From contig JAGLGN010000006.1 of NCBI GenBank assembly GCA_023144005.1, forward strand, positions 65,841 to 129,840: a stretch of DNA of 64,000 nt, in the 5' to 3' direction. Position 1 is the first letter of the stretch. Each line of letters opens with the position of its first letter. The notes under the pieces are model-generated. The model ran no database searches. It saw nothing but the letters and a program-made list of their open reading frames with translations, and had not been told where the DNA came from. Below, one piece after another: positions 1 through 64,000 of this stretch. Origin of the DNA: a bacterium (GTDB lineage: Bacteria; AUK180). The translations under genes and the position numbers were made by a program.

Positions 1-99
1 AAAAGAAATAAATGCCTTTTGAATATTCAAGTAAAATATGCTACGCTCAATGCAGAGGGCCGCAGCGCACCATTAGTAAGGTGCGGGGAGTATTGCGAT

Positions 100-750
100 A
101 TGTATGAATTTCTTTTAATCATCTTTGAGCTCGTGGAAAAATTGGGGCCGTCAATCTGTATAATTGCGTGGATCACCGTTTCATTGAGTTCCGTACTTAT
201 GATACTGCCTATTCGAAAAAAAATGACCAAAAGGATATTTCTGCTTGCTTCTATCATCGGCGGGATCTCTTTGGTAGCGCATCTTGGCGATTATTTCATT
301 ACCCTGCATATCACTCCGGATCTTGCGGATGAAGCGAATCCTCTCTGGAAGATCGTGCTGGAGACCTACGGCTTGACCCTTGCCAAATGGTACGGTTTGA
401 CCGGAAAGATCTTTCTATCAATACTCAGCTTTGAATTCTTTGCTTTCTACCTTATTTCACTCAAGAAACTCTTTCCAGAGGGAGGTCTGCGGTTCTGGGG
501 GTTTTTAAAAAAATACGGGACAACTGCCCGCAAAAAGATAAATTTTGGCTTCATCTTTAATATATTTTCATTTCTCTTTGCTATGCTGGGGCCGTTTTAC
601 ATTTATGTGGCATATATGAACTCCATCCTATATACCTCGCTATACGACAAGCTCATCCCGATCCCCATCGCAATGATCCTTTATATTATTATAATGATAT
701 TTCTGTATTTTCTTAATGGCTTTTCGAGTTATGCGAAGCGTCATTCTTGA
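100..750 (+). CDS. Small multi-pass membrane protein, DUF5658-like
   Basis: Unrecognised integral membrane protein of 216 residues. Five hydrophobic segments are visible at about residues 18-36, 45-63, 101-120, 148-172 and 185-204. An Asp (D64) in the second segment, an EANPL motif at 78-82 and a Lys some 15 residues later recall DUF5658-type membrane proteins, but the match is weak and gives no function. The ATG at 100 is preferred over an in-frame TTG at 19 because GGGGAG at 85-90 lies 9 bases ahead of it. The 3' end overlaps the convergent M20 peptidase gene by 38 bp. Confidence 0.7.
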   Translation: MYEFLLIIFELVEKLGPSICIIAWITVSLSSVLMILPIRKKMTKRIFLLASIIGGISLVAHLGDYFITLHITPDLADEANPLWKIVLETYGLTLAKWYGLTGKIFLSILSFEFFAFYLISLKKLFPEGGLRFWGFLKKYGTTARKKINFGFIFNIFSFLFAMLGPFYIYVAYMNSILYTSLYDKLIPIPIAMILYIIIMIFLYFLNGFSSYAKRHS

Positions 751-1714
751 GAATTCGCAAATACAGTTCCCGAGCGGCTTCCAGCTCGGAAAGAAGGACA
801 AATTCATCCGGCTGATGGGCATTTTCAATGCTTCCCGGCCCCAAAACCACGCCATTTTTAAAAATAGAAAGTTCGGTGCCGTAGGATACCGTCTTGCCGG
901 CACCAAGAAAGGAAAGGGTTTCCGGAAGGTCACACGCTACTGCCGGCAAAACGAAATGCTCCCCGATGACCGCATTGTATACTGACAGAAGCCGCGAAAA
1001 TATATCTTTATAATCGGTATCGTCATCGGGATCTCTTCTTAGCGTTAATACGAATTCTGTCTCCGCCGGAATTATATTATCCGCCTCGCCGCCCTTTATT
1101 ATACATATACTGAATGTCGTGTTTTTTTCCGCCTTGATATCCTCTAAAGCGACTATCAGACGCGCGGCTTTACTTATCGAATTGTCACCTTTCCATGGAT
1201 ATCCACTGTGAGCGGCAATACCCTTGACCAGAAATGTGAATTTCTCAACTCCGAAATGCGCGGTGACCGGCCTCAGAGAAGTAGGCTCACCCACTATCAT
1301 GAACGGCAGAGGGGATAATTGTTTTTTGGCTTCAATAGCGCCCCTGAAATCCACTTCTTCTCCGACGGTAAATAAGAGGCCGAAATCGGTGAAATCCTTG
1401 TCAATAGCATCAGAAGCGGCACAGATCATAGCGGCGGCAGAGCCCTTTGTATCACAGCAGCCGCGGCCGAATAATTTCTCCCCTCGATCGCTAAAAGGAA
1501 TGTGCGGGGGGACGGTATCCAGATGCGCGTTCAGAATAATCTTGGGATCACCCTTTACCGCATAAACACAGAACCCCTTCTCATCCACAGCGACTTTTCT
1601 CGTATCCATCCCGATTTTTGAAAGCATCTCAAAGACCACGGCGCATATCTCATTTTCATTATTTGAGATCGACGGCACATTTACAAGCTTCTTCAATATT
1701 TCTTTTGTTTCCAT
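713..1714 (-). CDS. M20 family metallopeptidase (ArgE/DapE/LysK-like deacylase)
   Basis: Predicted cytosolic zinc-dependent amide hydrolase of 333 residues. The M20 metal-site pattern is complete: H64 in HLDTVPP, D88 in GRGCCDTKG, the catalytic glutamate E119 with E120 in GEEVD, E143 in VGEPT and H300 near the C-terminus. H169 in the AAHSGYP stretch lies in the lid/dimerisation domain. Members remove acyl groups from amino acids or cleave dipeptides. The compact size is close to LysK/ArgE-type enzymes, but no arginine or lysine genes are nearby, so the substrate is open. The gene is divergent from the cyclase gene and appears to have a leaderless promoter: the start codon lies 5 bases after a TACAAT hexamer and there is no Shine-Dalgarno. 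Confidence 0.88.
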   Translation of the reverse strand: METKEILKKLVNVPSISNNENEICAVVFEMLSKIGMDTRKVAVDEKGFCVYAVKGDPKIILNAHLDTVPPHIPFSDRGEKLFGRGCCDTKGSAAAMICAASDAIDKDFTDFGLLFTVGEEVDFRGAIEAKKQLSPLPFMIVGEPTSLRPVTAHFGVEKFTFLVKGIAAHSGYPWKGDNSISKAARLIVALEDIKAEKNTTFSICIIKGGEADNIIPAETEFVLTLRRDPDDDTDYKDIFSRLLSVYNAVIGEHFVLPAVACDLPETLSFLGAGKTVSYGTELSIFKNGVVLGPGSIENAHQPDEFVLLSELEAARELYLRILKNDASHNSKSH

Positions 1715-1719
1715 GGGAA

Positions 1720-1748
1720 ATTGTATAATATTTTTACTGTGTGTTCAA
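1720..1748 (-). promoter_or_regulatory. Sigma-70-like promoter of the M20 peptidase, leaderless geometry
   Basis: On the minus strand TTGAAC (1743-1748) and TACAAT (1720-1725) are separated by 17 bp. Only 5 bases (1715-1719) separate the -10 hexamer from the ATG at 1714, so the predicted transcript starts at or next to the start codon. No Shine-Dalgarno would be in the message. Confidence 0.65.
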
Positions 1749-1903
1749 GCGGGTGGTTCGCAATTTACGCTTCGACAGCGGACAATGAATAGTCTGAGAT
1801 TAGGGAAATTGTCAATTGTCCATTGTTAATTATACTTATTCTCCTCCGCACCAACCTCCAACCTCCAGCCTCTATTTTGCTCCCCTCGTACTCTTTTTAT
1901 CAC

Positions 1904-1931
1904 TTTACACTTCACACCTCACACTTCACAC
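1904..1931 (-). repeat. Four tandem heptamers, consensus GTGTGAA (minus strand)
   Basis: On the plus strand four consecutive 7-mers read TTTACAC, TTCACAC, CTCACAC and TTCACAC. The same heptamer series, on the other strand, opens both copies of the long dispersed repeat at 30742 and 46351. Here it stands without the rest of that element. It sits in the 274-bp gap between the divergent M20 and cyclase genes, together with CT-rich words (a CCTCCAGCCTCTA string) that recur near 30620. Confidence 0.6.
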
Positions 1932-1950
1932 GGTTGGCGTTACGCCAACC
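1932..1950. repeat. Perfect 8-bp hairpin upstream of the cyclase promoter
   Basis: GGTTGGCG (1932-1939) and CGCCAACC (1943-1950) form a perfect stem with a 3-base loop. It abuts the heptamers and ends 4 bases before the -35 element of the cyclase promoter. It could be an upstream transcription barrier or a regulator site. There is no T-run after it. Confidence 0.5.
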
Positions 1951-1954
1951 TCCC

Positions 1955-1983
1955 TTGACCGCTATCCTAATTCGGTATATAAT
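1955..1983 (+). promoter_or_regulatory. Strong sigma-70-like promoter of the cyclase gene, leaderless geometry
   Basis: TTGACC (1955-1960), a 17-bp spacer and a consensus TATAAT (1978-1983). The ATG at 1989 follows after only 5 bases, so transcription should begin at the start codon. No Shine-Dalgarno is present. Confidence 0.75.
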
Positions 1984-1988
1984 AAACC

Positions 1989-4900
1989 ATGGCAAAAGAC
2001 AGCTACAAGGCCTTCCTGCCATTTGCAGGTGAGGCGCCGAAAACTAATCTAATCAAAAAAAGAGGGGCTTTGCTCTTTTCTGATGTTTCCGGATTTACAA
2101 AGATGAGCGAAGCGCTTGGGTCCCATGGAAAAGCGGGCACGGAAGCATTGATCGGAATTCTTGATATGTATTTCGGAAGAATGCTCGATATTATCAAAGA
2201 AAACAACGGTTATGTTATTTATTTCGCAGGTGACGGCATGCTCATCTCCTTCATGGATAAGACGGCTGGCAAAAAATGTTCCTCTGAAATGATGAAAGCG
2301 ATGGGGGATTTTGATAATATTCCGACACCGTTCGGCGCATTTTCTCTATCGATGAAGACAACGGGAGTTATCGGAAGCTGGAATGAGATCATTGTAGGAA
2401 ATGAGAATGCGGCAAATATCTTCATTGCGGGAGATGCCGTAAAGATGATAGCCGAGATGGAGGACAGCGCCTCTTCGGGAGAGGAGCTCTGGCAGACATT
2501 AAAGGACAAAAAAGACAATAGCAATGATTTTACATACAATTATTCACTCCCGGTCAAGGCCTATGTGCCTAATGATATACTCAAGATCGCCGAGAAGGGG
2601 CAATTCGGAGAACATCGGGCGGTAAGTGTAATATTTTTAAAGGTAAGCGGCATTGATCCCGCCTCTCCCGACATTCCGCTTTTACAGCAGGTTGTTTCCG
2701 AGATCGGAAATATTGTTGAACGATTTGGCGGAGCATTGCAGCTTATTGATAATATTTCTCCCGGATCTTTCAAAGTACTCATCACTTTCGGTGCTCCATT
2801 TTCCCGGCCGAATGATCTAATAAATTCTCTTACCGCAGGAAAGATGATAGTGAAGCAATTATCATACTATTCTCAGATCACAGTGAAATGCGGCATCAAT
2901 CAGGGTTACGCCTTTGCCGGTATAATCGGGAACAGGGACAGGAAAACATATACCTTGCTCGGTGATGCCGTAAATACCGCTGCACGGCTTGCGCAGTCCG
3001 CTGAAAAAGGCGGAGTTTATGTTTCGCGGGATGTAAAACGGCTGACAGAAGAATATTTTTCATATCGAGAGATCGAGCCTATTCGGGTTAAGGGCAAATC
3101 TGAATTACTGAAACGCTTTGAGCCTCTTGGAAAGCGGGATTTCAAAAAATATTCAACTCCATATATTGAGCGGAAAGAATATGAAAATATGATAAATGAT
3201 TTCCTTTCGGACCTCTCCAATTATGTTCTATATGTTATTGGAGAGGGAGGTATGGGTAAAACCCGGACCATACATGAGGTGCTCAAGAAGCAGGAGCTTG
3301 AGGTTTTCCGATATGAGGCCTCCAATGATCCCGGACGGGGAGATCTGCTCAAGCAGCTGCTTCTCGATATTACCGGTATGGCGGATCAGCAGGACCCCCA
3401 GCAGAAAGTGGAGAGCTTGGCTTCGTTTATATCTTTGCAGAGCGCGGAAGAGGCGGAGAGGATGTCCGACCTGCTCCCGATACTTTATTATTATCTTCTT
3501 GGACGGCCGCTTTCAGGAACGGTCTTTGAGTTTCTTGAGCCAAAGGCCATCAGAGATAACTTCATTCAAGCAGCACAGCTCATCTTAAGAAATCAAAGAT
3601 CGGTGCAGGCGGTGTGGGCGGATAATGCTCATATCCTGAATGAGGATCTGCTGCAAGAAATACTTGATCTCTTGCGCCTTGTCAATTCTTTCGACGGGGT
3701 ACCCATCAAGATGATGCTTTCATCAAGAATAATCTCCGATCAGATCCCTGACGGCAATAATAAGGTAATATTCCGCCCGATGAGAGATGCGAAGGCACAA
3801 GAGATGGCGCATGCGGTTCTGGGAAATGATGTTCACAAAACGATCGTTGACGGAATTATGAAAAAAACGGACGGCAATCCGTTTTTCATGGAACAGACCC
3901 TTTCATATTTGAGAGAAAAGGGTTTTATTGAGCTGAAAGAGGATATTTGGACACCGGCGGAAAATTATACCGAGGATCTTTTTCCTGAAAATATTTTTTC
4001 GATAGTGATGTCCCGTCTCGATGCATTGGAAGAACGGATCAAAGGAACTCTTATCATCGCGAGTGTTATGGGCATCCGTTTTTCTGGTGAGCTTCTTTCA
4101 AGGATAGATGACAAAAGCGTATTTGACTCTCTCTCTGAAGGGGAAAAGAACGGCATTATCCATTTGGAAGAAGTCATTGAGATGGAGTATATCTTTGAGC
4201 ATGCCGTCTTTCGAGATGTTATTTACGACTCTATTCTGCGGGAAAAAAGAAAGAAAATGCACCGCACAATCGCAAAAAAGATGGAAACACTGTCACGGAA
4301 TAAAAAGGCGGATTCATCAGTGCTTGCCTATCACTTCATTAATGCGGAATATTGGAAGAAGGCATATAAATATTGCGTATCCGCAGGAAAGGCGGCGGGC
4401 GAGCAGTTTTTGAACCAGGAGGCAATCAGGCATTTTAATCAAGCACTCGAAGCATGTGATCATGGGAAGATCACTCTGGTGGAGGGACAAAGATCGAGCT
4501 TGTTTCTTGAGCTCGCTCAGCTGTATTTGAATATTTCCGATTACGAAAATGCGTTGAAATACTTCAAGCTCATCGAAAAGACAGCGCCTTCAAATTCCAT
4601 CAATAAAATAGATGCACAGATATCTTCTGCTTCCGTTTTCGGGCTCAGGGGTGAATTTTCCAGACAGCGCGATATGCTGGAAGCAGTATTAAAGAGTATT
4701 CCTGATAAGATACGGGGAGCGGCGATCGCAAAGGCAAAGATCCACTCTCAAATGGCGAATCTTCTGAGAATACTGGGTGACATCCCAAGGGGGCTTGAGG
4801 AAGGGAAAAAAGCTGTGAAGCTTTTAAAGGGAAGAAGCTCTAAAAAATGCAAACTCCTTCTTTCCGCATCATACAAAGCACTTGGTTCGGTATATATCTC

Positions 4901-6071
4901 CAAGGGTAATATCCAGGCGGCCTTTGAGGCATTTACACAAGCATACAGAATCGGCGTATTGGCGCAAGACCTCAAGGGTCAATGTTATTCCCTCAACAAT
5001 ATCGGAGCAGTACTGAAATTCCAAGGGGAATTAAATAAATCCGAACGGGTATTCCAAAAATCCATGAAGATCGCCCGCGCGATCGGAGATCGCAGGATGT
5101 GGGCTACGATCCATTCAAATCTCGGTGCTGTTTACAATGGCATGGAGCGATTCGATGACGCCTTGGTCAATTTCAATAAATGTGTTGATATCTCTAATGA
5201 GATCGGGAATCTAAAGGGGCTTCAGGCAGCGTATATGAACATGGGTATCTCTTACAATTTCATGAAGGTTCAGAATCGGGCGGAAGAATCCTATACAAAA
5301 AGTATCGAGATATCAGAGGCTTTGAATTATCCCGCCGGGGTCGCAAAGGGGAATATCAATCTGGGGCTTCTTTATAAGAATATGAATGAGCTTGGCAAAG
5401 CCAGAAAGGCATTGTCCGAGGCCTTGGAGATCTGTGAAAAGGTATCGGATGAAAGAAGCAAGGGGATCGCCCTGAATAATCTGGGTCTTATCTATCTGAA
5501 GGAATGTGATCATACGAATGCGGAAAAATGTTTTTTCAGATATCTGGAGAATGCGGAAAAAGTAAGTGATAAAAACGGGATCTGTGTCGCGCATGAAGAT
5601 CTGGGAGAGCTATACCTCGATACAGAAGATCTTGAAAAAGCCATCTTCAACCTTAAGGCAGCGGAAGAACTCTCAAGGCAGAACGGCCCGAGAAGAAGGC
5701 TTGCAAAAACACTTTTCCGGCTTGGGTATCTTCTAAATGATGAGCAAAGATTTCAAGAAGGCGTAAAAATACTGGATGAAACAAAAGCCCCGGATACTGA
5801 GCTGGAATATCTGCGTTTCCTGGGGGCATTTCAATTTAAGCACGGCAAAACAACTGAGGGGATCAGGACATTGCGCAAAGGGATCAAAACAGCAGATAAA
5901 TTTCCCGAGCACATCGAACTGAAGATCTGTCTGCTCTTTGAACTTACACGGAATCTTAAGAAAAGCGGAGATCACAATAAAGAATTTATCGCTGCCAAAA
6001 AGCAATTGATCAGCGAATCAAAGAAGGCCGGCCTTGATGCCGCCGCATCTTATTACAAGGATTTTCTATAA
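1989..6071 (+). CDS. Soluble-adenylyl-cyclase-like protein: two class III cyclase domains, NTPase and TPRs
   Basis: Cytosolic signalling protein of 1360 residues with no signal peptide or membrane segment. The order is cyclase domain C1 (about 25-165), cyclase domain C2 (about 205-380), a STAND/AAA-type NTPase with Walker A GEGGMGKT at 418-425 and a probable Walker B ending at D545, then a long TPR array (about 780-1340). This is the layout of animal ADCY10. Catalytic residues are divided between the domains. C1 keeps both metal Asp (D32 in FSDVSGFT, D82 in FAGDG). C2 has lost them but keeps N329 and R333 in GDAVNTAARL, so one C1-C2 interface would form one active site. The base-selecting Lys of ADCY10 (KFAGD) is Tyr78 here, while a Thr (T322) matches its other base contact. 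Whether the product is cAMP or cGMP is therefore uncertain. The gene is monocistronic with a leaderless promoter. Confidence 0.9.
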   Translation: MAKDSYKAFLPFAGEAPKTNLIKKRGALLFSDVSGFTKMSEALGSHGKAGTEALIGILDMYFGRMLDIIKENNGYVIYFAGDGMLISFMDKTAGKKCSSEMMKAMGDFDNIPTPFGAFSLSMKTTGVIGSWNEIIVGNENAANIFIAGDAVKMIAEMEDSASSGEELWQTLKDKKDNSNDFTYNYSLPVKAYVPNDILKIAEKGQFGEHRAVSVIFLKVSGIDPASPDIPLLQQVVSEIGNIVERFGGALQLIDNISPGSFKVLITFGAPFSRPNDLINSLTAGKMIVKQLSYYSQITVKCGINQGYAFAGIIGNRDRKTYTLLGDAVNTAARLAQSAEKGGVYVSRDVKRLTEEYFSYREIEPIRVKGKSELLKRFEPLGKRDFKKYSTPYIERKEYENMINDFLSDLSNYVLYVIGEGGMGKTRTIHEVLKKQELEVFRYEASNDPGRGDLLKQLLLDITGMADQQDPQQKVESLASFISLQSAEEAERMSDLLPILYYYLLGRPLSGTVFEFLEPKAIRDNFIQAAQLILRNQRSVQAVWADNAHILNEDLLQEILDLLRLVNSFDGVPIKMMLSSRIISDQIPDGNNKVIFRPMRDAKAQEMAHAVLGNDVHKTIVDGIMKKTDGNPFFMEQTLSYLREKGFIELKEDIWTPAENYTEDLFPENIFSIVMSRLDALEERIKGTLIIASVMGIRFSGELLSRIDDKSVFDSLSEGEKNGIIHLEEVIEMEYIFEHAVFRDVIYDSILREKRKKMHRTIAKKMETLSRNKKADSSVLAYHFINAEYWKKAYKYCVSAGKAAGEQFLNQEAIRHFNQALEACDHGKITLVEGQRSSLFLELAQLYLNISDYENALKYFKLIEKTAPSNSINKIDAQISSASVFGLRGEFSRQRDMLEAVLKSIPDKIRGAAIAKAKIHSQMANLLRILGDIPRGLEEGKKAVKLLKGRSSKKCKLLLSASYKALGSVYISKGNIQAAFEAFTQAYRIGVLAQDLKGQCYSLNNIGAVLKFQGELNKSERVFQKSMKIARAIGDRRMWATIHSNLGAVYNGMERFDDALVNFNKCVDISNEIGNLKGLQAAYMNMGISYNFMKVQNRAEESYTKSIEISEALNYPAGVAKGNINLGLLYKNMNELGKARKALSEALEICEKVSDERSKGIALNNLGLIYLKECDHTNAEKCFFRYLENAEKVSDKNGICVAHEDLGELYLDTEDLEKAIFNLKAAEELSRQNGPRRRLAKTLFRLGYLLNDEQRFQEGVKILDETKAPDTELEYLRFLGAFQFKHGKTTEGIRTLRKGIKTADKFPEHIELKICLLFELTRNLKKSGDHNKEFIAAKKQLISESKKAGLDAAASYYKDFL

Positions 6072-6202
6072 GATAGGGCACACTATCCCTTGGCCCGCGA
6101 AGGCGGCAAGGTCCCTTCAAAATCAGGGATCCTTTTATTCAAAAGTCTCCTTTCAGAATAGGAGATCGGAGGTTTAATCCTTCAGCCTATTTTATCGTTT
6201 CC

Positions 6203-6234
6203 TTTCCGGGGAGAGCCGATGCTCTCCCCGGAAA
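6203..6234. terminator. 14-bp perfect stem with 4-base loop between convergent genes
   Basis: TTTCCGGGGAGAGC (6203-6216) pairs perfectly with 6221-6234 around the loop CGAT. It lies between the stop codons of the cyclase gene (6071, plus) and the FG-GAP giant (6240, minus), so it can serve both strands. There is no clear T-run on the exit side in either direction. Termination is inferred from position and stability. Confidence 0.6.
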
Positions 6235-6239
6235 AAACA

Positions 6240-9200
6240 TCATGAGATTTCAATCAACAGCTGATCCAGCAATATCCTGATTTCATGGATATCCGTTGAT
6301 TCTACCTGCCTGACATTATTTATTGCCTTCAGACATTCCAGTATCGCTTTTTCCCTGTCTTCCGCTGTCGGGATCTTTTCAAGACACTTGATCGCATTGA
6401 AAATGAATTTCATTTCCTTTTCATCAGCATCAAGCTCATTCAGCATTTCAATAATATCCGAGTTCAAGGTTTCAGGATCATATGATACCGACTCGGTGAA
6501 CGCGAAGGGCTCCTCTTCCCACCAAATGCCGTTCGCCAGATAGGAGACCTCTGTAGTAAATATAAACTCATCACCTGTATCGGGCAGTCTCGCAAAGACA
6601 TAATACTTTCTGGTTTCCCCGGCAGTGATCAGCTCATTCCAATCGACGATATTCGATTCAATCTCACCGACAGGTATTACTTCTATTATCTCAGTTCCTT
6701 CCGGAAGTATCTCACTGATCTTCGTCTGAAGGTCGAAGACATTGGATTTCACGCTTATCCTGACCGTATTGTATCCACCGGAGATTACACTTTCTTCTTC
6801 CGGCTTGACGTAGTCAATTGCGGCGGCAAGGATATCTCCAGCATCTTCAAGAGAGCTGAATATATCAAAGGCAAAGTATACCGTCTTTCCTTCTCCATAA
6901 TTATTCCCGATGATGACGGGTGACGGCAGATGCGGCGATACTGTCACATAGCCGCTCTCAAAGGACCCAAGGGATTCCACTGTATAGGTCGTCCCTGTAG
7001 TTGTCAATACTCCTTCTTCGGTGATCGGTGAATTAACAAGATTAATGGTCAGGTTATATCCATCATAGACACCGCTGTAACGGATCCCGAGAACTTCAGG
7101 AACTACTCCTTCTCCCAGGAAATGATAATAATGAGAGGTGATAAGGCCCTTTCCCGAATAGACATGTTCTCTCAATTCTTCCGAGGTATGCCCTTCGAGA
7201 TTTTCCGCATTCCCGAGAATAATATATTCGTTATATGAACCGGACCTCATACCGGAAACAAATTCACCGCTTGACTCTACAATGTCATATGTAATGATCC
7301 CTCCCAGATTATCAAAGTATTCAGATAATTGTTCATGCTGGTCTTCAGAAACATTGCTGAAATTTTCCCATATAAGGATACTTGGAATAACTGAAATATC
7401 CGCACTGATATCAAAAGCCTCCACAAGCTCAAACTGCAATGAGTTGATTGATTCAACATTTCCGGTATTATCAATACTTCTATATTCAATGGTATGCAGA
7501 CCATAACCAAATGAGGCCAGATTCATAGATTCTGTATAATGGCGCCACTCGTCATCGTCAAACCGGTATTGCGTATACTGAACTCCGCTCAATGCATCAT
7601 CAGCATGAAGTATGATCATACTTCCTTTTATAACCTCATTCAAACTGCTTATCGGATTAACTTCTATCCGAGTCTGTGCAGAAGTGAGGTCAATTGTGAA
7701 TGAGGTGAAGTGCTCGTCTGAGTATTCCCCTCCAAGATCTCGAGCATACAGATAAACCTCATATACCCCATCGTCTGTAACGGGTTCATTATCGAGGTCT
7801 TTTCCATTCCAGGTAAAAGTAATTGGAACCTCGTTTGGAGCATTTGCCTCACTCCAATAAATCTCATCTCCATCTCGATTGAAAATACCCAAATGAACAA
7901 TCGATTCCTCTGACACCGAAACACTCACTGCCAGGCTATCATTTACGCCGTCTCCATTTGGACTTAAATATTCCGGGGCAATTGAAATTGAAAGGATTTC
8001 CGGCGGACCGGGCTCATTGTGATGATAGCAAAGTGCATAATATGAAAGATGGAGCATCTCGATTGTAATCTGATTGCTGTCGTAATCCCTTGTAGTGAGA
8101 AGTTCGTCCGGCTGTGCTATAACCCATTCCGAATTCTCTTCATCGTAAGTGTAAGCCTGATAATTCGCTTCATCATACCCGAGAATAGTCAAATCATCGT
8201 AATTAAAGGCTATCTCTATATTATCTTTGAAATAATTGATCCCCGATCTTGAACTGATCTCGTATACATCTCCTATCACCATCCCAGATATTTCCGAGTA
8301 CTCAGGCACTGAAGAAACATTGTCAACACTTGTTATCTCAATGTACTCCATTCCCTGGTATAGGTCGTCACTCTCAATCTCAACTTCAACAAGACCATCA
8401 CTACTTACAATATCTCCCGGGGCATTGTAGTATTCCGGATCACATGGATCTTCCCAAATCATATATCGAATCTTAATATCTGTTATATCGTTGGCTTCGT
8501 CATAATCAGAATACACGAGGTGGCCCTGGTCACTCCACTCATAAAAAGACTTAGCACCATTATTTTCTCTTTTAGTCTTGAATTCAAATAACATTCCCTG
8601 ATCCATTCCCGTATAATCCATGTAGAAGATTGCCTTCCGAATATAATCATTTGCCGGATCGTCATCCAATGTTCGAATGAAGCTGATCTTATCACCATTT
8701 CCAGTCCATTGTATAGAATTTTCATCTATACTGTTGTCAGTAAAATATGTTAATTGAACAGGTGGATGAAAATTATCTGTATTGTAGGGCTGAATATATC
8801 CTTCATAAGGAATATTCCTTTTAATTAACCAAATGTTCCAAAAACCTCCTGCACTAGACAAATATATAATTTTAGATCCATCAGGAGAGAATTCTGGATT
8901 TTTCTCCATTGCAGAATCATTTGTAAGCCATATTCGTCTTTCAATGAAGTCTTCATCATGGACAAAGACGAGATCTTTCCTTCCACGAGTTTCAGGATCA
9001 TACCCACTTACTTCGAAAAATGAAGCTACCACTGCTTCTTCATATTGTTCTCCAGGAGCAATGCTACTCGTAGTATAAGAGAAACAAGATACCCAAATAG
9101 GAGGATCATACTCATCAAGAAATAATTTAAAATCAATTACTTTCGCTGGGTAAATCTGAGGAAAATCGTCAATAATCAAGGATTTCTGGTACAATTCACC

Positions 9201-12200
9201 GGTAATCCACACAGGTAGTCTAAAGTATCTATTCGCTATAGTATAGGACAATTTTCTCGAATTATTCGCTGATTTCAAGTGACTTATTATATCAATATGA
9301 TTTCCATCATAATACGTTTCTTCTCCACCAGAATGATGCACAGACTTCAGCTCATTTCTTTCTAATGCGCCCCAGTCAGTAAATGTTGACTCAATAAACG
9401 CAATACGAGGGATCCTGTATTTATCAACGAACCAAGTGGGTATATTTATAACTTCTTCCGAACTATATAAATTCCCCTTCTCCGATGTACTGATATCATG
9501 TCTAGTAAGTTCACTGCGGTTGTCAATATAGAAAAGATATTTGGAATCAGTCGGTTCCCAGATTGGTTCTGTTGAATGATTGCCAGGTAGATTGTTTGTA
9601 ATATTCTGCGGGTCACTCATGTGAGAAAGTTCCGTTTGAATCATATCTATCGTTACATTGGTTGTTGAATCCGTAAACCAATGAAGATTGTCATCTACCC
9701 AGACTTGAACTTGATATTCTGCATCACCTAAAAGATTTCCATCTGCATCTGTCCCATCCCAGGATATCACATATTCTCCATTATTCTCTACCGGAAATAA
9801 GACTTTTACAAGATTTGTATTTACAATCGGACCATTATATATTGCAATAACACATTCATAATACAATCCAGAACCATCATCATGTGCTGCAATCCTAAAT
9901 TCTACATTATCGTTGCACTCATCGTTATTTGGACTGAATATACTTGGACTTACATCAATCGAGTCAATGATAGGAGGTTGATCGTCAAGAAATATTTGTT
10001 GATGATGAACTTCCTCTGAATTTCCCACATTATCCTGGCTATAATATTCAATTGAATTTAAACCCGGAAGCATAAGTGTGTCATGAATTCTAAAGGGCGC
10101 GGTATAGATCTGCCAAGAGGAGTCGTTGATTCTAAAATATGTATTTTCTACTCCTGTCGCAAGCTCGCCTTCATCCCTTGCGGTTAAAGAGATCTGGGAA
10201 TAATTCACAACATATGATATTTCTTGTGTTTCGTAAACACTATACCTCAATGATATATCAGTAACTGGTGGCAATATATCTTGTTTTCCTTCTATCACCG
10301 CAACAGAAATCCCGCCTGCTTTACATTGGTCATAAGCATAGAATCTTCCTTCCAGTTCATCTTTTTGGAAAATCTTAATCCGATTGGCTGCAAGTGAACC
10401 GGCACCAGGTGAAGTTACGATCTCGTCATACCCGTCAAGGTCTATGTCACCGCAATCGTGAATACAGCCATTGGTATTAGGAGCAAGATATGCATTGAAA
10501 TTGTAAATAGGGACCGGATAAGCAGAATCCATATTAAGAATATCATATACTCGGATATTTGAATCATTGCCCTGCACCTCGCCTTTCGAGCAAACAATCT
10601 CTTCATAGTTTTTACCACTGATATTTCCACAACTCAGATATACTCCTGAGGTTACAATATCTCCAAATGCAAAGAAAGATTTTTCAGGAGAAGGATAATC
10701 TTCGTTGATATTCTCATAGCTAAATATGTTAATTCGTGAATCATTGCTCGCGCCCGGTCCCTTTCCTACGATTATTTCATCTACTCCATCATCATCAACA
10801 TCTCCACAGGAAACATTGGCTCCATGTTTTATATCATTTGAAAACGCAAAAAAGGATTTTGTTTCAGTAGCGTTATAACTAGAGTCTGTTTTCTCAATCT
10901 TGAATATTTTGACTTTGGCATAATAGTTCAAATGATGGCCCTTTCCCGCAATGATCTCATCCACTCCATCGCCGTCAATATCACCGGCAGCAATCGCGCA
11001 ACCATAATTATTTACTCCAAATGCACAAAAACTGATCAGTTTTTCCATTGTATAAAACGAGTAAATATCAATATAGCTGTCGTTGCCATCTTTTGATATT
11101 TTTGAAACAATGATCTCTTCCACGCCGTTTCCATCAATATCTCCAGTAGTGACATTCACTCCTTTTGTTGGAAATTCACTAACACCGAAAGTCTCGGGAA
11201 AGCCGTCTTTGGTAAATGATTTTATCATATCTCCTGATCTTGAAGCAGTTATAATATCGGTATTTTGCACCGGCAATTCAATATCGATATATGTATCGTA
11301 TGCTGATTCCGGCTTAGCCGGTTCAATATTGCATGAAGAATCTTTGGAAATACTCTTGAAGTAAATCCTATCGGTGTTTTTTGAAAATTGGGTCCAGGGG
11401 AAATTCGAACTTGTGCTATGGGTATATTCAGTCCCACATGCGTCAATATTCCAGATTTCCCAAGAACCGTCGTTAATTTTGTAATTAATGTTAAATCCCA
11501 AAGGATCGCCCGAATTATCCGCGCCACTCCATGAAACTGGGGTAAAAAGTTTCTTGTCAGTAATCGGTGAGGCCAAACTTACCACTGTAGAAAATGGGGG
11601 GGTTACATCTGGTTCGACCGGATTGTCTTTTCTCCCGTAAACGTACACAATATTGCTGAATTCACCACTCCAAAAGGAGTATTTTTTTGATACGGTAATT
11701 TTAAGTCTGTTCTCATTCTCTATTATCTCGAAACTGGCTTCGGTATTGCTGTTTTCTTCGTATTCAACACCGTCATAATCATAGATAGGGAATTCCGGAT
11801 CACCATCTATGTAGAATACTTTTTCAGAATCAAAGGCTGATAACTGTACTGCAATCAGTTCATTTCTGTTCCCGCCGTACGAATACTCAAATGGGTTTAT
11901 AGAGGGTCCCATGTTTTCACCGTCCTCGACTGTAACACTAAAATTGATCGCCTCAGGATCAAAAGGACTCCACATATCCTGAGAATTTATCCAGTAGATA
12001 AATGTTCTTACTGTACAGCCCGCGATTCCGCAACCGTAGTTTTTGAAGGACCCCGGTACAACTTCCGCCCAGCCATAGTCATTAATATAAGAATCGAATT
12101 CAAGACCGTTACTGCTTGCTGAAATTTCCGGCTGCGAAGAATGAGTGTACGGAAAAGTAACATCCATCCTGATCTCACGGCGATTCGCATGATAAAGGCC

Positions 12201-14528
12201 GAAAACATCATAAGCGAAAAGTATTGTCTCATCCGCATATTGTTCATATGTGTATGTGGTTGTTTCAATATTAAAATTGATTCTTCTTACAGTGCTATTG
12301 CCTGCTTTGTCAATTGCGTAAATATCTAAGACATGATGCCCTTCTGAAGCGATCTGTTCCCCTTCATTGTAAGGATTTCCGTCTAAAGTTATATACGAAA
12401 TGTCACTGTTAATGTTTTGATCGATCATGAATATTTGTGGGAGGATTATTGTATTCTGAAATATGTCTCCATCTTTAACACCGTAAACATCTATCAAAGG
12501 TGCAGTTTTATCGATAATTATTTTACTCTCGAATCTTGTAGTATTACCTGCAATATCGCTGGCATATACATTCAGATTGTAAATACCTTCATTATCAAGT
12601 TCAATGCTGTTTTCAGAAGGAATCCCATCAAGAAGTATCTCCGATTCTACCAGATGATCTTCTATAATATCAATATTTAAAGCAACATTTGTATTAAAAT
12701 ATCGTTTGCTGCCCGATGAAATGGAGCTGGCGCTATTTATTTCCGAAACTAATATTTGTGGAAATGTTTTATCAACATTTATCAGTATCTCATCTTCGGT
12801 GACATTGTCCGCACCATCGGTAACAACTAATTTGAGTTTGTATTCTCCGCCACTTGTTAAAGTGGTCGTGTCCCAGACAACAAGTAAAGAATCGGTAACT
12901 GAAATATTTTGCTGCTTATTAATAATTGTGGTGTACTCCGTAGAATCCTTTTTCGCATATGATATTTCATAACTACGGATATGATCATCTGTCGCTGTAC
13001 CCTTGATGTTACATGATGCGCCAACCCATTGATCTGCAACCGGATATGTGATCTCCGCTATAGGAGGAACTCTATCAAGAAGAACATTTACAATGTGTCG
13101 TTTAAATAAACCGTCACCATCCATACCTTTCAAAATAAATCGATATCCGCCATCAGTTTCTAAAGCAGGATCCCAATTGTAGACAACCTCTGAAGAAACG
13201 GATTGATCGGAAACATATATATCCCCACTCATATTGAAAACGGGATCATCCAGTGGCAGCAGAGTTCTCTCGCCTGTAGTTAAGTTCTTCTTCATCAGGA
13301 TCCAGTAAATATCGGATGAAGAAATCGGAGAAATAGAGGCGGTTACATCAATAAGCTGACTACTGGCAATCCCCGTCCCGTCAGTAGGATATTCCAATAC
13401 TGCTTGGGGTACGCTCCCTGTTTCTTCAAGTTCAATATGAGCAAACTGTCCCCATATCTCAGTATAGAATTCACCGTCAATATTTGAAAAAATACTTATC
13501 TCACTTCCTCTGGCACATGTTAGAATGTCCTCAGTTTCTTCTCCTCTGAAATATCCCGTATTTGGGATAAGAAAATCTGAACTTCTTTGCTGGAATACTT
13601 CAATGACCGTTCCTGTGAAATCAATTATTGTAGAATGTCCTCCCAAACCGGTGATGAGAATTTCTGGGTTTCCCGTATTGTCATAATTAAAAATACGAAT
13701 TCCCATAACTGTGGTAGGTATAGTGAATAGGGTCCTATTGAATGATATCGCTCCATCATACGTAAGAATATCGACATTACCATTGACATCGCCTAATAGA
13801 ATATCCGCAATTCCGTCACCATCAAGATCTCCAGCAGCAGGAGGACAGACCAGAATATTTCCGCTATCGAAAGTGATCCAACCGGCAGTATAATTCCATA
13901 CAGCAACACTACCGTCTCCACAATTTGCGAATATTTCAGAGATACCGTCCTCGTCAATATCCTTGAGGGTAAGATATGTATATTCTCCTGAAGTGACAGT
14001 ATGGGTTTCGATTTCTACCCATGAAGTTCCATCGTGATCATCCCACACATACACATTGCCATCTGAAGTCCCTGCAACAAAATCAAGATCTCCATCGCCG
14101 TCCATATCGGACGCAATTGGCGTATCACTGATAGGTACATTAATGTCTCTTGGCCAGCCGGCCACATCGCTGCCACTTGAATGGAATGCGTGCATCTTGA
14201 TATTGCCTACAGAATCCTTTGAACAGACAAGTATCTCAGAAGCCCTGTCATTATCAAGATCGACGAGAATCGGAGAAGTATAGAAGACTCTTCCGGTCAG
14301 GGCTTTCGGCCAGCCCGTAACAACCTTTCGATACCGATTCCAGACGGTGAGCCGTCCGTCATCTGAAACAGTCGCGATCTCACGGCCTGTCGCCAGAAAG
14401 ATTCCTTCTATTCCGTCAATATCTCCGAGTGCAGAAGAATCGAGTGAGACAGATGGAATCAGAATAAAGGCAATGACAAGTGATAATAAACCAAATATCT
14501 TTGAATCCAATTTTATTTTATTGTACAT
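6240..14528 (-). CDS. Giant exported FG-GAP / Ig-like / FlgD-like surface protein
   Basis: 2762 residues. The ATG at 14528 is chosen because AAGGGG (14535-14540) lies 6 bases upstream; an upstream in-frame start would run into the preceding gene. A hydrophobic segment at about 10-26 acts as a signal peptide. FG-GAP/VCBS-type calcium loops such as DMDGDGDLD (about 140) and DLDGDGIAD (about 238) are followed by Ig-like modules. A second FG-GAP block sits at about 1125-1375. Two FlgD-Ig-like modules begin with SPNND (about 1531) and SPNGDGVND (about 2189), and a TolB-like WSPDG-type repeat (EFSPDGSKI) lies at about 1880. The tail (about 2680-2762) is helical and charged, unlike a sorting domain. 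A structural, adhesive or matrix role outside the cell is likely; I see no catalytic site. It is the last gene of the run starting with the RHS gene. Confidence 0.8.
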   Translation of the reverse strand: MYNKIKLDSKIFGLLSLVIAFILIPSVSLDSSALGDIDGIEGIFLATGREIATVSDDGRLTVWNRYRKVVTGWPKALTGRVFYTSPILVDLDNDRASEILVCSKDSVGNIKMHAFHSSGSDVAGWPRDINVPISDTPIASDMDGDGDLDFVAGTSDGNVYVWDDHDGTSWVEIETHTVTSGEYTYLTLKDIDEDGISEIFANCGDGSVAVWNYTAGWITFDSGNILVCPPAAGDLDGDGIADILLGDVNGNVDILTYDGAISFNRTLFTIPTTVMGIRIFNYDNTGNPEILITGLGGHSTIIDFTGTVIEVFQQRSSDFLIPNTGYFRGEETEDILTCARGSEISIFSNIDGEFYTEIWGQFAHIELEETGSVPQAVLEYPTDGTGIASSQLIDVTASISPISSSDIYWILMKKNLTTGERTLLPLDDPVFNMSGDIYVSDQSVSSEVVYNWDPALETDGGYRFILKGMDGDGLFKRHIVNVLLDRVPPIAEITYPVADQWVGASCNIKGTATDDHIRSYEISYAKKDSTEYTTIINKQQNISVTDSLLVVWDTTTLTSGGEYKLKLVVTDGADNVTEDEILINVDKTFPQILVSEINSASSISSGSKRYFNTNVALNIDIIEDHLVESEILLDGIPSENSIELDNEGIYNLNVYASDIAGNTTRFESKIIIDKTAPLIDVYGVKDGDIFQNTIILPQIFMIDQNINSDISYITLDGNPYNEGEQIASEGHHVLDIYAIDKAGNSTVRRINFNIETTTYTYEQYADETILFAYDVFGLYHANRREIRMDVTFPYTHSSQPEISASSNGLEFDSYINDYGWAEVVPGSFKNYGCGIAGCTVRTFIYWINSQDMWSPFDPEAINFSVTVEDGENMGPSINPFEYSYGGNRNELIAVQLSAFDSEKVFYIDGDPEFPIYDYDGVEYEENSNTEASFEIIENENRLKITVSKKYSFWSGEFSNIVYVYGRKDNPVEPDVTPPFSTVVSLASPITDKKLFTPVSWSGADNSGDPLGFNINYKINDGSWEIWNIDACGTEYTHSTSSNFPWTQFSKNTDRIYFKSISKDSSCNIEPAKPESAYDTYIDIELPVQNTDIITASRSGDMIKSFTKDGFPETFGVSEFPTKGVNVTTGDIDGNGVEEIIVSKISKDGNDSYIDIYSFYTMEKLISFCAFGVNNYGCAIAAGDIDGDGVDEIIAGKGHHLNYYAKVKIFKIEKTDSSYNATETKSFFAFSNDIKHGANVSCGDVDDDGVDEIIVGKGPGASNDSRINIFSYENINEDYPSPEKSFFAFGDIVTSGVYLSCGNISGKNYEEIVCSKGEVQGNDSNIRVYDILNMDSAYPVPIYNFNAYLAPNTNGCIHDCGDIDLDGYDEIVTSPGAGSLAANRIKIFQKDELEGRFYAYDQCKAGGISVAVIEGKQDILPPVTDISLRYSVYETQEISYVVNYSQISLTARDEGELATGVENTYFRINDSSWQIYTAPFRIHDTLMLPGLNSIEYYSQDNVGNSEEVHHQQIFLDDQPPIIDSIDVSPSIFSPNNDECNDNVEFRIAAHDDGSGLYYECVIAIYNGPIVNTNLVKVLFPVENNGEYVISWDGTDADGNLLGDAEYQVQVWVDDNLHWFTDSTTNVTIDMIQTELSHMSDPQNITNNLPGNHSTEPIWEPTDSKYLFYIDNRSELTRHDISTSEKGNLYSSEEVINIPTWFVDKYRIPRIAFIESTFTDWGALERNELKSVHHSGGEETYYDGNHIDIISHLKSANNSRKLSYTIANRYFRLPVWITGELYQKSLIIDDFPQIYPAKVIDFKLFLDEYDPPIWVSCFSYTTSSIAPGEQYEEAVVASFFEVSGYDPETRGRKDLVFVHDEDFIERRIWLTNDSAMEKNPEFSPDGSKIIYLSSAGGFWNIWLIKRNIPYEGYIQPYNTDNFHPPVQLTYFTDNSIDENSIQWTGNGDKISFIRTLDDDPANDYIRKAIFYMDYTGMDQGMLFEFKTKRENNGAKSFYEWSDQGHLVYSDYDEANDITDIKIRYMIWEDPCDPEYYNAPGDIVSSDGLVEVEIESDDLYQGMEYIEITSVDNVSSVPEYSEISGMVIGDVYEISSRSGINYFKDNIEIAFNYDDLTILGYDEANYQAYTYDEENSEWVIAQPDELLTTRDYDSNQITIEMLHLSYYALCYHHNEPGPPEILSISIAPEYLSPNGDGVNDSLAVSVSVSEESIVHLGIFNRDGDEIYWSEANAPNEVPITFTWNGKDLDNEPVTDDGVYEVYLYARDLGGEYSDEHFTSFTIDLTSAQTRIEVNPISSLNEVIKGSMIILHADDALSGVQYTQYRFDDDEWRHYTESMNLASFGYGLHTIEYRSIDNTGNVESINSLQFELVEAFDISADISVIPSILIWENFSNVSEDQHEQLSEYFDNLGGIITYDIVESSGEFVSGMRSGSYNEYIILGNAENLEGHTSEELREHVYSGKGLITSHYYHFLGEGVVPEVLGIRYSGVYDGYNLTINLVNSPITEEGVLTTTGTTYTVESLGSFESGYVTVSPHLPSPVIIGNNYGEGKTVYFAFDIFSSLEDAGDILAAAIDYVKPEEESVISGGYNTVRISVKSNVFDLQTKISEILPEGTEIIEVIPVGEIESNIVDWNELITAGETRKYYVFARLPDTGDEFIFTTEVSYLANGIWWEEEPFAFTESVSYDPETLNSDIIEMLNELDADEKEMKFIFNAIKCLEKIPTAEDREKAILECLKAINNVRQVESTDIHEIRILLDQLLIEIS

Positions 14529-14574
14529 ATTCAACCCCTTATTATTCCTCCTTTTCTGAGAAAATATATTGATC

Positions 14575-15531
14575 TTACTCTTCATGCTTTCCTCCATACT
14601 TTTTAAGTAGTTTGATTATCTTGTCAAATTCATTCTGTCGCCTTATATCGCCTTCAAGATCCGTTCGCTCTGCAATAGCAATATCCAATGGTGTTTGACC
14701 TTTTTCATCTTTTATATTCGGATCAGCACCCCTTTTTAAGAGAATTTCACATGCCTCGTAGTGTCTTCTAAATACTGAATTAAAAAGAGGGGTCCAAGTT
14801 GTCTCAGGAAATCCTCCGGAAATTTTAGCGCCGCTGTCCAATAAAAGTGTAATTGCAGTTAATTGATTCCTTTGAGCAGCCCCGTTCAGTGGTGTCATTC
14901 CGTGTTGATCGTTGATTTCCGTATCCGCTCCTTTTTCAAGCAGTAATTTTACAATTTCATTATATCCCTGTGAAGAAGCTTTGTGTAGCGCAGTGCTTTT
15001 TGTGAATATTGCTTTATTTACATCTTCAGTTTCAATAAATTTCTTCACTGCATCTATATCATTTCTGAATACGGCATAATACAATTCATCTGTTTCGATA
15101 ACTTCATTTTTAATAGTATCTACAATAAATACCGATTGCCTTATTAGGGATTGACCAATGTATAATCGGTATATACCTTTTTCCTGGGTCTTTTCCATAT
15201 GACACCAGTCTTTAGGGTTATTTGACGTCCCAAATGCCCAGGCACCGGCGTCAGCATCGAAAAAATGGATCTCTAATTTCTTCTTTTTACCGTTCTGTTC
15301 GATATACAGATATGATCTGATATGTGCAAAAAGCATTTTCATTCCAAGTGTAGGACCGGAATCTATTGTGATTATTTCCAAATAATAATGCACTGGCCCT
15401 TCCTCGGTCTGAAATGTTTGTTTTTCATTTACCCATCTTCCTCTACATCCTGAAGAAGAAATCAGAATGATCAAAACAATACTTGGCAATATTACATCTT
15501 TCAGCAGCCAATCCCTACTACCAATCTTCAT
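14575..15531 (-). CDS. Ankyrin-repeat lipoprotein, candidate immunity protein for the RHS lipase
   Basis: 318 residues. The ATG at 15531 lies 1 base after the RHS stop codon, implying coupled translation; a longer reading frame upstream only overlaps the RHS gene. The N-terminus is hydrophobic and ends in a lipobox-like SSGC with the Cys at 29, so envelope anchoring is likely, although a Ser at the -3 position is suboptimal. A unique region of about 130 residues follows, with no family I recognise. About four ankyrin repeats then run from about residue 165 to the end, with typical phrases such as TALHKASSQGY, LLLEKGAD and GADPNIKDEKGQTPLDIA. Known lipase effectors of type VI systems are often paired with envelope immunity lipoproteins, so neutralising the upstream lipase domain is the favoured guess. 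It could instead be a general scaffold. The segment shares the AT-rich composition of the RHS gene. Confidence 0.8.
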   Translation of the reverse strand: MKIGSRDWLLKDVILPSIVLIILISSSGCRGRWVNEKQTFQTEEGPVHYYLEIITIDSGPTLGMKMLFAHIRSYLYIEQNGKKKKLEIHFFDADAGAWAFGTSNNPKDWCHMEKTQEKGIYRLYIGQSLIRQSVFIVDTIKNEVIETDELYYAVFRNDIDAVKKFIETEDVNKAIFTKSTALHKASSQGYNEIVKLLLEKGADTEINDQHGMTPLNGAAQRNQLTAITLLLDSGAKISGGFPETTWTPLFNSVFRRHYEACEILLKRGADPNIKDEKGQTPLDIAIAERTDLEGDIRRQNEFDKIIKLLKKYGGKHEE

Positions 15532-15532
15532 A

Positions 15533-18500
15533 CTATTTTCCGGTCCTTTTTTTAAGCATCTGGTCCCAAACATGTTTCGAAAGCATATTCGAATGATGGC
15601 TTTCGCCAAATAATAATGCTTTGGTAGCAACTTCAATATCTTTTGCCTTATCATCTGTTCTTCCCGTAAAGAAAAATGAAAAAGCCACAGCATTCATGTA
15701 GCAGTTAGTGCCTAGAAATTCTGTAAGTATTGGCCCGCCGACTAATTGAACTCGATCTTTGTTGGAATAGACATTGTAGTAGTTGACAACATTACTCATA
15801 TCCATTTCGTAATCGACCCTTTGCGGGGTTGCGAAGGTAATAATAGTTTGTACTTCTTGTGAAAATGAGGGGGAGGCTTCCTTTACAATATTCCCTCCGT
15901 GGCTATGCGCAATTATATGTATTTTTTCATTTCCAATTATTGTATAGTTATCAATATATTCAAGCAAGGCCTTAGCGCCTGCGGTTCTTGCCTCTGGAGT
16001 ATTAGCTTCAGAAAGTGATGCGGGCCAATAAATTGGATGAACTGGATTGCCTTCGTCCCCAAGCGATCTCTGAATATAATTCATATACTCTTCATCCGGA
16101 GTCCAAGATTCATCACCAGACCCCGTACCCTTCACGGTAATTACCACATATCCGGCATAATCAATATTGGATAATGGATTATTACTTCCGTAAATATATC
16201 TGTTTAAAGATTGAGGATTGGCGGAGCTTCCAATGAGTTTATCCTTTGAAATAAATCTGCCTAATTCCGAAAAGTAATACCTTGCTCCGAAATTGTCGAG
16301 GCCCGTTTCAATGTCCCTTTCCTTTCCTGTAAATAAATGAGCCTCTTCTTCTCCTTGAGATAGGATCATATTTCCGAACGGATCCAATGTATTTTCAGTA
16401 ACTATCTCCCCAAGCTCATCGGTAATGATTATATTATTGCCTATATAATCCTGATGATAATATGCTATGCTTCCAGTACTATTTTCTGCCAATGTAATTC
16501 TATTTCCTGCGTATACAAAAGTATTTTGTCTTGCACCGGTTTTATCGTATTCTTCGATTACATTTCCTCCAATATCATAGATATAGATCGTTGTATTGCC
16601 AGGAGTTGTCTTAATTATTCTCCTTCCTTCGCCATCATAAGCAAATGATATTGAATATTCAATAATCCCGGGTTGATTCAAATCAGGCTCTCCCGGATTT
16701 TGGAAATCCACTCGTGTTAGCAAATTATCATAGTTATAACTAAATATTTTTTTCTTGACTTGACCACTTAGATTAGAGACCGTTTCCGAAATAATATTTC
16801 CATTGTTGTCATATACATAATTATGCGTACTTCCATTGCTACCTGAGTCAACGGTCATTGTGCTCAACTGATCTGAATTTCCCGTGTAATTGTAGCCAAT
16901 ATCTTCATAACTGGATTGCTGAGACACTCTATTTCCAGTAGAATCATAAGCGTAGCTTGCATCATTGGCGTCAGGATAATCCACCGATGTAAGCCTGATC
17001 AGTGGATCATAAGTATAATTAGTGGTACTCCCGTTAATTTTAGCCCTAGAAATAATACTACCGTTCTTATCATAGTTAAAATCGTCTTTATACATTAGTT
17101 GATTAATTCCTTTAAATATTTGATGAGAATCAATCAATCCTCGAGCGTTGTAAGTAAATTTCGTTGTTGAAATTGTTCCGTAATTAGAAGTTAATTCCTT
17201 TTGTGTAACATTCCCGAGGTTGTTATATTCATACCCAGCTATATCTTTATTATCGTACTTGATTGTATCCACCCATCCATGATCGTTCCTCTCATATAAT
17301 ACTTTCTTTCCCGATGGATAAGTTATTTCCTTTAATTCACCAGTCTCATAATATATATATGTTGAAATATACTCTGCATCGTTAATAGTATCCTTTTTCT
17401 GGACAAATCTCCCCATAGAATCATAGACATATTCTGTGCTACTCTCTATCTCTAGTGGGGATTCCGGCAAACTATAATATGATATTTTCTCCGTTAAATC
17501 ATTATCAAAATACTTAAAGGTTTTTTTCGTGTCATCTGGGTATTTTCTTTCTATTATCCGATTGAAGTCATCATAATCGAGATAAATTTTGTTATCATTC
17601 ATGTCTTGTGTATACTCTACGAGGCTAGATGATATATACGAGGTATGCTTAATCAGGCCTTCGCTGCATCCATCGTATCTATCGTATATATCATAATTTA
17701 TATCTGTAATGAATCCTCGAGCATTAGTAATCCGTGCTATATCATTAAACATTCCATTGTATTCGTACGTTGTGACTCCATTTGTACCTGGTTCATCACA
17801 ACGGATTATTCTTCCAATCTTATCCATAGTGAAAATCGTCTGATTACCTTCCGGATCCTTAACAATCTTTTTCATATTGCCATCATCATATGTAATTGAA
17901 GAATTTGTCCCATCAGGATAATTAATCTGAATCAATCGATATTGTTTATCATATACATACTCTGTTGTCTTTTTCTCAGCATCAGTAATTGTCTTGATCT
18001 TTCCACCAGGATGATATGAGTATGTCGTTGATAACCCAGCTTCGTCAATTTTGATGAGTCTTTTAATAGAATTATAATAATAGGTTGTGACTCGACCTGC
18101 GTCATCAACGGTTACTATATTATTAATATCATCCAACGTATATGAAATATTTGTTTTGTCCGGCCTTGTTTCATTCAACACTCTCCCAAGATTATCATAG
18201 TTGAATTCACTATAATTCCCAAGATTATCAAATTCTAGCTTGATTAGACCATTGGGATAATACTCATACTTATTAAAAAGTTCACCATTCCTACGTACTT
18301 CCGTAAGATTTCCTTCAGCACTGTACGAAAGAGAATGTACAAGATCTTCATTCAACTCAAATTTCTCGGTCACAAGACCCTTGCTATTGTATGAAAATCT
18401 TGTGTCGGAAATTTGTGCAAGATATCGTCTCTCTATATTTCCCCTAATATTTCCCTCATCATAGTATTCTGTATTTATTTCGATATTATTTCCATTCAAT

Positions 18501-19984
18501 GTTTCACTTTGTCTAGTTTGCAGGCCGATTATGTACAGCCCTGTTGGGGTCTCCGAATTGAACTCATCTATATTTAAATAAGTATAAGTGTAAATATATG
18601 ACAACGGATTTGTATATAAAGTTATATTACCGTAAGCATCATATTCATATGATTCAAGATAATCAATTTCTTGATCATCTTCTGGAGACTTTCGAGTTCT
18701 TGTTGCTTGTTCAAGATTTAGTTTCTCTTTATCAACCCAATCCTGATGAGGAGGTCCATCAATAACCCAGTCATTTACAGTAACAACACCGGGTTGCTCA
18801 CTTCTCACCATTTTGAATGTATAAATAAATTCTCCAGCAGCTTCAGTGTTATTAATATAGAATTTTTCAAACCAAAATTTGCTCAAATATCCGTTTGGGT
18901 CGGTTACTTCCGTATAATGAAGGTATATTCTACCCCAATAAGGATCTGCACATGCTTCACCTTCATCATATGTATTTTTCACTAGATCAAATCTATATGT
19001 AGATACTTCATCTGAATTTTCTGCACTTTTTAGAGTTTTTGTAAGCTGCAATCCTTGAAGAAATTCAGAAGTACAAATACTGCCGTTCAATTTTTCCTCG
19101 TTTTCAATTGTATCAAATGACAGGTAGTCATATTTAACAATAGCACCAGATGAATATGTAATTTCCGTAAGCTTCCATTGGAAATCATTGTAAATATCTG
19201 TATCATAGAGCTCATAGGAGTACTTTGTTTCCCGGCCATTTGGATTAACGACTTTTGTTAATAACGAATTATCGTCATATTCATATGAAAAAGATATTTC
19301 CACCTCTTCATGATTCTTATATTTAATTCTACTGATCAAACCCTTATCGGCATCGAAATATTCAAATGTGTAGTCATATCTCCCCGCTGAATCAAATACC
19401 GATACTATCTGAAATGGTGGCAAGGGACTTCTAATTAATCGAATATTATTATCATTCTTGTCCAGAATCTTTATTGGAAGTCCATGAAAATTGAAGGTAA
19501 TCTTCGTCCCATTTGGTTTAGCTAATACCCATGTATTAGTTGTATCTTCATATATCAGTTTATCGCGGACTCCTGGCTCCAATGGGATTCCCTCATCTGA
19601 CGGGTGTCCCGTCATGAAATAGGTTTGTCGAGAACCATCTCCATAGATTACTATGGCTTTATTACTTGCGCTGGGATAATCTGTTTCAATACGATTAATT
19701 CCATTTACACTGAACGACCATTCGCAATTCTGATATCGCAAATTGCTATTATATGTTCTAGTAATAATTAATGGGATTCCAACTCCAGGTGCTGAAACAT
19801 CTGTGTGTCGAATAATAATATTACCGTTAAACAGATTAATATCCTCTTCCGTACGATCGCTGGCAAATGCCTGCAATGGAGAATAACCAAGTCCATTTAC
19901 ACCCGGTTCAGTCGGCTCTGCAACTGAATAGCAATTAAGCCCGATTATTAGAAGTAATAATACAATTGAAAATTTAGTTTTCAT
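15533..19984 (-). CDS. RHS/YD-repeat protein with C-terminal lipase-like alpha/beta-hydrolase domain
   Basis: 1483 residues with an N-terminal signal peptide (hydrophobic to about residue 21). A DUF6531-like N-terminal stretch (NLFNGNIII...PLIITRTYNS) is followed by many YD repeats, then the RHS core end (LFTGKERDIETGLDNFGARY, ISKDKLIG, NRYIYGSNNPLSNID). The usual DPxG boundary is degenerate, reading DYAG. The last 204 residues (from about 1280) look like a lipase: an early KGTGSG turn, the nucleophile elbow AHSHGG with S1361, a candidate acid D1410 and candidate His 1463/1464. RHS shells enclose or display C-terminal toxins, so this is a predicted lipase effector or an exported lipase. No type VI, type VII or TcB/TcC genes are in the window, so the delivery route is unknown. 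The start is supported by the GA-rich stretch GGGAGAGAGGA abutting the ATG. The gene is visibly AT-richer than its upstream neighbour. Confidence 0.85.
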   Translation of the reverse strand: MKTKFSIVLLLLIIGLNCYSVAEPTEPGVNGLGYSPLQAFASDRTEEDINLFNGNIIIRHTDVSAPGVGIPLIITRTYNSNLRYQNCEWSFSVNGINRIETDYPSASNKAIVIYGDGSRQTYFMTGHPSDEGIPLEPGVRDKLIYEDTTNTWVLAKPNGTKITFNFHGLPIKILDKNDNNIRLIRSPLPPFQIVSVFDSAGRYDYTFEYFDADKGLISRIKYKNHEEVEISFSYEYDDNSLLTKVVNPNGRETKYSYELYDTDIYNDFQWKLTEITYSSGAIVKYDYLSFDTIENEEKLNGSICTSEFLQGLQLTKTLKSAENSDEVSTYRFDLVKNTYDEGEACADPYWGRIYLHYTEVTDPNGYLSKFWFEKFYINNTEAAGEFIYTFKMVRSEQPGVVTVNDWVIDGPPHQDWVDKEKLNLEQATRTRKSPEDDQEIDYLESYEYDAYGNITLYTNPLSYIYTYTYLNIDEFNSETPTGLYIIGLQTRQSETLNGNNIEINTEYYDEGNIRGNIERRYLAQISDTRFSYNSKGLVTEKFELNEDLVHSLSYSAEGNLTEVRRNGELFNKYEYYPNGLIKLEFDNLGNYSEFNYDNLGRVLNETRPDKTNISYTLDDINNIVTVDDAGRVTTYYYNSIKRLIKIDEAGLSTTYSYHPGGKIKTITDAEKKTTEYVYDKQYRLIQINYPDGTNSSITYDDGNMKKIVKDPEGNQTIFTMDKIGRIIRCDEPGTNGVTTYEYNGMFNDIARITNARGFITDINYDIYDRYDGCSEGLIKHTSYISSSLVEYTQDMNDNKIYLDYDDFNRIIERKYPDDTKKTFKYFDNDLTEKISYYSLPESPLEIESSTEYVYDSMGRFVQKKDTINDAEYISTYIYYETGELKEITYPSGKKVLYERNDHGWVDTIKYDNKDIAGYEYNNLGNVTQKELTSNYGTISTTKFTYNARGLIDSHQIFKGINQLMYKDDFNYDKNGSIISRAKINGSTTNYTYDPLIRLTSVDYPDANDASYAYDSTGNRVSQQSSYEDIGYNYTGNSDQLSTMTVDSGSNGSTHNYVYDNNGNIISETVSNLSGQVKKKIFSYNYDNLLTRVDFQNPGEPDLNQPGIIEYSISFAYDGEGRRIIKTTPGNTTIYIYDIGGNVIEEYDKTGARQNTFVYAGNRITLAENSTGSIAYYHQDYIGNNIIITDELGEIVTENTLDPFGNMILSQGEEEAHLFTGKERDIETGLDNFGARYYFSELGRFISKDKLIGSSANPQSLNRYIYGSNNPLSNIDYAGYVVITVKGTGSGDESWTPDEEYMNYIQRSLGDEGNPVHPIYWPASLSEANTPEARTAGAKALLEYIDNYTIIGNEKIHIIAHSHGGNIVKEASPSFSQEVQTIITFATPQRVDYEMDMSNVVNYYNVYSNKDRVQLVGGPILTEFLGTNCYMNAVAFSFFFTGRTDDKAKDIEVATKALLFGESHHSNMLSKHVWDQMLKKRTGK

Positions 19985-20015
19985 TCCTCTCTCCCAATTT
20001 ATCTACATATGCTAT

Positions 20016-20045
20016 ATTATACACTTAATCGTTATTTAAAATCAA
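20016..20045 (-). promoter_or_regulatory. Promoter of the RHS-ankyrin-FG-GAP run
   Basis: Minus-strand TTGATT (20040-20045), an 18-bp spacer and consensus TATAAT (20016-20021). The start codon is at 19984, leaving a leader of about 25 bases with a purine-rich ribosome site. Unlike the leaderless promoters in this window, it allows normal Shine-Dalgarno initiation. Confidence 0.6.
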
Positions 20046-20143
20046 TAGAATCTCGTCTCTTTTTGGAAATTCTCAAGTTAATCAGAATCATGCAGAAACC
20101 CGTTACTCTTTTGATGTAAAATTGATTGAAAACAATAATTTCA

Positions 20144-20163
20144 GGGAGGGTCGAAACCCTCCC
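20144..20163 (-). terminator. 8-bp stem with UUCG loop after the lamin-tail/PLD giant
   Basis: GGGAGGGT and ACCCTCCC pair perfectly. On the minus strand the loop is TTCG, the stable UUCG tetraloop class. It begins 10 bases past the stop codon at 20174. The sequence after it is only moderately T-rich (ATTATTGTTTT). It separates the giant from the RHS promoter. Confidence 0.65.
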
Positions 20164-20173
20164 CGTTTATACA

Positions 20174-23100
20174 TTATCTGATGATAGCGAATTTATAGTA
20201 ATCCGATCCGGCTTCCGTCTCTATGACCAGTATATAAACACCCGATGCGAGCCTGTTGTCGTCATCATTGGTGGTATCCCAGTCGATCGTAGGATTGCCG
20301 GGATCTGAAATATCGACATCCGCGGTTTCAAATTCTCTGACCTTCTCTCCCGCGACATTGTAAATAGCCATGGTATCAAAGAGCGCAGGAATGTGATCGA
20401 AGAATATCTGCTCTGTAGTCACGGCAGGATTAGGATAGATCCTGACATCTTCAAAGACAAATGCCTTGCTCTCAACATAGCCGTACAAGCCGTATGTGGA
20501 GAAGTGATTCGTCTGAATGGTCAATGTATTCGCGTCAACATCCACTTCACCGCCGATGAGCTCCCATTGTGCGGGAGACAGCGTCGAATTGTAATACCAG
20601 ACCTTGAGATTGCCTTCGTACACAGTGCTACCGTCAACATAGCCGTCCTGATCCGCATCCGCATATGCGATGACCATCGTAACGGGCTCGTCAAATGTAA
20701 TTCCGGCGTCATCCGCGTAGAACTCTCTGACCTCACCGGTCTCGACCATCTTGTCATCTGTTACCGCAGGGACAAAATCAGGAGGTGATACCGAAAGTGA
20801 AGTATTGTCCTGAAGCGCATCCGCGGGAACATGTACCTGAGTAAAGGAATTGTCAAAGAGGATACCTCCTGACGGGCCTACCTCGACCTGTGTCTCAATG
20901 GGCAAGATCGAAAGCGTGTATGTGTCCCCTACCTTTGTAATATAGGTTATCTTATCACCGCCGGCGGGTGCCCAGCTCATGAACGCTTCATTGAAGGAAT
21001 TGTTCCCGATGATCTGAGGAATAAAATTAACATCGGCATCATCGGTAGCCAGCACAGGATCATCCCAATTTGTCATATAGGTATTGAAATTGACACCTGT
21101 TAACGAATCGGTAACTGCTGTACCGGATGAAACATCATTGAATATAGCATTGTCAAATAGGTCGTTCTCATCCTGCACATAGGAAATTATACCGCCATTC
21201 TCATTGTTTCCAAGTGACCAGGAAGGTGACCATTTGGGAAGAGTATTATATGCGGCGGAAGCATTCCCCGGAGCATGAGTGACAAGTGTCATTCTAGCAT
21301 CTCCAAGCACGGTAACCATATTGGACGGGCTGCCCGTTGCTTCACCGATTGCGGTATTAATGATCTCTTCCACATCGTTAAGAATGTATATCTGAGTAGA
21401 ATCATCTGTCCTGGATTCGTAAACGAAAGCCACTTTCAGCTCGTCCGCGTCCGGATAACCGGCCGCCGGTCCCCACCACCATTTCGGCTGGAGACATCTC
21501 GATGCTGTGGCAGAATATTCGTCGGAAAGATGCGTCAGTTTGATAACAGATAGATCCTGATTATCCGCATCGATCGGGAGCGCGCCAAGATCTATCGCAT
21601 AAAGGTCGCCACCGATGGTGACCACCAGACGATCTGTCGAGTCCGGCTGCTGCGCGGCGGGACAATAATCAGGGTCATACCATCCATGCCATGTATCCGT
21701 TGTCAATTCAACTGGAGAGCCGGTGCCATCGTCAAGTCGCCTGAAAAGCCGGGAATGGTCTTCTGCGCTGTTATATGTCGCATAGTAAATATAACCGTCC
21801 GTGCCCCATGCGATCTGGCTGAAGTATAATACATCCTCAAGATTTGTGGTCAATTGCACAGGGGAATTCGATGTATTGGAAACATCAAGCGTGTACACAT
21901 TACAGACACCGTTTGAATCAGAAACATAAGCCACTTCTGTGCCGTCAGGTGACCACACAGGGAAGAGATCGTATCTTCCGCCTGTAACCGTGGTCGCATC
22001 GAAGTTATTAACCTCATTCACGGCGATATTGATCCCGGATTCATAAGGAACCATAAATTTAGCGGTGAACGGAGCGACTATTGTAGTTCCAACTCCAAGG
22101 CCGTCCAGTATCGTTTCAGATACCGCTATCGTATATGTTTCACCGGGAATGAGATCCAGTCCCGGAATAACGCGGAGCACTCTGTTGTCGGTAAGGGCAT
22201 AGAAAGAATCAACGCCGGGATGAGGAGCACCGCTGTCCTTTGTCAGGGAGTATGCGGTCGTATCGCCCAGGGTATAACTGTCGAATGGGGCTGTGAATTC
22301 AACATTGATCTCTTTATATTTATCAGATGCTGTGGTATGTACCGAATACGCTTTTTTCACCGTAAGCGGCGGATATATCGAGACATCTATCGTATGCACA
22401 GCGGATCCACTCAAAATAGAAGGATCATCAACAACCGTTACTCTGAGAGTTCTCGGTACCTGTCCGGTCGTCGGCTCATAGTCGATCAATCTTACCGTGC
22501 CGTCGCTGCCCACAAGGGCGCCGGTAACGGATACATCGTTGCCGCCGTCCACATTCGTGGCGCCGGTAAGCGTTGTTGTGTCAATATCTTCAGAGTTATC
22601 CGCTACAAAATCATCGATCGTAAGTGTAATATCCAAAGTGGCATTGGGATCACCCTCAGGCGCTTGATTGCCGTATTCATCGACAAGCCGTATGGTGAAG
22701 GTCGCGGAATCTCCTACCAGTATACCATTGGAGAACGGGCCTTCAACCTCAATATGATCTCCCGCAAGAGCAACAAGGTTTACCTCGGGTGAATCATCGT
22801 ATGGATAGACAATGTCGCTTCCGGAGAATTTTGTTCCGAATGGGAAATCGTTACCGGATGCCTTCGTACCCACCGTAATGTCATTTCCCGTTCCATATGT
22901 CAGGACCATTGTTTCATTCTGTGACATCGAAACGATCGGAATACTGATATGATTCCCCGAAATAGAGAATGACCCTATTACCGCGTCTTCGCTGGCAGAA
23001 ATCGATATAAATGAGGTATCGGGTGCTGTCCAGCCGTCCGCAACGGGGAGAATATTGATAGATACAACGCCATCTGAAACAGGGCATTGAGGTACAAATC

Positions 23101-26100
23101 TGAATTGCCATTTCGTGCCGGAATCCAGTATATCATGAGAAGATGTTAAGGTATATGCAAAACCGGCGATCGTATCGCTGACCTGCATAATTCCCGTACC
23201 GTCATAATCCAGAACATTGGCGGCACCCGGAGAAAGAGTAGTGGTCCTCGCCCAATCATATAGATTATCAGAATCCGAGGCAAGTGATATTCTTACCAAA
23301 GAATCAGAGTAATTGTATAAAGAACTGTTGGAACAGTCTGATTCCTGCGGAGAAGCACCTTCGATCAGCCATTGGCCTTCAACTACAAGAGTCGGAACAT
23401 CCCCCGGGATATCCGTACCGACACCGTCATCATTTGCCCAGACCGCACAATCATAATAAACCGCTCCGTTCATCAAAGCCGCTTGGTCATCCGTATCGGT
23501 CAAGGGCGTATCATCGACATAAAGGTCAACAAATCCGTTGCCGTTCGTATCTCCGGTACCGTCTGTCTCATCCGGTTCTCCTACGATCCAGTGGACTACA
23601 ACATAGTCGCCCGTATGAACGGTAACAGCTGAACCAGCAAAAGAGGTATCCGTACCATCCATGTCCGTGATCAAAAAGGAAGAAATGTCGATACCGGCAC
23701 CGCCGACATCTTTTATGTATAATTCAACCCAGTCATGAGTTCCCCAATAATCGGAACTTGTAGAGCTGGATTCAAAATTCACTTCTGAGATCAATATTAT
23801 TCCGTCAAGAACCGTAACGACGGGATTATTGGCAACTTCATAAGGGAATTCGCCGACTACCTTTGAACCTGAATAGTATATGTATCCGCCGAGAGCAGCT
23901 GGAGAAGTAACGCTTACGAATTCAAGCGCCGAAGTAGCGCCGGGCTCAAGGTAATCACCTGTAAATCCATCGACCCAGATTGCAGTACCGCCGCCGGCCG
24001 CCGCACCGTAAGTGCCGACAGTATGCAAACCGCCATCGGTTCCAAGAAGGTTTATCGTCCAGCCGTTGGGATCGCCGAAGGCCGCAGGGACAACTGTATA
24101 ATACATCTCGATCGGCTCTGTTGCGGTCACAAATTCCAGCGTAAAGTCATAAGAAGTACTTGGCCGGACCTTATTCGGGGTCACGAACATCTTTCCGCTT
24201 GGTACAGGAGTTGTATTGGGCATACCCGGGGTCGGGCTGCCGTTGGCAATAACACTCCAATCAACTTTATCGTTTGTGTCTGTGGAATCACCGTCTCTGG
24301 CAATACTTCCGTTCGTACCGTCATTATTGATGCATACTGCGTCATTCTCGCGGTCATCAGCGGACACGGAACCGACAATACAAGAGCCGGGGGCATAATC
24401 ATACCACTCGCCGTTTTCCTGAGCGGCGTCAAAGAATGTCGTGGTTGCGGACCAATTCCCGGGGCAGCTCGTCCAGTCAGCCCAGGCGACAAAGTCAAGG
24501 ATGTGATCGCCGGAATCTTTTAATGTCAGATACGAATCACCGCTGCTGAGAGCGAGCCCATTATCATAGATACGGGCAACATTGTCAACGACCTGTGCTT
24601 CCGAATCATTTGAACCGGTCGTCCCTTCGATGAGAAGGTACTGACCTGTTTTTATTATCACACTCGGAAGTGTAACCTCCGCACCGTTCTCCTCATAAAT
24701 TATATATCCGTCCAGATCAATACCGTTACCACCATTTGTATCGTCAAGGCAGTAGATTTCGATCCAGTCCCATTCCAATTTAATGCCTCTGAAATAATTA
24801 ATACTGGTCGTGGAACCGTAATAGCAGACCTCATTTATTACAAGAAGCGGAAGGTTGGCATTTCCTGAGCCGGGAGTAGGCGAGCCCTCTATCAGCCAGT
24901 CCTCTATCTGATTATTGTCAAAACCATCGGACTTCCTGGCAAATGAATATAATTCTTTCGCAACAGGGTCCAAAAGATCTGAATTAAGGAAATCTGTTGT
25001 TTCGACAGTACCCAATACAGCATAGTCCTCCCATTGATTATTGTCGATAAGGATCGTGAAATCTGTCGTTTCGCCGGTTCTGAATGAGGCATCACCATGC
25101 TCCGCCCATCCGACCGCGTCAACAAATCTGTCCAGATTATCCTTTAGTACCACCTGCTCATCTGTCGCTATCATCTGACCGTTTTCAGCGCCGTTCACAT
25201 AAATGTCCCATTTCGTATCACCTTTGCCTGTACCATCCGTCTCGTCTGTTGAACTTAAGGGCGTTTCCCATGTAACAAGAAGCAGATCGCCGTCCGCAAG
25301 TGTGATATCCGGCAGCACCTTGATCTTATCATTCGGAGTATCGCTGTCGCTGAATCTTGTAAGATACCAGTTCTGTACATTTATTGGTCCGCCGGAAGCG
25401 CAATATATCTCTATCCAATCCTCTGTATTATCGCCTCTGAAGAAAACTTCATTAATAACAACAACACCCGCCCTAATATTTATAGCCGGCGTGGGTGAGA
25501 CCTCGGAAAGCTCTGGTGCATTTGGATTTGAATCCCAGTCAACCTTTGTAGTAAAGGCGGTGGGGCCGGCTGATGACGGTGAAGTGAAATTTGTGAATAC
25601 GAAATCCACAGATTCAGTACCGCCGGTACCGCCGGATATGATCTCCTCTGTCGAGGGACATATGAGTTTTACCCAGGTACCGCCCGTTTCGGCAGTAAAT
25701 GTGACATCGGTAACAAGATTGTAATAATGACCGTCATTTCTTTTTACGATGGTATTCGCCGAAGACGGCGCGGGAGACCATGTATCCGGAAACCATACAC
25801 TCACCTTGGTCATATTATCACCGGAGGTGCCGTTATGTGTTACGGTCAATGTAATTGTTTTCACTTCATTGGTCGAACATGTAAGCGGGACTATATCAGC
25901 ATCCGCCGGAGTAATATTCGCCGAAGGGCCATAACGCGCTCTGAATTCCTGATAGAATTCATTCGCTACATTGGCGTCATGTATAATGATCGTATTCTCA
26001 TCATTGTCGCCGGTAACATCGGTAGCGTTTGTCCAGTTAGTCGAACCCGTAATGACCACAGGGTCCGAGCGCACGCTGTCACAGTCGATTATCATATATT

Positions 26101-28813
26101 TATGGTGAAGAAGGCCGGGGACACTGTCTTTTTTGACATCCATACCGTCAGCGACCATATCGCTGTATTTAGAATATGAACTGCCGGCCTGGAAAGAATC
26201 GAAAACACCTTCAACCTGAACACCGGAAAGCCATCTGTTCTTTATAGCTGAGTAGATATTGGCGTTCGTGAATGTGAATACGCAGAAATATATCGAGCTG
26301 TGAGCATTATTGATGGCGGTGATCATCTTCTGATGAATATCGTCATTCGGCGCCATATAGATCTCAACATTATTATCGGAACGGCCGAATTGAACCTTCT
26401 TACCACCGCCGACCGTAAATTCATGATATCTTGTGCCTATTCCCGAATATGTTTTACCGCCGCCTGAACGGCCGGCCCAGAACTCATTCATCTCCTGAGT
26501 ATAAAGGGTCGCTACATCATAATCCTGGAAATAAATGACATTCTGCGCGTCATTCGTCGTTCCCGACGCATTTATATTCCAAGAACCGGTCATTATGAGA
26601 TTCTTTACGGGAGATGTCGCATGATCATAATCAAGTACGATAAATTTATTATGTGAAAGTCCGGTATCGCCTGAGCCGTCATCGGCGTCATTTCGAACCG
26701 CTGCACCGCCGTATGCGGATTCAAGGTCCGAGTGGAAATCATTTTCACTGTCCCAATAATATTTTTCTGTCCACCAGCGGAAATTTGCAAAACTGCCGTC
26801 AACGAGTTCGGTTTCAAGGGATTGAATTCCGGCAGTATAGAATGCGCCGTCCACATAATCCAGAGCACTGCCGATCCTGTTTTCCAATTGATTATCAAGT
26901 GAAGTGCCCAGACTCATGCCGAGCGTGGTGGCCTGTAATTGCGTTGTTGCGGCATAGGTCTGATCCACCGAATCATTAAAATACACTGTGTACCATTTGG
27001 TATTTGTCATATTGACCGTTATGGGAGAAGTAGTGTCAAGCTCACCCGGTGTGGAGGGATCTGATGCGGATGATTTTATTATAAATCCGTTATCCGAAGT
27101 GCTTGATGATGCCTCCATACCCTTGAATCTGAATTGAAGATATGAAGGGTTGGCAAGCGGAGAATTACTATTATAAGCGTAATAATCGTATGTGATCTCC
27201 TGTCCGGAAACAGTAAAATATGCAATATCTTCCGAAAGAGAAGTAACACCGTCCAGAAGGACATCAACATTGTCCGTGGTAGGAGGCGACCAATTGCTCG
27301 GAACCGTTATGCTCACCTTGTAGATATCATAGGTCGCGCCGGGAGTATAATTTATATAAACATAACTTCCGATACCACCCGCGAATATTGGGTCATTGTC
27401 CTGATAATTGAGGGCGGCGGTTCCGCTTCCGTCACCTGCTCCGGGAGTATAAACATTGACGGTCGGGGATGTCCCGATCTCTGTCAGCGTCCCGCCGGAG
27501 CCCTTTGATTTAGTCGTAAAAGTATATAGAGCATCTGTGGAGGATGTTGCTCCGCTACCTGAACCGGAAGTGTCTCCGTATTTTAATGTAAAGGTCTCGG
27601 CAGCCTCAAGATTCGTACAATCCACCAGAAGCGTCCATGGGCCGGTGCCGGATATTCCGTTGAGGGAACAGGTAGCCCCCGCTCCGGAAGTAACGGTAAC
27701 ATAGCCGTCATTGTTTGAATTGGTGGAGGGAGTTGTCCAGGTTGCCGGAACTGTTATCTCCACTTGGCCTCCTGAAAGATCGGCCTGGGCGGTGAAAAGG
27801 AAGGAGAACTCCGTAAGAACTCCATTTTCGGCTGAAGTAGGATCGACGGGACATGTTCCGGAACCGTCCGTACTGACTGTTGTAAAGGTAAATACATAGC
27901 TCGGACCTTCACCACCGTCGGCATCGCCGTCGAGGCCATTGCCGGATGTATCCTGCGCGCCGCTTGTTATGGTTACCGTATAAAGCTGGCCCTGGGCGAA
28001 GGTGTCATGAACCACTGTCATCTGAGAGTCCGCGGCATTCCATGAAAATACCTTGCCGGTTACATCAGGAACTATTGAGAATGCTGACTCAGCCGTAGAG
28101 GTATTCATTGCCTCGTCAAAAACGATTATGATATCCTGGCCGAGTGATACGGATGTCGCACCCGAATTCGGGGTAGTATCTATTACCTGGGGTGGGACCG
28201 TCTCGCCGCCGCCGCATGTACTGTTCATACAGGAATTGGCTTGTCCGGGAGTACCGTTGATCGAAGGCTCACCGTTTTTCGTGACTCCATCATTTGTAGC
28301 CCAATTTGAACTAACTGTACCATCTGAACATGGGTCTATTCTTTCCATGGTATAGAATCCTGCTGCTACACCAGCAAACCAGGTACCGCTATTATCATCG
28401 GCAGTATCGATCACATTGCCACCACCATTCTGGGCATCATAAAGAATTATCTCATCTCCGCCTACATTCAATCCGATCGTGGCATCCCATATCTCTTCGG
28501 TGGCGCCAGAAGTAAAAACATTAACATCATTGGCGTAAACAAGATAACCGCCCGCTGGAATAACTGTAGTGCTTTCACCATCGGCTACAGAAAAATTAAG
28601 AGTAACTCCCGTATCTGCACCGTAAATAGACCAGTTGGCGATATCTATATCACTTCCTGTTGTATTGTAGAATTCTATCCACTCATCTGATGTACTTGCG
28701 GAGGTTCCCATCCAGGAAATTTCATTGATTACAACATCGCCGGCAGAGGCTGCGAAAAGCAAAGAAGATGCGAGAAGCATCATAAAAACAATTGTCAAAA
28801 AGCGTTTATACAT
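20174..28813 (-). CDS. Giant exported protein with four lamin-tail domains, a phospholipase-D-type domain and a C-terminal FlgD/T9SS-like module
   Basis: 2879 residues. A signal peptide of about 22 residues is followed by a lamin-tail domain (VVINEISWMG..DEWIEFYN). A Big_5-like Ig module follows at about 206-320. A phospholipase-D-like unit carries two HxKx4D motifs, HNKFIVLD (about 718-725) and HHKYMIID (about 904-911), each followed by a TGSxN-type motif. Further lamin-tail domains start near 1110, 1320 and 1670 (INEVFFRG, INEVCYYG, ISEVNFES). Later come Ig-like modules, TolB-like repeats near 2289 (VWSPDGTEVAYVSD) and a C-terminal module starting at a YPNP motif about 90 residues from the end. 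That module resembles FlgD-Ig or type A type IX sorting domains, but no type IX secretion genes are in view. The PLD fold fits an extracellular nuclease or phospholipase. AGGAG (28820-28824) supports the start. G+C is higher than in the genes downstream. Confidence 0.85.
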   Translation of the reverse strand: MYKRFLTIVFMMLLASSLLFAASAGDVVINEISWMGTSASTSDEWIEFYNTTGSDIDIANWSIYGADTGVTLNFSVADGESTTVIPAGGYLVYANDVNVFTSGATEEIWDATIGLNVGGDEIILYDAQNGGGNVIDTADDNSGTWFAGVAAGFYTMERIDPCSDGTVSSNWATNDGVTKNGEPSINGTPGQANSCMNSTCGGGETVPPQVIDTTPNSGATSVSLGQDIIIVFDEAMNTSTAESAFSIVPDVTGKVFSWNAADSQMTVVHDTFAQGQLYTVTITSGAQDTSGNGLDGDADGGEGPSYVFTFTTVSTDGSGTCPVDPTSAENGVLTEFSFLFTAQADLSGGQVEITVPATWTTPSTNSNNDGYVTVTSGAGATCSLNGISGTGPWTLLVDCTNLEAAETFTLKYGDTSGSGSGATSSTDALYTFTTKSKGSGGTLTEIGTSPTVNVYTPGAGDGSGTAALNYQDNDPIFAGGIGSYVYINYTPGATYDIYKVSITVPSNWSPPTTDNVDVLLDGVTSLSEDIAYFTVSGQEITYDYYAYNSNSPLANPSYLQFRFKGMEASSSTSDNGFIIKSSASDPSTPGELDTTSPITVNMTNTKWYTVYFNDSVDQTYAATTQLQATTLGMSLGTSLDNQLENRIGSALDYVDGAFYTAGIQSLETELVDGSFANFRWWTEKYYWDSENDFHSDLESAYGGAAVRNDADDGSGDTGLSHNKFIVLDYDHATSPVKNLIMTGSWNINASGTTNDAQNVIYFQDYDVATLYTQEMNEFWAGRSGGGKTYSGIGTRYHEFTVGGGKKVQFGRSDNNVEIYMAPNDDIHQKMITAINNAHSSIYFCVFTFTNANIYSAIKNRWLSGVQVEGVFDSFQAGSSYSKYSDMVADGMDVKKDSVPGLLHHKYMIIDCDSVRSDPVVITGSTNWTNATDVTGDNDENTIIIHDANVANEFYQEFRARYGPSANITPADADIVPLTCSTNEVKTITLTVTHNGTSGDNMTKVSVWFPDTWSPAPSSANTIVKRNDGHYYNLVTDVTFTAETGGTWVKLICPSTEEIISGGTGGTESVDFVFTNFTSPSSAGPTAFTTKVDWDSNPNAPELSEVSPTPAINIRAGVVVINEVFFRGDNTEDWIEIYCASGGPINVQNWYLTRFSDSDTPNDKIKVLPDITLADGDLLLVTWETPLSSTDETDGTGKGDTKWDIYVNGAENGQMIATDEQVVLKDNLDRFVDAVGWAEHGDASFRTGETTDFTILIDNNQWEDYAVLGTVETTDFLNSDLLDPVAKELYSFARKSDGFDNNQIEDWLIEGSPTPGSGNANLPLLVINEVCYYGSTTSINYFRGIKLEWDWIEIYCLDDTNGGNGIDLDGYIIYEENGAEVTLPSVIIKTGQYLLIEGTTGSNDSEAQVVDNVARIYDNGLALSSGDSYLTLKDSGDHILDFVAWADWTSCPGNWSATTTFFDAAQENGEWYDYAPGSCIVGSVSADDRENDAVCINNDGTNGSIARDGDSTDTNDKVDWSVIANGSPTPGMPNTTPVPSGKMFVTPNKVRPSTSYDFTLEFVTATEPIEMYYTVVPAAFGDPNGWTINLLGTDGGLHTVGTYGAAAGGGTAIWVDGFTGDYLEPGATSALEFVSVTSPAALGGYIYYSGSKVVGEFPYEVANNPVVTVLDGIILISEVNFESSSTSSDYWGTHDWVELYIKDVGGAGIDISSFLITDMDGTDTSFAGSAVTVHTGDYVVVHWIVGEPDETDGTGDTNGNGFVDLYVDDTPLTDTDDQAALMNGAVYYDCAVWANDDGVGTDIPGDVPTLVVEGQWLIEGASPQESDCSNSSLYNYSDSLVRISLASDSDNLYDWARTTTLSPGAANVLDYDGTGIMQVSDTIAGFAYTLTSSHDILDSGTKWQFRFVPQCPVSDGVVSINILPVADGWTAPDTSFISISASEDAVIGSFSISGNHISIPIVSMSQNETMVLTYGTGNDITVGTKASGNDFPFGTKFSGSDIVYPYDDSPEVNLVALAGDHIEVEGPFSNGILVGDSATFTIRLVDEYGNQAPEGDPNATLDITLTIDDFVADNSEDIDTTTLTGATNVDGGNDVSVTGALVGSDGTVRLIDYEPTTGQVPRTLRVTVVDDPSILSGSAVHTIDVSIYPPLTVKKAYSVHTTASDKYKEINVEFTAPFDSYTLGDTTAYSLTKDSGAPHPGVDSFYALTDNRVLRVIPGLDLIPGETYTIAVSETILDGLGVGTTIVAPFTAKFMVPYESGINIAVNEVNNFDATTVTGGRYDLFPVWSPDGTEVAYVSDSNGVCNVYTLDVSNTSNSPVQLTTNLEDVLYFSQIAWGTDGYIYYATYNSAEDHSRLFRRLDDGTGSPVELTTDTWHGWYDPDYCPAAQQPDSTDRLVVTIGGDLYAIDLGALPIDADNQDLSVIKLTHLSDEYSATASRCLQPKWWWGPAAGYPDADELKVAFVYESRTDDSTQIYILNDVEEIINTAIGEATGSPSNMVTVLGDARMTLVTHAPGNASAAYNTLPKWSPSWSLGNNENGGIISYVQDENDLFDNAIFNDVSSGTAVTDSLTGVNFNTYMTNWDDPVLATDDADVNFIPQIIGNNSFNEAFMSWAPAGGDKITYITKVGDTYTLSILPIETQVEVGPSGGILFDNSFTQVHVPADALQDNTSLSVSPPDFVPAVTDDKMVETGEVREFYADDAGITFDEPVTMVIAYADADQDGYVDGSTVYEGNLKVWYYNSTLSPAQWELIGGEVDVDANTLTIQTNHFSTYGLYGYVESKAFVFEDVRIYPNPAVTTEQIFFDHIPALFDTMAIYNVAGEKVREFETADVDISDPGNPTIDWDTTNDDDNRLASGVYILVIETEAGSDYYKFAIIR

Positions 28814-29043
28814 AAAGAACTCCTATTATATATATATTTATGGAATATAATAAGCCTTAATTAAGTGCAATTTCTGTACCATACGATATGTAGTTTTCCA
28901 TCCCCCGATATACTTGCTATCTCGTAGTTTTATGGTATTTACAATTTCCATTTTCTGGAATCCATTTCATTTTTCTGGTATTTTCAGAAATCCTTGCTAT
29001 TTCTTGTTATGTTCGCCCTTTTTCCTTATTTCAATAATATCTA

Positions 29044-29072
29044 TTGACTTTTTCTTGGCTTTTTGCTATAGT
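29044..29072 (+). promoter_or_regulatory. Promoter of perR-rubrerythrin, leaderless geometry
   Basis: TTGACT (29044-29049), a 17-bp spacer and TATAGT (29067-29072), then 5 bases to the ATG at 29078. I found no convincing PerR box. The remainder of the 264-bp gap back to 28813 is AT-rich, with no other structure I could define. Confidence 0.7.
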
Positions 29073-29077
29073 ATCAC

Positions 29078-29500
29078 ATGAAACAGAGCACCAGTTTCGA
29101 CGACTTCATTTCAAAGGTGAAGGACAAGAAAATAATGATCACTTCGCTGAGATACGCCATGCTCTCGTTTCTTTATAATTCAAGCAGTCATCCAACCGTA
29201 AATGCGATTTTCAATGACATTAAAAGCAAGATGCCGAATACTACACTTGCCGCAATATATAAGAACTTGAGCCTTTTTGAAAGGGAGGGCTTTGTATTGG
29301 AATTCGCCCTGCTTGGCGAAAAACATTATGATCTGATGACAGAGTCTCATGATCATTTCCTCTGTGTATCCTGCAAGAAGATTATTGATCTGCCAACCTC
29401 GCCAGATACCCCTGTGGATGAAAGGTTCGGTGTGATCAATTATTCGACAGCATTCCATGTCGGCATCTGCAAGGAATGCCAAAATAAGGAGAAAATATGA
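29078..29500 (+). CDS. perR: Fur-family peroxide regulator, PerR-like
   Basis: 140-residue metal-dependent repressor: an N-terminal winged helix (about 10-85) and a C-terminal metal and dimerisation domain. The regulatory-site pattern matches Bacillus PerR almost residue for residue: H38, D85, H91, H93 and D104. An Asp at 104 is the feature that favours PerR over Fur. Two CxxC pairs (C96/C99 and C131/C134) form the structural zinc site. PerR proteins sense peroxide by iron-catalysed histidine oxidation and derepress detoxification genes. That fits the rubrerythrin gene that overlaps it by 4 bases (ATGA). It is probably autoregulated; no operator was identified. Confidence 0.9.
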   Translation: MKQSTSFDDFISKVKDKKIMITSLRYAMLSFLYNSSSHPTVNAIFNDIKSKMPNTTLAAIYKNLSLFEREGFVLEFALLGEKHYDLMTESHDHFLCVSCKKIIDLPTSPDTPVDERFGVINYSTAFHVGICKECQNKEKI

Positions 29501-30006
29501 GAGACATGACCAAAGAAGCCCTTCAACAGGCATTTTCCGGAGAATCTCAGGCACAACTTAAGTATCTGATCTATGCTGAGAAAGCGGAGGCGGAAGGCAA
29601 GATCAATATCGCTAGATTGTTTCGCGCAGTCGCCCATGCGGAATATGTCCACGCGAAGAATCACTTCAAGGCATTAGAGAAACTTCACACTACCGCGGAA
29701 AATCTGGATGATGCCCGGGGAGGCGAGGAGTTCGAGGTGGAAGAGATGTATCCCGCATACGACGCCATTGCCACATTGCAGGACGAAAAGAAAGCAAAGA
29801 CGGCTATTTACTATGCTTTGGAAGCGGAAAAGATACACCGGAACATGTACGAGGAAGCAAAGGATCTCGTTATCGCCGGAAAGGATATGGACGGCAAGAG
29901 GATTTACATCTGCCCCATATGCGGCTTCACCCATATCGGCGAGGACGATCTTCCCGGAAATTGCCCGGTATGCAATGTTCCCAATGAGAAGTTCAGGATA
30001 TTCTAG
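29497..30006 (+). CDS. rbr: Rubrerythrin
   Basis: 169-residue non-haem di-iron peroxidase that reduces hydrogen peroxide in the cytosol of anaerobes. The ferritin-like domain supplies E16 (SGESQAQ), E49 and H52 (AEYVH), a middle Glu near 82-83, and E111 with H114 (EAEKIH). A C-terminal rubredoxin-type iron site is made by C139/C142 and C156/C159. AAGGAG lies 5 bases ahead of the start. Its position inside the perR operon indicates peroxide-induced expression. The stop codon is embedded in an inverted repeat that precedes the next gene. Confidence 0.95.
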   Translation: MRDMTKEALQQAFSGESQAQLKYLIYAEKAEAEGKINIARLFRAVAHAEYVHAKNHFKALEKLHTTAENLDDARGGEEFEVEEMYPAYDAIATLQDEKKAKTAIYYALEAEKIHRNMYEEAKDLVIAGKDMDGKRIYICPICGFTHIGEDDLPGNCPVCNVPNEKFRIF

Positions 30007-30032
30007 TGTACTGTTCCATAAATTGTACACTA
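30004..30032. promoter_or_regulatory. Perfect 8-bp inverted repeat between rubrerythrin and the small winged-helix gene
   Basis: TAGTGTAC (30004-30011) and GTACACTA (30025-30032) are separated by 13 bases. The left arm contains the rubrerythrin stop codon, and the right arm ends 1 base before the AGGAG of the next gene. It could be an operator for the winged-helix protein (autoregulation) or an RNA hairpin setting the rbr to downstream ratio. There is no T-run, so it is not a standard terminator. Confidence 0.55.
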
Positions 30033-30043
30033 TAGGAGAGATT

Positions 30044-30217
30044 ATGGAACTGAAGGATAAGATATTAAAATTGTTCAAGAGCTCAAAGCCCTTGAAAAGC
30101 GCACAGATCGCAGAAGAACTGAAGATCGATAAAAAGGAAGTGGATAAGATAATCAAAGAGCTTAAGAAAGAAGATAAGATCTATTCCCCCGAACGATGCA
30201 AATATACAAGCAAATAA
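30044..30217 (+). CDS. 57-residue winged-helix DNA-binding protein
   Basis: A short gene supported by AGGAG (30034-30038) 5 bases ahead of the ATG and by its position 37 bases past rubrerythrin. The protein is almost only a helix-turn-helix: LKSAQIAEELKIDKKEVDK is the recognition unit and IIKELKKEDKIYSPERCKY the wing. Small MarR-like proteins ending in SPxRCxY occur in anaerobic bacteria and methanogens, and this looks like one; I recall no defined target. It lacks room for a sensor domain, so any signal must act through the wing cysteine (C52) or through a partner. A role in the oxidative-stress operon is inferred from context. Confidence 0.8.
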   Translation: MELKDKILKLFKSSKPLKSAQIAEELKIDKKEVDKIIKELKKEDKIYSPERCKYTSK

Positions 30218-30295
30218 AGTAGCATCGGCATTGTTGCCGTATTTATGAATCATATCACTAGTATCTCTTCGGAGGTACGCTGCTCTTTTAAACCT

Positions 30296-30328
30296 GGGAG
30301 GGGAGAACCTCCCCCTCCCACCTTTTTT
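30296..30328 (+). terminator. Rho-independent terminator downstream of the perR-rbr operon
   Basis: GGGAGGGGAG (30296-30305), loop AAC and CTCCCCCTCCC (30309-30319, one bulged C) form a strong stem, followed by ACC and six T residues (30323-30328). It is the most canonical terminator in the window and lies 78 bases past the winged-helix gene. A weaker stem (CGGCA/TGCCG) at 30226-30239 is closer to that gene. Confidence 0.75.
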
Positions 30329-30741
30329 CCGCGTGACGCGTCACGTCTGACGCGTAGCGCTAAATGTGGAGAAAGAAACAGCTGTGAAGGCTGTTGTCGT
30401 GTGATTCTAACGGGGCAAAGAGTTTACACGCTCCGCTTCCTGTCAACTCTTTGCTTGGAACTTTTACATCGGGACAGACGAACGCCTTTGGCGTACGACA
30501 TGTCCCATATCTACCTACGCTCCGGCGTTCTATGTTTTTTTGCCGATAATTTAATGATAAATACGAAATATTGTTTTTCCGGTTACGGGTGTATTTCTTG
30601 CTCCCATTCCCCAACTAACCTCCAGCCTCTAACCTCTATTCTTACCTGCCGCAAAAAGCGGCTAGGCAAAAAAGTGTTCTAATTCATAAATAAGATGACA
30701 ATGGAATTCTTAGATTTGAGTTAATTCCCACGATAAATGCA
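30329..30741. other. Non-coding intergenic stretch with short palindromes
   Basis: No credible gene is present: open frames here have no ribosome site and odd composition. Contents visible by eye are a perfect 14-bp palindrome at 30332-30345 (CGTGACGCGTCACG), a nearby repeat of the GACGCGT word, a GCCGC/GCGGC hairpin near 30648-30662, and CT-rich words (a CCTCCAGCCTCTA string near 30620) shared with the gap before the cyclase gene. Confidence 0.5.
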
Positions 30742-31146
30742 GTCTGAAGCGTGAGGTGTAAAGTGGGAACCAAGATGAAATAAAACTGGATCCCACGGTC
30801 GCAGCTCCCTCTGGATGACATTCTCCTCTTCTTCATTTCCTTCCCTCATCCGCTCATCGGGAGCCCGGCAGCGTCGGGCGACCAACCCAAAAGAGTTTTG
30901 AACCGTCTAAGTGACATTGACATTTTTAACGGCATGAATGAATGGCGGCGAAGCCGAAAATATCCAAGTGTCTGAGTGAGCTAAAGCTAACGAGTTTTGG
31001 GATTTTAATGAGTGATGGCCGTGGTGAGTATCGTTGCAAAAAATGACATGAGAGCAAAGACGGATCAAAACTCCATTAAACAATATTTATTCAATTGTCA
31101 ATTTTACATTGACAATTCAATGATAATATTCCCTTCGGGCTGAAGC
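30742..31146. repeat. Dispersed ~405-bp intergenic repeat, copy A
   Basis: It aligns end to end with 46351-46758 in the same orientation, at about 90% identity by eye with only a few single-base indels. It opens with four degenerate heptamers (GTCTGAA, GCGTGAG, GTGTAAA, GTGGGAA) and ends with a perfect stem AATTGTCAA/TTGACAATT and the word CCCTTCGGGCTGAAGC. It stops 4 bases short of the permease stop codon. Open frames across it differ between the copies and look non-coding. Terminal inverted repeats and a transposase are absent. Confidence 0.85.
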
Positions 31147-31150
31147 GTTT

Positions 31151-32491
31151 TTATCCGAAGATCAGCGCCAACACCGAGAATCCCGTGATCACATACAGCA
31201 TCGGGCTGATCTCTTTATATTTTCCCAAGAGCAACTTTATCAATGTATAGGACAAGAACCCCCATACTATTCCCTGCGTAATGGAGAAGGTCAATGGAAT
31301 AAGAAGCAGTGATAAAAAAGCCGGTATACCCTCTTCAAGTTTTTTAAAATTGATCTTGCCGATACCCTGAATCATGTAAACACCGATTATCACCATAACG
31401 GGCGCGGTAGCAAAAGCAGGTACGGCTCTGATGATATTTGAGAAGAATAAAAGCGGGAGAAAGAGCAGGCCGATAACTATAGCGGTCAGGCCCGTGCGGC
31501 CGCCTTCTTCAACACCGGCGGCGGATTCAACATATGTTGTGCCCGAGCTCGAACCGACAATGCCGGAAAGTGTTGTCGAAACAGCATCTACCAGAAGCGC
31601 TTTGCCCACATTCTTCGGCTGTCCATCCTTATCCACCATGCCGGAGACCTCTGAAATCCCGACAAAAGTCGATATTGAATCGAACATATCTGTAAATAAA
31701 AAAGTAAATATAGGGGCTAACATTCCAATTGTCAATGCGCCTTTTAAATCCATCTGCATGAACACGGACGTAAAATCAGGCATGCTGAGAATGCTTCCGC
31801 TCATTTCCACTAATTTCGCGCCACCGAACAATCTTCCCATCGGGATCGCGATGATGGTGGTGATCGCCATGCCGATCAAGAGCCCTCCCTTTACTTTTTT
31901 GATAGTTAGGATAGAGATAAGCAATAATCCCGCTAAAAAGAAATATACTTGAGGTGTAAATGCCCCGCGTGAAACACAGGTAAATTGATTCGGTACGATA
32001 AATCCCGCATTGTTCAAGCCGATGAAGGTAATAAAAAGGCCGATGCCTGCGGCGATAGATCTTCTCAAGGTCAAAGGTATAGCCGCTACTATGGCACGGC
32101 GGACCTTGAACAAAGACAGTAGAATGAAGACAATTCCCGATAGAAATACAGCCCCGAGAGCGGTCTGCCACGGAATTCCCTGTATCTTCACCAATGTGAT
32201 CGCAAAGAAAGCATTGAGTCCCATACCGGGGGCAAGTCCGTATGGCAGATTGGCATATAGTCCCATTAATATAGATGACAGCACACAAACGAGGATCGTA
32301 GCGGTAACAACGCCGCTAAAGGGCATCCCCGTGCCATCTGAAAGCATGGCGGGATTTACCACTACAATATAGCTCATAGTGAGAAAAGTCGTGAGGCCTG
32401 CAAGGATCTCCTTTGAAAAACTGGAATTGAATTTATCCAGATTCTTCAGGCTCCAGAAGAAGCCCTTTGCTTGATAATTGATGTCATTCAT
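31151..32491 (-). CDS. AzgA/PbuG-type purine (guanine/hypoxanthine) permease
   Basis: 446-residue inner-membrane transporter of the NCS2 superfamily, AzgA branch. Diagnostic segments are the N-terminal FSKEILAGLTTFLTMSYIV with NPAMLS, the LAPGMGLNAFFA loop, and DMFDSISTFVGISE followed by SGIVGSSSGTTYVESAAG, which carry the substrate-site residues of the family. The 12-14 membrane spans fit its length. Family members import hypoxanthine, guanine or adenine by proton symport; the exact base cannot be read from the sequence. AAGGAG precedes the ATG. It is the last gene of the dnaN-gyrase operon, 9 bases after tex, and the copy A repeat follows its stop codon. Confidence 0.9.
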   Translation of the reverse strand: MNDINYQAKGFFWSLKNLDKFNSSFSKEILAGLTTFLTMSYIVVVNPAMLSDGTGMPFSGVVTATILVCVLSSILMGLYANLPYGLAPGMGLNAFFAITLVKIQGIPWQTALGAVFLSGIVFILLSLFKVRRAIVAAIPLTLRRSIAAGIGLFITFIGLNNAGFIVPNQFTCVSRGAFTPQVYFFLAGLLLISILTIKKVKGGLLIGMAITTIIAIPMGRLFGGAKLVEMSGSILSMPDFTSVFMQMDLKGALTIGMLAPIFTFLFTDMFDSISTFVGISEVSGMVDKDGQPKNVGKALLVDAVSTTLSGIVGSSSGTTYVESAAGVEEGGRTGLTAIVIGLLFLPLLFFSNIIRAVPAFATAPVMVIIGVYMIQGIGKINFKKLEEGIPAFLSLLLIPLTFSITQGIVWGFLSYTLIKLLLGKYKEISPMLYVITGFSVLALIFG

Positions 32492-32500
32492 AAATACTCC

Positions 32501-34543
32501 TTATAATATTTCGCCTGTGATACCTTTAGTGTTCTTTGAAATGATCTTAATATCAACGATCTGCCCTACCTGATATCTTCCTTCACTATAAGCGGCAGCT
32601 CCGGGAATGAAAACATCTGAATGTGCGCCCGAATCGGTAAATACTCCGAATGAGGTAATATTTTTTATACGCGCATTGATCTTTTTTCCCGGCAGAAGCT
32701 CTTTTTCGTTTTTTATTGCGGGAACAAATGCGATATATGCCCCGGTGACCCGGGGATCCCTGCCTGCATTTTTCAATTCCTCAAGGATGAAGGCACCCGT
32801 ATCGAATTCTTCCGGGGATAGAAAATCCTTGAGTATATTAACCTCGACCTCGGCTAATCCCTCCGGGAGCGATCTTTCAGATATCTTGAAATGCCCCAAT
32901 ATCTTCTTCAGAACAGGCAATTGTTCCTTGATTATCGCCGTTGAATCGATAATATCATCCGCTTCAAATACCCGCAAAAATCCCTCGGCCTGTTCAAAGC
33001 TTTTCTCTCCGAATCCCTTCACCTTCATAACATCCCGCCTGGTCTTAAAACTGCCCTCGGTTTCTCTCTTTATAATAATATTCGACGCGATACGCGGTGA
33101 GATCCCGGAGATAAATGACAGGAGTTTTTCAGATGCGAAATTAAGATCGGCACCAACTTTATTTACCGTAAAATATACTGTTTCTGACAGTTTCTCGCTC
33201 AGGAGCTTCTTATTAATATCATGCTGATACTCACCCACTCCCAAGGATTCGGGGGTAACCTTTACCAATTCGTTCAGAGGGTCTTGAAATCGGCGGCCGA
33301 TAGAGATGGCCCCTCTGTATATAAGGTCAAGATCGGGAAATTCTTCTCTTGCTTCCTTTGAAGCCGAATAGATAGAAGCGCCATCCTCGGAGATGAGAAA
33401 TACTTTCTTGTCAGTTTCCGCCAATATCCGGTACAACTCCTGCGAGCCAGTGCCGTTGCCGACCGCGATCACAAGTCCGGAAAATTGTTTTTGAAATCTC
33501 TCCACCACCAGCAGAGCATTACCATCGTTTGTTTTGCCGAATTCTACCAATGCACCCGTATCAGATAAGAGTACCCATTTATGTCCCGTCCGAATACCCG
33601 GGTCAAAAGCAAGTGTCCCGACTTTGCCATAGGGCTGTGTGAAGAGGAGCTCAGACAGATTCCTGCGGTAAACTCCGATCGAGAATTCATCTGCTTTCTG
33701 CTTCAGATATTCTTTGGCTTCCGTTAAGAACTGTTTTATCAAGTGATCAGTAAATGCCTTGTGTGAAGCGGCGATGGTAAGCTCTGTCTCCCTGGGGAAT
33801 AATCTGCGGTTGATATATCTCTGTGAGAATTCCTCATTCAGAGATAATTTAAGATTAAGAATGCCTTCCTTTTCACCGCGTAAAATAGCATGTATCTGAT
33901 GCGGATAGATCTTTTTTACATGTCTGGAGAATTCAAAATACCGATCGTATTTATATCCGGCCTCCTTTTTGCCTCTTTTCACTGATACGATGAGGAAACC
34001 ATAGCGGAATGTCTGATCTCTGAAATACTTTCTGACAGCGGTATCCAGGAATATCTTTTCCGCAAGTACGGCAATGATACCCTTTTTGAACTCAGCTTCA
34101 CCCGCGATCTCTTTAAGCCCGGTCGCCCTTGAAAATTCCGGGATAACACCCTTTTGAGCCATATCCGCATAAGGCCCTATGCCTTTTGCGAGGTATCTCT
34201 TTGCCAGAGATGTTCTTTCAGGGCGATACTGTTCATAGAAATCTTCCAGCTCCTTCTGAGTGCTGATACCGTTAACACGCGAAGCCATCCGGGTATCCAG
34301 AAGCTCAAGCTCCTCCAATCTTCTTTTTACCGTTACTTTGCGGGCTTCGAGGTCCGAGTAATATTTTAATTTATCATAGACAAGTGAAATGCCGACCTCG
34401 TCCAGTCCCCCGGTGCTTTCTTTCCTATACCGCGCAATGAACGGAATGGTAGCTCCCGTTTCAATTAGCTTTCTTATATTTCTTACCGCATCTTCCGATG
34501 CAGAGGTTTGCTGCGCTATGATATTTGTGGGATCGATCATCAT
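32501..34543 (-). CDS. tex: Tex-family S1 RNA-binding protein
   Basis: 680 residues, slightly short of the usual 720-780. In order: an N-terminal helical domain (IIAQQTSASEDAVRNIRKLI and TIPFIARYRKE are signature segments), a YqgF/RNase-H-like domain (GTLAFDPGIRTGHKWVL), tandem helix-hairpin-helix units (GISPRIASNIIIKRE and VKGFGEKSFEQAEGFLRV) and a C-terminal S1 domain (KKINARIKNITSFGVFTD onward). Tex proteins bind nucleic acid and affect transcription and RNA handling. The protein is cytosolic. Its ATG overlaps the previous stop codon by 4 bases. Confidence 0.93.
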   Translation of the reverse strand: MMIDPTNIIAQQTSASEDAVRNIRKLIETGATIPFIARYRKESTGGLDEVGISLVYDKLKYYSDLEARKVTVKRRLEELELLDTRMASRVNGISTQKELEDFYEQYRPERTSLAKRYLAKGIGPYADMAQKGVIPEFSRATGLKEIAGEAEFKKGIIAVLAEKIFLDTAVRKYFRDQTFRYGFLIVSVKRGKKEAGYKYDRYFEFSRHVKKIYPHQIHAILRGEKEGILNLKLSLNEEFSQRYINRRLFPRETELTIAASHKAFTDHLIKQFLTEAKEYLKQKADEFSIGVYRRNLSELLFTQPYGKVGTLAFDPGIRTGHKWVLLSDTGALVEFGKTNDGNALLVVERFQKQFSGLVIAVGNGTGSQELYRILAETDKKVFLISEDGASIYSASKEAREEFPDLDLIYRGAISIGRRFQDPLNELVKVTPESLGVGEYQHDINKKLLSEKLSETVYFTVNKVGADLNFASEKLLSFISGISPRIASNIIIKRETEGSFKTRRDVMKVKGFGEKSFEQAEGFLRVFEADDIIDSTAIIKEQLPVLKKILGHFKISERSLPEGLAEVEVNILKDFLSPEEFDTGAFILEELKNAGRDPRVTGAYIAFVPAIKNEKELLPGKKINARIKNITSFGVFTDSGAHSDVFIPGAAAYSEGRYQVGQIVDIKIISKNTKGITGEIL

Positions 34544-35103
34544 CTGAGGTCCCGTGTATCTCCTTGAATTCCCAGAAAGAAATCCTTTTTATTGTGATCA
34601 TAATAGAGGAATCTCAATTCACCGTCCTGCTCCATCACGGGACCGGAAATAAGCAGATTCCTTGAAAAAGAGTTATCCACTCTGAAGGGAGTAAAATCAT
34701 ACCATGATATCGGCACGGTCGAAATATGTCCCGAATCTTTCAATTCATCCCAAGTTGAGGGAAAGCGCTTATAGGAATAGATGTATTTTTCCACCTTTAC
34801 CGCGGTCCGGTACAATACCTTCTTATCACGGTTGATAATCGCTTTATTATTTAAAAAGAATCGGAATGGAACCGGGAAAAAATACAGGATCAGCAAGAGA
34901 AGAACAAAATATTTTTTCATACGCAGCAGAATGATCAGCGTTATCGGAAGCAGAATAAAATAATTTACTATTACAATAAGCCGTAAGACGGAAAAATCCA
35001 CTAGCGACCTTATCATGTTCAGAAGTATCGCATTGAATGTAAATATGGCCAAAGCAGATATGTAATTACCGCTTTTTGAGTTCAGCCACTGTAATACCCG
35101 CAT
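34540..35103 (-). CDS. Unknown membrane-anchored protein with a pseudopilin-like C-terminal motif
   Basis: 187 residues. The ATG at 35103 is preferred over one at 35121 because AAGGAG lies 9 bases ahead of it. Two or three hydrophobic stretches fill residues 10-95. A soluble C-terminal part of about 90 residues then contains KVEKYIYSYKRFPSTWDEL and a short strand-rich end (ELRFLYYDHNKKDFFLG). The first phrase resembles the helix-to-loop region of type II pseudopilins (aiexYxxxxgxyPtxxxeL), but no prepilin cleavage motif is present. I cannot name a family. It is embedded between mutS2 (38-bp overlap) and tex (4-bp overlap), so it should be co-translated with them. Confidence 0.7.
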   Translation of the reverse strand: MRVLQWLNSKSGNYISALAIFTFNAILLNMIRSLVDFSVLRLIVIVNYFILLPITLIILLRMKKYFVLLLLILYFFPVPFRFFLNNKAIINRDKKVLYRTAVKVEKYIYSYKRFPSTWDELKDSGHISTVPISWYDFTPFRVDNSFSRNLLISGPVMEQDGELRFLYYDHNKKDFFLGIQGDTRDLR

Positions 35104-37372
35104 TATGCTGTTCTCCTTCATAACTATCGTTATAATTATCTACCAGAGGATGAGTTGACAGATACGCCCTTATCCCTTCCTTTAATTTACCGGTACCTTT
35201 TCCGTGCAGTATATAAACATTCGCAAAGCCCGCTACATACGCTTCATTCAGCACCGCTTCGACATCGGGAAGTGCTTCCTCCACCCGCATGCCTCGAATA
35301 TCGATCTTATCCCTTGTTTTGATATTGGTCACGGCAAACGGTTCGGTTTTTTCCTCATTACCGCCTTCTGTCAACGAGACGATCATTGACCTTTCTACCT
35401 CAAGAACAAGATCACCCACCATCAGCTTCGCCAAGTCGCCGGCTGTTTCTATTATCTCATAATAATCTGAGGAATTGGCTATCCTGGCTAAATTGCCCTT
35501 TGCGAAAAGGTCCGTCGGAACATCCCCCTTCTTCTCACCCGGGTCCAGTGCCTGAAGCTGCTCTTCTTTATTGATGAATATCTTTTCAAAAAGGACTTTT
35601 TTCTCTTTTTTCAAGGGCGCTATTTCCTTTTTCAATTCCTCATAATCCCTTTTCAATTCTTCGAATTTCCCAAGAAATTCATTTTTATAATTCTTTTCCA
35701 CATCAGAAAGTCTCTTTTTGAGTTCTCTGTCACGCCCTTCCAATTGTGTTGCTTTCTCGTTGAGATCATTCTCCATCGTGATATTCTCTTTGATCAGACG
35801 GTCAAGCTCGCCTTTGCTCTCCAGATAATTCGTATATTCATTACCCAAAAATCCCTTGACCTTTAGCAAGAATTCGGGGGATAATTTGAGGCGGGCACCG
35901 ATCTCCAGGGCATAGCTCTCTCCCGACAGTCCGTATTTTACCAAATATGTAGGTGCCATTTTTCCCACATCAAAGATCATTGAGGCCAGCATCGTCTCCT
36001 TCTTGGAAGAAATATATTCCTTCACTACACCGGAATGCGTCGTTAAAAGAGAATCGCCCGCTTTCTCAAGAAGAAAATCGACCAGTGACATGGCAAAACA
36101 ATCCGCCATTCTGGGTTCTGTACCTGTACCGGGTTCATCGAATATGGCAAGATCTCCTTTATCAAATGTATTCAGCGCATCACGCAGCTTGATCAAGTGA
36201 GCAGAGAAGGTGGACAGTGAATCCGATATATTCTGCCTATCCCCGATATCAATAAAGATCCTGGGGTAATACGGGATCGCGGACCCCCAGTCACTTGGAA
36301 GAGGAAGCCCCATTTTTCTCAAAAGGGCGCATATCGCCACTGTTTTCAATGTGATGGTCTTGCCCCCTGTATTCGGCCCGGAGATCAGAAGCATTTTAAA
36401 ATCCTTCATATCCAGATCGAAGTCCACCGGTTCATGGCCTGTATTCTCCTCGTATCTCCACTGCAGTACGGGGTGACGGGCACCTATCAATTTCATCTTG
36501 TCGGATGATGAGGGAATAGAAAATTTATATGCCTTCAAGAATTTGGCGGAGGCGATAAAATACTCCGCTCTTTTATGCAAGGCGCAATTGTTCAGAAATA
36601 TTTCCCTGTCATCATTGATCAGAGAGGTCAATTCGGTTAAAAGCCGTATCTCCTCACGGCGAAGCTCCTCATATGTCTCGGTAAGGCTGTTGTTAGCATA
36701 AACGATCTCCATCGGTTCAATATAGGTGGTCTGGCCGGTAGAGGAAATGGAATGAATGATGCCGGGCACCTTATTCTTGAAATTAGACCTGATCGGAAGA
36801 ACAAAACGGCCGTCCTTCAGGGTAAAAAAGTCCTCCTGAAGATACTTCTGCTTTCTGTATTTTCTCAGCAGATCATCGATCTTTCGCCTCATCGAGGCCT
36901 GAAGAGAATCACGCTTCTTGTGAAGATCACTTAACAACGAGCTGGCATTTCTTTTGATGCTGCCCTCAAGGTCGATAATACGGGAGACGGCATTGAGAAA
37001 TTTCCTGTTGACCACAATGGGAAATTCATTCTCGAGGCCCGCCTGTTTCACAAATGCTAAAAGGATGGAACTTTTTGCCTCCACATTGTATATGTGAATG
37101 ATCTTTTCCAGATCAAGATGATAGCCCTTGATATCAATATTTGAGAAATACTCCTCATATTCAGCGGGAATATACAGATCCGGCAGATCGGGGATATCGA
37201 TGAACTTGCCTATGATGCGGTAACTTGTATCGGATGCCGGTTCTGAAAGAAAGTCAGCGTTTTTGATCTGAGCGGCTACATCGGGACTTGTGGTAAAACC
37301 CGAAAGGCGAGTAAGATATGCCCCTAATTCCACTTCATTAAAATAATCAGCGGCCATTGCAGCTCTTTCCAT
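35066..37372 (-). CDS. mutS2: MutS2 endonuclease/ribosome-rescue ATPase
   Basis: 768 residues from the ATG at 37372; a TTG five codons upstream lies within the previous gene. The MutS core and clamp regions lead to the ABC-type ATPase: Walker A GPNTGGKT near residue 330, the STFSAHLIKL signature and Walker B LAIFDEPGTGTEP. A charged coiled coil of about 100 residues follows (DRLIKENITMENDLNEKA onward). The Smr domain at the C-terminus has IDIRGMRVEEAL and HGKGTGKL (near 722). Known family roles are suppression of recombination and rescue of collided ribosomes. The usual LDLRG of the Smr nuclease is IDIRG here. It sits in the gyrase operon with 38-bp overlap into the next gene. Confidence 0.92.
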   Translation of the reverse strand: MERAAMAADYFNEVELGAYLTRLSGFTTSPDVAAQIKNADFLSEPASDTSYRIIGKFIDIPDLPDLYIPAEYEEYFSNIDIKGYHLDLEKIIHIYNVEAKSSILLAFVKQAGLENEFPIVVNRKFLNAVSRIIDLEGSIKRNASSLLSDLHKKRDSLQASMRRKIDDLLRKYRKQKYLQEDFFTLKDGRFVLPIRSNFKNKVPGIIHSISSTGQTTYIEPMEIVYANNSLTETYEELRREEIRLLTELTSLINDDREIFLNNCALHKRAEYFIASAKFLKAYKFSIPSSSDKMKLIGARHPVLQWRYEENTGHEPVDFDLDMKDFKMLLISGPNTGGKTITLKTVAICALLRKMGLPLPSDWGSAIPYYPRIFIDIGDRQNISDSLSTFSAHLIKLRDALNTFDKGDLAIFDEPGTGTEPRMADCFAMSLVDFLLEKAGDSLLTTHSGVVKEYISSKKETMLASMIFDVGKMAPTYLVKYGLSGESYALEIGARLKLSPEFLLKVKGFLGNEYTNYLESKGELDRLIKENITMENDLNEKATQLEGRDRELKKRLSDVEKNYKNEFLGKFEELKRDYEELKKEIAPLKKEKKVLFEKIFINKEEQLQALDPGEKKGDVPTDLFAKGNLARIANSSDYYEIIETAGDLAKLMVGDLVLEVERSMIVSLTEGGNEEKTEPFAVTNIKTRDKIDIRGMRVEEALPDVEAVLNEAYVAGFANVYILHGKGTGKLKEGIRAYLSTHPLVDNYNDSYEGEQHNAGITVAELKKR

Positions 37373-37373
37373 A

Positions 37374-38135
37374 TTATTTACTGTCAATAAATTCCAATTT
37401 ACCCTTTATGATATCCGGCTTATACCCGGCATCAAATAAGACCTGAAAATAGGGCCGGGCGGTTTTATACTTCTTACGGCTATAATAGAGGTCAGCCATC
37501 ATAAATAGGCCATCGTTTCGGAACTCCTTGATCTCTGAGGCTTTCTCATAATATTTGATCGCATCCTTCCAATGATCTCTTAATGTGGCAAGGTTGCCGA
37601 GCATCAGATAGATCTGCCCTTTTTCGGGGGAAGTAAAATTGAAGCGCTTCAGATAATCCCGGAATTCCTTTTCCGCATCGGAGTACAGCTTCGCCTCCAG
37701 ATAGCAGGTATAAATAGAATCCATGATCTTGATCAGGTCGTATTCCACCTCGGAATACCGGAAAAGCATCCTATATTCGTAGATGGCACGCTCATAATTC
37801 TTGAACTCTTCCCTGTAAATATCAGCAATATACCTTTGAGCCCTATAAGAATATTCACCCTTCTCTCTGGAGAGGGCAGTGACTTTTGTAAATTCGATAA
37901 CCGCAAGTTCGTATCTCTTAAGGTCCACATAATAGATGCTTCCGATATTGAATTGTGCCGGAATAGCATGCTTGGACCTGCGGCTCTTGAATACTATGGT
38001 CTGAAACTTTGAGATGGCGGCTTCAAATTTCTGTTTCTTCCATAATTTATATCCCTCGATATACGCGGCACGGTCAGAGGCACATGAGGACAGAAAAAGC
38101 ACAATAAGGAGAAGGGGTATTGCTTTATTCTTCAT
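37374..38135 (-). CDS. TPR lipoprotein, BamD/YbgF-like
   Basis: 253 residues. A signal peptide ends in the lipobox LSSC with Cys18, so the mature protein is lipid-anchored in the envelope. The rest is a run of TPR-type helical pairs (for example [39 protein letters not shown] and [15 protein letters not shown]). The arrangement resembles BamD/YfiO or other outer-membrane TPR lipoproteins, but no Bam partner is nearby, so the assignment stays general. It overlaps gyrA by 11 bp and mutS2 starts 1 base after its stop, showing translational coupling. Confidence 0.85.
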
Positions 38136-40560
38136 CCCCCAGATCCTCTTCCGAATAGCTTTTCTCTATGGAAACGATGCCGTCCTTGGCGGAAACATCC
38201 ATTACCTTCACGCCTTGCGTATTCCTGCCAATATGGCGGAGCTCCGACATCAGCACCTTGATCAGTATGCCTTCTTTGGAGATCAGTGTGATCTCGTCAT
38301 CATCCGAAACCTGTTTGACACCCACGACATATCCGCTGCGTTCGGTAACCTTGATATTTATAATACCCTTGCCTGCACGCGCCTGGGTCCTGTACTCGGA
38401 AACATCCGTACGCTTGCCGATACCTTTTTCTGTGATGGTAAATATAGAATAATCGCTTTGAAGTATCTCTGATGTTACCACGAAATCTCCCAGAGAAAGA
38501 TTTATTCCCCTGACCCCGCGGGTGTTCCTGCCCATAGGCCTCACATCTTTTTCTCCGAATGTTATTGACTTTCCTCCCTTTGTCGCAAGGAAAACATTAT
38601 CTTTGCCCGATGTCAGGCCGGCAAATATCAGGTCATCGTCATCATCCAGATTAATGGCAATGATACCGGTGGAACGCGGATTTGAGAATAGTGAGAGATT
38701 GGTCTTCTTGACCGTTCCCAATCTCGTCGCCATAAATACATTCCTCTGATCATCGAACTCATCCACGACAACTATGGAACGGATCTTCTCTTGCTGTGTC
38801 AAAGGAAGAAGATTTACGATCGCCCTTCCCTTGGCCTGCTTCGAGCCCTCTGGGATCTGATACCCCTTCATCCAGTAACACTTTCCCGCTGATGTGAATA
38901 TGAGCAAATATGAGTGCGTACTTGCCTGATACATCTGCTCAACGAAATCGTCATCCTTTGTCTTGATACCGCGCGATCCTTTTCCGCCTCTATGCTGTGT
39001 CCGAATAAGATTCGAGGCCATGCGCTTCACATAGCCGCTATGGCTCAATAGAATAACAATGTCTTCTCTTGGTATCAGGTCTTCAGCGGAGATGTCTTCT
39101 TCATCATCTATGATCAAAGTCCTTCTTTCGTCATTAAAGGTTTCACGAAGGTCAAGCAATTCCTTTTTAAGTATTCTCTCGATCTCTCTCGGATTTGCCA
39201 GAATGCTTTCATAATTTTCTATTTCCGTATATTTTTGTTTTAATTCATTCTCTATTTTATTTCTCTCCAGTCCCGTAAGCTGATGAAGCCTCATGTCGAG
39301 GATGGCCTGAGCCTGAAGTGTAGTCAATTTGAATTTCGATTTCAGCTCTTCTCTTGCCTCTTCTGTGCTGGCGGATTTTCTGATGATCGCGATTATCAGG
39401 TCAATATTGTCAAGAGCTATCTTCAGGCCCTCAAGTATGTGAGCCCTTCTTTTGGATTTACTCAGGAGGTATTCCGTCCTTCTTCTTACAACACCCTTAC
39501 GATGAACAATATGGCAATCCAGCACCTGCGGCAATGTGAAGACCACCGGTTTGCCTTTATCTATGGCAAGCATAATCGCGCCGAATGTTATCTTCATCTG
39601 AGTGTGTTTAAAGAGTTGATTAAGAACAACCCGGGGAATGGAATCTTTCTTCAATTCTATGACTACCCTGATGCCTTTTTTATTGGATTCATCACGGATA
39701 TCATGTATCCCTTCAATGGTGCCTTTATCCGCCAGAGCTGCAATAGCTCCGATCATATTGGCCTTATTCACCTGATACGGGATCTCTGAAACTATAATGA
39801 CGGAACGGCCGGTCTTATCTTCTTCGATATTCGCCTTGGCCTGGAGTTTGATCTTTCCGCGGCCGGTCTTATACATATCCAGCAATCCCTGTCTGCCCAT
39901 GAGAAAAGCACTTGTGGGAAAATCCGGGCCTTTGATAAATGCCATCAGATCTTCCGCCGTGGCCTCTGTATTGTCGATCTTGTGGATCAGAGCATCGATC
40001 ACCTCTCCCAGATTGTGCGGGGGAACATTTGTCGCCATGCCGACCGCGATACCGGAAGAGCCGTTTACCAGAAGATTGGGGAGTAATGAAGGGAGGACAA
40101 CGGGCTCCTGAGTGGTTTCATCGAAGGTAGGTGCGAAATCAACCGTGTCCTTATCGATATCCTCAAGCATCGTCATCGCTATTTTCTGCAATTTGACCTC
40201 GGTATAACGATATGCGGCTGCCGGATCACCGTCGATCGAACCGAAATTACCCTGCCCGTGAACCATCGGATAACGCAATGAGAAGTCCTGCGCAAGGCGG
40301 ACGATCGTATCATACACCGCCTGATCGCCGTGGGGGTGGTACTTTTTGATGACCTCACCGACCACACCGGCGGATTTGATGAATCGTTTATTTGGAAGAA
40401 TACCTTCCTTGAGCATAGCATAAAGGATACGCCTGTGAACCGGCTTCAAACCGTCTCGGATATCCGGAAGGGCTCTGCCTATGATAACACTCATGGCATA
40501 ATCTATATATGAGGCTTCAACCTCTGTTTTGATATTTACATTTCTAATATTTTCAACCAT
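38125..40560 (-). CDS. gyrA: DNA gyrase subunit A
   Basis: 811-residue subunit that cuts and rejoins DNA for negative supercoiling, acting as A2B2 with GyrB. The winged-helix region holds the catalytic Tyr119 in YRYTEV. The C-terminal beta-pinwheel carries a GyrA box, QHRGGKG (near 525), which marks gyrase rather than topoisomerase IV. In the quinolone-resistance region the residue matching E. coli Ser83 is Gln80 ([10 protein letters not shown]), while the Asp87 equivalent is kept (D84). A GGAG 6 bases ahead of the ATG gives a clear start, 11 bases after gyrB. Confidence 0.97.
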
Positions 40561-40571
40561 TTTCAGCTCCG

Positions 40572-43350
<2,779 letters not shown>

Positions 43351-43354
<4 letters not shown>

Positions 43355-44481
43355 TCTATGGGACGGATCGGCATGATGATAGTGAAATATTCGTTACTGT
43401 CCAGCGGTTTCGTAAGTACCGGCGCGCGCTGATCGATAAAGTTAAATTCTATCTTTTCCTCATCAAGATTCATAAGAACTTCCTTCAAGTAATTGATATT
43501 GAAAATGATCTTTATGGATTCCTTGTTATCTTCGAGCTCTACCGCCTGCTGCGCCTCGCCGACCTCCGTAAGGTCGGTATTGACCATCAGTACATCTTTC
43601 TCAAAACTCAGATTAACATTATAACTCTTCTTCTCGGCAAGCACGGAAACGAATCGGATGGCCTTCAATACGGCAATCCTGTCCAATACGATCGTCTTCA
43701 TTGAGGATGTATCTGGGATTATTGACTCATAATCGGGATATGTGCCGACGATCAATTTACCCACGATCTCTGTATTCTCGTAATTGAACGCTATCTTGCC
43801 GTCGCCTTCAGGGAGGACCACAGAAACAGGGACATCGGTCTGAGGAAGTGAACTCACAAGGAAACTCAGTAATTTTTCCGGAACGATAAGCTTCAGGTTC
43901 TGCGCCGGAGGTTTCTGAAATTCAACCTTACTCTTATTTACTACAAGACGATGGGTATCCGTGGACACCATATTAAAGAGGCTATCATCTGTGGAGATCT
44001 CCCATAATGCCCCCATGAGAACCATATTTGAGGTATCTCTTGAAACGGCATATGCGGTCTTTCTGATATTTTCTTTAAGAAGTTGGGCGGATATTATAAA
44101 AGAGTCCTTTTCTTCGAATTTCGGGAAAACCGGATATTCGTCCTCCGAAAGGCAGGCAAATGTTACCTTTTTAAGGCCGGCATTAACCTTTAAACTCTCA
44201 GAACCCGTTTGTTCGACCTCAAGCTCCTCTTCATCAAAATCCTTCAATGCGGCATTAAGGAATTTCCCGGGTATACCGATCGCGCCTTCCTCGACAACAT
44301 CCGCTTCTACTCTTTTTTTCAGATTTATCTCGTAATCAGTGGCCTGCAGAATCAAGCCGTCGCTCTTAGATGCTTTGATCAAAATGAATGAAATCGCCCT
44401 GTATGTGGTAGCCGGAACTATGATGGTATTCAGCTCCGCGACCGCGTTCCTCAAATCATCTGTTTTCACCTTGAATTTCAT
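43351..44481 (-). CDS. dnaN: DNA polymerase III beta sliding clamp
   Basis: 376 residues, the normal length for the ring-forming clamp of three repeated domains. Family landmarks are the N-terminal MKFKVKTDDLRNAVAELNTI, RLVVNKSKVEF in the middle and the C-terminal YFTIIMPIRP. It tethers DNA polymerase III. It heads the nine-gene operon to the purine permease and has its own promoter and a GGAGG ribosome site (CCTCC on the plus strand, 44487-44491). The usual upstream neighbour dnaA is missing. Confidence 0.96.
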
Positions 44482-44500
44482 ATATTCCTCCGTATCTTAT

Positions 44501-44529
44501 ATTATACCAAATCTGTCGTGTTTTTCCAA
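44501..44529 (-). promoter_or_regulatory. Promoter of the dnaN-gyrB-gyrA operon
   Basis: Minus-strand TTGGAA (44524-44529), a 17-bp spacer and consensus TATAAT (44501-44506). The predicted transcript begins near 44494 and has a leader of only about 13 bases that carries GGAGG before the ATG at 44481. Confidence 0.75.
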
Positions 44530-44600
44530 ATTATCTGAGCATATTTTATATCCAATATATCATGAGTTAAGCAGTGGTTTTTATTTTTTTTCTACTTGCT

Positions 44601-44987
44601 CTATTTTTCCCTTTCTTTTCTGCCTAAAACGGGGAGAAATGGCAAGTATAGCGAACCAAGGATGAGTGCATTGAAAACCACCCACAGGGACTCCGGAGAA
44701 CGGCCGGATGCGGCTGTAATAATACATATAATAGGGAGCAATAAGAGGATGATGCTATTAATCGCAATTAAACCGAGAAAATAGCTTATCAGAGGGACGG
44801 CAAAAAGTGCCAGAAGGAAAAGAAAAAATTGACCGCCTGAAATGATCAGAAGGATGAAAAAAAGGCCGCTGAGTATTATCAGAAACGGCAGAGTTCTGGC
44901 CTTCCTCTCGGTAATTATGCACGCCATAGTAGAATATGGGATGATCAACAGCCAATGGCCGAGCAATCTCTGCTTGAATTTCTCCAT
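44601..44987 (-). CDS. Small hydrophobic membrane protein of unknown function
   Basis: 128 residues, dominated by about four membrane segments between residues 10 and 120, with a charged tail (GRKEREK). I recognise no family. The frame is open further upstream, but the ATG at 44987 is chosen because an extended -10 element (TGCTACAAT) ends exactly 5 bases before it, the same leaderless geometry as at other genes here. The upstream frame also runs into repeat-like intergenic DNA. The gene sits 119 bases before dnaN, where dnaA is often found, and is not related to it. Confidence 0.65.
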   Translation of the reverse strand: MEKFKQRLLGHWLLIIPYSTMACIITERKARTLPFLIILSGLFFILLIISGGQFFLFLLALFAVPLISYFLGLIAINSIILLLLPIICIITAASGRSPESLWVVFNALILGSLYLPFLPVLGRKEREK

Positions 44988-44992
44988 GGGAT

Positions 44993-45001
44993 ATTGTAGC
45001 A
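44993..45001 (-). promoter_or_regulatory. Extended -10 element with leaderless spacing
   Basis: Minus-strand TGCTACAAT lies 5 bases ahead of the ATG at 44987. The -35 position is poor (T-rich), which fits an extended -10 promoter. It decides the start codon of the small membrane protein. Confidence 0.5.
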
Positions 45002-45253
45002 TTTCAGGCAACATAATAAAAGCGAGGCATGAATGCTTCGCAGTGACCCAGTGGCCCAGTGGAACATGGAAATGGGTGATAGGATGATAAGGTGATAGGT
45101 TTGTAGGTATGAGAAGTATGGATCCTTCGCACAAGGCTCAGGATGACAGAGGACACGGCATGCAGCGTTCCTACACCAATCTATTTTCTTTTGTTCCCTT
45201 CCCCACTGTTCACTATTCACTTCGCTGTAGGCCTCGCACTACGGCGAGCCCTA
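45002..45253. repeat. Repeat-like intergenic filler
   Basis: No gene is supported between the small membrane protein and lpxC. The stretch contains short direct repeats (CCCAGTGG twice near 45050-45062; GTGATAGG words near 45077-45098), an inverted GCTCGC/GCGAGG pair, and phrases typical of dispersed intergenic repeats in other genomes. Read on the minus strand, part spells CHPEPCAKDP, like the CHPERSEG-type repeat translations common in databases. Confidence 0.45.
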
Positions 45254-45278
45254 AGGGGCAGGTATTGCACCTGCCCCT
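45254..45278. terminator. 10-bp perfect stem downstream of lpxC
   Basis: AGGGGCAGGT (45254-45263) and ACCTGCCCCT (45269-45278) pair perfectly around ATTGC. It begins about 27 bases past the lpxC stop on the minus strand. No T-run follows, so it may be a 3'-end stabiliser or part of the surrounding repeat rather than a true terminator. Confidence 0.45.
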
Positions 45279-45305
45279 ATTTATATGAAAACGGGTGATT
45301 GGGGG

Positions 45306-46178
45306 TTATTTGTCGAAATGGGGAACATATCCGTATGACGGCCTTCCGATGGACATCTCGGATACGGGTTCCTGATAAGCGGTTATATGTCTGGCAGCTC
45401 TCACATCCAGGGTGTGGCCGCCTTTATACACCACCATCTTGCCTATAAAGGGCTTACCGATAAGGTATATGTCGCCTATAAGGTCTAAAACCTTGTGTTT
45501 GAGCCATTCATTCTCGATCCTGAGCTCGCCGTTCACAATGCCGTTGTCATCCAGAACGATGGCATTATCGAAACTGCCGCCCTTGATAAGGCCTTTGCTC
45601 TTCAATTCGTTCACGACGCTCAAGAAAGTAAAGGTTCTGGAGAATCCGATCACCGACCTGAATGTATCGGGAGTAATGGTAAAACTTTCCGTTATCTTGT
45701 CAAGAAGCGGATGATTGAATGAGATCGTATATTTAACTTCAAATCTGTCCGAAGGCAGAAAGAGTATGTATTTGTCGCCCATACTTACCTGTACCGGCTC
45801 TTTAACCTTAAAATACTCGCGCTCACTATCGATCGGGACTGTCCCGACAGATTCGATCATCTCAAAGAATACACGGGAGCTTCCGTCGAATACGGGAATC
45901 TCGGGGCCATCAACCTCAATATACAGACTGTCTACGCCCATTGCGTGTAGCGCGGCGAGCAGATGCTCGACGGTAGAGATGCTGGCATTACCGGAAGACA
46001 ATGTAACGGCAAAGTTAGTTGAGGAAACATTCGAAAAATGTGCATCAATGGGAGTGCTGTTTCTTAGAAATGTGATCTTCCCGTGATCGGAAGGAATGAA
46101 CCGCAATCCTGTCTTTCTGCCGGAGTGCAGGCCGATGCCGTTTAAGGAAAATTCTTTTCTAAGAGTTCTCTTTTTCAC
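45306..46178 (-). CDS. lpxC: UDP-3-O-acyl-N-acetylglucosamine deacetylase
   Basis: 290-residue zinc enzyme that commits UDP-GlcNAc to lipid A, so the organism should make lipopolysaccharide. The zinc ligands are H72 (VEHLLAALHAMG, with catalytic E71), H228 and D232 (KHKVLDLIGD). H255 in GGHT matches the general-acid histidine. The start is a GTG at 46178; there is no Shine-Dalgarno, and a TATAAA hexamer lies 5 bases upstream. It is monocistronic here, separated from other lipid A genes. Confidence 0.95.
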   Translation of the reverse strand: MKKRTLRKEFSLNGIGLHSGRKTGLRFIPSDHGKITFLRNSTPIDAHFSNVSSTNFAVTLSSGNASISTVEHLLAALHAMGVDSLYIEVDGPEIPVFDGSSRVFFEMIESVGTVPIDSEREYFKVKEPVQVSMGDKYILFLPSDRFEVKYTISFNHPLLDKITESFTITPDTFRSVIGFSRTFTFLSVVNELKSKGLIKGGSFDNAIVLDDNGIVNGELRIENEWLKHKVLDLIGDIYLIGKPFIGKMVVYKGGHTLDVRAARHITAYQEPVSEMSIGRPSYGYVPHFDK

Positions 46179-46183
46179 GCCAC

Positions 46184-46212
46184 TTTATATTACAAGCGGC
46201 GTGCCATGTGAT
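46184..46212 (-). promoter_or_regulatory. Promoter of lpxC, leaderless geometry
   Basis: Minus-strand ATCACA (46207-46212, four of six consensus positions), a 17-bp spacer and TATAAA (46184-46189), then 5 bases to the GTG start. It is weaker than the others but has identical spacing. Confidence 0.5.
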
Positions 46213-46350
46213 AATATCTTGATATATTGGGCAAACCTGATTGTCTTTGGGAATATTATCCGGTAAATAGTACCTGCTCGGGGTTAGCGCGAGGTAAAAT
46301 TCACCCCAGAATACTGGGTGTGATGGGAAGAGGGGAGCACAAGTATTCAC
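46213..46350. other. Intergenic gap before copy B of the repeat
   Basis: Between the lpxC promoter and the repeat I see no gene or RNA. Only a short inverted pair around TTCACCCCAGAATACTGGGTG (46300-46320) stands out, a 6-bp CACCCA/TGGGTG-like match with a mismatch. Confidence 0.35.
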
Positions 46351-46758
46351 GTGTGAAGTGTGAAGTTTAAAGTGGGAACCAGGATGAAATAAAACTGGAT
46401 CCCACGGTCGCCAACTCCCTCTGGATGACACTTTCCACTTCTCTATTTTCCTTCCCGCAGCCGCTCAACGGGAGCCCGGCAGCGCCGGGCGACCAACCCA
46501 AAAGAGTTTTGAACCATTTAAGCGACATTGACATTTTTAACGGCAAGAATGAATGGTGGCGAAGCCGAAAAATATCCAATTGTCTGAGTGAGCGAAAGCT
46601 AACGAGTTTTGGGATTTTAATGAGTGATAGCCGTGGTGGGTGTCGTTGCAAAAAATGACATGAGAGCAAAGATGGGTCAAAACTCCATAAAATAATCTTT
46701 ATTCAATTGTCAATTTTACATTGACAATTCAAAGATGAGATTCCCTTCGGGCTGAAGC
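46351..46758. repeat. Dispersed ~405-bp intergenic repeat, copy B
   Basis: Second copy of the element at 30742-31146, same orientation. It opens with heptamers GTGTGAA, GTGTGAA, GTTTAAA and GTGGGAA (46351-46378) and ends with the AATTGTCAA/TTGACAATT stem and CCCTTCGGGCTGAAGC. It stops 31 bases before the stop codon of the cation exchanger, the last gene of the mre operon, just as copy A follows the last gene of the dnaN operon. A minus-strand open frame of 100 codons inside it is not kept in copy A. Confidence 0.85.
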
Positions 46759-46789
46759 TCTTTTTCCGTCTTTATAAATCAGAACACTT

Positions 46790-47797
46790 TTAATGGCCAA
46801 ATATCAATTTGATCGAGAAGACATATCCTCCGATCGCTATTACGGCAAAGGATATTTTCAGCCACTTTGGCAGTCTTTCCTGCATTACGAAGAGTATGCT
46901 CGATATGAATAGAGCGGAAAGCACTACTCTGTTGCCAAATCCCAGAGTCGCGATCAGCGGGGTCTTGAATGTAAAAATGTCACCTATCACGAAGATGATC
47001 ACATTGAAGAGATTGGATCCGAGGATATTCCCGTAAGCCAGGTCAATGGAGCGGTATTTGAAGATCGAATGGAATGTAACGGCGACCTCGGGAAGCGAAG
47101 TTGAGATCGCGAGGAATAAGGCGCCGACGAATGACGAGCCCATTATAAACGGTTTACCGTTAAACGAAAATTCAAATCTTGCGATAAAATCCGAGGTCTT
47201 TCCCAGTATGATCCCCAAGCATATTATTAGCATCGCGAGGCCTACAAAGATCCATATTATCTTTTTCTTATTGAGGTGCTTGTATTTATCCGGCAATTCA
47301 AAATCGCTCTGGCCGCCGGACTCCAATCTGCCGTAAAGTTTGAATACCAGCGGAAGAAGCAGAATAAAGAGTATCGTCGGGATAGAAAGCCCTCCCAGGC
47401 TTCTGAAGGGAGTGAAGTAAAGTACCACAAGAAGCAAAGGAACGGTTGAATACAGCAGTATCGTACCATTATGTTCCTTTGAAGGCCTGGAGATCTTCTT
47501 TTTAATTATGATTATATAGACAAGAATGCTCCAGAGGATAGTAATATTGAAGAAATTACTCCCGAAAACATCCGCTACCATCAATTCCGGGTTATGAGCG
47601 ATAAAGATCGCGGAAAATCCTGAGGAAAGCTCGGGAAGGCTTGTAATGGTCGCGATCAGGACCGTGCCGATAAAGGCCTCTCCGAGATTACTGACCTTGG
47701 AAAGAGCCTTGGCGTAAAAGGTCAGCCTGTCACCGATAAGGAACACGCCGACAAATGCCGAAAGAAAGAACGCGATGTTAATTATTAATAGTAACAT
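46790..47797 (-). CDS. CaCA-family sodium/calcium exchanger (YrbG-like)
   Basis: 335-residue inner-membrane antiporter with about ten spans in two inverted halves. Both alpha repeats are clear: GTVLIATITSLPELSSGF followed by DVFGSNFFNI, and GALFLAISTSLPEVAVTF followed by GNILGSNLFNV. The acidic Glu in each TSLPE is the cation ligand. Family members export calcium in exchange for sodium or protons. The ATG at 47797 is preferred over a TTG at 47809 because GGAG lies 6 bases upstream. It overlaps the mreD-like gene by 20 bp and ends the operon. Confidence 0.9.
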   Translation of the reverse strand: MLLLIINIAFFLSAFVGVFLIGDRLTFYAKALSKVSNLGEAFIGTVLIATITSLPELSSGFSAIFIAHNPELMVADVFGSNFFNITILWSILVYIIIIKKKISRPSKEHNGTILLYSTVPLLLVVLYFTPFRSLGGLSIPTILFILLLPLVFKLYGRLESGGQSDFELPDKYKHLNKKKIIWIFVGLAMLIICLGIILGKTSDFIARFEFSFNGKPFIMGSSFVGALFLAISTSLPEVAVTFHSIFKYRSIDLAYGNILGSNLFNVIIFVIGDIFTFKTPLIATLGFGNRVVLSALFISSILFVMQERLPKWLKISFAVIAIGGYVFSIKLIFGH

Positions 47798-48236
47798 ACC
47801 TTTCTCCAAAAACCAGTATCAAGCCGTTCAAGATGATATTGACCGCAAAAGCCGGCAGAGCGGAAAAAAAAGTCCCGCCGTAGATCATGAAAATATACAG
47901 GCCCTTGACCACCACGATGCCGGCGATCAAAAAAAGCATCACGGCACGTTTGAAATGAGGGTTATATCCCGAAATATACCCGAAAAGAAGGAATGTGAAA
48001 TAGATCAGCAGGCAGTAGAATATCGGAAATACAATATCAAATGAAAAAATTCCGGTGATCGCTACGAACAATGACAACCCAAGAATAAAGCGCAGATTGT
48101 TCTTCTCCTTGATGCGTATCATATATATCAGCAACGGAATGAAGTCCAGGAGAAAAAAAGAGTTCTTCCCGGAAAATATTATCAGTCCGTTGAAGATCAG
48201 GAGCAGGTATAATACAAATTTATTCATCGACATCAT
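47778..48236 (-). CDS. mreD: MreD-like membrane protein
   Basis: 152 residues, five or six membrane segments, no catalytic motif. Identification rests on size, hydrophobic pattern and position after mreC. MreD proteins couple MreB-MreC to the peptidoglycan elongation machinery. Four in-frame starts (GTG at 48239, ATG at 48236, 48233 and 48227) lie within 12 bases and none has a clear Shine-Dalgarno; the first ATG was taken. The 5' end overlaps mreC by 17 bp. Confidence 0.7.
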   Translation of the reverse strand: MMSMNKFVLYLLLIFNGLIIFSGKNSFFLLDFIPLLIYMIRIKEKNNLRFILGLSLFVAITGIFSFDIVFPIFYCLLIYFTFLLFGYISGYNPHFKRAVMLFLIAGIVVVKGLYIFMIYGGTFFSALPAFAVNIILNGLILVFGERYVTINN

Positions 48237-49059
48237 CACTATATTTACGGAATACAGACACCGATTTCAGCGCATAGATATCCTCTGCGGGTTCTATCAA
48301 ATATGAATATCTGTTTATCCGTCTTTGGGAGAGCTTTTTAATGCGACCGAGAATAAAGCCGGAACCGAATGTATCGGAAATGCCGTATGTGAGAACGGTC
48401 ATTCCCTTGGATACCTTATCTTCCACCTTTATGTTCATCGGAGACAGAAACTCAAATATCATTCCCTCTTTTCTTCTTTCACATAATCCGATCAGCGCAT
48501 ATTCTTCATTATTGTCTTTTAAAAACAGCGCCGCGTCAACAATAACTCCCTCATTAAATATCCATTCGACTATAGAGCTGGAGTAGCCCGCTCTTTGGAC
48601 ACGCCCCAGAAGGAAGCCGTGAAAAGTAATATAGTCACCGTTTTTAATAAGGTCCTTTTTTCCTCCGTTGAGCACAAAATAGGTATTCCCGAAGGAGGAA
48701 TATTTGGTGATTATATTGAATGTACCGATATAATAGGAGTCGCGCCTCTCGATATATTTGATCTCTTTGGAAAGTTCTTTGAAAAGGCGCAGACGCTCCA
48801 TCAATTCCTCGTTCTTCACCTGAAGGCGTGCATTGAGTTCCCTTAATCCGAGGTTTTCTGTTTCCAGAAGCGACCTTTCCTTCCTTTTTAAGAATATTCT
48901 CTCCGTATTCATGCATATCCTGGAGGTGGCCCTGATAAAGGGCTTTGAAACAACAAAGAAAAGATATGATACCGAGGATGTATTATAGAAGAAGAAATAA
49001 AAAAGCAAGACGATCAGTACTGCTGAATATTTAAGAATCCACGCAGAACGCTTCCTCAT
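48220..49059 (-). CDS. mreC: Rod-shape protein MreC
   Basis: 279 residues. One N-terminal membrane span (about 9-26) is followed by a coiled coil (about 55-100, LETENLGLRELNARLQVKNE) and a beta-rich periplasmic domain with the characteristic turn VLNGGKKDLIKNGDYITFHG and a GRVQRAGYSSSIVEWI segment. It bridges MreB filaments and the cell-wall synthesis enzymes. The ATG shares its A with the mreB stop codon. Confidence 0.92.
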   Translation of the reverse strand: MRKRSAWILKYSAVLIVLLFYFFFYNTSSVSYLFFVVSKPFIRATSRICMNTERIFLKRKERSLLETENLGLRELNARLQVKNEELMERLRLFKELSKEIKYIERRDSYYIGTFNIITKYSSFGNTYFVLNGGKKDLIKNGDYITFHGFLLGRVQRAGYSSSIVEWIFNEGVIVDAALFLKDNNEEYALIGLCERRKEGMIFEFLSPMNIKVEDKVSKGMTVLTYGISDTFGSGFILGRIKKLSQRRINRYSYLIEPAEDIYALKSVSVFRKYSDDVDE

Positions 49060-50060
49060 TATTTATCTAATGTCTCAAGAACCTTTCCGGTACCCTTCAC
49101 CACGCAGGTAAGCGGATCATCGGCGATTCTCACTTTCAAGCCGGTCTCCTGGAATATTTTCACATCCAATCCGTGCAGGAGAGCGCCGCCACCGGCGAGC
49201 ATGATCCCGTCTTCCGCGATATCCGATGAGAGTTCGGGAGGTGTTTTTTCCAGAGTGATCTTTATAACATTAATAATATTGTTTACCGGTGGTATCAACG
49301 CTTGACGGATCTCCTCTGAGGTTATCGAGATATTTCTCGGCAGGCCGGAAACTATCTCGCGGCCGCTTATGTCCATCGTGAGCTCTTCTTCCAATGCCGC
49401 GGCGGAACCGACAGTGATCTTGATGTTCTCTGATGTCCGTTCACCGATGAGCAAATTATGTTCACTCCTTATAAATTCAGCAATGTGCTGATCCATCTTG
49501 TCTCCCGCGTATCTGATTGAGTTGGCGATAACAATGCCGCCCAAAGAAAGAATCGCGACTTCGGTGGTACCTCCGCCGATATCGACGATCATACATCCGC
49601 GCGGTTCATTCACGGCAAGTCCGGCTCCTATTGCGGCGGCCCGTGGCTCTTCTATCAAATAGACCTTTCTTGCACCCGCGGAAAGCGTCGCATCCTCAAC
49701 CGCTTTTTTCTCTACCATAGTAATTCCGTATGGGATAGAGATCACTATACGGGGAGCAACAAAGCTGTGTTTATTGTGAACCTTACGGATGAAGTATTTT
49801 ATCATCTCCTCTGTCTCTTCAAAATAGGCGATAACACCATCCTTCAACGGCCTTAATGCCTTGATCTCTCCGGGAGTTTTCCCCAACATCATCTTCGCTT
49901 CCGCGCCGAAGGCCAGCGGAGATCTATCCTGGCGAGTCGCTACCACAGAGGGTTCGGAACAAACTATCCCCTTGCCCTTCACATAGATAAGAATATTCGC
50001 CGTCCCCAGATCGATACCGATATCGAGGGAAAACAGGCTTTTCAAAAAATTCAGGAACAT
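49059..50060 (-). CDS. mreB: Rod-shape actin MreB
   Basis: 333-residue bacterial actin guiding lateral wall synthesis. Phosphate-binding and adenosine motifs are intact: DIGIDLGTANILIYVKGKG, MIVDIGGGTTEVAILSLGG and GIMLAGGGALLHGLD. The amphipathic N-terminus (MFLNFLKSLFS) suits direct membrane binding. AAAGGAG lies at the end of the preceding TPR gene, one base of spacing between genes. Confidence 0.97.
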   Translation of the reverse strand: MFLNFLKSLFSLDIGIDLGTANILIYVKGKGIVCSEPSVVATRQDRSPLAFGAEAKMMLGKTPGEIKALRPLKDGVIAYFEETEEMIKYFIRKVHNKHSFVAPRIVISIPYGITMVEKKAVEDATLSAGARKVYLIEEPRAAAIGAGLAVNEPRGCMIVDIGGGTTEVAILSLGGIVIANSIRYAGDKMDQHIAEFIRSEHNLLIGERTSENIKITVGSAAALEEELTMDISGREIVSGLPRNISITSEEIRQALIPPVNNIINVIKITLEKTPPELSSDIAEDGIMLAGGGALLHGLDVKIFQETGLKVRIADDPLTCVVKGTGKVLETLDK

Positions 50061-50061
50061 A

Positions 50062-51039
50062 TCATTCTCCTTTTCTTAATTTTTCTCTAAATCGGATCCC
50101 GTCAGGAAATTTGGGATCCATTTTCAATGTAAAATTGATCGCATCGATCGCTTCTTTATTCATGCCCAAATTGTAATATGTCTTGGACAACCAGTAATTC
50201 ACCAGGGTGGAATTCCAATCCTTTTTGGCTTTCTTGTAAAATGAAAGCGCGGTGGAGTATTGTTTCTCCCTGAAGAATGTATAAGCATAGTAATATAGGC
50301 ACCTGCCCCTGTCGGCTCCGGACATCTCCTCCCAACAGCCGCCAAGAAGATTTTGCGCGGATTCCCACATCTCAGCATCTTTCGCAGTCTTTCCCAGAGA
50401 GAATCTTTTATCCGCGGCGGAGGCGTCATAATTCTTTAATTCGGAGTAGAGGTCCGGCACATACATTTCCAGCCGTTTCAGAAAAAATGACGGATCAAGC
50501 CCGTTGGACAGTGTCAGGACCACACCTTTTTTCACATAAATGGTCCTGATATCACGGATCTTATCTCCGGAAGCGTGATTCAATTTCTCCAGTGTCACCA
50601 CTTGCGTGTCCAAACGCCGGACCAGCACCTTCAATGTGTCTGAATACATTTTCAAAAAGTATTTCCGCTCACATCCTTTCTTCAGGCCGCGTTCTATATA
50701 TACAATAGCATCGAATTGCTGATGATGCACCAGGGACTCAATTATCTTTCTCAAGTATTCACAGCGGATATCCTCTTCGTGCAAAAGAGCGAAGGATTGC
50801 TTATAATACCTGACGGCCTCATCAAATTTTTCTGTATTATAATAGTATTCCGCTAACTTAAGGGATCTGATCGGGTTTGTCGGATCATTCGCCACTCCTT
50901 TTTTCAATCTCATCTCATCAGGAGAGCCGACCATTTTGAAATACAGGAAGATCAGAAAAAAAAGCAGTAATATATACCCTACTCCTAATTTCAAACTCAA
51001 TTTAAGCGGTTTTTTCCTTCTCTCTACCCGTATTACCAT
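50062..51039 (-). CDS. Membrane-anchored TPR protein heading the mre operon
   Basis: 325 residues. A basic N-terminus (VERRKKPLKL) and one membrane span (18-36) put the rest outside the cytosol. TPR units are visible near 50-85 (AEYYYNTEKFDEAVRYYKQ) and 235-325 (AYTFFREKQYSTALSFYKKA, YYNLGMNKEAIDAINFTLK), with a middle domain I do not recognise. Its place directly ahead of mreB suggests a link to wall synthesis or division, by inference only. No Shine-Dalgarno is evident ahead of the ATG, which follows a T-rich leader. Confidence 0.75.
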   Translation of the reverse strand: MVIRVERRKKPLKLSLKLGVGYILLLFFLIFLYFKMVGSPDEMRLKKGVANDPTNPIRSLKLAEYYYNTEKFDEAVRYYKQSFALLHEEDIRCEYLRKIIESLVHHQQFDAIVYIERGLKKGCERKYFLKMYSDTLKVLVRRLDTQVVTLEKLNHASGDKIRDIRTIYVKKGVVLTLSNGLDPSFFLKRLEMYVPDLYSELKNYDASAADKRFSLGKTAKDAEMWESAQNLLGGCWEEMSGADRGRCLYYYAYTFFREKQYSTALSFYKKAKKDWNSTLVNYWLSKTYYNLGMNKEAIDAINFTLKMDPKFPDGIRFREKLRKGE

Positions 51040-51048
51040 AAAAAAATG

Positions 51049-51076
51049 TTGAATATTTCCTTAAAAAATATATAAT
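51049..51076 (+). promoter_or_regulatory. Promoter of ppiD-like/tyrS/glnA
   Basis: TTGAAT (51049-51054), a 16-bp spacer and TATAAT (51071-51076); a second TATAAT follows at 51083-51088. It is interleaved with the divergent mre promoter, so the two operons may compete for polymerase. Confidence 0.6.
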
Positions 51077-51080
51077 TTAG

Positions 51081-51109
51081 ATTATAATACTTTTTCTATG
51101 TTATTTCAA
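51081..51109 (-). promoter_or_regulatory. Promoter of the TPR-mreBCD operon
   Basis: Minus-strand TTGAAA (51104-51109), a 17-bp spacer and consensus TATAAT (51081-51086). The leader would be about 35 bases and AT-rich. It overlaps the divergent promoter at 51049-51088. Confidence 0.7.
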
Positions 51110-51138
51110 ATCATTTTGGAGTATTTTGGAGGTTGATG

Positions 51139-52917
51139 ATGGTAATGCGTTTTTTCAGGAAAAATTTCTCGGTTATTATATGGGCTGTGGTTGTAATATT
51201 CATTGGCGGATTTGTCATATTGAGCTCAATGAGCCGGACAGAAACACAGCGTAATATAGCATTCAAGGTAGGCAAACAGCAATACACTACTATAGCTTTC
51301 AGAGAGAGGCTGGATCAGACCAGAAGAATGCTTCTCAATGAGAACAGGGAATTCAACGAAGCTGACCTGAAGAAGGATATTCTGAATTCATTTGTGAATG
51401 AGGCCGTGATGACAAAGTTCGGTGTTGACATGAAGATCGTCGTTACCGGGGAAGATGTACAGAATTATATTCAGGCACAGCAAAGCTTTCAGGTGAATGG
51501 AAGTTTCTCCTATGACAGATATGAGGACTTACTCCAAAGAAACGGAATAAGCATGTCCATGTACGAATCGCAGGTTAAACTCAGTCTTCTTGTCCAGCAA
51601 TTGAGCGCCATGATCAACAATACCAATCTGATCTCACCTCTTTATATGAACGAGGTGGGCAGGATGCCGAGTCTTGACTTTGAAGTAAAGTATACAACCG
51701 TTCCCCTGAAAGAAATAACGGAAAAGATCAGTATAAGCGACGAGGGGATCAATAAATACTATTCCGAGAAGATGACGGATTTTTTTATCGAGCCCGAGGT
51801 AAAGATCGGATGGGCGGAGATGTCCATCGAGGTCAGCCAAGAGGACGAAGACAGCCTCATCTCACAGCTCGAAGGGATCAAAAAGCAGATCACCGGCAAC
51901 ACAATAACATTTGAGACAGCGGCGAAAGCATATTCTCAAGGCCCCTCGGCTTCAAAGGGAGGAGACCTGGGATGGTTCGACAATGATACCATGGTGGATG
52001 CCTTCAATAAGGTTGCGTTCAAATTAAAAAAAGGTCAGATCTCCAAACCATTTCAAACGAAATTCGGATTCCATATAGTTCAGAAAATGGACGAGAAAGT
52101 GGAAAACGGAAAGATCATGGTCCAGGCGCGGCATATACTCTTAAAATTGCAGGTATCGGACGAACAGAAGGATGTTGTATATAATCGGGCATTGACCGCA
52201 TATTCCGAGATGTCCCAAGGTGCCAAGATCGGAGACCTTTTCAAGACCGTCAACCGTACAGGACTTTTATCCAAGGAAACATTACCTTTCAAGCAGATGG
52301 AAGAAGTGTTCGAATTCGGAGAAGAGGACACCGCGGGCTATCCCTTCTTCTTGAGCGCGGATGAAGAGACCGGCAAAAAGGGACGCTATGTGGTCTATCA
52401 GGTCATAGAAAAGAAAAAAGGATTTTATAAGCCCGTTGCCGAGGTGAGCGATCAGATCAGACAGATACTCGAAAGAGAAAAAGTCCTTGAATACGCCAAG
52501 ACCAATGCGGGATCCTTGATGGAAGAAAAGCAGGATAGCATAGAAAGTGCTTTCTTCTCCGCTTCCGACGGCATCTTTACTGATATTTTCGGTAAACTCG
52601 AAGCAGAAGACAAAGATTATGTGAAATACTCTGAATTCACACAGGACACCAAGCTCCTGATCTCCAAACTGATAAAGGGAGAGTATACTTCCGCCATGCT
52701 CGGAGATGATGTATTCCTCTTCCAGCTGGAAAAAATGGCATTGCCGATGATAGCGACCGATTTCAACCCGGACGCTAATATCTTTTTTGAAAGATTTTTC
52801 GTTCAGACAATGTTCGGAGAGTTCATCAGATATCTTAAGGAAAGGTATCATGTAGAGATCTTCTACGACAGGATCGGAGTAAAAGAAGAAGACAAAGAAA
52901 AGAAGACGGGCGTCTGA
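51139..52917 (+). CDS. PpiD/SurA-like parvulin peptidyl-prolyl isomerase
   Basis: 592 residues. The start was chosen among TTG 51133, ATG 51136 and ATG 51139 because GGAGG (51128-51132) is 6 bases ahead of the last. One N-terminal span (about 10-29) anchors it in the inner membrane with the bulk in the periplasm, as in PpiD. A SurA_N/chaperone-like helical region is followed by a parvulin domain with the typical AKAYSQGPSASKGGDLGWF and FGFHIVQKMDE segments, then ARHILLKLQVSDEQ, where a second parvulin domain would begin, but its core is not recognisable. It should help outer-membrane or exported protein folding. TyrS starts on its stop codon. Confidence 0.9.
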   Translation: MVMRFFRKNFSVIIWAVVVIFIGGFVILSSMSRTETQRNIAFKVGKQQYTTIAFRERLDQTRRMLLNENREFNEADLKKDILNSFVNEAVMTKFGVDMKIVVTGEDVQNYIQAQQSFQVNGSFSYDRYEDLLQRNGISMSMYESQVKLSLLVQQLSAMINNTNLISPLYMNEVGRMPSLDFEVKYTTVPLKEITEKISISDEGINKYYSEKMTDFFIEPEVKIGWAEMSIEVSQEDEDSLISQLEGIKKQITGNTITFETAAKAYSQGPSASKGGDLGWFDNDTMVDAFNKVAFKLKKGQISKPFQTKFGFHIVQKMDEKVENGKIMVQARHILLKLQVSDEQKDVVYNRALTAYSEMSQGAKIGDLFKTVNRTGLLSKETLPFKQMEEVFEFGEEDTAGYPFFLSADEETGKKGRYVVYQVIEKKKGFYKPVAEVSDQIRQILEREKVLEYAKTNAGSLMEEKQDSIESAFFSASDGIFTDIFGKLEAEDKDYVKYSEFTQDTKLLISKLIKGEYTSAMLGDDVFLFQLEKMALPMIATDFNPDANIFFERFFVQTMFGEFIRYLKERYHVEIFYDRIGVKEEDKEKKTGV

Positions 52918-54122
52918 TGACCGACTGGAAAATCCAGACAGAACTTCTCTGCAGAAATACAGTTAAGATCATTCCTGAAGGCGACCTGCTTGAAAAACTC
53001 AAGGCCGCAGACAAAGAAAGTAAACCATTGGTTGTTAAGCTGGGAGCGGATCCCTCCGCCCCGGATATACATTTCGGCCATCTGGTGGTCTTAAAGAAAC
53101 TTGCCGAGTTTCAGAAATTCGGACACAAGGTGACATTCATCATCGGCGATTTCACTGGAATGATCGGAGACCCCACAGGCAAGAACGAGACCAGAAAACG
53201 ACTCACCCGGGAAATGGTGAAAAAGAATGCGGAAACATATGCGAAGCAGGTCTTCAAGGTATTGGACCCCGATTTGACGGAGATCCGTTTTAATTCAAGT
53301 TGGTTTGAGAAGATTGACATATACGACTTCCTGGAGATCACATCGAAATACACCATTGCAAGGATGCTGGAAAGAAACGATTTCTCCAAAAGATTTCAGT
53401 CAAATCAGCCGATCTCCATATTGGAATTCCTCTACCCATTGGTGCAGGGATATGACTCTGTCGCCATCAAGGCCGATATAGAGCTGGGCGGTACTGATCA
53501 GGAATTCAATCTAATAGTGGGAAGAACTATTCAGGAGCGATACGGAATGGAGCCGCAGACCGCCATGATCATGCCCATAATAGAAGGATTGGACGGCAAG
53601 CAGAAGATGTCCAAATCATTAAACAATTATATCGGCATAAATGACGAACCCAATGATATGTTCGGCAAGATCATGTCAATCCCTGATTCCATATTACCTA
53701 AGTACATCACCCTTTTATCCAATATGTCTCCCGAAGATAAAAAAAGCGCCGTTGACTCATTGAACGATACCGGAGTAAATCCACGAGATGTGAAAATGCG
53801 ATTCGGCGTGGAAATGGTATCCTGGCTCCACTCTGCCGAAGAGGGGGAAAAGGCGAAGAAAGATTTCATAACTCGTTTCGTGAAAAAGGATATTCCGGAT
53901 GATCTGGAAGAAACAGTAATACAGGCGGGGAAGGTAATAGATATTGTAAAAGAACTTCTACCGAACCTCTCTAAAGGGGATATTAAGCGACTGATAAAAC
54001 AGAACGGGATCGAGTGGAATGATGTCAAGGTTGACCGCACAGACCTTGAGGTATCCTCAGCGGGGATACTGAAAGTGGGTAAGCGTAATATTTTCAAGAT
54101 AAAGATAAAGGAGCAGCAATGA
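52917..54122 (+). CDS. tyrS: Tyrosyl-tRNA synthetase
   Basis: 401 residues, class I. The HIGH motif is HFGH (52-55), the class signature KMSKS is at 230-234, and the TyrRS core includes GGTDQEFNL for the substrate pocket. A C-terminal S4-like RNA-binding domain (LSKGDIKRLIKQNGIEWNDV) recognises the tRNA. HFGH plus KMSKS places it in the second bacterial TyrRS subgroup rather than the E. coli form with KFGKT. It overlaps the preceding stop by 1 base (TGATG) and the next gene by 4. Confidence 0.96.
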   Translation: MTDWKIQTELLCRNTVKIIPEGDLLEKLKAADKESKPLVVKLGADPSAPDIHFGHLVVLKKLAEFQKFGHKVTFIIGDFTGMIGDPTGKNETRKRLTREMVKKNAETYAKQVFKVLDPDLTEIRFNSSWFEKIDIYDFLEITSKYTIARMLERNDFSKRFQSNQPISILEFLYPLVQGYDSVAIKADIELGGTDQEFNLIVGRTIQERYGMEPQTAMIMPIIEGLDGKQKMSKSLNNYIGINDEPNDMFGKIMSIPDSILPKYITLLSNMSPEDKKSAVDSLNDTGVNPRDVKMRFGVEMVSWLHSAEEGEKAKKDFITRFVKKDIPDDLEETVIQAGKVIDIVKELLPNLSKGDIKRLIKQNGIEWNDVKVDRTDLEVSSAGILKVGKRNIFKIKIKEQQ

Positions 54123-55510
54123 ACGATTTCAGGCAAAAATTCGAACATTACCGTAAATTGATCAAACAGGAAGAGATCAGTCTTATCGATATCAAGATCG
54201 TGAACTTTGTAGGGCTTCTGAAACATTTCACATACCCCGCAAGAGCGTTCACTGAAAGACTTTTTGATGAGGGTATCGGCGTAGACGGATCTTCGATAGG
54301 CGGTTATGCTACCGTTGAAAGCAGCGATCTTATTGCGGTGCCTGATATTGATACGGGATTCATTGATCCGTTCTTTCCTGAAAAAACTCTCTCTTTCCTT
54401 TCCTGGATAAATTACGCGTCAAGGGACGATGAATTCCCCCTTTGCCCGAGAGCGACGGCGAAAAGAGCGGTTCAGGCGCTAAGAGATCTCAAGATCGCGG
54501 ATGAGGCATACTGGATCCCTGAATTGGAATTCTTCCTTCTGGACGGATATTCTTTCAGCCTTAACCCCATGTCTACAAATGTCGAGTTCCTCTCCGACGA
54601 AGCGACCACCACGGATAATTATTCCTACAAGCTTAACCCGAAATGGGGATACGGATCAGTGCCGCCTTATGATAAGGGGATAGAATTCCGCACTGAATTT
54701 ACACGCATGGCCGAAGAGATCGGGATCAATATAAAGGTCGGGCATCATGAATGCGCGGTTCCAGGACAGCATGAGTTCGAATTAGACCTCACTCCCTTGT
54801 TGGAAGCGGGTGACCATATTATCCTTTCAAAATATATCATCAAGAATCTTGCCGCCTCATTTAATAAGGTAGCTACATTCATGCCCAAGCCGATGTACGG
54901 TGTCGCCGGAAGCGGAATGCACTTCCATCAGATGCTCTCAAAGAAGGGAAAGAACATCTTCAACGGCAAGGGATTCGCCGATCTGTCGGATACCGCATTG
55001 CAATATATCGGGGGGGTTTTGAAACACGCCAGAGCGCTCACCGGTATTACGAATCCTTCTACCAATTCCTTTAAAAGACTTATTCCGGGTTACGAAGCTC
55101 CTACGGCTATCTGCTATTCTAATTCCAATAGAACGGCGGCGGTCAGGATACCGGGCTATATAAAAGATCCGCAGAAGCGGCGTTTTGAATACAGGCCGCC
55201 GGATGCCATGGGTAATCCTTATTTTACGCTCGCGGCACTTGTGGCGGCCGGTATTGACGGTATAAAAAATAAAAGGAATCCCGGAAAACCCGCAGTCGGA
55301 AATATCGAGAAAAAGGCAAAATACAAAAAAGTACCGGCATCGCTTTATGAAGCGCTTCATTATCTCGAAAAAGGGCACAAATTCCTGCTTCAGGACGGCA
55401 TATTCAAAAAAGAAATGATCAAACATTGGGTTAAGGTAAAGAGGCAAGAGGCCTTTGAGGTAAATATACATCCCAATCCCAAAGAGATCGAGCTTTACTT
55501 CAACTTTTAA
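54119..55510 (+). CDS. glnA: Glutamine synthetase, type I
   Basis: 463 residues, ATP-dependent glutamate to glutamine conversion. Motifs are intact: DGSSIGGYATVESSD near the N-terminus, PELEFFLLD, GHHECAVPGQHEFE, AGSGMHFHQ (near 264), NSFKRLIPGYEAP and RRFEYRPPDAMGNPYF (near 353). The region that carries the adenylylated Tyr in enterobacterial enzymes (NLYDLPPEE) reads AKYKKVPASL here, so control by GlnE is unlikely. GGAG is 6 bases ahead of the ATG. The position after tyrS is not a usual nitrogen-control context. The stop overlaps the convergent glycosyltransferase stop by 11 bp. Confidence 0.93.
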   Translation: MNDFRQKFEHYRKLIKQEEISLIDIKIVNFVGLLKHFTYPARAFTERLFDEGIGVDGSSIGGYATVESSDLIAVPDIDTGFIDPFFPEKTLSFLSWINYASRDDEFPLCPRATAKRAVQALRDLKIADEAYWIPELEFFLLDGYSFSLNPMSTNVEFLSDEATTTDNYSYKLNPKWGYGSVPPYDKGIEFRTEFTRMAEEIGINIKVGHHECAVPGQHEFELDLTPLLEAGDHIILSKYIIKNLAASFNKVATFMPKPMYGVAGSGMHFHQMLSKKGKNIFNGKGFADLSDTALQYIGGVLKHARALTGITNPSTNSFKRLIPGYEAPTAICYSNSNRTAAVRIPGYIKDPQKRRFEYRPPDAMGNPYFTLAALVAAGIDGIKNKRNPGKPAVGNIEKKAKYKKVPASLYEALHYLEKGHKFLLQDGIFKKEMIKHWVKVKRQEAFEVNIHPNPKEIELYFNF

Positions 55511-56555
55511 GAAGAGGATCTGAAAAAAGGTCTTTCACTCGAGAAGTAAAACTTCCAAAAGAAAGGTTTTGACGGCAATATTCTGATATTTCCGGAAGTA
55601 TTTCCGCTCTTCTTGAGTGAGTGTTCAGTATCGCATGCGCCAATGCGCTGCTATCCTGCGGTTCAATAATGTCACCGAAATCCACCTGCGCTCCTATTTC
55701 CGGAATTATTCCCACGGCCGTTGCGGCAACGGGAACACCGTAAGAGATGCACTCCAATAGAGCACGGGAATACACTTCTGAGCCGCGGGAAGCTATGATG
55801 CCGATATCGGCCCATTTGTAAAATTCAGAAGTATCCTGCACGAATCCAAAGAACTCACATTCCTCGGAGATGCCGAGCGATGTACAGAAAGCCCTTAATT
55901 GCCGCAAGGATATTTCCGCCTCATTTCCGATGAAGCGTGCGGTAAAAGCTAAATCCTGCTTTTTTATTACAGATAAGGCATTAAGAAGGTCTTCGTGGCC
56001 CTTAACGGGAGAAGTTCTGGCAACATGAAGGATCTTCAGTCCTTCACCGGCGGCGGGTGAGCCTTCTGAATAACAGGCGGAGACACTACCGGAAAGTATC
56101 TTCATGCCCGGGTATGAGCCGGTGCTCTTTTCAAAGCGGTCTTTTTCCAATTCTGATGGGAAAACTATCATGTCCGTGCCGGCAAATAACTTCTTGGCGG
56201 CAAAATTGGTATTCTGACGGCGGGCATCCATTCTTATTCTTATTAATTTCTGCTCTTTTGACTTCTTCCTCAGGGCAAGCTCCTGATCGCGCCCCCAATA
56301 GGTAACTATTATCTGAGCATCAGAAAGGGGGAGTTTTTTCAGAAAGAGGGGAAAGTATTGAATGTCCTTATCGGGAAGGATCGGGTCGAATTTAAAACCC
56401 GACGCGGACAGACGATCATTTATAGGATTGTTCTTTCCCGTGATCACCCGCTGCTCAAATCCCAAAGAATCAAGAGCGCGCATCAAATCCCAGGCATAAT
56501 GCGAAACCGCATTCCACCATCGGATATTATGCAGATGTATTATTTTCGTCTTCAT
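55500..56555 (-). CDS. Glycosyltransferase family 4 (GT-B fold)
   Basis: 351 residues from the ATG at 56555; a start seven codons upstream is less likely, as it lies deeper in the previous gene. The N-terminal half has the pattern HLHNIRWWNAVSHYAWDLMRAL. The nucleotide-sugar half shows KILHVARTSPVKGHEDLLNAL, GFVQDTSEFYKWADIGIIAS and the acidic motif GSEVYSRALLECISYGVPVAAT typical of GT4. Together with the overlapping family 2 enzyme upstream, it probably builds lipopolysaccharide core or another surface glycan. Donor and acceptor are unknown. Confidence 0.87.
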   Translation of the reverse strand: MKTKIIHLHNIRWWNAVSHYAWDLMRALDSLGFEQRVITGKNNPINDRLSASGFKFDPILPDKDIQYFPLFLKKLPLSDAQIIVTYWGRDQELALRKKSKEQKLIRIRMDARRQNTNFAAKKLFAGTDMIVFPSELEKDRFEKSTGSYPGMKILSGSVSACYSEGSPAAGEGLKILHVARTSPVKGHEDLLNALSVIKKQDLAFTARFIGNEAEISLRQLRAFCTSLGISEECEFFGFVQDTSEFYKWADIGIIASRGSEVYSRALLECISYGVPVAATAVGIIPEIGAQVDFGDIIEPQDSSALAHAILNTHSRRAEILPEISEYCRQNLSFGSFTSRVKDLFSDPLLKS

Positions 56556-57309
56556 TTTCCACAATACACTTGACATAGTGCTGATAATTCATAGCCGCGT
56601 TCAAGACCTTGAATTTAAACGCCCAGATCCCGGCGGCGCCATTGAGAAATTCACCTTTAAAAAGAAAGTATATAATAAAATACGCCATGGGCTTAAGTAT
56701 CATGTATTTCACAAATGGCTGGAATCGTTTGCTACCCCGTTTTTCATACACCTTACGGCCGATGAATTCCGCCTTGATCTTAAGTTTATCCCGGTAAAAC
56801 TCCTTGGAAATGGCTGTATAATGGAGAAACGGGGTTTTCATTTTTCCTATGATCCCGTCAATGGCAAGCCGTTCATGTATATCCTCGCAGGGGAAGTGAG
56901 CATGGCCTTTTTTAAAAAATCTTAATTGATAATCGGGATAATGCCCTCCCCATTTAAGCCATTTGCCAAAGAAGATATTCTTTCGGGGAATGAGGTATGC
57001 GTCGGCGGCGCTTTCTTTGACGGCTGCCTTGAATTCATCCGCCAGAGCAGAGGGGATCTCTTCATCGGGATCAAGGTAAAGTATCCAGTCACCGCTGCAT
57101 TTCTCTATTCCTTTCTGCTTGTTGATATTTATATTGGGATTGTTCTCTACAATAAATATCTTCGCGGTATATTCGGCGGAGATCTTGACCGAATCATCCG
57201 TTGATCCGGTATCCACAATGATTATCTCATCCGCCCATTTGACGGACTCCAGGCAGGCTCTAAGGAAACGGGCTTCATTATGGACAACGATCGAAACTGA
57301 TATTTTCAT
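56527..57309 (-). CDS. Glycosyltransferase family 2, WaaE/KdtX-like
   Basis: 260 residues. The GT-A fold starts at ISVSIVVHNEARFL, with VDTGSTDD (32-39), the metal-binding DPDEE (80-84) and a family-specific HFPCEDIHERL segment. This combination is typical of WaaE/KdtX beta-1,4-glucosyltransferases that add glucose to the lipopolysaccharide inner core. The hydrophobic stretch near 205-222 may associate with the membrane. It is consistent with lpxC in this window, but substrate assignment is by family only. It overlaps ssnA by 4 bp and the next gene by 29 bp. Confidence 0.87.
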   Translation of the reverse strand: MKISVSIVVHNEARFLRACLESVKWADEIIIVDTGSTDDSVKISAEYTAKIFIVENNPNININKQKGIEKCSGDWILYLDPDEEIPSALADEFKAAVKESAADAYLIPRKNIFFGKWLKWGGHYPDYQLRFFKKGHAHFPCEDIHERLAIDGIIGKMKTPFLHYTAISKEFYRDKLKIKAEFIGRKVYEKRGSKRFQPFVKYMILKPMAYFIIYFLFKGEFLNGAAGIWAFKFKVLNAAMNYQHYVKCIVENEDENNTSA

Positions 57310-58619
57310 TTAAGGCGGGACCAAAGCTTACCTGCGATCTCAGTTGATCTCGCAATGACCTCTTTGATATCAAGGTCCAATTGCAGCTCAAAATCTTTCA
57401 TGAGGAATTTGCCCATGGAAACGGTATGCCTTACTCGGGAGTTGATCATACCGAAAAGAAGATGCCCCACGGCATTATCAGCATTGATCATCGTAGGCGG
57501 TTCATAATCAAAGAACGCCAGATCGGCGTCGGCGCCAGGCCGTATTGCCCCGATATCCCTGCCGAAAATAGATGATGCCATATAAGAATTATTCACAAGA
57601 GCGCTGAATGCTTCCATCCAGCCGGCGGAAGGAAGTGACCGCTTTATATGAGAAAGGTAGTATCCTAATTGATATTCTTTTAATGGGAGATTGTGCATTC
57701 CATCGGTGCCGAATCCGGTAATAACTCCTGCTTCCATGGCTCCTATCAGATCTAATATACCCACGGCATTATTGAGATTTGAAGACGGATTATGGACAAG
57801 GAAACAACCGTGTTCTTTCAGGAGTTCCCATTCGCTCTTATCCGTCCACACACCGTGTATCATCAAGCTGTTCTTTCTGAGAAGCCCGAATTTTTCCAAA
57901 CGGTGAGTTACACTTTTATACCCGAATTCCCGGACATAATCCTGATCCGATTTATCCTCGGCAAGGTGACAGTGAAGGGGCATATCTTCATCAATGGCGT
58001 CCGCGATTTCCTGAAGGTCTTCGTCGGACAAGGTCATATTGGCGTGAAGGCCGAGCATGCCTCGGACGGTACGGTCCTCCCGATGCTTATTAAAAAAATC
58101 TATATTTTCATCAAGCTCCTCTTTGAAAACTTCCTCGCCGTTGCGGTTGGTTATCTCAAAACAGAGCGTACCCTTGACCCCCACGCTCTTCAGTATAGAG
58201 GAGATATCTTCGAGACTGCCACCTATATAACCGCCGGAGACATGATGGTCAAATATAGTTGTTGTTCCGCCTTTGATGCCCTCGATAAGCGGAAATATCA
58301 CCGAATAATAGAGCTCTTCGCGAGTTAATTCCCGATCCAATTTCCACCAGAAATTTTCCAGTACCTCTACAAAATTCCTGGAGGGTGCGCCGGGAAGAGA
58401 GAGCCCCCTGCCCAGAGTTGAATAGAAGTGCATATGAGCATTGACCTGACCCGGCAACAGAACCGTCCCGCCCATATCATATTCGTCCACGTCGGTGATA
58501 TTCAATTCGCTTCCGATCTGAACGATCCTGTCGTCCTCAATAAGTATTTGCGCTTTATTTAAGAACGGATTCTTCTCATCAAAGGTAATGCCGGTGACAT
58601 CGGTCAATAAATATTTCAT
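57306..58619 (-). CDS. ssnA: SsnA-family amidohydrolase
   Basis: 437 residues, metal-dependent hydrolase of the chlorohydrolase/cytosine deaminase-like superfamily. The metal site is complete: H62 and H64 (NAHMHF), H218 (HCHLAED), H255 and D306 (GFGTDGM). The segments NFVEVLENFWWKLDR and TTTIFDHHVSGGYIGGSLED are close to SsnA, a putative aminohydrolase linked in enterobacteria to purine and selenium-related clusters; its substrate is unproven. Here it is embedded in the phoH-ybeY operon, where its role is unclear, and the purine permease 25 kb away is only a loose link. Confidence 0.85.
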   Translation of the reverse strand: MKYLLTDVTGITFDEKNPFLNKAQILIEDDRIVQIGSELNITDVDEYDMGGTVLLPGQVNAHMHFYSTLGRGLSLPGAPSRNFVEVLENFWWKLDRELTREELYYSVIFPLIEGIKGGTTTIFDHHVSGGYIGGSLEDISSILKSVGVKGTLCFEITNRNGEEVFKEELDENIDFFNKHREDRTVRGMLGLHANMTLSDEDLQEIADAIDEDMPLHCHLAEDKSDQDYVREFGYKSVTHRLEKFGLLRKNSLMIHGVWTDKSEWELLKEHGCFLVHNPSSNLNNAVGILDLIGAMEAGVITGFGTDGMHNLPLKEYQLGYYLSHIKRSLPSAGWMEAFSALVNNSYMASSIFGRDIGAIRPGADADLAFFDYEPPTMINADNAVGHLLFGMINSRVRHTVSMGKFLMKDFELQLDLDIKEVIARSTEIAGKLWSRLK

Positions 58620-59095
58620 TTTTTCCTCTGTTTTTTCATTACATACGAGAAGATATTCTCCTTCACCTCATCCATGCGCGAAGCTTTCTCATCATTCTCA
58701 TGAGAAAATCCTATGATGTGCAGGATCGCGTGAGCTATAAAGTTAAGAAGCGAAAGTTTTTTATCTTCAAAACTGCCCGAAGAATCTCTCAGCAGTTCAT
58801 CCCAATTTATCACGATCTCCCCGACAACGGTTGACGCGGGATCATCCATATATGAAAAGGAGAGTTCATTGGTCGGCAGAGCGTTGTTTCTGTACCTTTT
58901 ATTCAGCTGTATCATTTTTTTATCGTCGCATATGAGCACGGATACGGATGCCTTTATCCCGAAATTCCGCATCTTTATATATCCCCGGCGGAAAAGATGG
59001 TCAAAAGAAAGCTGGACAACATCTCTTATGAAGGGGTGGTAAGGTGTCTTTATCTTGATATTCTGATAAGAGATCTCAGTTTTTATTATCCTCAT
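58616..59095 (-). CDS. ybeY: Endoribonuclease YbeY
   Basis: 159 residues, single-strand endoribonuclease for 16S rRNA 3'-end maturation and ribosome quality control. The zinc motif HAILHIIGFSHE supplies H122, H126 and H132. The N-terminal half is variable, as usual. The start ATG lies 20 bp inside the 3' end of the HD hydrolase gene, and the stop overlaps ssnA by 4 bp. The phoH-HD hydrolase-ybeY order is conserved across many bacteria. Confidence 0.94.
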   Translation of the reverse strand: MRIIKTEISYQNIKIKTPYHPFIRDVVQLSFDHLFRRGYIKMRNFGIKASVSVLICDDKKMIQLNKRYRNNALPTNELSFSYMDDPASTVVGEIVINWDELLRDSSGSFEDKKLSLLNFIAHAILHIIGFSHENDEKASRMDEVKENIFSYVMKKQRKK

Positions 59096-61316
59096 CGTAT
59101 TCTATCCTTTTATGGTACATCGTTTGAATGGTCTTGATAAAACTACTGGCCACGCGGTTCAATTCCTGCAGGCTTATCGGGCAATCCGCCAACTGCTCCT
59201 CATCAATGAGCGCTTCATACAGGGTCTCCATCACCATTTTCTTAATTGTGGAATACTTATAATTGGTCAGTACCCTTGATTTCGCTTCGACGCGGTCGGC
59301 GAGCATCACAATGGCGGATTCTTTAAATGTGGGTTTATTGCCATGATACATAAATTCACTTTCATCCAATTCCTTGATCTCCCCTTTCTTCAGTTGAAGC
59401 TTGGCCTTATTATAGAAATACTTCATGAAGGAAGTCCCATGGTGCTCCAGGATGATCTTTCTTACGGGCTTGGGAAGCATATAATCTAATGACAGCTGAT
59501 ATCCGGATATCACATGCTGTCTGATATATTTAACGCTCATAATGGGGCTTAATTTATCGTGAGGGTTCTTTTTAGTGAACTGATTTTCTATGAAGTAGCC
59601 CGGGTTCTTTATCTTGCCTATGTCATGGAACATCGCTCCTACCTTTGCAGTTATCGGGTCAGCCCCGATCTCAACCGCCGCAGCTTCGCTCATATTCGCC
59701 ACACCAAGAGAGTGCTGATATGTTCCCGGAGCGATAAGCGTGAGATTCTTGAGCGCCGGATGCTCACCGCTTATCAATTCAATCAGCTGAAAGCGTGTGG
59801 GGATATCCAGTATGGATTCAAAGAACGGCATGATCGAGATGAGAAGTATATATGAAAAGAGATTACCCACCATAACGGCAGCTATATTACTCATGATTAT
59901 CCCGGCATTGAAGCCCTTCAATAATCCGATCGATACCGGCACCAGCATCGATACTATTCCTATGAGAAGGAAATCATAGAAAAGAGTGCTTCTTTTATTG
60001 ATATTCCGGGTAATGTAAACGGTGAAAAGGGAGTTCACGAACCCATACAGCAATATGTCAAGGTTGTAGCCGAAGAAGAACGCTGTAATAATTGAGATTA
60101 TAAGGGAAGAGAAAATAGCGAATTCGACATCAATAAAGAGGATCACAATGATGGTGAAGAGCGAGAAAGGAAGGCTGAAGCCCGATAAGAATGTATCCTC
60201 CGATATTCCGGAAAAATACTTAACGGCCAGAATAGCGGCGAGAAATATCATTAAATTGAAAAACATGACAAGATATCCTTCATTCGCCCTGAAATGAGCT
60301 CTTTTGAACCTCCTTACATAAAATATCAGAAGGAGAAAAAGAAGCAGAATGAACATCGCAAGTCCGGTCACCCTTTTTACGGTTACCCGCGTCGAAAGGT
60401 AATTATTAAGGGTATCGATGACTTTCTTGTCCTGATTAGTGTATATCTCCCCCCTTCTTAATACGATCTGACCTTTGATAAAGGAATCCCTTTCGGGAGG
60501 CAGAGATTGAGCCAATACCTCGGCACGCTTCGCGGTCTGCTGCATATTGAACTCAAGGTTTGTTGAAAGGTAATGCGATAAGAGCTGGATAACAAAGCGG
60601 ATTATACCCGGCGGGAAATTATGATCTTCAAAAAGAGCTTCTTTGACCTCGCTCAACGGCACTATTTCAGAAACATTTTTCGTAATTTCTCTACCGTTGG
60701 GGGAAATGACCACAATGGAATTTCTGTTCTTATTCCATCTCTCAAGATTATCGATGAATTCCGCTCTCTCCCTTGAGATGCCGGCCTTCATATAGGGACT
60801 GACCTTCAATGTAATAAGATTGGTGATCTCATCGTAGTTGATTATCGCAAATAGCGCTTCCCACTGCTGCAGAGACAATCGGAAAAACGGATAATCCTCT
60901 CTTATCCAATTGATCCGGCCGTAAATAGACAGGCCCGGAGCATTCTTAATTTTTTCAAGAGAGGATACCACTACGCGGATATTCTCATTGAAGATCTCCT
61001 CTGTTTTAGGGTTCACTCTGAACACCGCGGGAAGGCGGGAGACCTTTTCTTTTGTCTTCCTTTCTGTCTTTTCATCATTGTCAACTGAATAATCTATCGG
61101 AGATATATAATCCTGGTGAATAATGTCGCCTATCTTGTAATTCACTGTATGAAATTTGAAATGAGCTGAGAAAAGGAAGAATAACAAGATCACCGTAACC
61201 AGCATTATGAGCACTTTGAAGGCGCTGTTCTTCCCGGCAAGGCTTTCCTTGACAAAGTTCTGAAGCTTTCTTATTATTCTTTCCAGATCCAATTTATTGC
61301 TTTGAGTTTCCATCAT
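59076..61316 (-). CDS. pgpH: PgpH-type 7TM HD-domain phosphohydrolase (c-di-AMP phosphodiesterase)
   Basis: 746 residues. The ATG at 61316 gives a 23-bp overlap with phoH, and a longer start is deeper in phoH. An N-terminal span (about 38-55) is followed by an extracytoplasmic 7TMR-HDED domain, seven membrane segments (about 315-500) and the cytosolic HD domain with QHSLGVANMSEAAA, the HDIGK metal motif (about 563-567) and later ILEHHGTSF and MLADRVEAKSR. PgpH proteins hydrolyse cyclic di-AMP. No diadenylate cyclase is in the window. Confidence 0.92.
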   Translation of the reverse strand: MMETQSNKLDLERIIRKLQNFVKESLAGKNSAFKVLIMLVTVILLFFLFSAHFKFHTVNYKIGDIIHQDYISPIDYSVDNDEKTERKTKEKVSRLPAVFRVNPKTEEIFNENIRVVVSSLEKIKNAPGLSIYGRINWIREDYPFFRLSLQQWEALFAIINYDEITNLITLKVSPYMKAGISRERAEFIDNLERWNKNRNSIVVISPNGREITKNVSEIVPLSEVKEALFEDHNFPPGIIRFVIQLLSHYLSTNLEFNMQQTAKRAEVLAQSLPPERDSFIKGQIVLRRGEIYTNQDKKVIDTLNNYLSTRVTVKRVTGLAMFILLLFLLLIFYVRRFKRAHFRANEGYLVMFFNLMIFLAAILAVKYFSGISEDTFLSGFSLPFSLFTIIVILFIDVEFAIFSSLIISIITAFFFGYNLDILLYGFVNSLFTVYITRNINKRSTLFYDFLLIGIVSMLVPVSIGLLKGFNAGIIMSNIAAVMVGNLFSYILLISIMPFFESILDIPTRFQLIELISGEHPALKNLTLIAPGTYQHSLGVANMSEAAAVEIGADPITAKVGAMFHDIGKIKNPGYFIENQFTKKNPHDKLSPIMSVKYIRQHVISGYQLSLDYMLPKPVRKIILEHHGTSFMKYFYNKAKLQLKKGEIKELDESEFMYHGNKPTFKESAIVMLADRVEAKSRVLTNYKYSTIKKMVMETLYEALIDEEQLADCPISLQELNRVASSFIKTIQTMYHKRIEYDEDNKN

Positions 61317-62262
61317 ATTTTTCAAATGCCTCAATGATATTCTGAACCATAGTGTGGCGGACAACATCACGCTTATCAAGGTAGAGTACCTTTATTCCTT
61401 CTATATCCGCAAGGATTTTGCTTATGACCACTAACCCTGACAAATTCTTATTCGGAATATCGATCTGTGTGATATCCCCGGTAACAATTACCTTGGAATT
61501 GTGTCCTGTGCGGGTCAGGAACATCTTCATCTGCTCAATGGTCGCGTTCTGCCCCTCATCGAGAATAATAAAAGAATCGTTCAATGTGCGTCCTCTCATA
61601 AAGGCCAAAGGCGCTACCTCGATCACCCCCTTTTCCATTAAAAGCTCCACCTTATTAAAGGACATGTGTTCGTAAAGCGCATCAAATATCGGCCTTAAAT
61701 AGGGATCTACCTTCTGCGCGATGTCTCCGGGTAAAAATCCGAGTTTTTCCCCGGCCTCAACGGCGGGGCGGGTAACGATGATGCGGGAAACCTCCTTTTC
61801 CATCAGGGCTTCAACGGCACGGGCAACACCGATATAGGTTTTTCCCGTACCTGCGGGGCCGATACATATTGTAAGGTCGTTCTTTTTTATTTCCGAAATA
61901 TATCCCTGCTGGCCATATGTCTTTGCCTGAACAAAGCCCCGCTGCGGGCCAACCCGAATGAAAGAAGAAAATAGTTTTTCTGAGTCTATTATCCCCTTAT
62001 CTTTATGAAAATCGATCAGATATTTGAAGGTCTTTTTATTTATCCTATATCCGTTCTTTATAGAATTTGAAAGGTCTTCGATGATCTCGGCGACAAGCTT
62101 CTCTGCGGCGGGGTCCGGGGCGGATATCTCCAGAGAACCGTTGTCTGAACTGATCTTCACTTCAAAAACAGACGAAAGATATTTCAGATTCTCATCGTTA
62201 TTGCCAAAAAGAGACGACAATTTACCCTGCTCGTTCAGGCCATGAAGATCTATCCTCATCAT
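61294..62262 (-). CDS. PhoH-family ATPase (PhoL/YbeZ)
   Basis: 322 residues. An N-terminal KH-like region (about 30-75) is followed by the PhoH ATPase: Walker A GPAGTGKT (135-142), TRPAVEAGEKLGFLPGD, Walker B FIILDEGQNAT and the sensor segment KVIVTGDITQID. PhoH ATPases act with YbeY in RNA processing, which agrees with the two genes sharing this operon. It overlaps aspS by 4 bp. Confidence 0.94.
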   Translation of the reverse strand: MMRIDLHGLNEQGKLSSLFGNNDENLKYLSSVFEVKISSDNGSLEISAPDPAAEKLVAEIIEDLSNSIKNGYRINKKTFKYLIDFHKDKGIIDSEKLFSSFIRVGPQRGFVQAKTYGQQGYISEIKKNDLTICIGPAGTGKTYIGVARAVEALMEKEVSRIIVTRPAVEAGEKLGFLPGDIAQKVDPYLRPIFDALYEHMSFNKVELLMEKGVIEVAPLAFMRGRTLNDSFIILDEGQNATIEQMKMFLTRTGHNSKVIVTGDITQIDIPNKNLSGLVVISKILADIEGIKVLYLDKRDVVRHTMVQNIIEAFEKYDGNSKQ

Positions 62263-63998
62263 ACTTCGTCCCCTGAAAGCCCTATGCCTAATTCATCTAA
62301 TTGCTCTTGAGCAACATCGGACGGCGAGCCGGTCAGCAGACAATTGCCTGTGGTCGTCTTGGGAAATAGAATAAAATCCTTTAAACTGCCGTCACCATAC
62401 AAGCCTATGGCCGTACGGCCGATGCCCAGAGCGATACCACCATGCGGAGGAAGGCCATAATCGAGTGCCTCCAAAAAGAATCCGAAGCGGTCCTGCTGAG
62501 TTTTTTCATCCATACCCAGTATCTGAAAAACCTTTTTCTGAAGTTCCGCCATATTGATCCTGATACTTCCGGACCCGAGCTCTATCCCGTTGAGAACCAG
62601 ATCATATGCACGGGATAAAATACCGGCAAGATCTTTTTCACCATCAAGGCCAGAACCTTCCGCAGGCATCGTGAAAGGGTGATGGGCAGAGGCGTATCCC
62701 TTCAGCTCCTCATCGTAAAGGAAAAGAGGGAAATCCGTAACCCAGAGAAATTCATAGCCCTTTGTCAATAATTGATTCTCCTTTCCCAGATAGTCTCTCA
62801 GGAAGGAAAGAATATGTTCATTGGAATTACCGATCTGGAAGAAGATGCTTTCGCCTTCTTTCAATTTCAGAGATCCATAGAACTCAGAATTAGCAAATTT
62901 GGCCAATGTGAATGAATATTCACCTTCATTGCGGGAAATAAATATAGAGCCCTGAGCGCCTTCATTCTTTAATATCCCTTCGATTTTCTTAGAGGCGGAG
63001 CGGGAATATGCGGCAGGCACCCTGATCCCCCTTATGCGATCGCCTTTTTCCAAAGCATCCTTTATGAAATTAACGGGCAGCACTTTGAATTCTCGGCTGA
63101 AATCTTCGATCACAAGAGGATTTCTGAGGTCCGGCTTATCTGACGCATATCTCTCCATTGAATCATTGTATGTGATCCGGGTAAAAGGGGTTTTTATGTT
63201 TAATTGCATCTTTTCAGAAATGTAAGAGAACATCTTCTCTATTTCCTGATAGATCTCCTGCTCATCGGTAAAAGCCCTTTCTACATCCAGCTGAGTAAAT
63301 TCCGGCTGACGGTCCGCGCGCAGGTCCTCATCCCTGAAGCAGCGGGCAAGCTGAAAATATCGCTCGAACCCGCTTCCCATGAGAAGCTGTTTCAGAAGTT
63401 GCGGGGATTGCGGAAGAGCGTAGAACTTACCCTTGAAATTTCTCGATGGAACGACGAAGTCACGAGCTCCTTCGGGTGTACTTTTAATAAGATACGGGGT
63501 CTCCAGTTCCTGATAATTCCTGGAGTAGAAATACTCTCTGATACGGCGGACAAGATCGTTCCTGAAGCGGATCTTTTTAGTGATCCCGTAGGATCGAAGT
63601 TCGAAATAGCGGTATTTGCCCTTTAAAGATTCATTTATTTCATCGATGACAGACAGCTCGAAAGGAGGTACCTTGCCCTTTACCAGTATATTTAATTCGC
63701 TTCCATTCAATTCAAATTCACCCTGGGCGAGTCCGGCCTTGACCTGTGATTCCGGACGAAGGTTCAGCATCCCTTTGACCATAACTATGTTTTCATCTCT
63801 GAGCTGCTCCGCCGATTGGAATTGCTGATCAGAGACATTGCTCTTGTCGAATTGGACCTGCAGAACTCCGGTTTCGTCCCTTAGATAAAGAAAGAGTAAG
63901 CTCCCCATCTTGCGTATCGAATCCACATACCCGCAGAGAACAAGTTCGCTGCCGAGTTTGTCTTTATTTATATCGCCTATATATATTCTTTCTTTCAC
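62259..63998 (-). CDS. aspS: Aspartyl-tRNA synthetase
   Basis: 579 residues, class II enzyme of the bacterial type. An N-terminal OB-fold (LVLCGYVDSIRKMGSLLFLY) is followed by the catalytic core with motif 2 (CFRDEDLRADRQPEFTQLD, 220-238), a GAD-type insertion and YASDKPDLRNPL. In motif 3 the usual GLxR-type acidic position (GLDR in most AspRS) reads GIGR. The C-terminal LFPKTTTGNCLLTGSPSDV matches AspRS. The GTG at 63998 is the apparent start, with a normal N-terminus, but only 2 bases remain before the window ends, so a slightly longer protein and the promoter cannot be judged. First visible gene of the operon. Confidence 0.93.
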   Translation of the reverse strand: MKERIYIGDINKDKLGSELVLCGYVDSIRKMGSLLFLYLRDETGVLQVQFDKSNVSDQQFQSAEQLRDENIVMVKGMLNLRPESQVKAGLAQGEFELNGSELNILVKGKVPPFELSVIDEINESLKGKYRYFELRSYGITKKIRFRNDLVRRIREYFYSRNYQELETPYLIKSTPEGARDFVVPSRNFKGKFYALPQSPQLLKQLLMGSGFERYFQLARCFRDEDLRADRQPEFTQLDVERAFTDEQEIYQEIEKMFSYISEKMQLNIKTPFTRITYNDSMERYASDKPDLRNPLVIEDFSREFKVLPVNFIKDALEKGDRIRGIRVPAAYSRSASKKIEGILKNEGAQGSIFISRNEGEYSFTLAKFANSEFYGSLKLKEGESIFFQIGNSNEHILSFLRDYLGKENQLLTKGYEFLWVTDFPLFLYDEELKGYASAHHPFTMPAEGSGLDGEKDLAGILSRAYDLVLNGIELGSGSIRINMAELQKKVFQILGMDEKTQQDRFGFFLEALDYGLPPHGGIALGIGRTAIGLYGDGSLKDFILFPKTTTGNCLLTGSPSDVAQEQLDELGIGLSGDEV

Positions 63999-64000
63999 TT

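Follow-up and report, generated by a model that had tools for sequence, protein, structure and literature searches.

A putative sensor-gated bacterial nucleotidyl cyclase of soluble adenylyl cyclase build with leucine at the base-reader position

Gene and domain organization

The analysed stretch of bacterial DNA (the window) is 64,000 nucleotides long, and its positions 1989-6071 hold the sole plus-strand gene between two minus-strand genes. The neighbours encode an M20 peptidase (Pfam) and a giant repeat protein, and no effector gene lies next to it. We count the gene as real. Its open reading frame encodes 1360 aa, and its dN/dS against a same-genus orthologue is low (0.078 in the cyclase part and 0.165 in the rest of the protein); these values indicate purifying selection. 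The preliminary description had proposed two cyclase domains followed by a P-loop NTPase and TPRs, the order of animal soluble adenylyl cyclase (sAC, ADCY10), and this order was borne out by Pfam, phmmer, and the predicted model, as follows.

1989..6071, + strand: gene, 1360 aa, cyclase C1, cyclase C2, STAND NTPase, and TPR (open reading frame, Pfam, dN/dS)
2049..2501, + strand: C1 class III cyclase domain, about aa 21-171 (phmmer to CyaC, Cya2, and ADCY10; predicted model)
2556..3143, + strand: C2 class III cyclase domain, about aa 190-385 (Pfam Guanylate_cyc 294-373; phmmer to ADCY10; predicted model)
3171..4328, + strand: STAND-type NTPase and following helical domains, about aa 395-780 (Pfam AAA_22 412-575; predicted model)
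3240..3263, + strand: Walker A GEGGMGKT, aa 418-425 (sequence; invariant Gly/Gly/Gly/Lys in the alignment)
3609..3623, + strand: Walker B-like AVWAD, aa 541-545 (sequence)
3870..3887, + strand: DGNPFF motif, aa 628-633 (sequence, alignment)
4410..5768, + strand: TPR array, aa 808-1260, probable sensor (Pfam TPR_12 E 3e-38 and others)

The chain carries a tandem pair of class III domains. Pfam Guanylate_cyc was found in C2 only, and C1 was identified by phmmer and the predicted model. The model of the catalytic core (C1 and C2) has a pLDDT of 92.2 and a pTM of 0.90, and its best structural matches are all human sAC entries, the top one being 4clk (Z 38.6, 358 aligned residues, rmsd 2.4 Å, 24% identity, both domains). 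Foldseek matched the core model to 4usw with an E-value of 2e-27, and a profile built from 52 tandem sequences picked up both domains of human sAC with an E-value of 1e-75. In the predicted model, the fold and the mutual arrangement of C1 and C2 are like those of human sAC.

Division of the catalytic residues between C1 and C2

The positions corresponding to the catalytic residues of sAC are listed below; the roles of K123 and T322 follow the published residue table.

2082..2084, + strand: D32, first metal Asp, sAC Asp47 (129/129 tandem sequences)
2232..2234, + strand: D82, second metal Asp, sAC Asp99 (129/129 tandem sequences)
2355..2357, + strand: K123, position of sAC Lys144 (pyrophosphate), kept (alignment, column survey, published residue table)
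2640..2642, + strand: K218 of C2, first metal position without Asp (Asp 0/129 in the column)
2952..2954, + strand: T322, position of sAC Thr405 (adenine contact), kept (column survey, published residue table)
2973..2975, + strand: N329, sAC Asn412 (Asn 128/129)
2985..2987, + strand: R333, sAC Arg416, alpha-phosphate (Arg 126/129)

The metal Asps are found in C1 only and the Asn/Arg pair in C2 only, as had been noticed from the sequence at the outset. In the alignment, K152 and E156 stand at the Asn/Arg positions of C1, and the first metal position of C2 is a lysine. Column 322 is Thr or Ser in 125 of the 129 tandem sequences. This set comprises 73 rows minus 3 partial ones, plus 64 two-domain loci of 72, minus 5 duplicates, and 110 sequences remain once near-identical ones are removed; conservation is biased at columns about 27-36 and 306-315, because the comparison set (72 loci) was fetched by peptide patterns over these window residues. 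The earlier proposal that one chain makes one asymmetric composite active site is supported by the divided residues in the alignment and with the sAC-like core model.

The alignment indicates that this division is the ordinary state of the tandem family. Bacterial tandem sAC-like cyclases from Chloroflexota, Actinomycetota, Pseudomonadota, Cyanobacteriota, Planctomycetota, and others show the same C1-C2 split. Since nearly all bacterial tandem members share it, as does human sAC, it is not special to the present protein. Like human sAC, the protein is a tandem class III cyclase with metals from C1, Asn/Arg from C2, and a fold match over both domains, and Thr405, Lys144, Asp47, Asp99, Asn412, and Arg416 of sAC all have counterparts in it. 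It differs from human sAC in being bacterial, in the low identity of 24%, and in the replacement of Lys334, Lys95, and Arg176 with Leu252, Tyr78, and Ala155, respectively.

Tyr78 at the position of the bicarbonate-site lysine

2220..2222, + strand: Y78, position of sAC Lys95 (bicarbonate site), not a base reader (pairwise HMMER, profile column, published residue tables)
2451..2453, + strand: A155, position of sAC Arg176 (bicarbonate switch), Arg absent (alignment, column survey, published residue table)

The preliminary description held that the lysine reading adenine in ADCY10 is Tyr78 here, which would open the question of nucleotide specificity. The alignment part of this claim stands: Y78 shares a profile column with human sAC Lys95, and in pairwise HMMER alignments it faces Lys of CyaC (1wc0) and Glu of Cya2 (2w01). 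The role assigned to that lysine does not stand. According to PMC12867704 and PMC12250328, Lys95 of sAC belongs to the bicarbonate site, whereas it is Lys334 (via water) and Thr405, both in C2, that read the base. That CyaC and Cya2 carry Lys and Glu opposite Y78 lends the substrate-choice version some support, but both are homodimeric cyclases, in which each chain serves both sites; in one such structure, the monomer that contributes Asn/Arg also contributes the base readers, across from the monomer with the Asps (PMC2576301), and the Asn/Arg-giving half of sAC is C2. The published residue roles and the domain geometry led us to reject Tyr78 as a substrate reader, a version that we now consider hardly credible. 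The alignment assigns Y78 to the bicarbonate or pseudo-symmetric site. The lysine found four residues ahead of the C1 metal Asp in tandem cyclases should not be read as a base reader, and this misreading is corrected here.

The variation of column 78 also speaks against a role in substrate choice. On the tree, the column shows 46 changes, compared with a median of 45 (rank 162 of 344), and as this is about the median, we claim no special selection on it. The column is Lys in 69% of the comparison rows (49, non-redundant) and in 6% of the window-class rows (47), making it the most-lost consensus column in this contrast; one column-78 contrast used a reference set picked by Lys/Arg at 78 and is circular. 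Animal sACs vary at the Lys95 position too, and both Lys95 and Arg176, which mark mammalian sAC proper, are absent in most non-mammalian animal sACs covered in PMC12867704. Bicarbonate control would not be expected in the present protein, because Tyr78 stands for Lys95 and Ala155 for Arg176.

Leu252 at the base-reader position

2742..2744, + strand: L252, opposite the base-reading Lys334 of sAC (pairwise HMMER alignment; column survey)

The alignment places the question of nucleotide choice at Leu252, a residue absent from the preliminary description, rather than at Tyr78. The adenine-contacting Thr is present as Thr322, and the base-reading Lys is replaced with Leu252, a replacement kept in the same-genus orthologue in the column survey; the pocket contacts are argued here by alignment, not by distances. 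All three animal sACs in the table of PMC12867704 have Lys at the Lys334 position, and Ma1120 with Glu for the equivalent Lys lost 92% of its adenylyl cyclase activity at pH 7.5 (PMC4215837). In the bacterial comparison set, Lys or Arg occupies the Lys95 position in 44/59 and the Lys334 position in 37/59, whereas neither residue occurs at the latter position in the window's subclade. In this subclade of 10 rows (SH-aLRT 85, drawn open), which spans the window's class, Fermentibacterota, and Aegiribacteria, column 252 is Leu in 4, Met in 5, and Pro in 1, and these replacements leave Thr322, the catalytic residues, and the phosphate residues in place. The enclosing clade of 14 rows (SH-aLRT 98, starred) also has Lys, Asp, and Cys at 252.

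The genome encodes 13 tandem sAC-like paralogues, in which the base-reader position is Lys in seven, Leu in four, Glu in one, and Gly in one; Glu is the letter of guanylyl cyclases.

The STAND NTPase and TPR part

The region following the cyclase pair combines a STAND P-loop, a Walker B-like segment, and a GNPF-type motif, DGNPFF, which we take to be that of MalT/STAND ATPases. Its predicted model (pLDDT 85.5, pTM 0.78) shows a nucleotide-binding domain with helical and winged-helix domains of the MalT/Apaf-1 type, and it matched MalT (Z 24.5), a STAND-TPR sensor (6mfv, Z 23.6), and Apaf-1 (Z 21.1). These matches make the NTPase-TPR part a plausible candidate for gating the output, as had been suggested beforehand. 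AAA_16 lies right after the cyclase pair in 13/13 tandem paralogues, the match in the present gene being weak and below the cut-off. As in MalT and the sensor PH0952 (6mfv), the model places helical repeats after the STAND NTPase fold. MalT acts on DNA; unlike in MalT, the output part here would be the N-terminal cyclase pair.

Human sAC likewise has a STAND P-loop region after its cyclase pair; PMC12802110 describes a predicted STAND domain in full-length sAC, autoinhibition by the C-terminal part, and no isoform-specific effect of the tested nucleotides via the C-terminal P-loop. The TPR array, detected by Pfam, is a feature that we state for the bacterial protein alone and not for the ADCY10 C-terminus. 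Listings of open-licence papers yielded nothing on bacterial tandem sAC-STAND proteins, which is no proof that there is nothing.

Probable function and alternative readings

The sequence comparisons, the predicted models, and the analogy with known systems favour a class III nucleotidyl cyclase that is cytosolic, sensor-gated, and built like sAC, with one working site and a STAND-TPR gate (rough probability 0.68). By alignment and predicted model, C1 and C2 fold together as a pseudo-heterodimer, in which C1 supplies the two metal Asps and C2 supplies Thr322, Asn329, and Arg333. The mirror-image site has lost its catalytic residues, and its bicarbonate residues are replaced. Judging from the fold and the family, the C-terminal STAND ATPase and TPRs most likely hold the cyclase low until the TPRs bind a ligand or partner; ADP/ATP exchange and probably oligomerisation like that of MalT or Apaf-1 would then close C1 on C2. 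The enzyme is most likely active and cAMP-making with weakened base selection, the weakening being expected from Leu252 in place of the lysine that contacts the base in sAC. On cAMP as the product itself, we put slightly better than even odds. The loss through Leu252 of a base contact present in animal sACs is a point against the main reading, as are the P-loop result for human sAC and the lack of an adjacent effector gene.

A less likely but serious possibility is that the enzyme is active but makes no cAMP, Leu252 together with Thr322 giving it a preference for a different nucleotide, GTP or a pyrimidine, or no preference at all. The retention of Leu252 in the same-genus orthologue, the Leu/Met/Pro in 10/10 subclade rows, and the sister paralogue with Glu are compatible with this reading, as is XC_0250 of Xanthomonas campestris. 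XC_0250 is likewise a bacterial cyclase with TPRs and non-canonical catalytic letters, several canonical residues being missing, and it yields cGMP, not cAMP; unlike the present protein, it has a single cyclase domain and no Asn/Arg (PMC3770947). A non-canonical residue alone, however, is no proof of a new substrate, the adenine contact of sAC is kept as Thr322, and we found no Glu/Cys pair of the guanylyl cyclase type and no known pyrimidine-cyclase pattern. Guanylyl cyclase identity was rejected, Leu252 and Thr322 standing instead of Glu/Cys. Pycsar (PycC with an effector) was rejected as well: there is no effector neighbour, PADLOC PycC matches span only about 60-80 aa of C2, and the base residues are at other positions, since in clade D PycC they precede each metal Asp by two residues or follow the second by three (F60, K104, and F109 vs D62 and D106; PMC11224242). 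We consider it quite improbable that the cyclase pair is a pseudo-enzyme which binds a nucleotide and controls the STAND part but makes no messenger. The structural matches do include 6yii (Z 24.6), by its entry title a class III cyclase-like ATP-binding protein from Pseudomonas, and the base-reading and bicarbonate residues are lost, but the metal, alpha-phosphate, and ribose residues hardly vary, in contrast to the drifting regulatory site. This near-invariance and the low dN/dS count against a pseudo-enzyme, in which one would expect a few of these residues to be gone.

If the sensor-gated cyclase is active, it separates two features usually tied in class III cyclases, the catalytic residues staying fixed and the base-reading Lys being lost. 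We also raise, as a doubtful extension, the idea that the subclade with a hydrophobic residue for Lys makes a non-cAMP cyclic nucleotide or a deliberate mixture and that the 13 paralogues send different ones. With Lys, Leu, Glu, and Gly in one genome, these paralogues would form a natural set for probing that residue in sAC-type enzymes. Five PF00027 proteins are candidate cyclic-nucleotide receptors, two of them with an intact GE...RSA cassette.

Gene, setting, and selection

The gene encoding the window's protein is the following.

1989-6071, plus strand: cyclase gene, an open frame of 1360 aa

In the Pfam search of this protein, the Guanylate_cyc domain was reported for C2 only (294-373), together with AAA_22 (412-575) and a long TPR array. 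The C1 domain gave no Pfam report at the threshold applied, and phmmer aligned it with CyaC, Cya2, and ADCY10, the animal soluble adenylyl cyclase (sAC). The gene is alone on its strand: the genes to either side of it, for an M20 peptidase and a protein of 2785 aa, run on the minus strand. The same three-gene group is found in a genome of the same genus (G001), where the full-length cyclase is 91% identical. The dN/dS values against this orthologue were as low as 0.078 for the cyclase part and 0.165 for the remainder, which led us to conclude that the protein is under selection.

The 2785-aa protein (6240-14597, minus strand), in which FG-GAP/Ig-like repeats were recognized by eye only, continues at the orthologous place in G001. 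Two further giant frames (1483 and 2879 aa) lie at 15533-28813, and the GC content falls to 35% at 16-20 kb of the window.

Catalytic core

Modelled with AlphaFold, residues 1-388 reached a mean pLDDT of 92.2 and a pTM of 0.90. Human sAC accounted for every one of the first 24 structural matches, the top one being 4clk (Z 38.6, rmsd 2.4 Å, 358 residues aligned, 24% identity), and Foldseek agreed. A profile of 52 tandem sequences (chains with C1 and C2) matched human sAC across both domains with an E value of 1e-75, followed by CyaB (1.6e-39).

The preliminary description had held that the catalytic residues are split, with the metal Asp pair in C1 and Asn and Arg in C2, and an alignment of 129 tandem sequences agrees. 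In the window's protein, C1 possesses D32 and D82 and has Lys152 and Glu156 at the positions of the Asn and Arg of C2. C2 possesses N329 and R333 and has Lys218 at the first metal position; its second metal position lacks Asp, in a column that is not cleanly aligned and where other members commonly have Asp one to two columns later. Asp is present at both D32 and D82 in 129/129 tandem sequences, Asn at the N329 column in 128/129, and Arg at the R333 column in 126/129, and the column of the first C2 metal residue has Asp in none of the 129. The split is the normal state of the tandem family and of human sAC. Each chain probably forms one active site.

Base-reading residue

Tyr78, four residues ahead of the metal Asp, is aligned by phmmer with a Lys in CyaC and a Glu in Cya2, and the tandem-sequence profile places it in the column of sAC Lys95. 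Its earlier assignment to the adenine-reading Lys of ADCY10 therefore stands as an alignment with the cyclase Lys position but not as a function: a published residue table describes Lys95 and Arg176 as bicarbonate ligands and Lys334, in C2, as recognizing the base via water (PMC12867704). In a homodimeric cyclase, Asp482 and Asp527 come from monomer A, and Glu523, Cys592, Asn599, and Arg603 come from monomer B (PMC2576301). Because one chain supplies the metal ligands and the other supplies the base readers and Asn/Arg, the base reader of the tandem enzyme was sought in C2. Pairwise alignment of C2 with ADCY10 placed Leu252 opposite Lys334. The window's protein thus differs from sAC at Lys334 (Leu252), Lys95 (Tyr78), and Arg176 (Ala155), whereas Lys144 (Lys123) and Thr405 (Thr322), the latter an adenine contact according to PMC12250328, are kept. 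Control by bicarbonate is probably absent.

Among the 13 tandem paralogues of the window's genome (G000), position 78 is Ser in three, Thr, Gly, and Arg in two each, and Glu, Ala, Tyr, and His in one each; Lys occurs in none of the 13. Position 252 is Lys in seven, Leu in four, Glu in one, and Gly in one. In the seven genomes G000-G006, which make up the whole class in the collection searched, Lys is found at 252 in 34/56 sequences and at 78 in 3/56; in named genomes of other groups, Lys/Arg is found at 252 in 37/59 and at 78 in 44/59. On a 110-row tree built without columns 78 and 252, column 78 requires 46 changes, against a median of 45, and ranks 162nd among 344 columns; columns 252, 322, 329, and 333 require 31, 16, 1, and 2, respectively. 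Since its count is about the median, position 78 is unremarkable in the tandem family, in line with the statement that Lys95 or Arg176 is substituted in most non-mammalian animal sACs (PMC12867704). Close G001 counterparts exist for 11 of the 13 paralogues; the residue at 78 is identical in 11/11 pairs, and that at 252 in 10/10 readable pairs, the eleventh counterpart being a fragment.

The window's protein belongs to a 10-row subclade with paralogues L021 and L023, one sequence each from G005 (L113) and G006 (L126), and five Fermentibacterota/Aegiribacteria sequences. At position 252, four of the ten have Leu, five Met, and one Pro. The replacement of the base-reading Lys by a hydrophobic residue is thus inherited and not private to one gene, even if the exact branching is unsure (support 85 for the subclade and 98 for the enclosing 14-row set).

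The 13 tandem sAC-like cyclases with AAA_16 (e.g. L021-L027, L034, L036, L045, and L046) are encoded in one genome of 2.67 Mb, four of them on a single 50.8-kb contig. Similar expansions occur in same-class genomes and in G036, from another phylum-level group. Paralogue L025 (9548-10747, minus strand) has Glu, a guanylyl cyclase letter, at the base-reading position (GGVLNEIE) and Thr at the second position.

STAND and TPR parts

A model of residues 385-825 made with 32 sequences (pLDDT 85.5, pTM 0.78) best matched 8bob (Z 24.5, rmsd 4.1, 360 aligned), whose entry title names the maltose system and which we take to be MalT. The STAND protein with a TPR sensor 6mfv (Z 23.6, rmsd 4.2, 345 aligned), Apaf-1 (3sfz; Z 21.1, rmsd 4.1, 366 aligned), and then plant NLRs followed. 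The NTPase part carries the following motifs.

aa 418-425: Walker A
aa 541-545: Walker B-like AVWAD
aa 628-633: DGNPFF

AAA_16 follows the cyclase pair in 13/13 paralogues, the hit of the window's protein being weak (E 1.5e-4, below the cut-off). The TPR test covered the window's protein only; the 13 include two shorter proteins, of 865 and 905 aa. Full-length sAC is likewise described as having a predicted STAND domain and as autoinhibited (PMC12802110). From the fold matches, the motifs, the AAA_16 of the paralogues, and the analogy with sAC autoinhibition, it is natural to suppose that the cyclase pair would be gated by the STAND and TPR parts, although nucleotides had no isoform-specific effect on human sAC (PMC12802110).

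Product and signal users

We regard the gene, its predicted fold, its residue set, and the selection on it as established, take a single active site, STAND-TPR gating, and the absence of bicarbonate control as probable, and give less weight to the reading that the product is cAMP. In Ma1120, with the equivalent Lys changed to Glu, 92% of the adenylyl cyclase activity was lost at pH 7.5 and about 40% remained at pH 9 (PMC4215837); cAMP may therefore still be made once the Lys is gone. XC_0250, which also combines cyclase and TPR in one bacterial protein and has odd catalytic letters, makes cGMP only, according to PMC3770947. With these two precedents, the nucleotide is not readable from the sequence.

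Five proteins of G000 have a cyclic-nucleotide-binding domain; the GE...RSA cassette is intact in two of the five, and the pattern was not found in one. Two of these proteins, L040 and L042, have His replacing the phosphate-binding Arg. At the base position, Lys is retained in separate cyclases of this genome (e.g. L028-L031).

What the first reader, a model, noticed from the sequence alone, without database searches (positions are those of the whole stretch)
14575..19984. Candidate RHS-lipase toxin with an ankyrin lipoprotein as immunity
The RHS protein ends in a 204-residue alpha/beta-hydrolase domain (AHSHGG elbow, candidate Asp and His). One base after its stop begins a lipobox-bearing ankyrin protein. 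Toxin-immunity order, coupled translation and envelope targeting match known lipase effector pairs. Unlike classic cytosolic Rhs toxins, this RHS protein carries its own signal peptide, so delivery may be contact-dependent at the surface. No known delivery system is encoded nearby.
Basis: inference. Interest (0 to 1): 0.68.

Follow-up and report, generated by a model that had tools for sequence, protein, structure and literature searches.

The report
Secreted RHS lipase toxin with ankyrin antidote
A bacterium of a little-studied candidate phylum carries a gene for a secreted, cage-like RHS protein tipped with a probable lipid-cutting enzyme, followed at once by the gene for a membrane-anchored ankyrin protein that most likely protects the cell from it; it is one of a family of swappable weapons in this lineage that all seem to act on the cell envelope.

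Summary
Window 15533-19984(-) encodes a 1483-aa RHS protein with a signal peptide. Its last 205 residues carry an alpha/beta-hydrolase signature (AHSHGG; candidate Ser1361, Asp1410, His1463/1464). One base after its stop starts an ankyrin protein with a lipobox. Toxin plus immunity is the best reading, and the surroundings now support it. The genome has three more secreted RHS proteins and its sister species many. They share shells (83-87% identical) but have unrelated tips (about 25%), different downstream genes and orphan tip arrays. All 33 genes downstream of a toxin tip encode exported or membrane proteins (31 by a hydrophobicity threshold, 2 by inspection; background 15 of 43). In the sister species the same site, with flanks 85-90% identical, holds a different pair: an fn3-DUF7689 protein plus a HEAT-repeat protein. 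The pair is thus replaced as a unit, RHS shell included. It overlaps the ankyrin gene here and lies upstream in 10 of 10 informative paralogous loci. T6SS VipA, PAAR and SpvB are absent from the genome. The nearest functional precedent is Enterobacter Tle6 lipase with its ankyrin lipoprotein Tli. Catalysis, neutralisation and export route remain inferred; the tip could not be modelled.

The parts
15533..19984 (-). RHS protein, 1483 aa, signal peptide at residues 1 to about 22, DUF6531 at 48-122, YD/RHS shell, Rhs core at 1201-1278
   Evidence: ORF and translation; PF05593, PF20148; TIGR03696
15533..16150 (-). C-terminal toxin tip, residues 1279-1483, alpha/beta-hydrolase-like; Ser1361 codon 15902-15904, Asp1410 codon 15755-15757, His1463/1464 codons 15593-15598
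   Evidence: Motif positions; weak but concordant alpha/beta-hydrolase profile hits; lipase hits in PDB, best E 0.0099; AlphaFold uninformative
14575..15531 (-). Ankyrin lipoprotein, 318 aa, candidate immunity protein; lipobox Cys29, predicted beta domain about residues 30-148, ankyrin repeats about 149-288
   Evidence: Start one base after the RHS stop, lipobox; ankyrin Pfam hits; coarse AlphaFold outline, pLDDT 62
6240..14597 (-). Giant companion, 2785 aa (probable start 14585), with FG-GAP, Ig-like/FlgD, CHU_C and PD40 domains; overlaps the end of the ankyrin gene, where a GGAGG precedes its start
   Evidence: Pfam; overlap and GGAGG; C-terminal family shared with the genes upstream of paralogous RHS genes
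8931..20155 (.). Segment without DNA similarity to the syntenic site of the sister species: N-terminal two thirds of the companion, ankyrin gene, RHS gene
   Evidence: blastn against contig G001:C132, flanks 85-90% identical
20142..20165 (-). Terminator-like hairpin after the upstream gene; the RHS operon begins beyond it
   Evidence: Pattern scan; consensus match only
20016..20045 (-). Promoter-like site ahead of the RHS gene (TTGATT-18-TATAAT)
   Evidence: Pattern scan, 10 of 12 matches; such sites are only slightly more common than in shuffles

Best explanation
This is a polymorphic-toxin operon for competition between bacteria. The RHS protein is exported by its signal peptide. Its YD-repeat shell should enclose the C-terminal alpha/beta-hydrolase tip, which most likely cleaves membrane lipids of neighbouring cells from the envelope side. 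The ankyrin protein, anchored as a lipoprotein, is the cognate immunity protein: it would sit in the producer's periplasm and bind the tip so that toxin from kin or self does no harm. Toxin and immunity genes are read together and move as a unit. The giant companion encoded behind them probably helps export or display the RHS protein. Shown: gene order, domains, export signals, tip polymorphism in sister loci, replacement of the pair at a syntenic site, exported or membrane nature of the downstream genes. Inferred: lipase activity, neutralisation, role of the companion, target.
For: Domains, signal peptide and adjacency. Hydrolase signature. Three more exported RHS genes in the genome, each with another tip and another exported partner, two loci with orphan tip-partner modules. 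Same-genus loci: shells 83-87% identical, tips about 25%, partners hardly alignable. 31 of 33 downstream genes with a hydrophobic segment against 15 of 43 in the background, Fisher 6e-8. Replacement of the pair as a unit at the same site in the sister species by fn3-DUF7689 plus HEAT. Precedent: lipase neutralised by an ankyrin lipoprotein.
Against: No relative of the tip was found anywhere beyond weak hits, so co-variation of this tip with this ankyrin gene cannot be tested. All hydrolase profile hits are below cut-off and the tip model failed. In the sister species the whole RHS gene, not only the tip, is replaced. No delivery route is shown.
Confidence: 0.78

Rival explanations
1. The RHS protein is a secreted or surface lipase used for nutrition or envelope remodelling, and the ankyrin lipoprotein is a folding helper or anchor rather than an antidote.
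For: Lipase-like tip and signal peptide. The ankyrin protein Tli of Enterobacter both activates and neutralises its lipase, so a helper role is possible in principle.
Against: Sister RHS loci carry many unrelated tips on the same shell, with orphan modules and different exported partners, as expected for toxins and not for a nutritional enzyme. At the syntenic site the pair is exchanged for an unrelated one.
Confidence: 0.12
2. The RHS protein is a toxin aimed at eukaryotic cells (protists or animals), and the ankyrin protein has another role.
For: RHS proteins also occur in toxins that act on animals (general knowledge).
Against: Exported or membrane partner genes after every tip point to self-protection in bacteria. 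SpvB was not found in this genome or its sister.
Confidence: 0.05
3. The tip is an alpha/beta hydrolase but not a lipase (for instance an esterase, thioesterase or peptidase), still neutralised by the ankyrin lipoprotein.
For: The profile hits spread over several alpha/beta-hydrolase families, among them cutinase and palmitoyl thioesterase.
Against: All PDB hits are lipases or plain alpha/beta hydrolases, and an envelope-anchored partner fits a membrane substrate.
Confidence: 0.25

Closest known systems
Tle6 phospholipase and Tli ankyrin lipoprotein (Enterobacter cloacae; PMC11470151, PMC10294624)
   Same: Lipase-type toxin encoded next to an ankyrin-repeat lipoprotein that protects the envelope.
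   Different: Tle6 is delivered by T6SS; here the toxin is the tip of an RHS protein with its own signal peptide, and VipA and PAAR are absent from the genome. No sequence relation of the tip to Tle6 was seen in the PDB search at E<=1. The ankyrin protein has an extra predicted N-terminal beta domain.
Sec-exported RHS polymorphic toxins with Imm-ank or HEAT immunity (PMC3482391)
   Same: Signal peptide, RHS repeats, variable tip, repeat-protein partner; all listed in that survey.
   Different: Membrane or export signals on all 33 downstream partners examined here, and a giant companion gene at the RHS loci.
TcdB/TcaC-type systems (SpvB, integrin-like beta-propeller and RHS)
   Same: Secreted RHS protein near a protein with FG-GAP beta-propeller repeats.
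   Different: No SpvB domain in this genome or its sister; the companion is a different Ig-rich protein.

Membership tests
RHS polymorphic toxin | YD/RHS repeats and Rhs-associated core ahead of the tip | tested here: met
   PF05593 1.2e-36; TIGR03696 7.4e-17 at residues 1201-1278
RHS polymorphic toxin | Variable C-terminal tip on a conserved shell | tested here: inconclusive
   Met for paralogous loci of the genus: shells 83-87%, tips about 25%. For the window shell itself no near-identical shell was found; the best match in the fetched relatives is about 28%.
RHS polymorphic toxin | Immunity gene directly downstream, differing with the tip | tested here: inconclusive
   Adjacent gene present; partners differ with the tips in sister loci and the pair is replaced as a unit in the sister species. 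Neutralisation not testable here.
alpha/beta-hydrolase superfamily (tip) | Profile match above curated cut-off | tested here: not met
   Best Abhydrolase_1 20.0 bits against a cut-off of 25.8
alpha/beta-hydrolase superfamily (tip) | Nucleophile elbow and Ser-Asp-His order | tested here: met
   AHSHGG with Ser1361, Asp1410, His1463/1464 in order; assembly in three dimensions not shown
T6SS Rhs effector | T6SS and PAAR genes in the genome | tested here: not met
   VipA and PAAR without a match in G000 and G001, controls positive
Tle6-Tli | Ankyrin-repeat immunity protein exported as a lipoprotein | tested here: met
   Ankyrin repeats, lipobox VLIILISSSGC, Omp85 present so the cell is diderm; lipidation itself not testable
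Tle6-Tli | T6SS-delivered lipase homologous to Tle6 | tested here: not met
   No T6SS VipA; PDB hits of the tip are other lipases and alpha/beta hydrolases
TcB/TcC (SpvB) system | SpvB domain protein | tested here: not met
   PF03534 absent from G000 and G001; control rang in one genome
Type IX secretion cargo | SprA translocon in the genome and sorting tail on the cargo | tested here: inconclusive
   No SprA_N hit, but no control genome rang either. Eighteen Por_Secre_tail-like matches in the genome; Pfam shows none on the RHS protein, ankyrin protein or companion (companion has an internal CHU_C).

The most novel reading that the evidence does not exclude
This lineage (probably Candidatus Mcinerneyibacteriota) has its own class of Sec-exported RHS weapons that act only on the envelope, each made with a dedicated giant Ig/beta-propeller companion serving as a new export or display platform, and with exported or membrane-bound immunity for every toxin.
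Probability: 0.35. Interest if true: 0.8.

Novelty: new variant of a known kind. Interest (0 to 1): 0.62.

Why it matters
It would extend RHS polymorphic toxins to an uncultured candidate phylum as an arsenal aimed at the envelope. It suggests that lipase toxins and ankyrin lipoprotein antidotes can be paired in a setting without T6SS, and it points to a giant companion family as a candidate new part of RHS export. The 25 other tips checked have no Pfam family above cut-off, so these loci are a source of new toxin domains.

Tried and rejected
AlphaFold of the tip alone: pLDDT 39, discarded, no fold search run. The ankyrin model (pLDDT 62) was used only for its coarse outline. Scans for tip homologues in genome contigs, viral contigs and plasmids found none. 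A search of 386 genomes gave only weak hits (E 0.004-0.01), not used. PADLOC hits of the ankyrin protein cover only its ankyrin-repeat part, so a phage-defence reading is rejected. NCBIfam Dot/Icm ankyrin hits are far below cut-off. In alignment A1 the first row, typed by hand, has two wrong residues near its N-terminus (LLDF for LASF); it was used only as a search query. The 33-pair exported-gene test uses a simple hydrophobicity threshold; the two genes below it (L055 6479-7762, L057 11707-12564) show signal peptides by eye and were counted as negatives in the Fisher test. The background genes were picked from nearby contigs of the same two genomes, not from whole genomes.

Full report
Observation. 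On the minus strand, window 15533-19984 encodes a 1483-residue RHS protein with a signal peptide, RHS repeats and DUF6531 and an Rhs core ending at residue 1278. The 205 residues after the core contain AHSHGG (Ser1361), Asp1410 in YSNKDRVQ and His1463/1464, the order of an alpha/beta-hydrolase triad. Of eight Pfam families listed for the tip at E<=1, seven are alpha/beta-hydrolases, the best at 6e-4, but all lie below their cut-offs; all PDB matches are lipases or alpha/beta hydrolases, best E 0.0099. An AlphaFold model of the tip without relatives failed (pLDDT 39), so the fold is supported by motif and weak profile hits only. One base after the RHS stop begins a 318-residue protein with a lipobox at Cys29, a predicted N-terminal beta domain (moderate model) and ankyrin repeats. 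Its end carries GGAGG ahead of a third gene, which overlaps it.

The genome. The window lies in a 2.67-Mb draft genome. Two contigs of its sister species (G001) have the same lengths as contigs of the named MAG RS_12_30 ZL285.bin.30, and a contig of a same-class relative (G005) has the same length (16306 bases) as a record named Candidatus Mcinerneyibacteriota, so the phylum is probably that one. Omp85 is present, so the cell has two membranes. VipA, PAAR and SpvB are absent from this genome and its sister. SprA gave no hit, but no control genome rang either. Eighteen Por_Secre_tail-like matches occur in the genome, one of them in the flanking gene 20174-28813, so a type IX-like route cannot be excluded.

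Sister loci. The genome holds three more RHS genes, all with signal peptides, each with a different tip and each followed by an exported or membrane protein; two of the loci also hold orphan RHS-tip genes with their own downstream partners. The sister species and class relatives hold many more, including arrays of orphan tips. Between loci with the same shell, shells are 83-87% identical, tips about 25%, and the downstream proteins hardly align. This is the hallmark of polymorphic toxins. Of 33 genes directly downstream of a tip, 31 have a hydrophobic segment against 15 of 43 background genes (Fisher 6e-8), and the two others show signal peptides by eye. The putative immunity proteins of this lineage thus sit in the envelope, which fits exported, envelope-acting toxins. 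One of the 33 pairs is the fn3-DUF7689 and HEAT pair described next.

The same site in the sister species. Window 20156-29053 and 6163-8930 match contig G001:C132 at 85% and 90% DNA identity, as do 1954-6072 and 750-1749; between 8931 and 20155 there is no DNA match. There the sister species has an 1832-residue fn3 protein ending in DUF7689, followed by a 410-residue HEAT-repeat protein with a signal peptide, and then the companion. The companion's C-terminal part (from about residue 1900) is 73-98% identical and the rest 16-60% where aligned. One border lies inside the companion gene, the other in a terminator-like hairpin after the upstream gene. So the RHS-ankyrin pair behaves as a unit that is exchanged for another exported enzyme-like protein with a solenoid-repeat partner.

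The companion. The gene 6240-14597 encodes a 2785-residue protein with FG-GAP, Ig-like, CHU_C/FlgD and PD40 domains. Its C-terminal region is shared with proteins encoded upstream of the RHS gene in 10 of 10 informative paralogous loci (L018, L019, L020, L051, L052, L055, L057, L060, L062, L063), in four of them with one small gene between; in the window it lies downstream instead. A scan of genome contigs found relatives almost only in this lineage, plus one unnamed MAG and one contig filed under Dependentiae. A role in export or display is inferred from this linkage alone.

Distribution of the pair. The tip was not found, beyond weak hits, in 98 and then 386 genomes sampled as relatives, nor in genome contigs, viral contigs or plasmids, and the ankyrin protein as such was not found in the six nearest relatives. 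The pair is therefore so far known from this genome only, which rules out a direct co-variation test.

Comparison with the known. Enterobacter Tle6 lipase is neutralised by the ankyrin lipoprotein Tli, and Tle6 effectors are reported to be invariably encoded with ankyrin-repeat immunity proteins (PMC11470151, PMC10294624). Ankyrin and HEAT proteins are listed as immunity proteins, and Sec-exported RHS toxins as a class (PMC3482391). The window pair works like these but is not T6SS cargo by the markers tested. I file it as an RHS polymorphic toxin in a new variant: lipase-like tip, ankyrin lipoprotein, envelope-anchored partners throughout the lineage and a giant companion.

Noticed in passing
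window 20174-28813(-): A 2879-aa exported protein with lamin-tail domains, a phospholipase D-like domain (PLDc_2) and a C-terminal sorting-tail-like domain, 87% identical in the sister species.
   Followed up: partly
L086 9859-16602: An fn3-DUF7689 exported protein plus a HEAT-repeat exported protein occupy the syntenic slot in the sister species; DUF7689 may be another toxin domain.
   Followed up: partly
L055 6029-6388(-): A fragment 76% identical over 85 residues to the C-terminal end of the window companion lies just downstream of another RHS-partner pair, perhaps a remnant of a past exchange.
   Followed up: no
L019 9763-10359, L019 11779-12420, L020 3725-4144, L057 6160-6531: Tips without a Pfam family but with enzyme-like motifs: NCAHYV (papain- or LRAT-like), HELGH (zinc protease-like), HCYGGC, NCQHW.
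   Followed up: partly
L057 7427-17236: An array of six orphan RHS tips, each followed by its own membrane or lipoprotein gene.
   Followed up: partly
L055 12872-13465, L062 1106-1711, L063 6409-7026: A small exported TPR (YfiO-like) protein is encoded between companion and RHS gene in three loci.
   Followed up: partly
L072: A companion-like protein on a contig filed under Dependentiae, followed by a type II/IV-pilus-like ATPase gene; possibly a misbinned contig.
   Followed up: no
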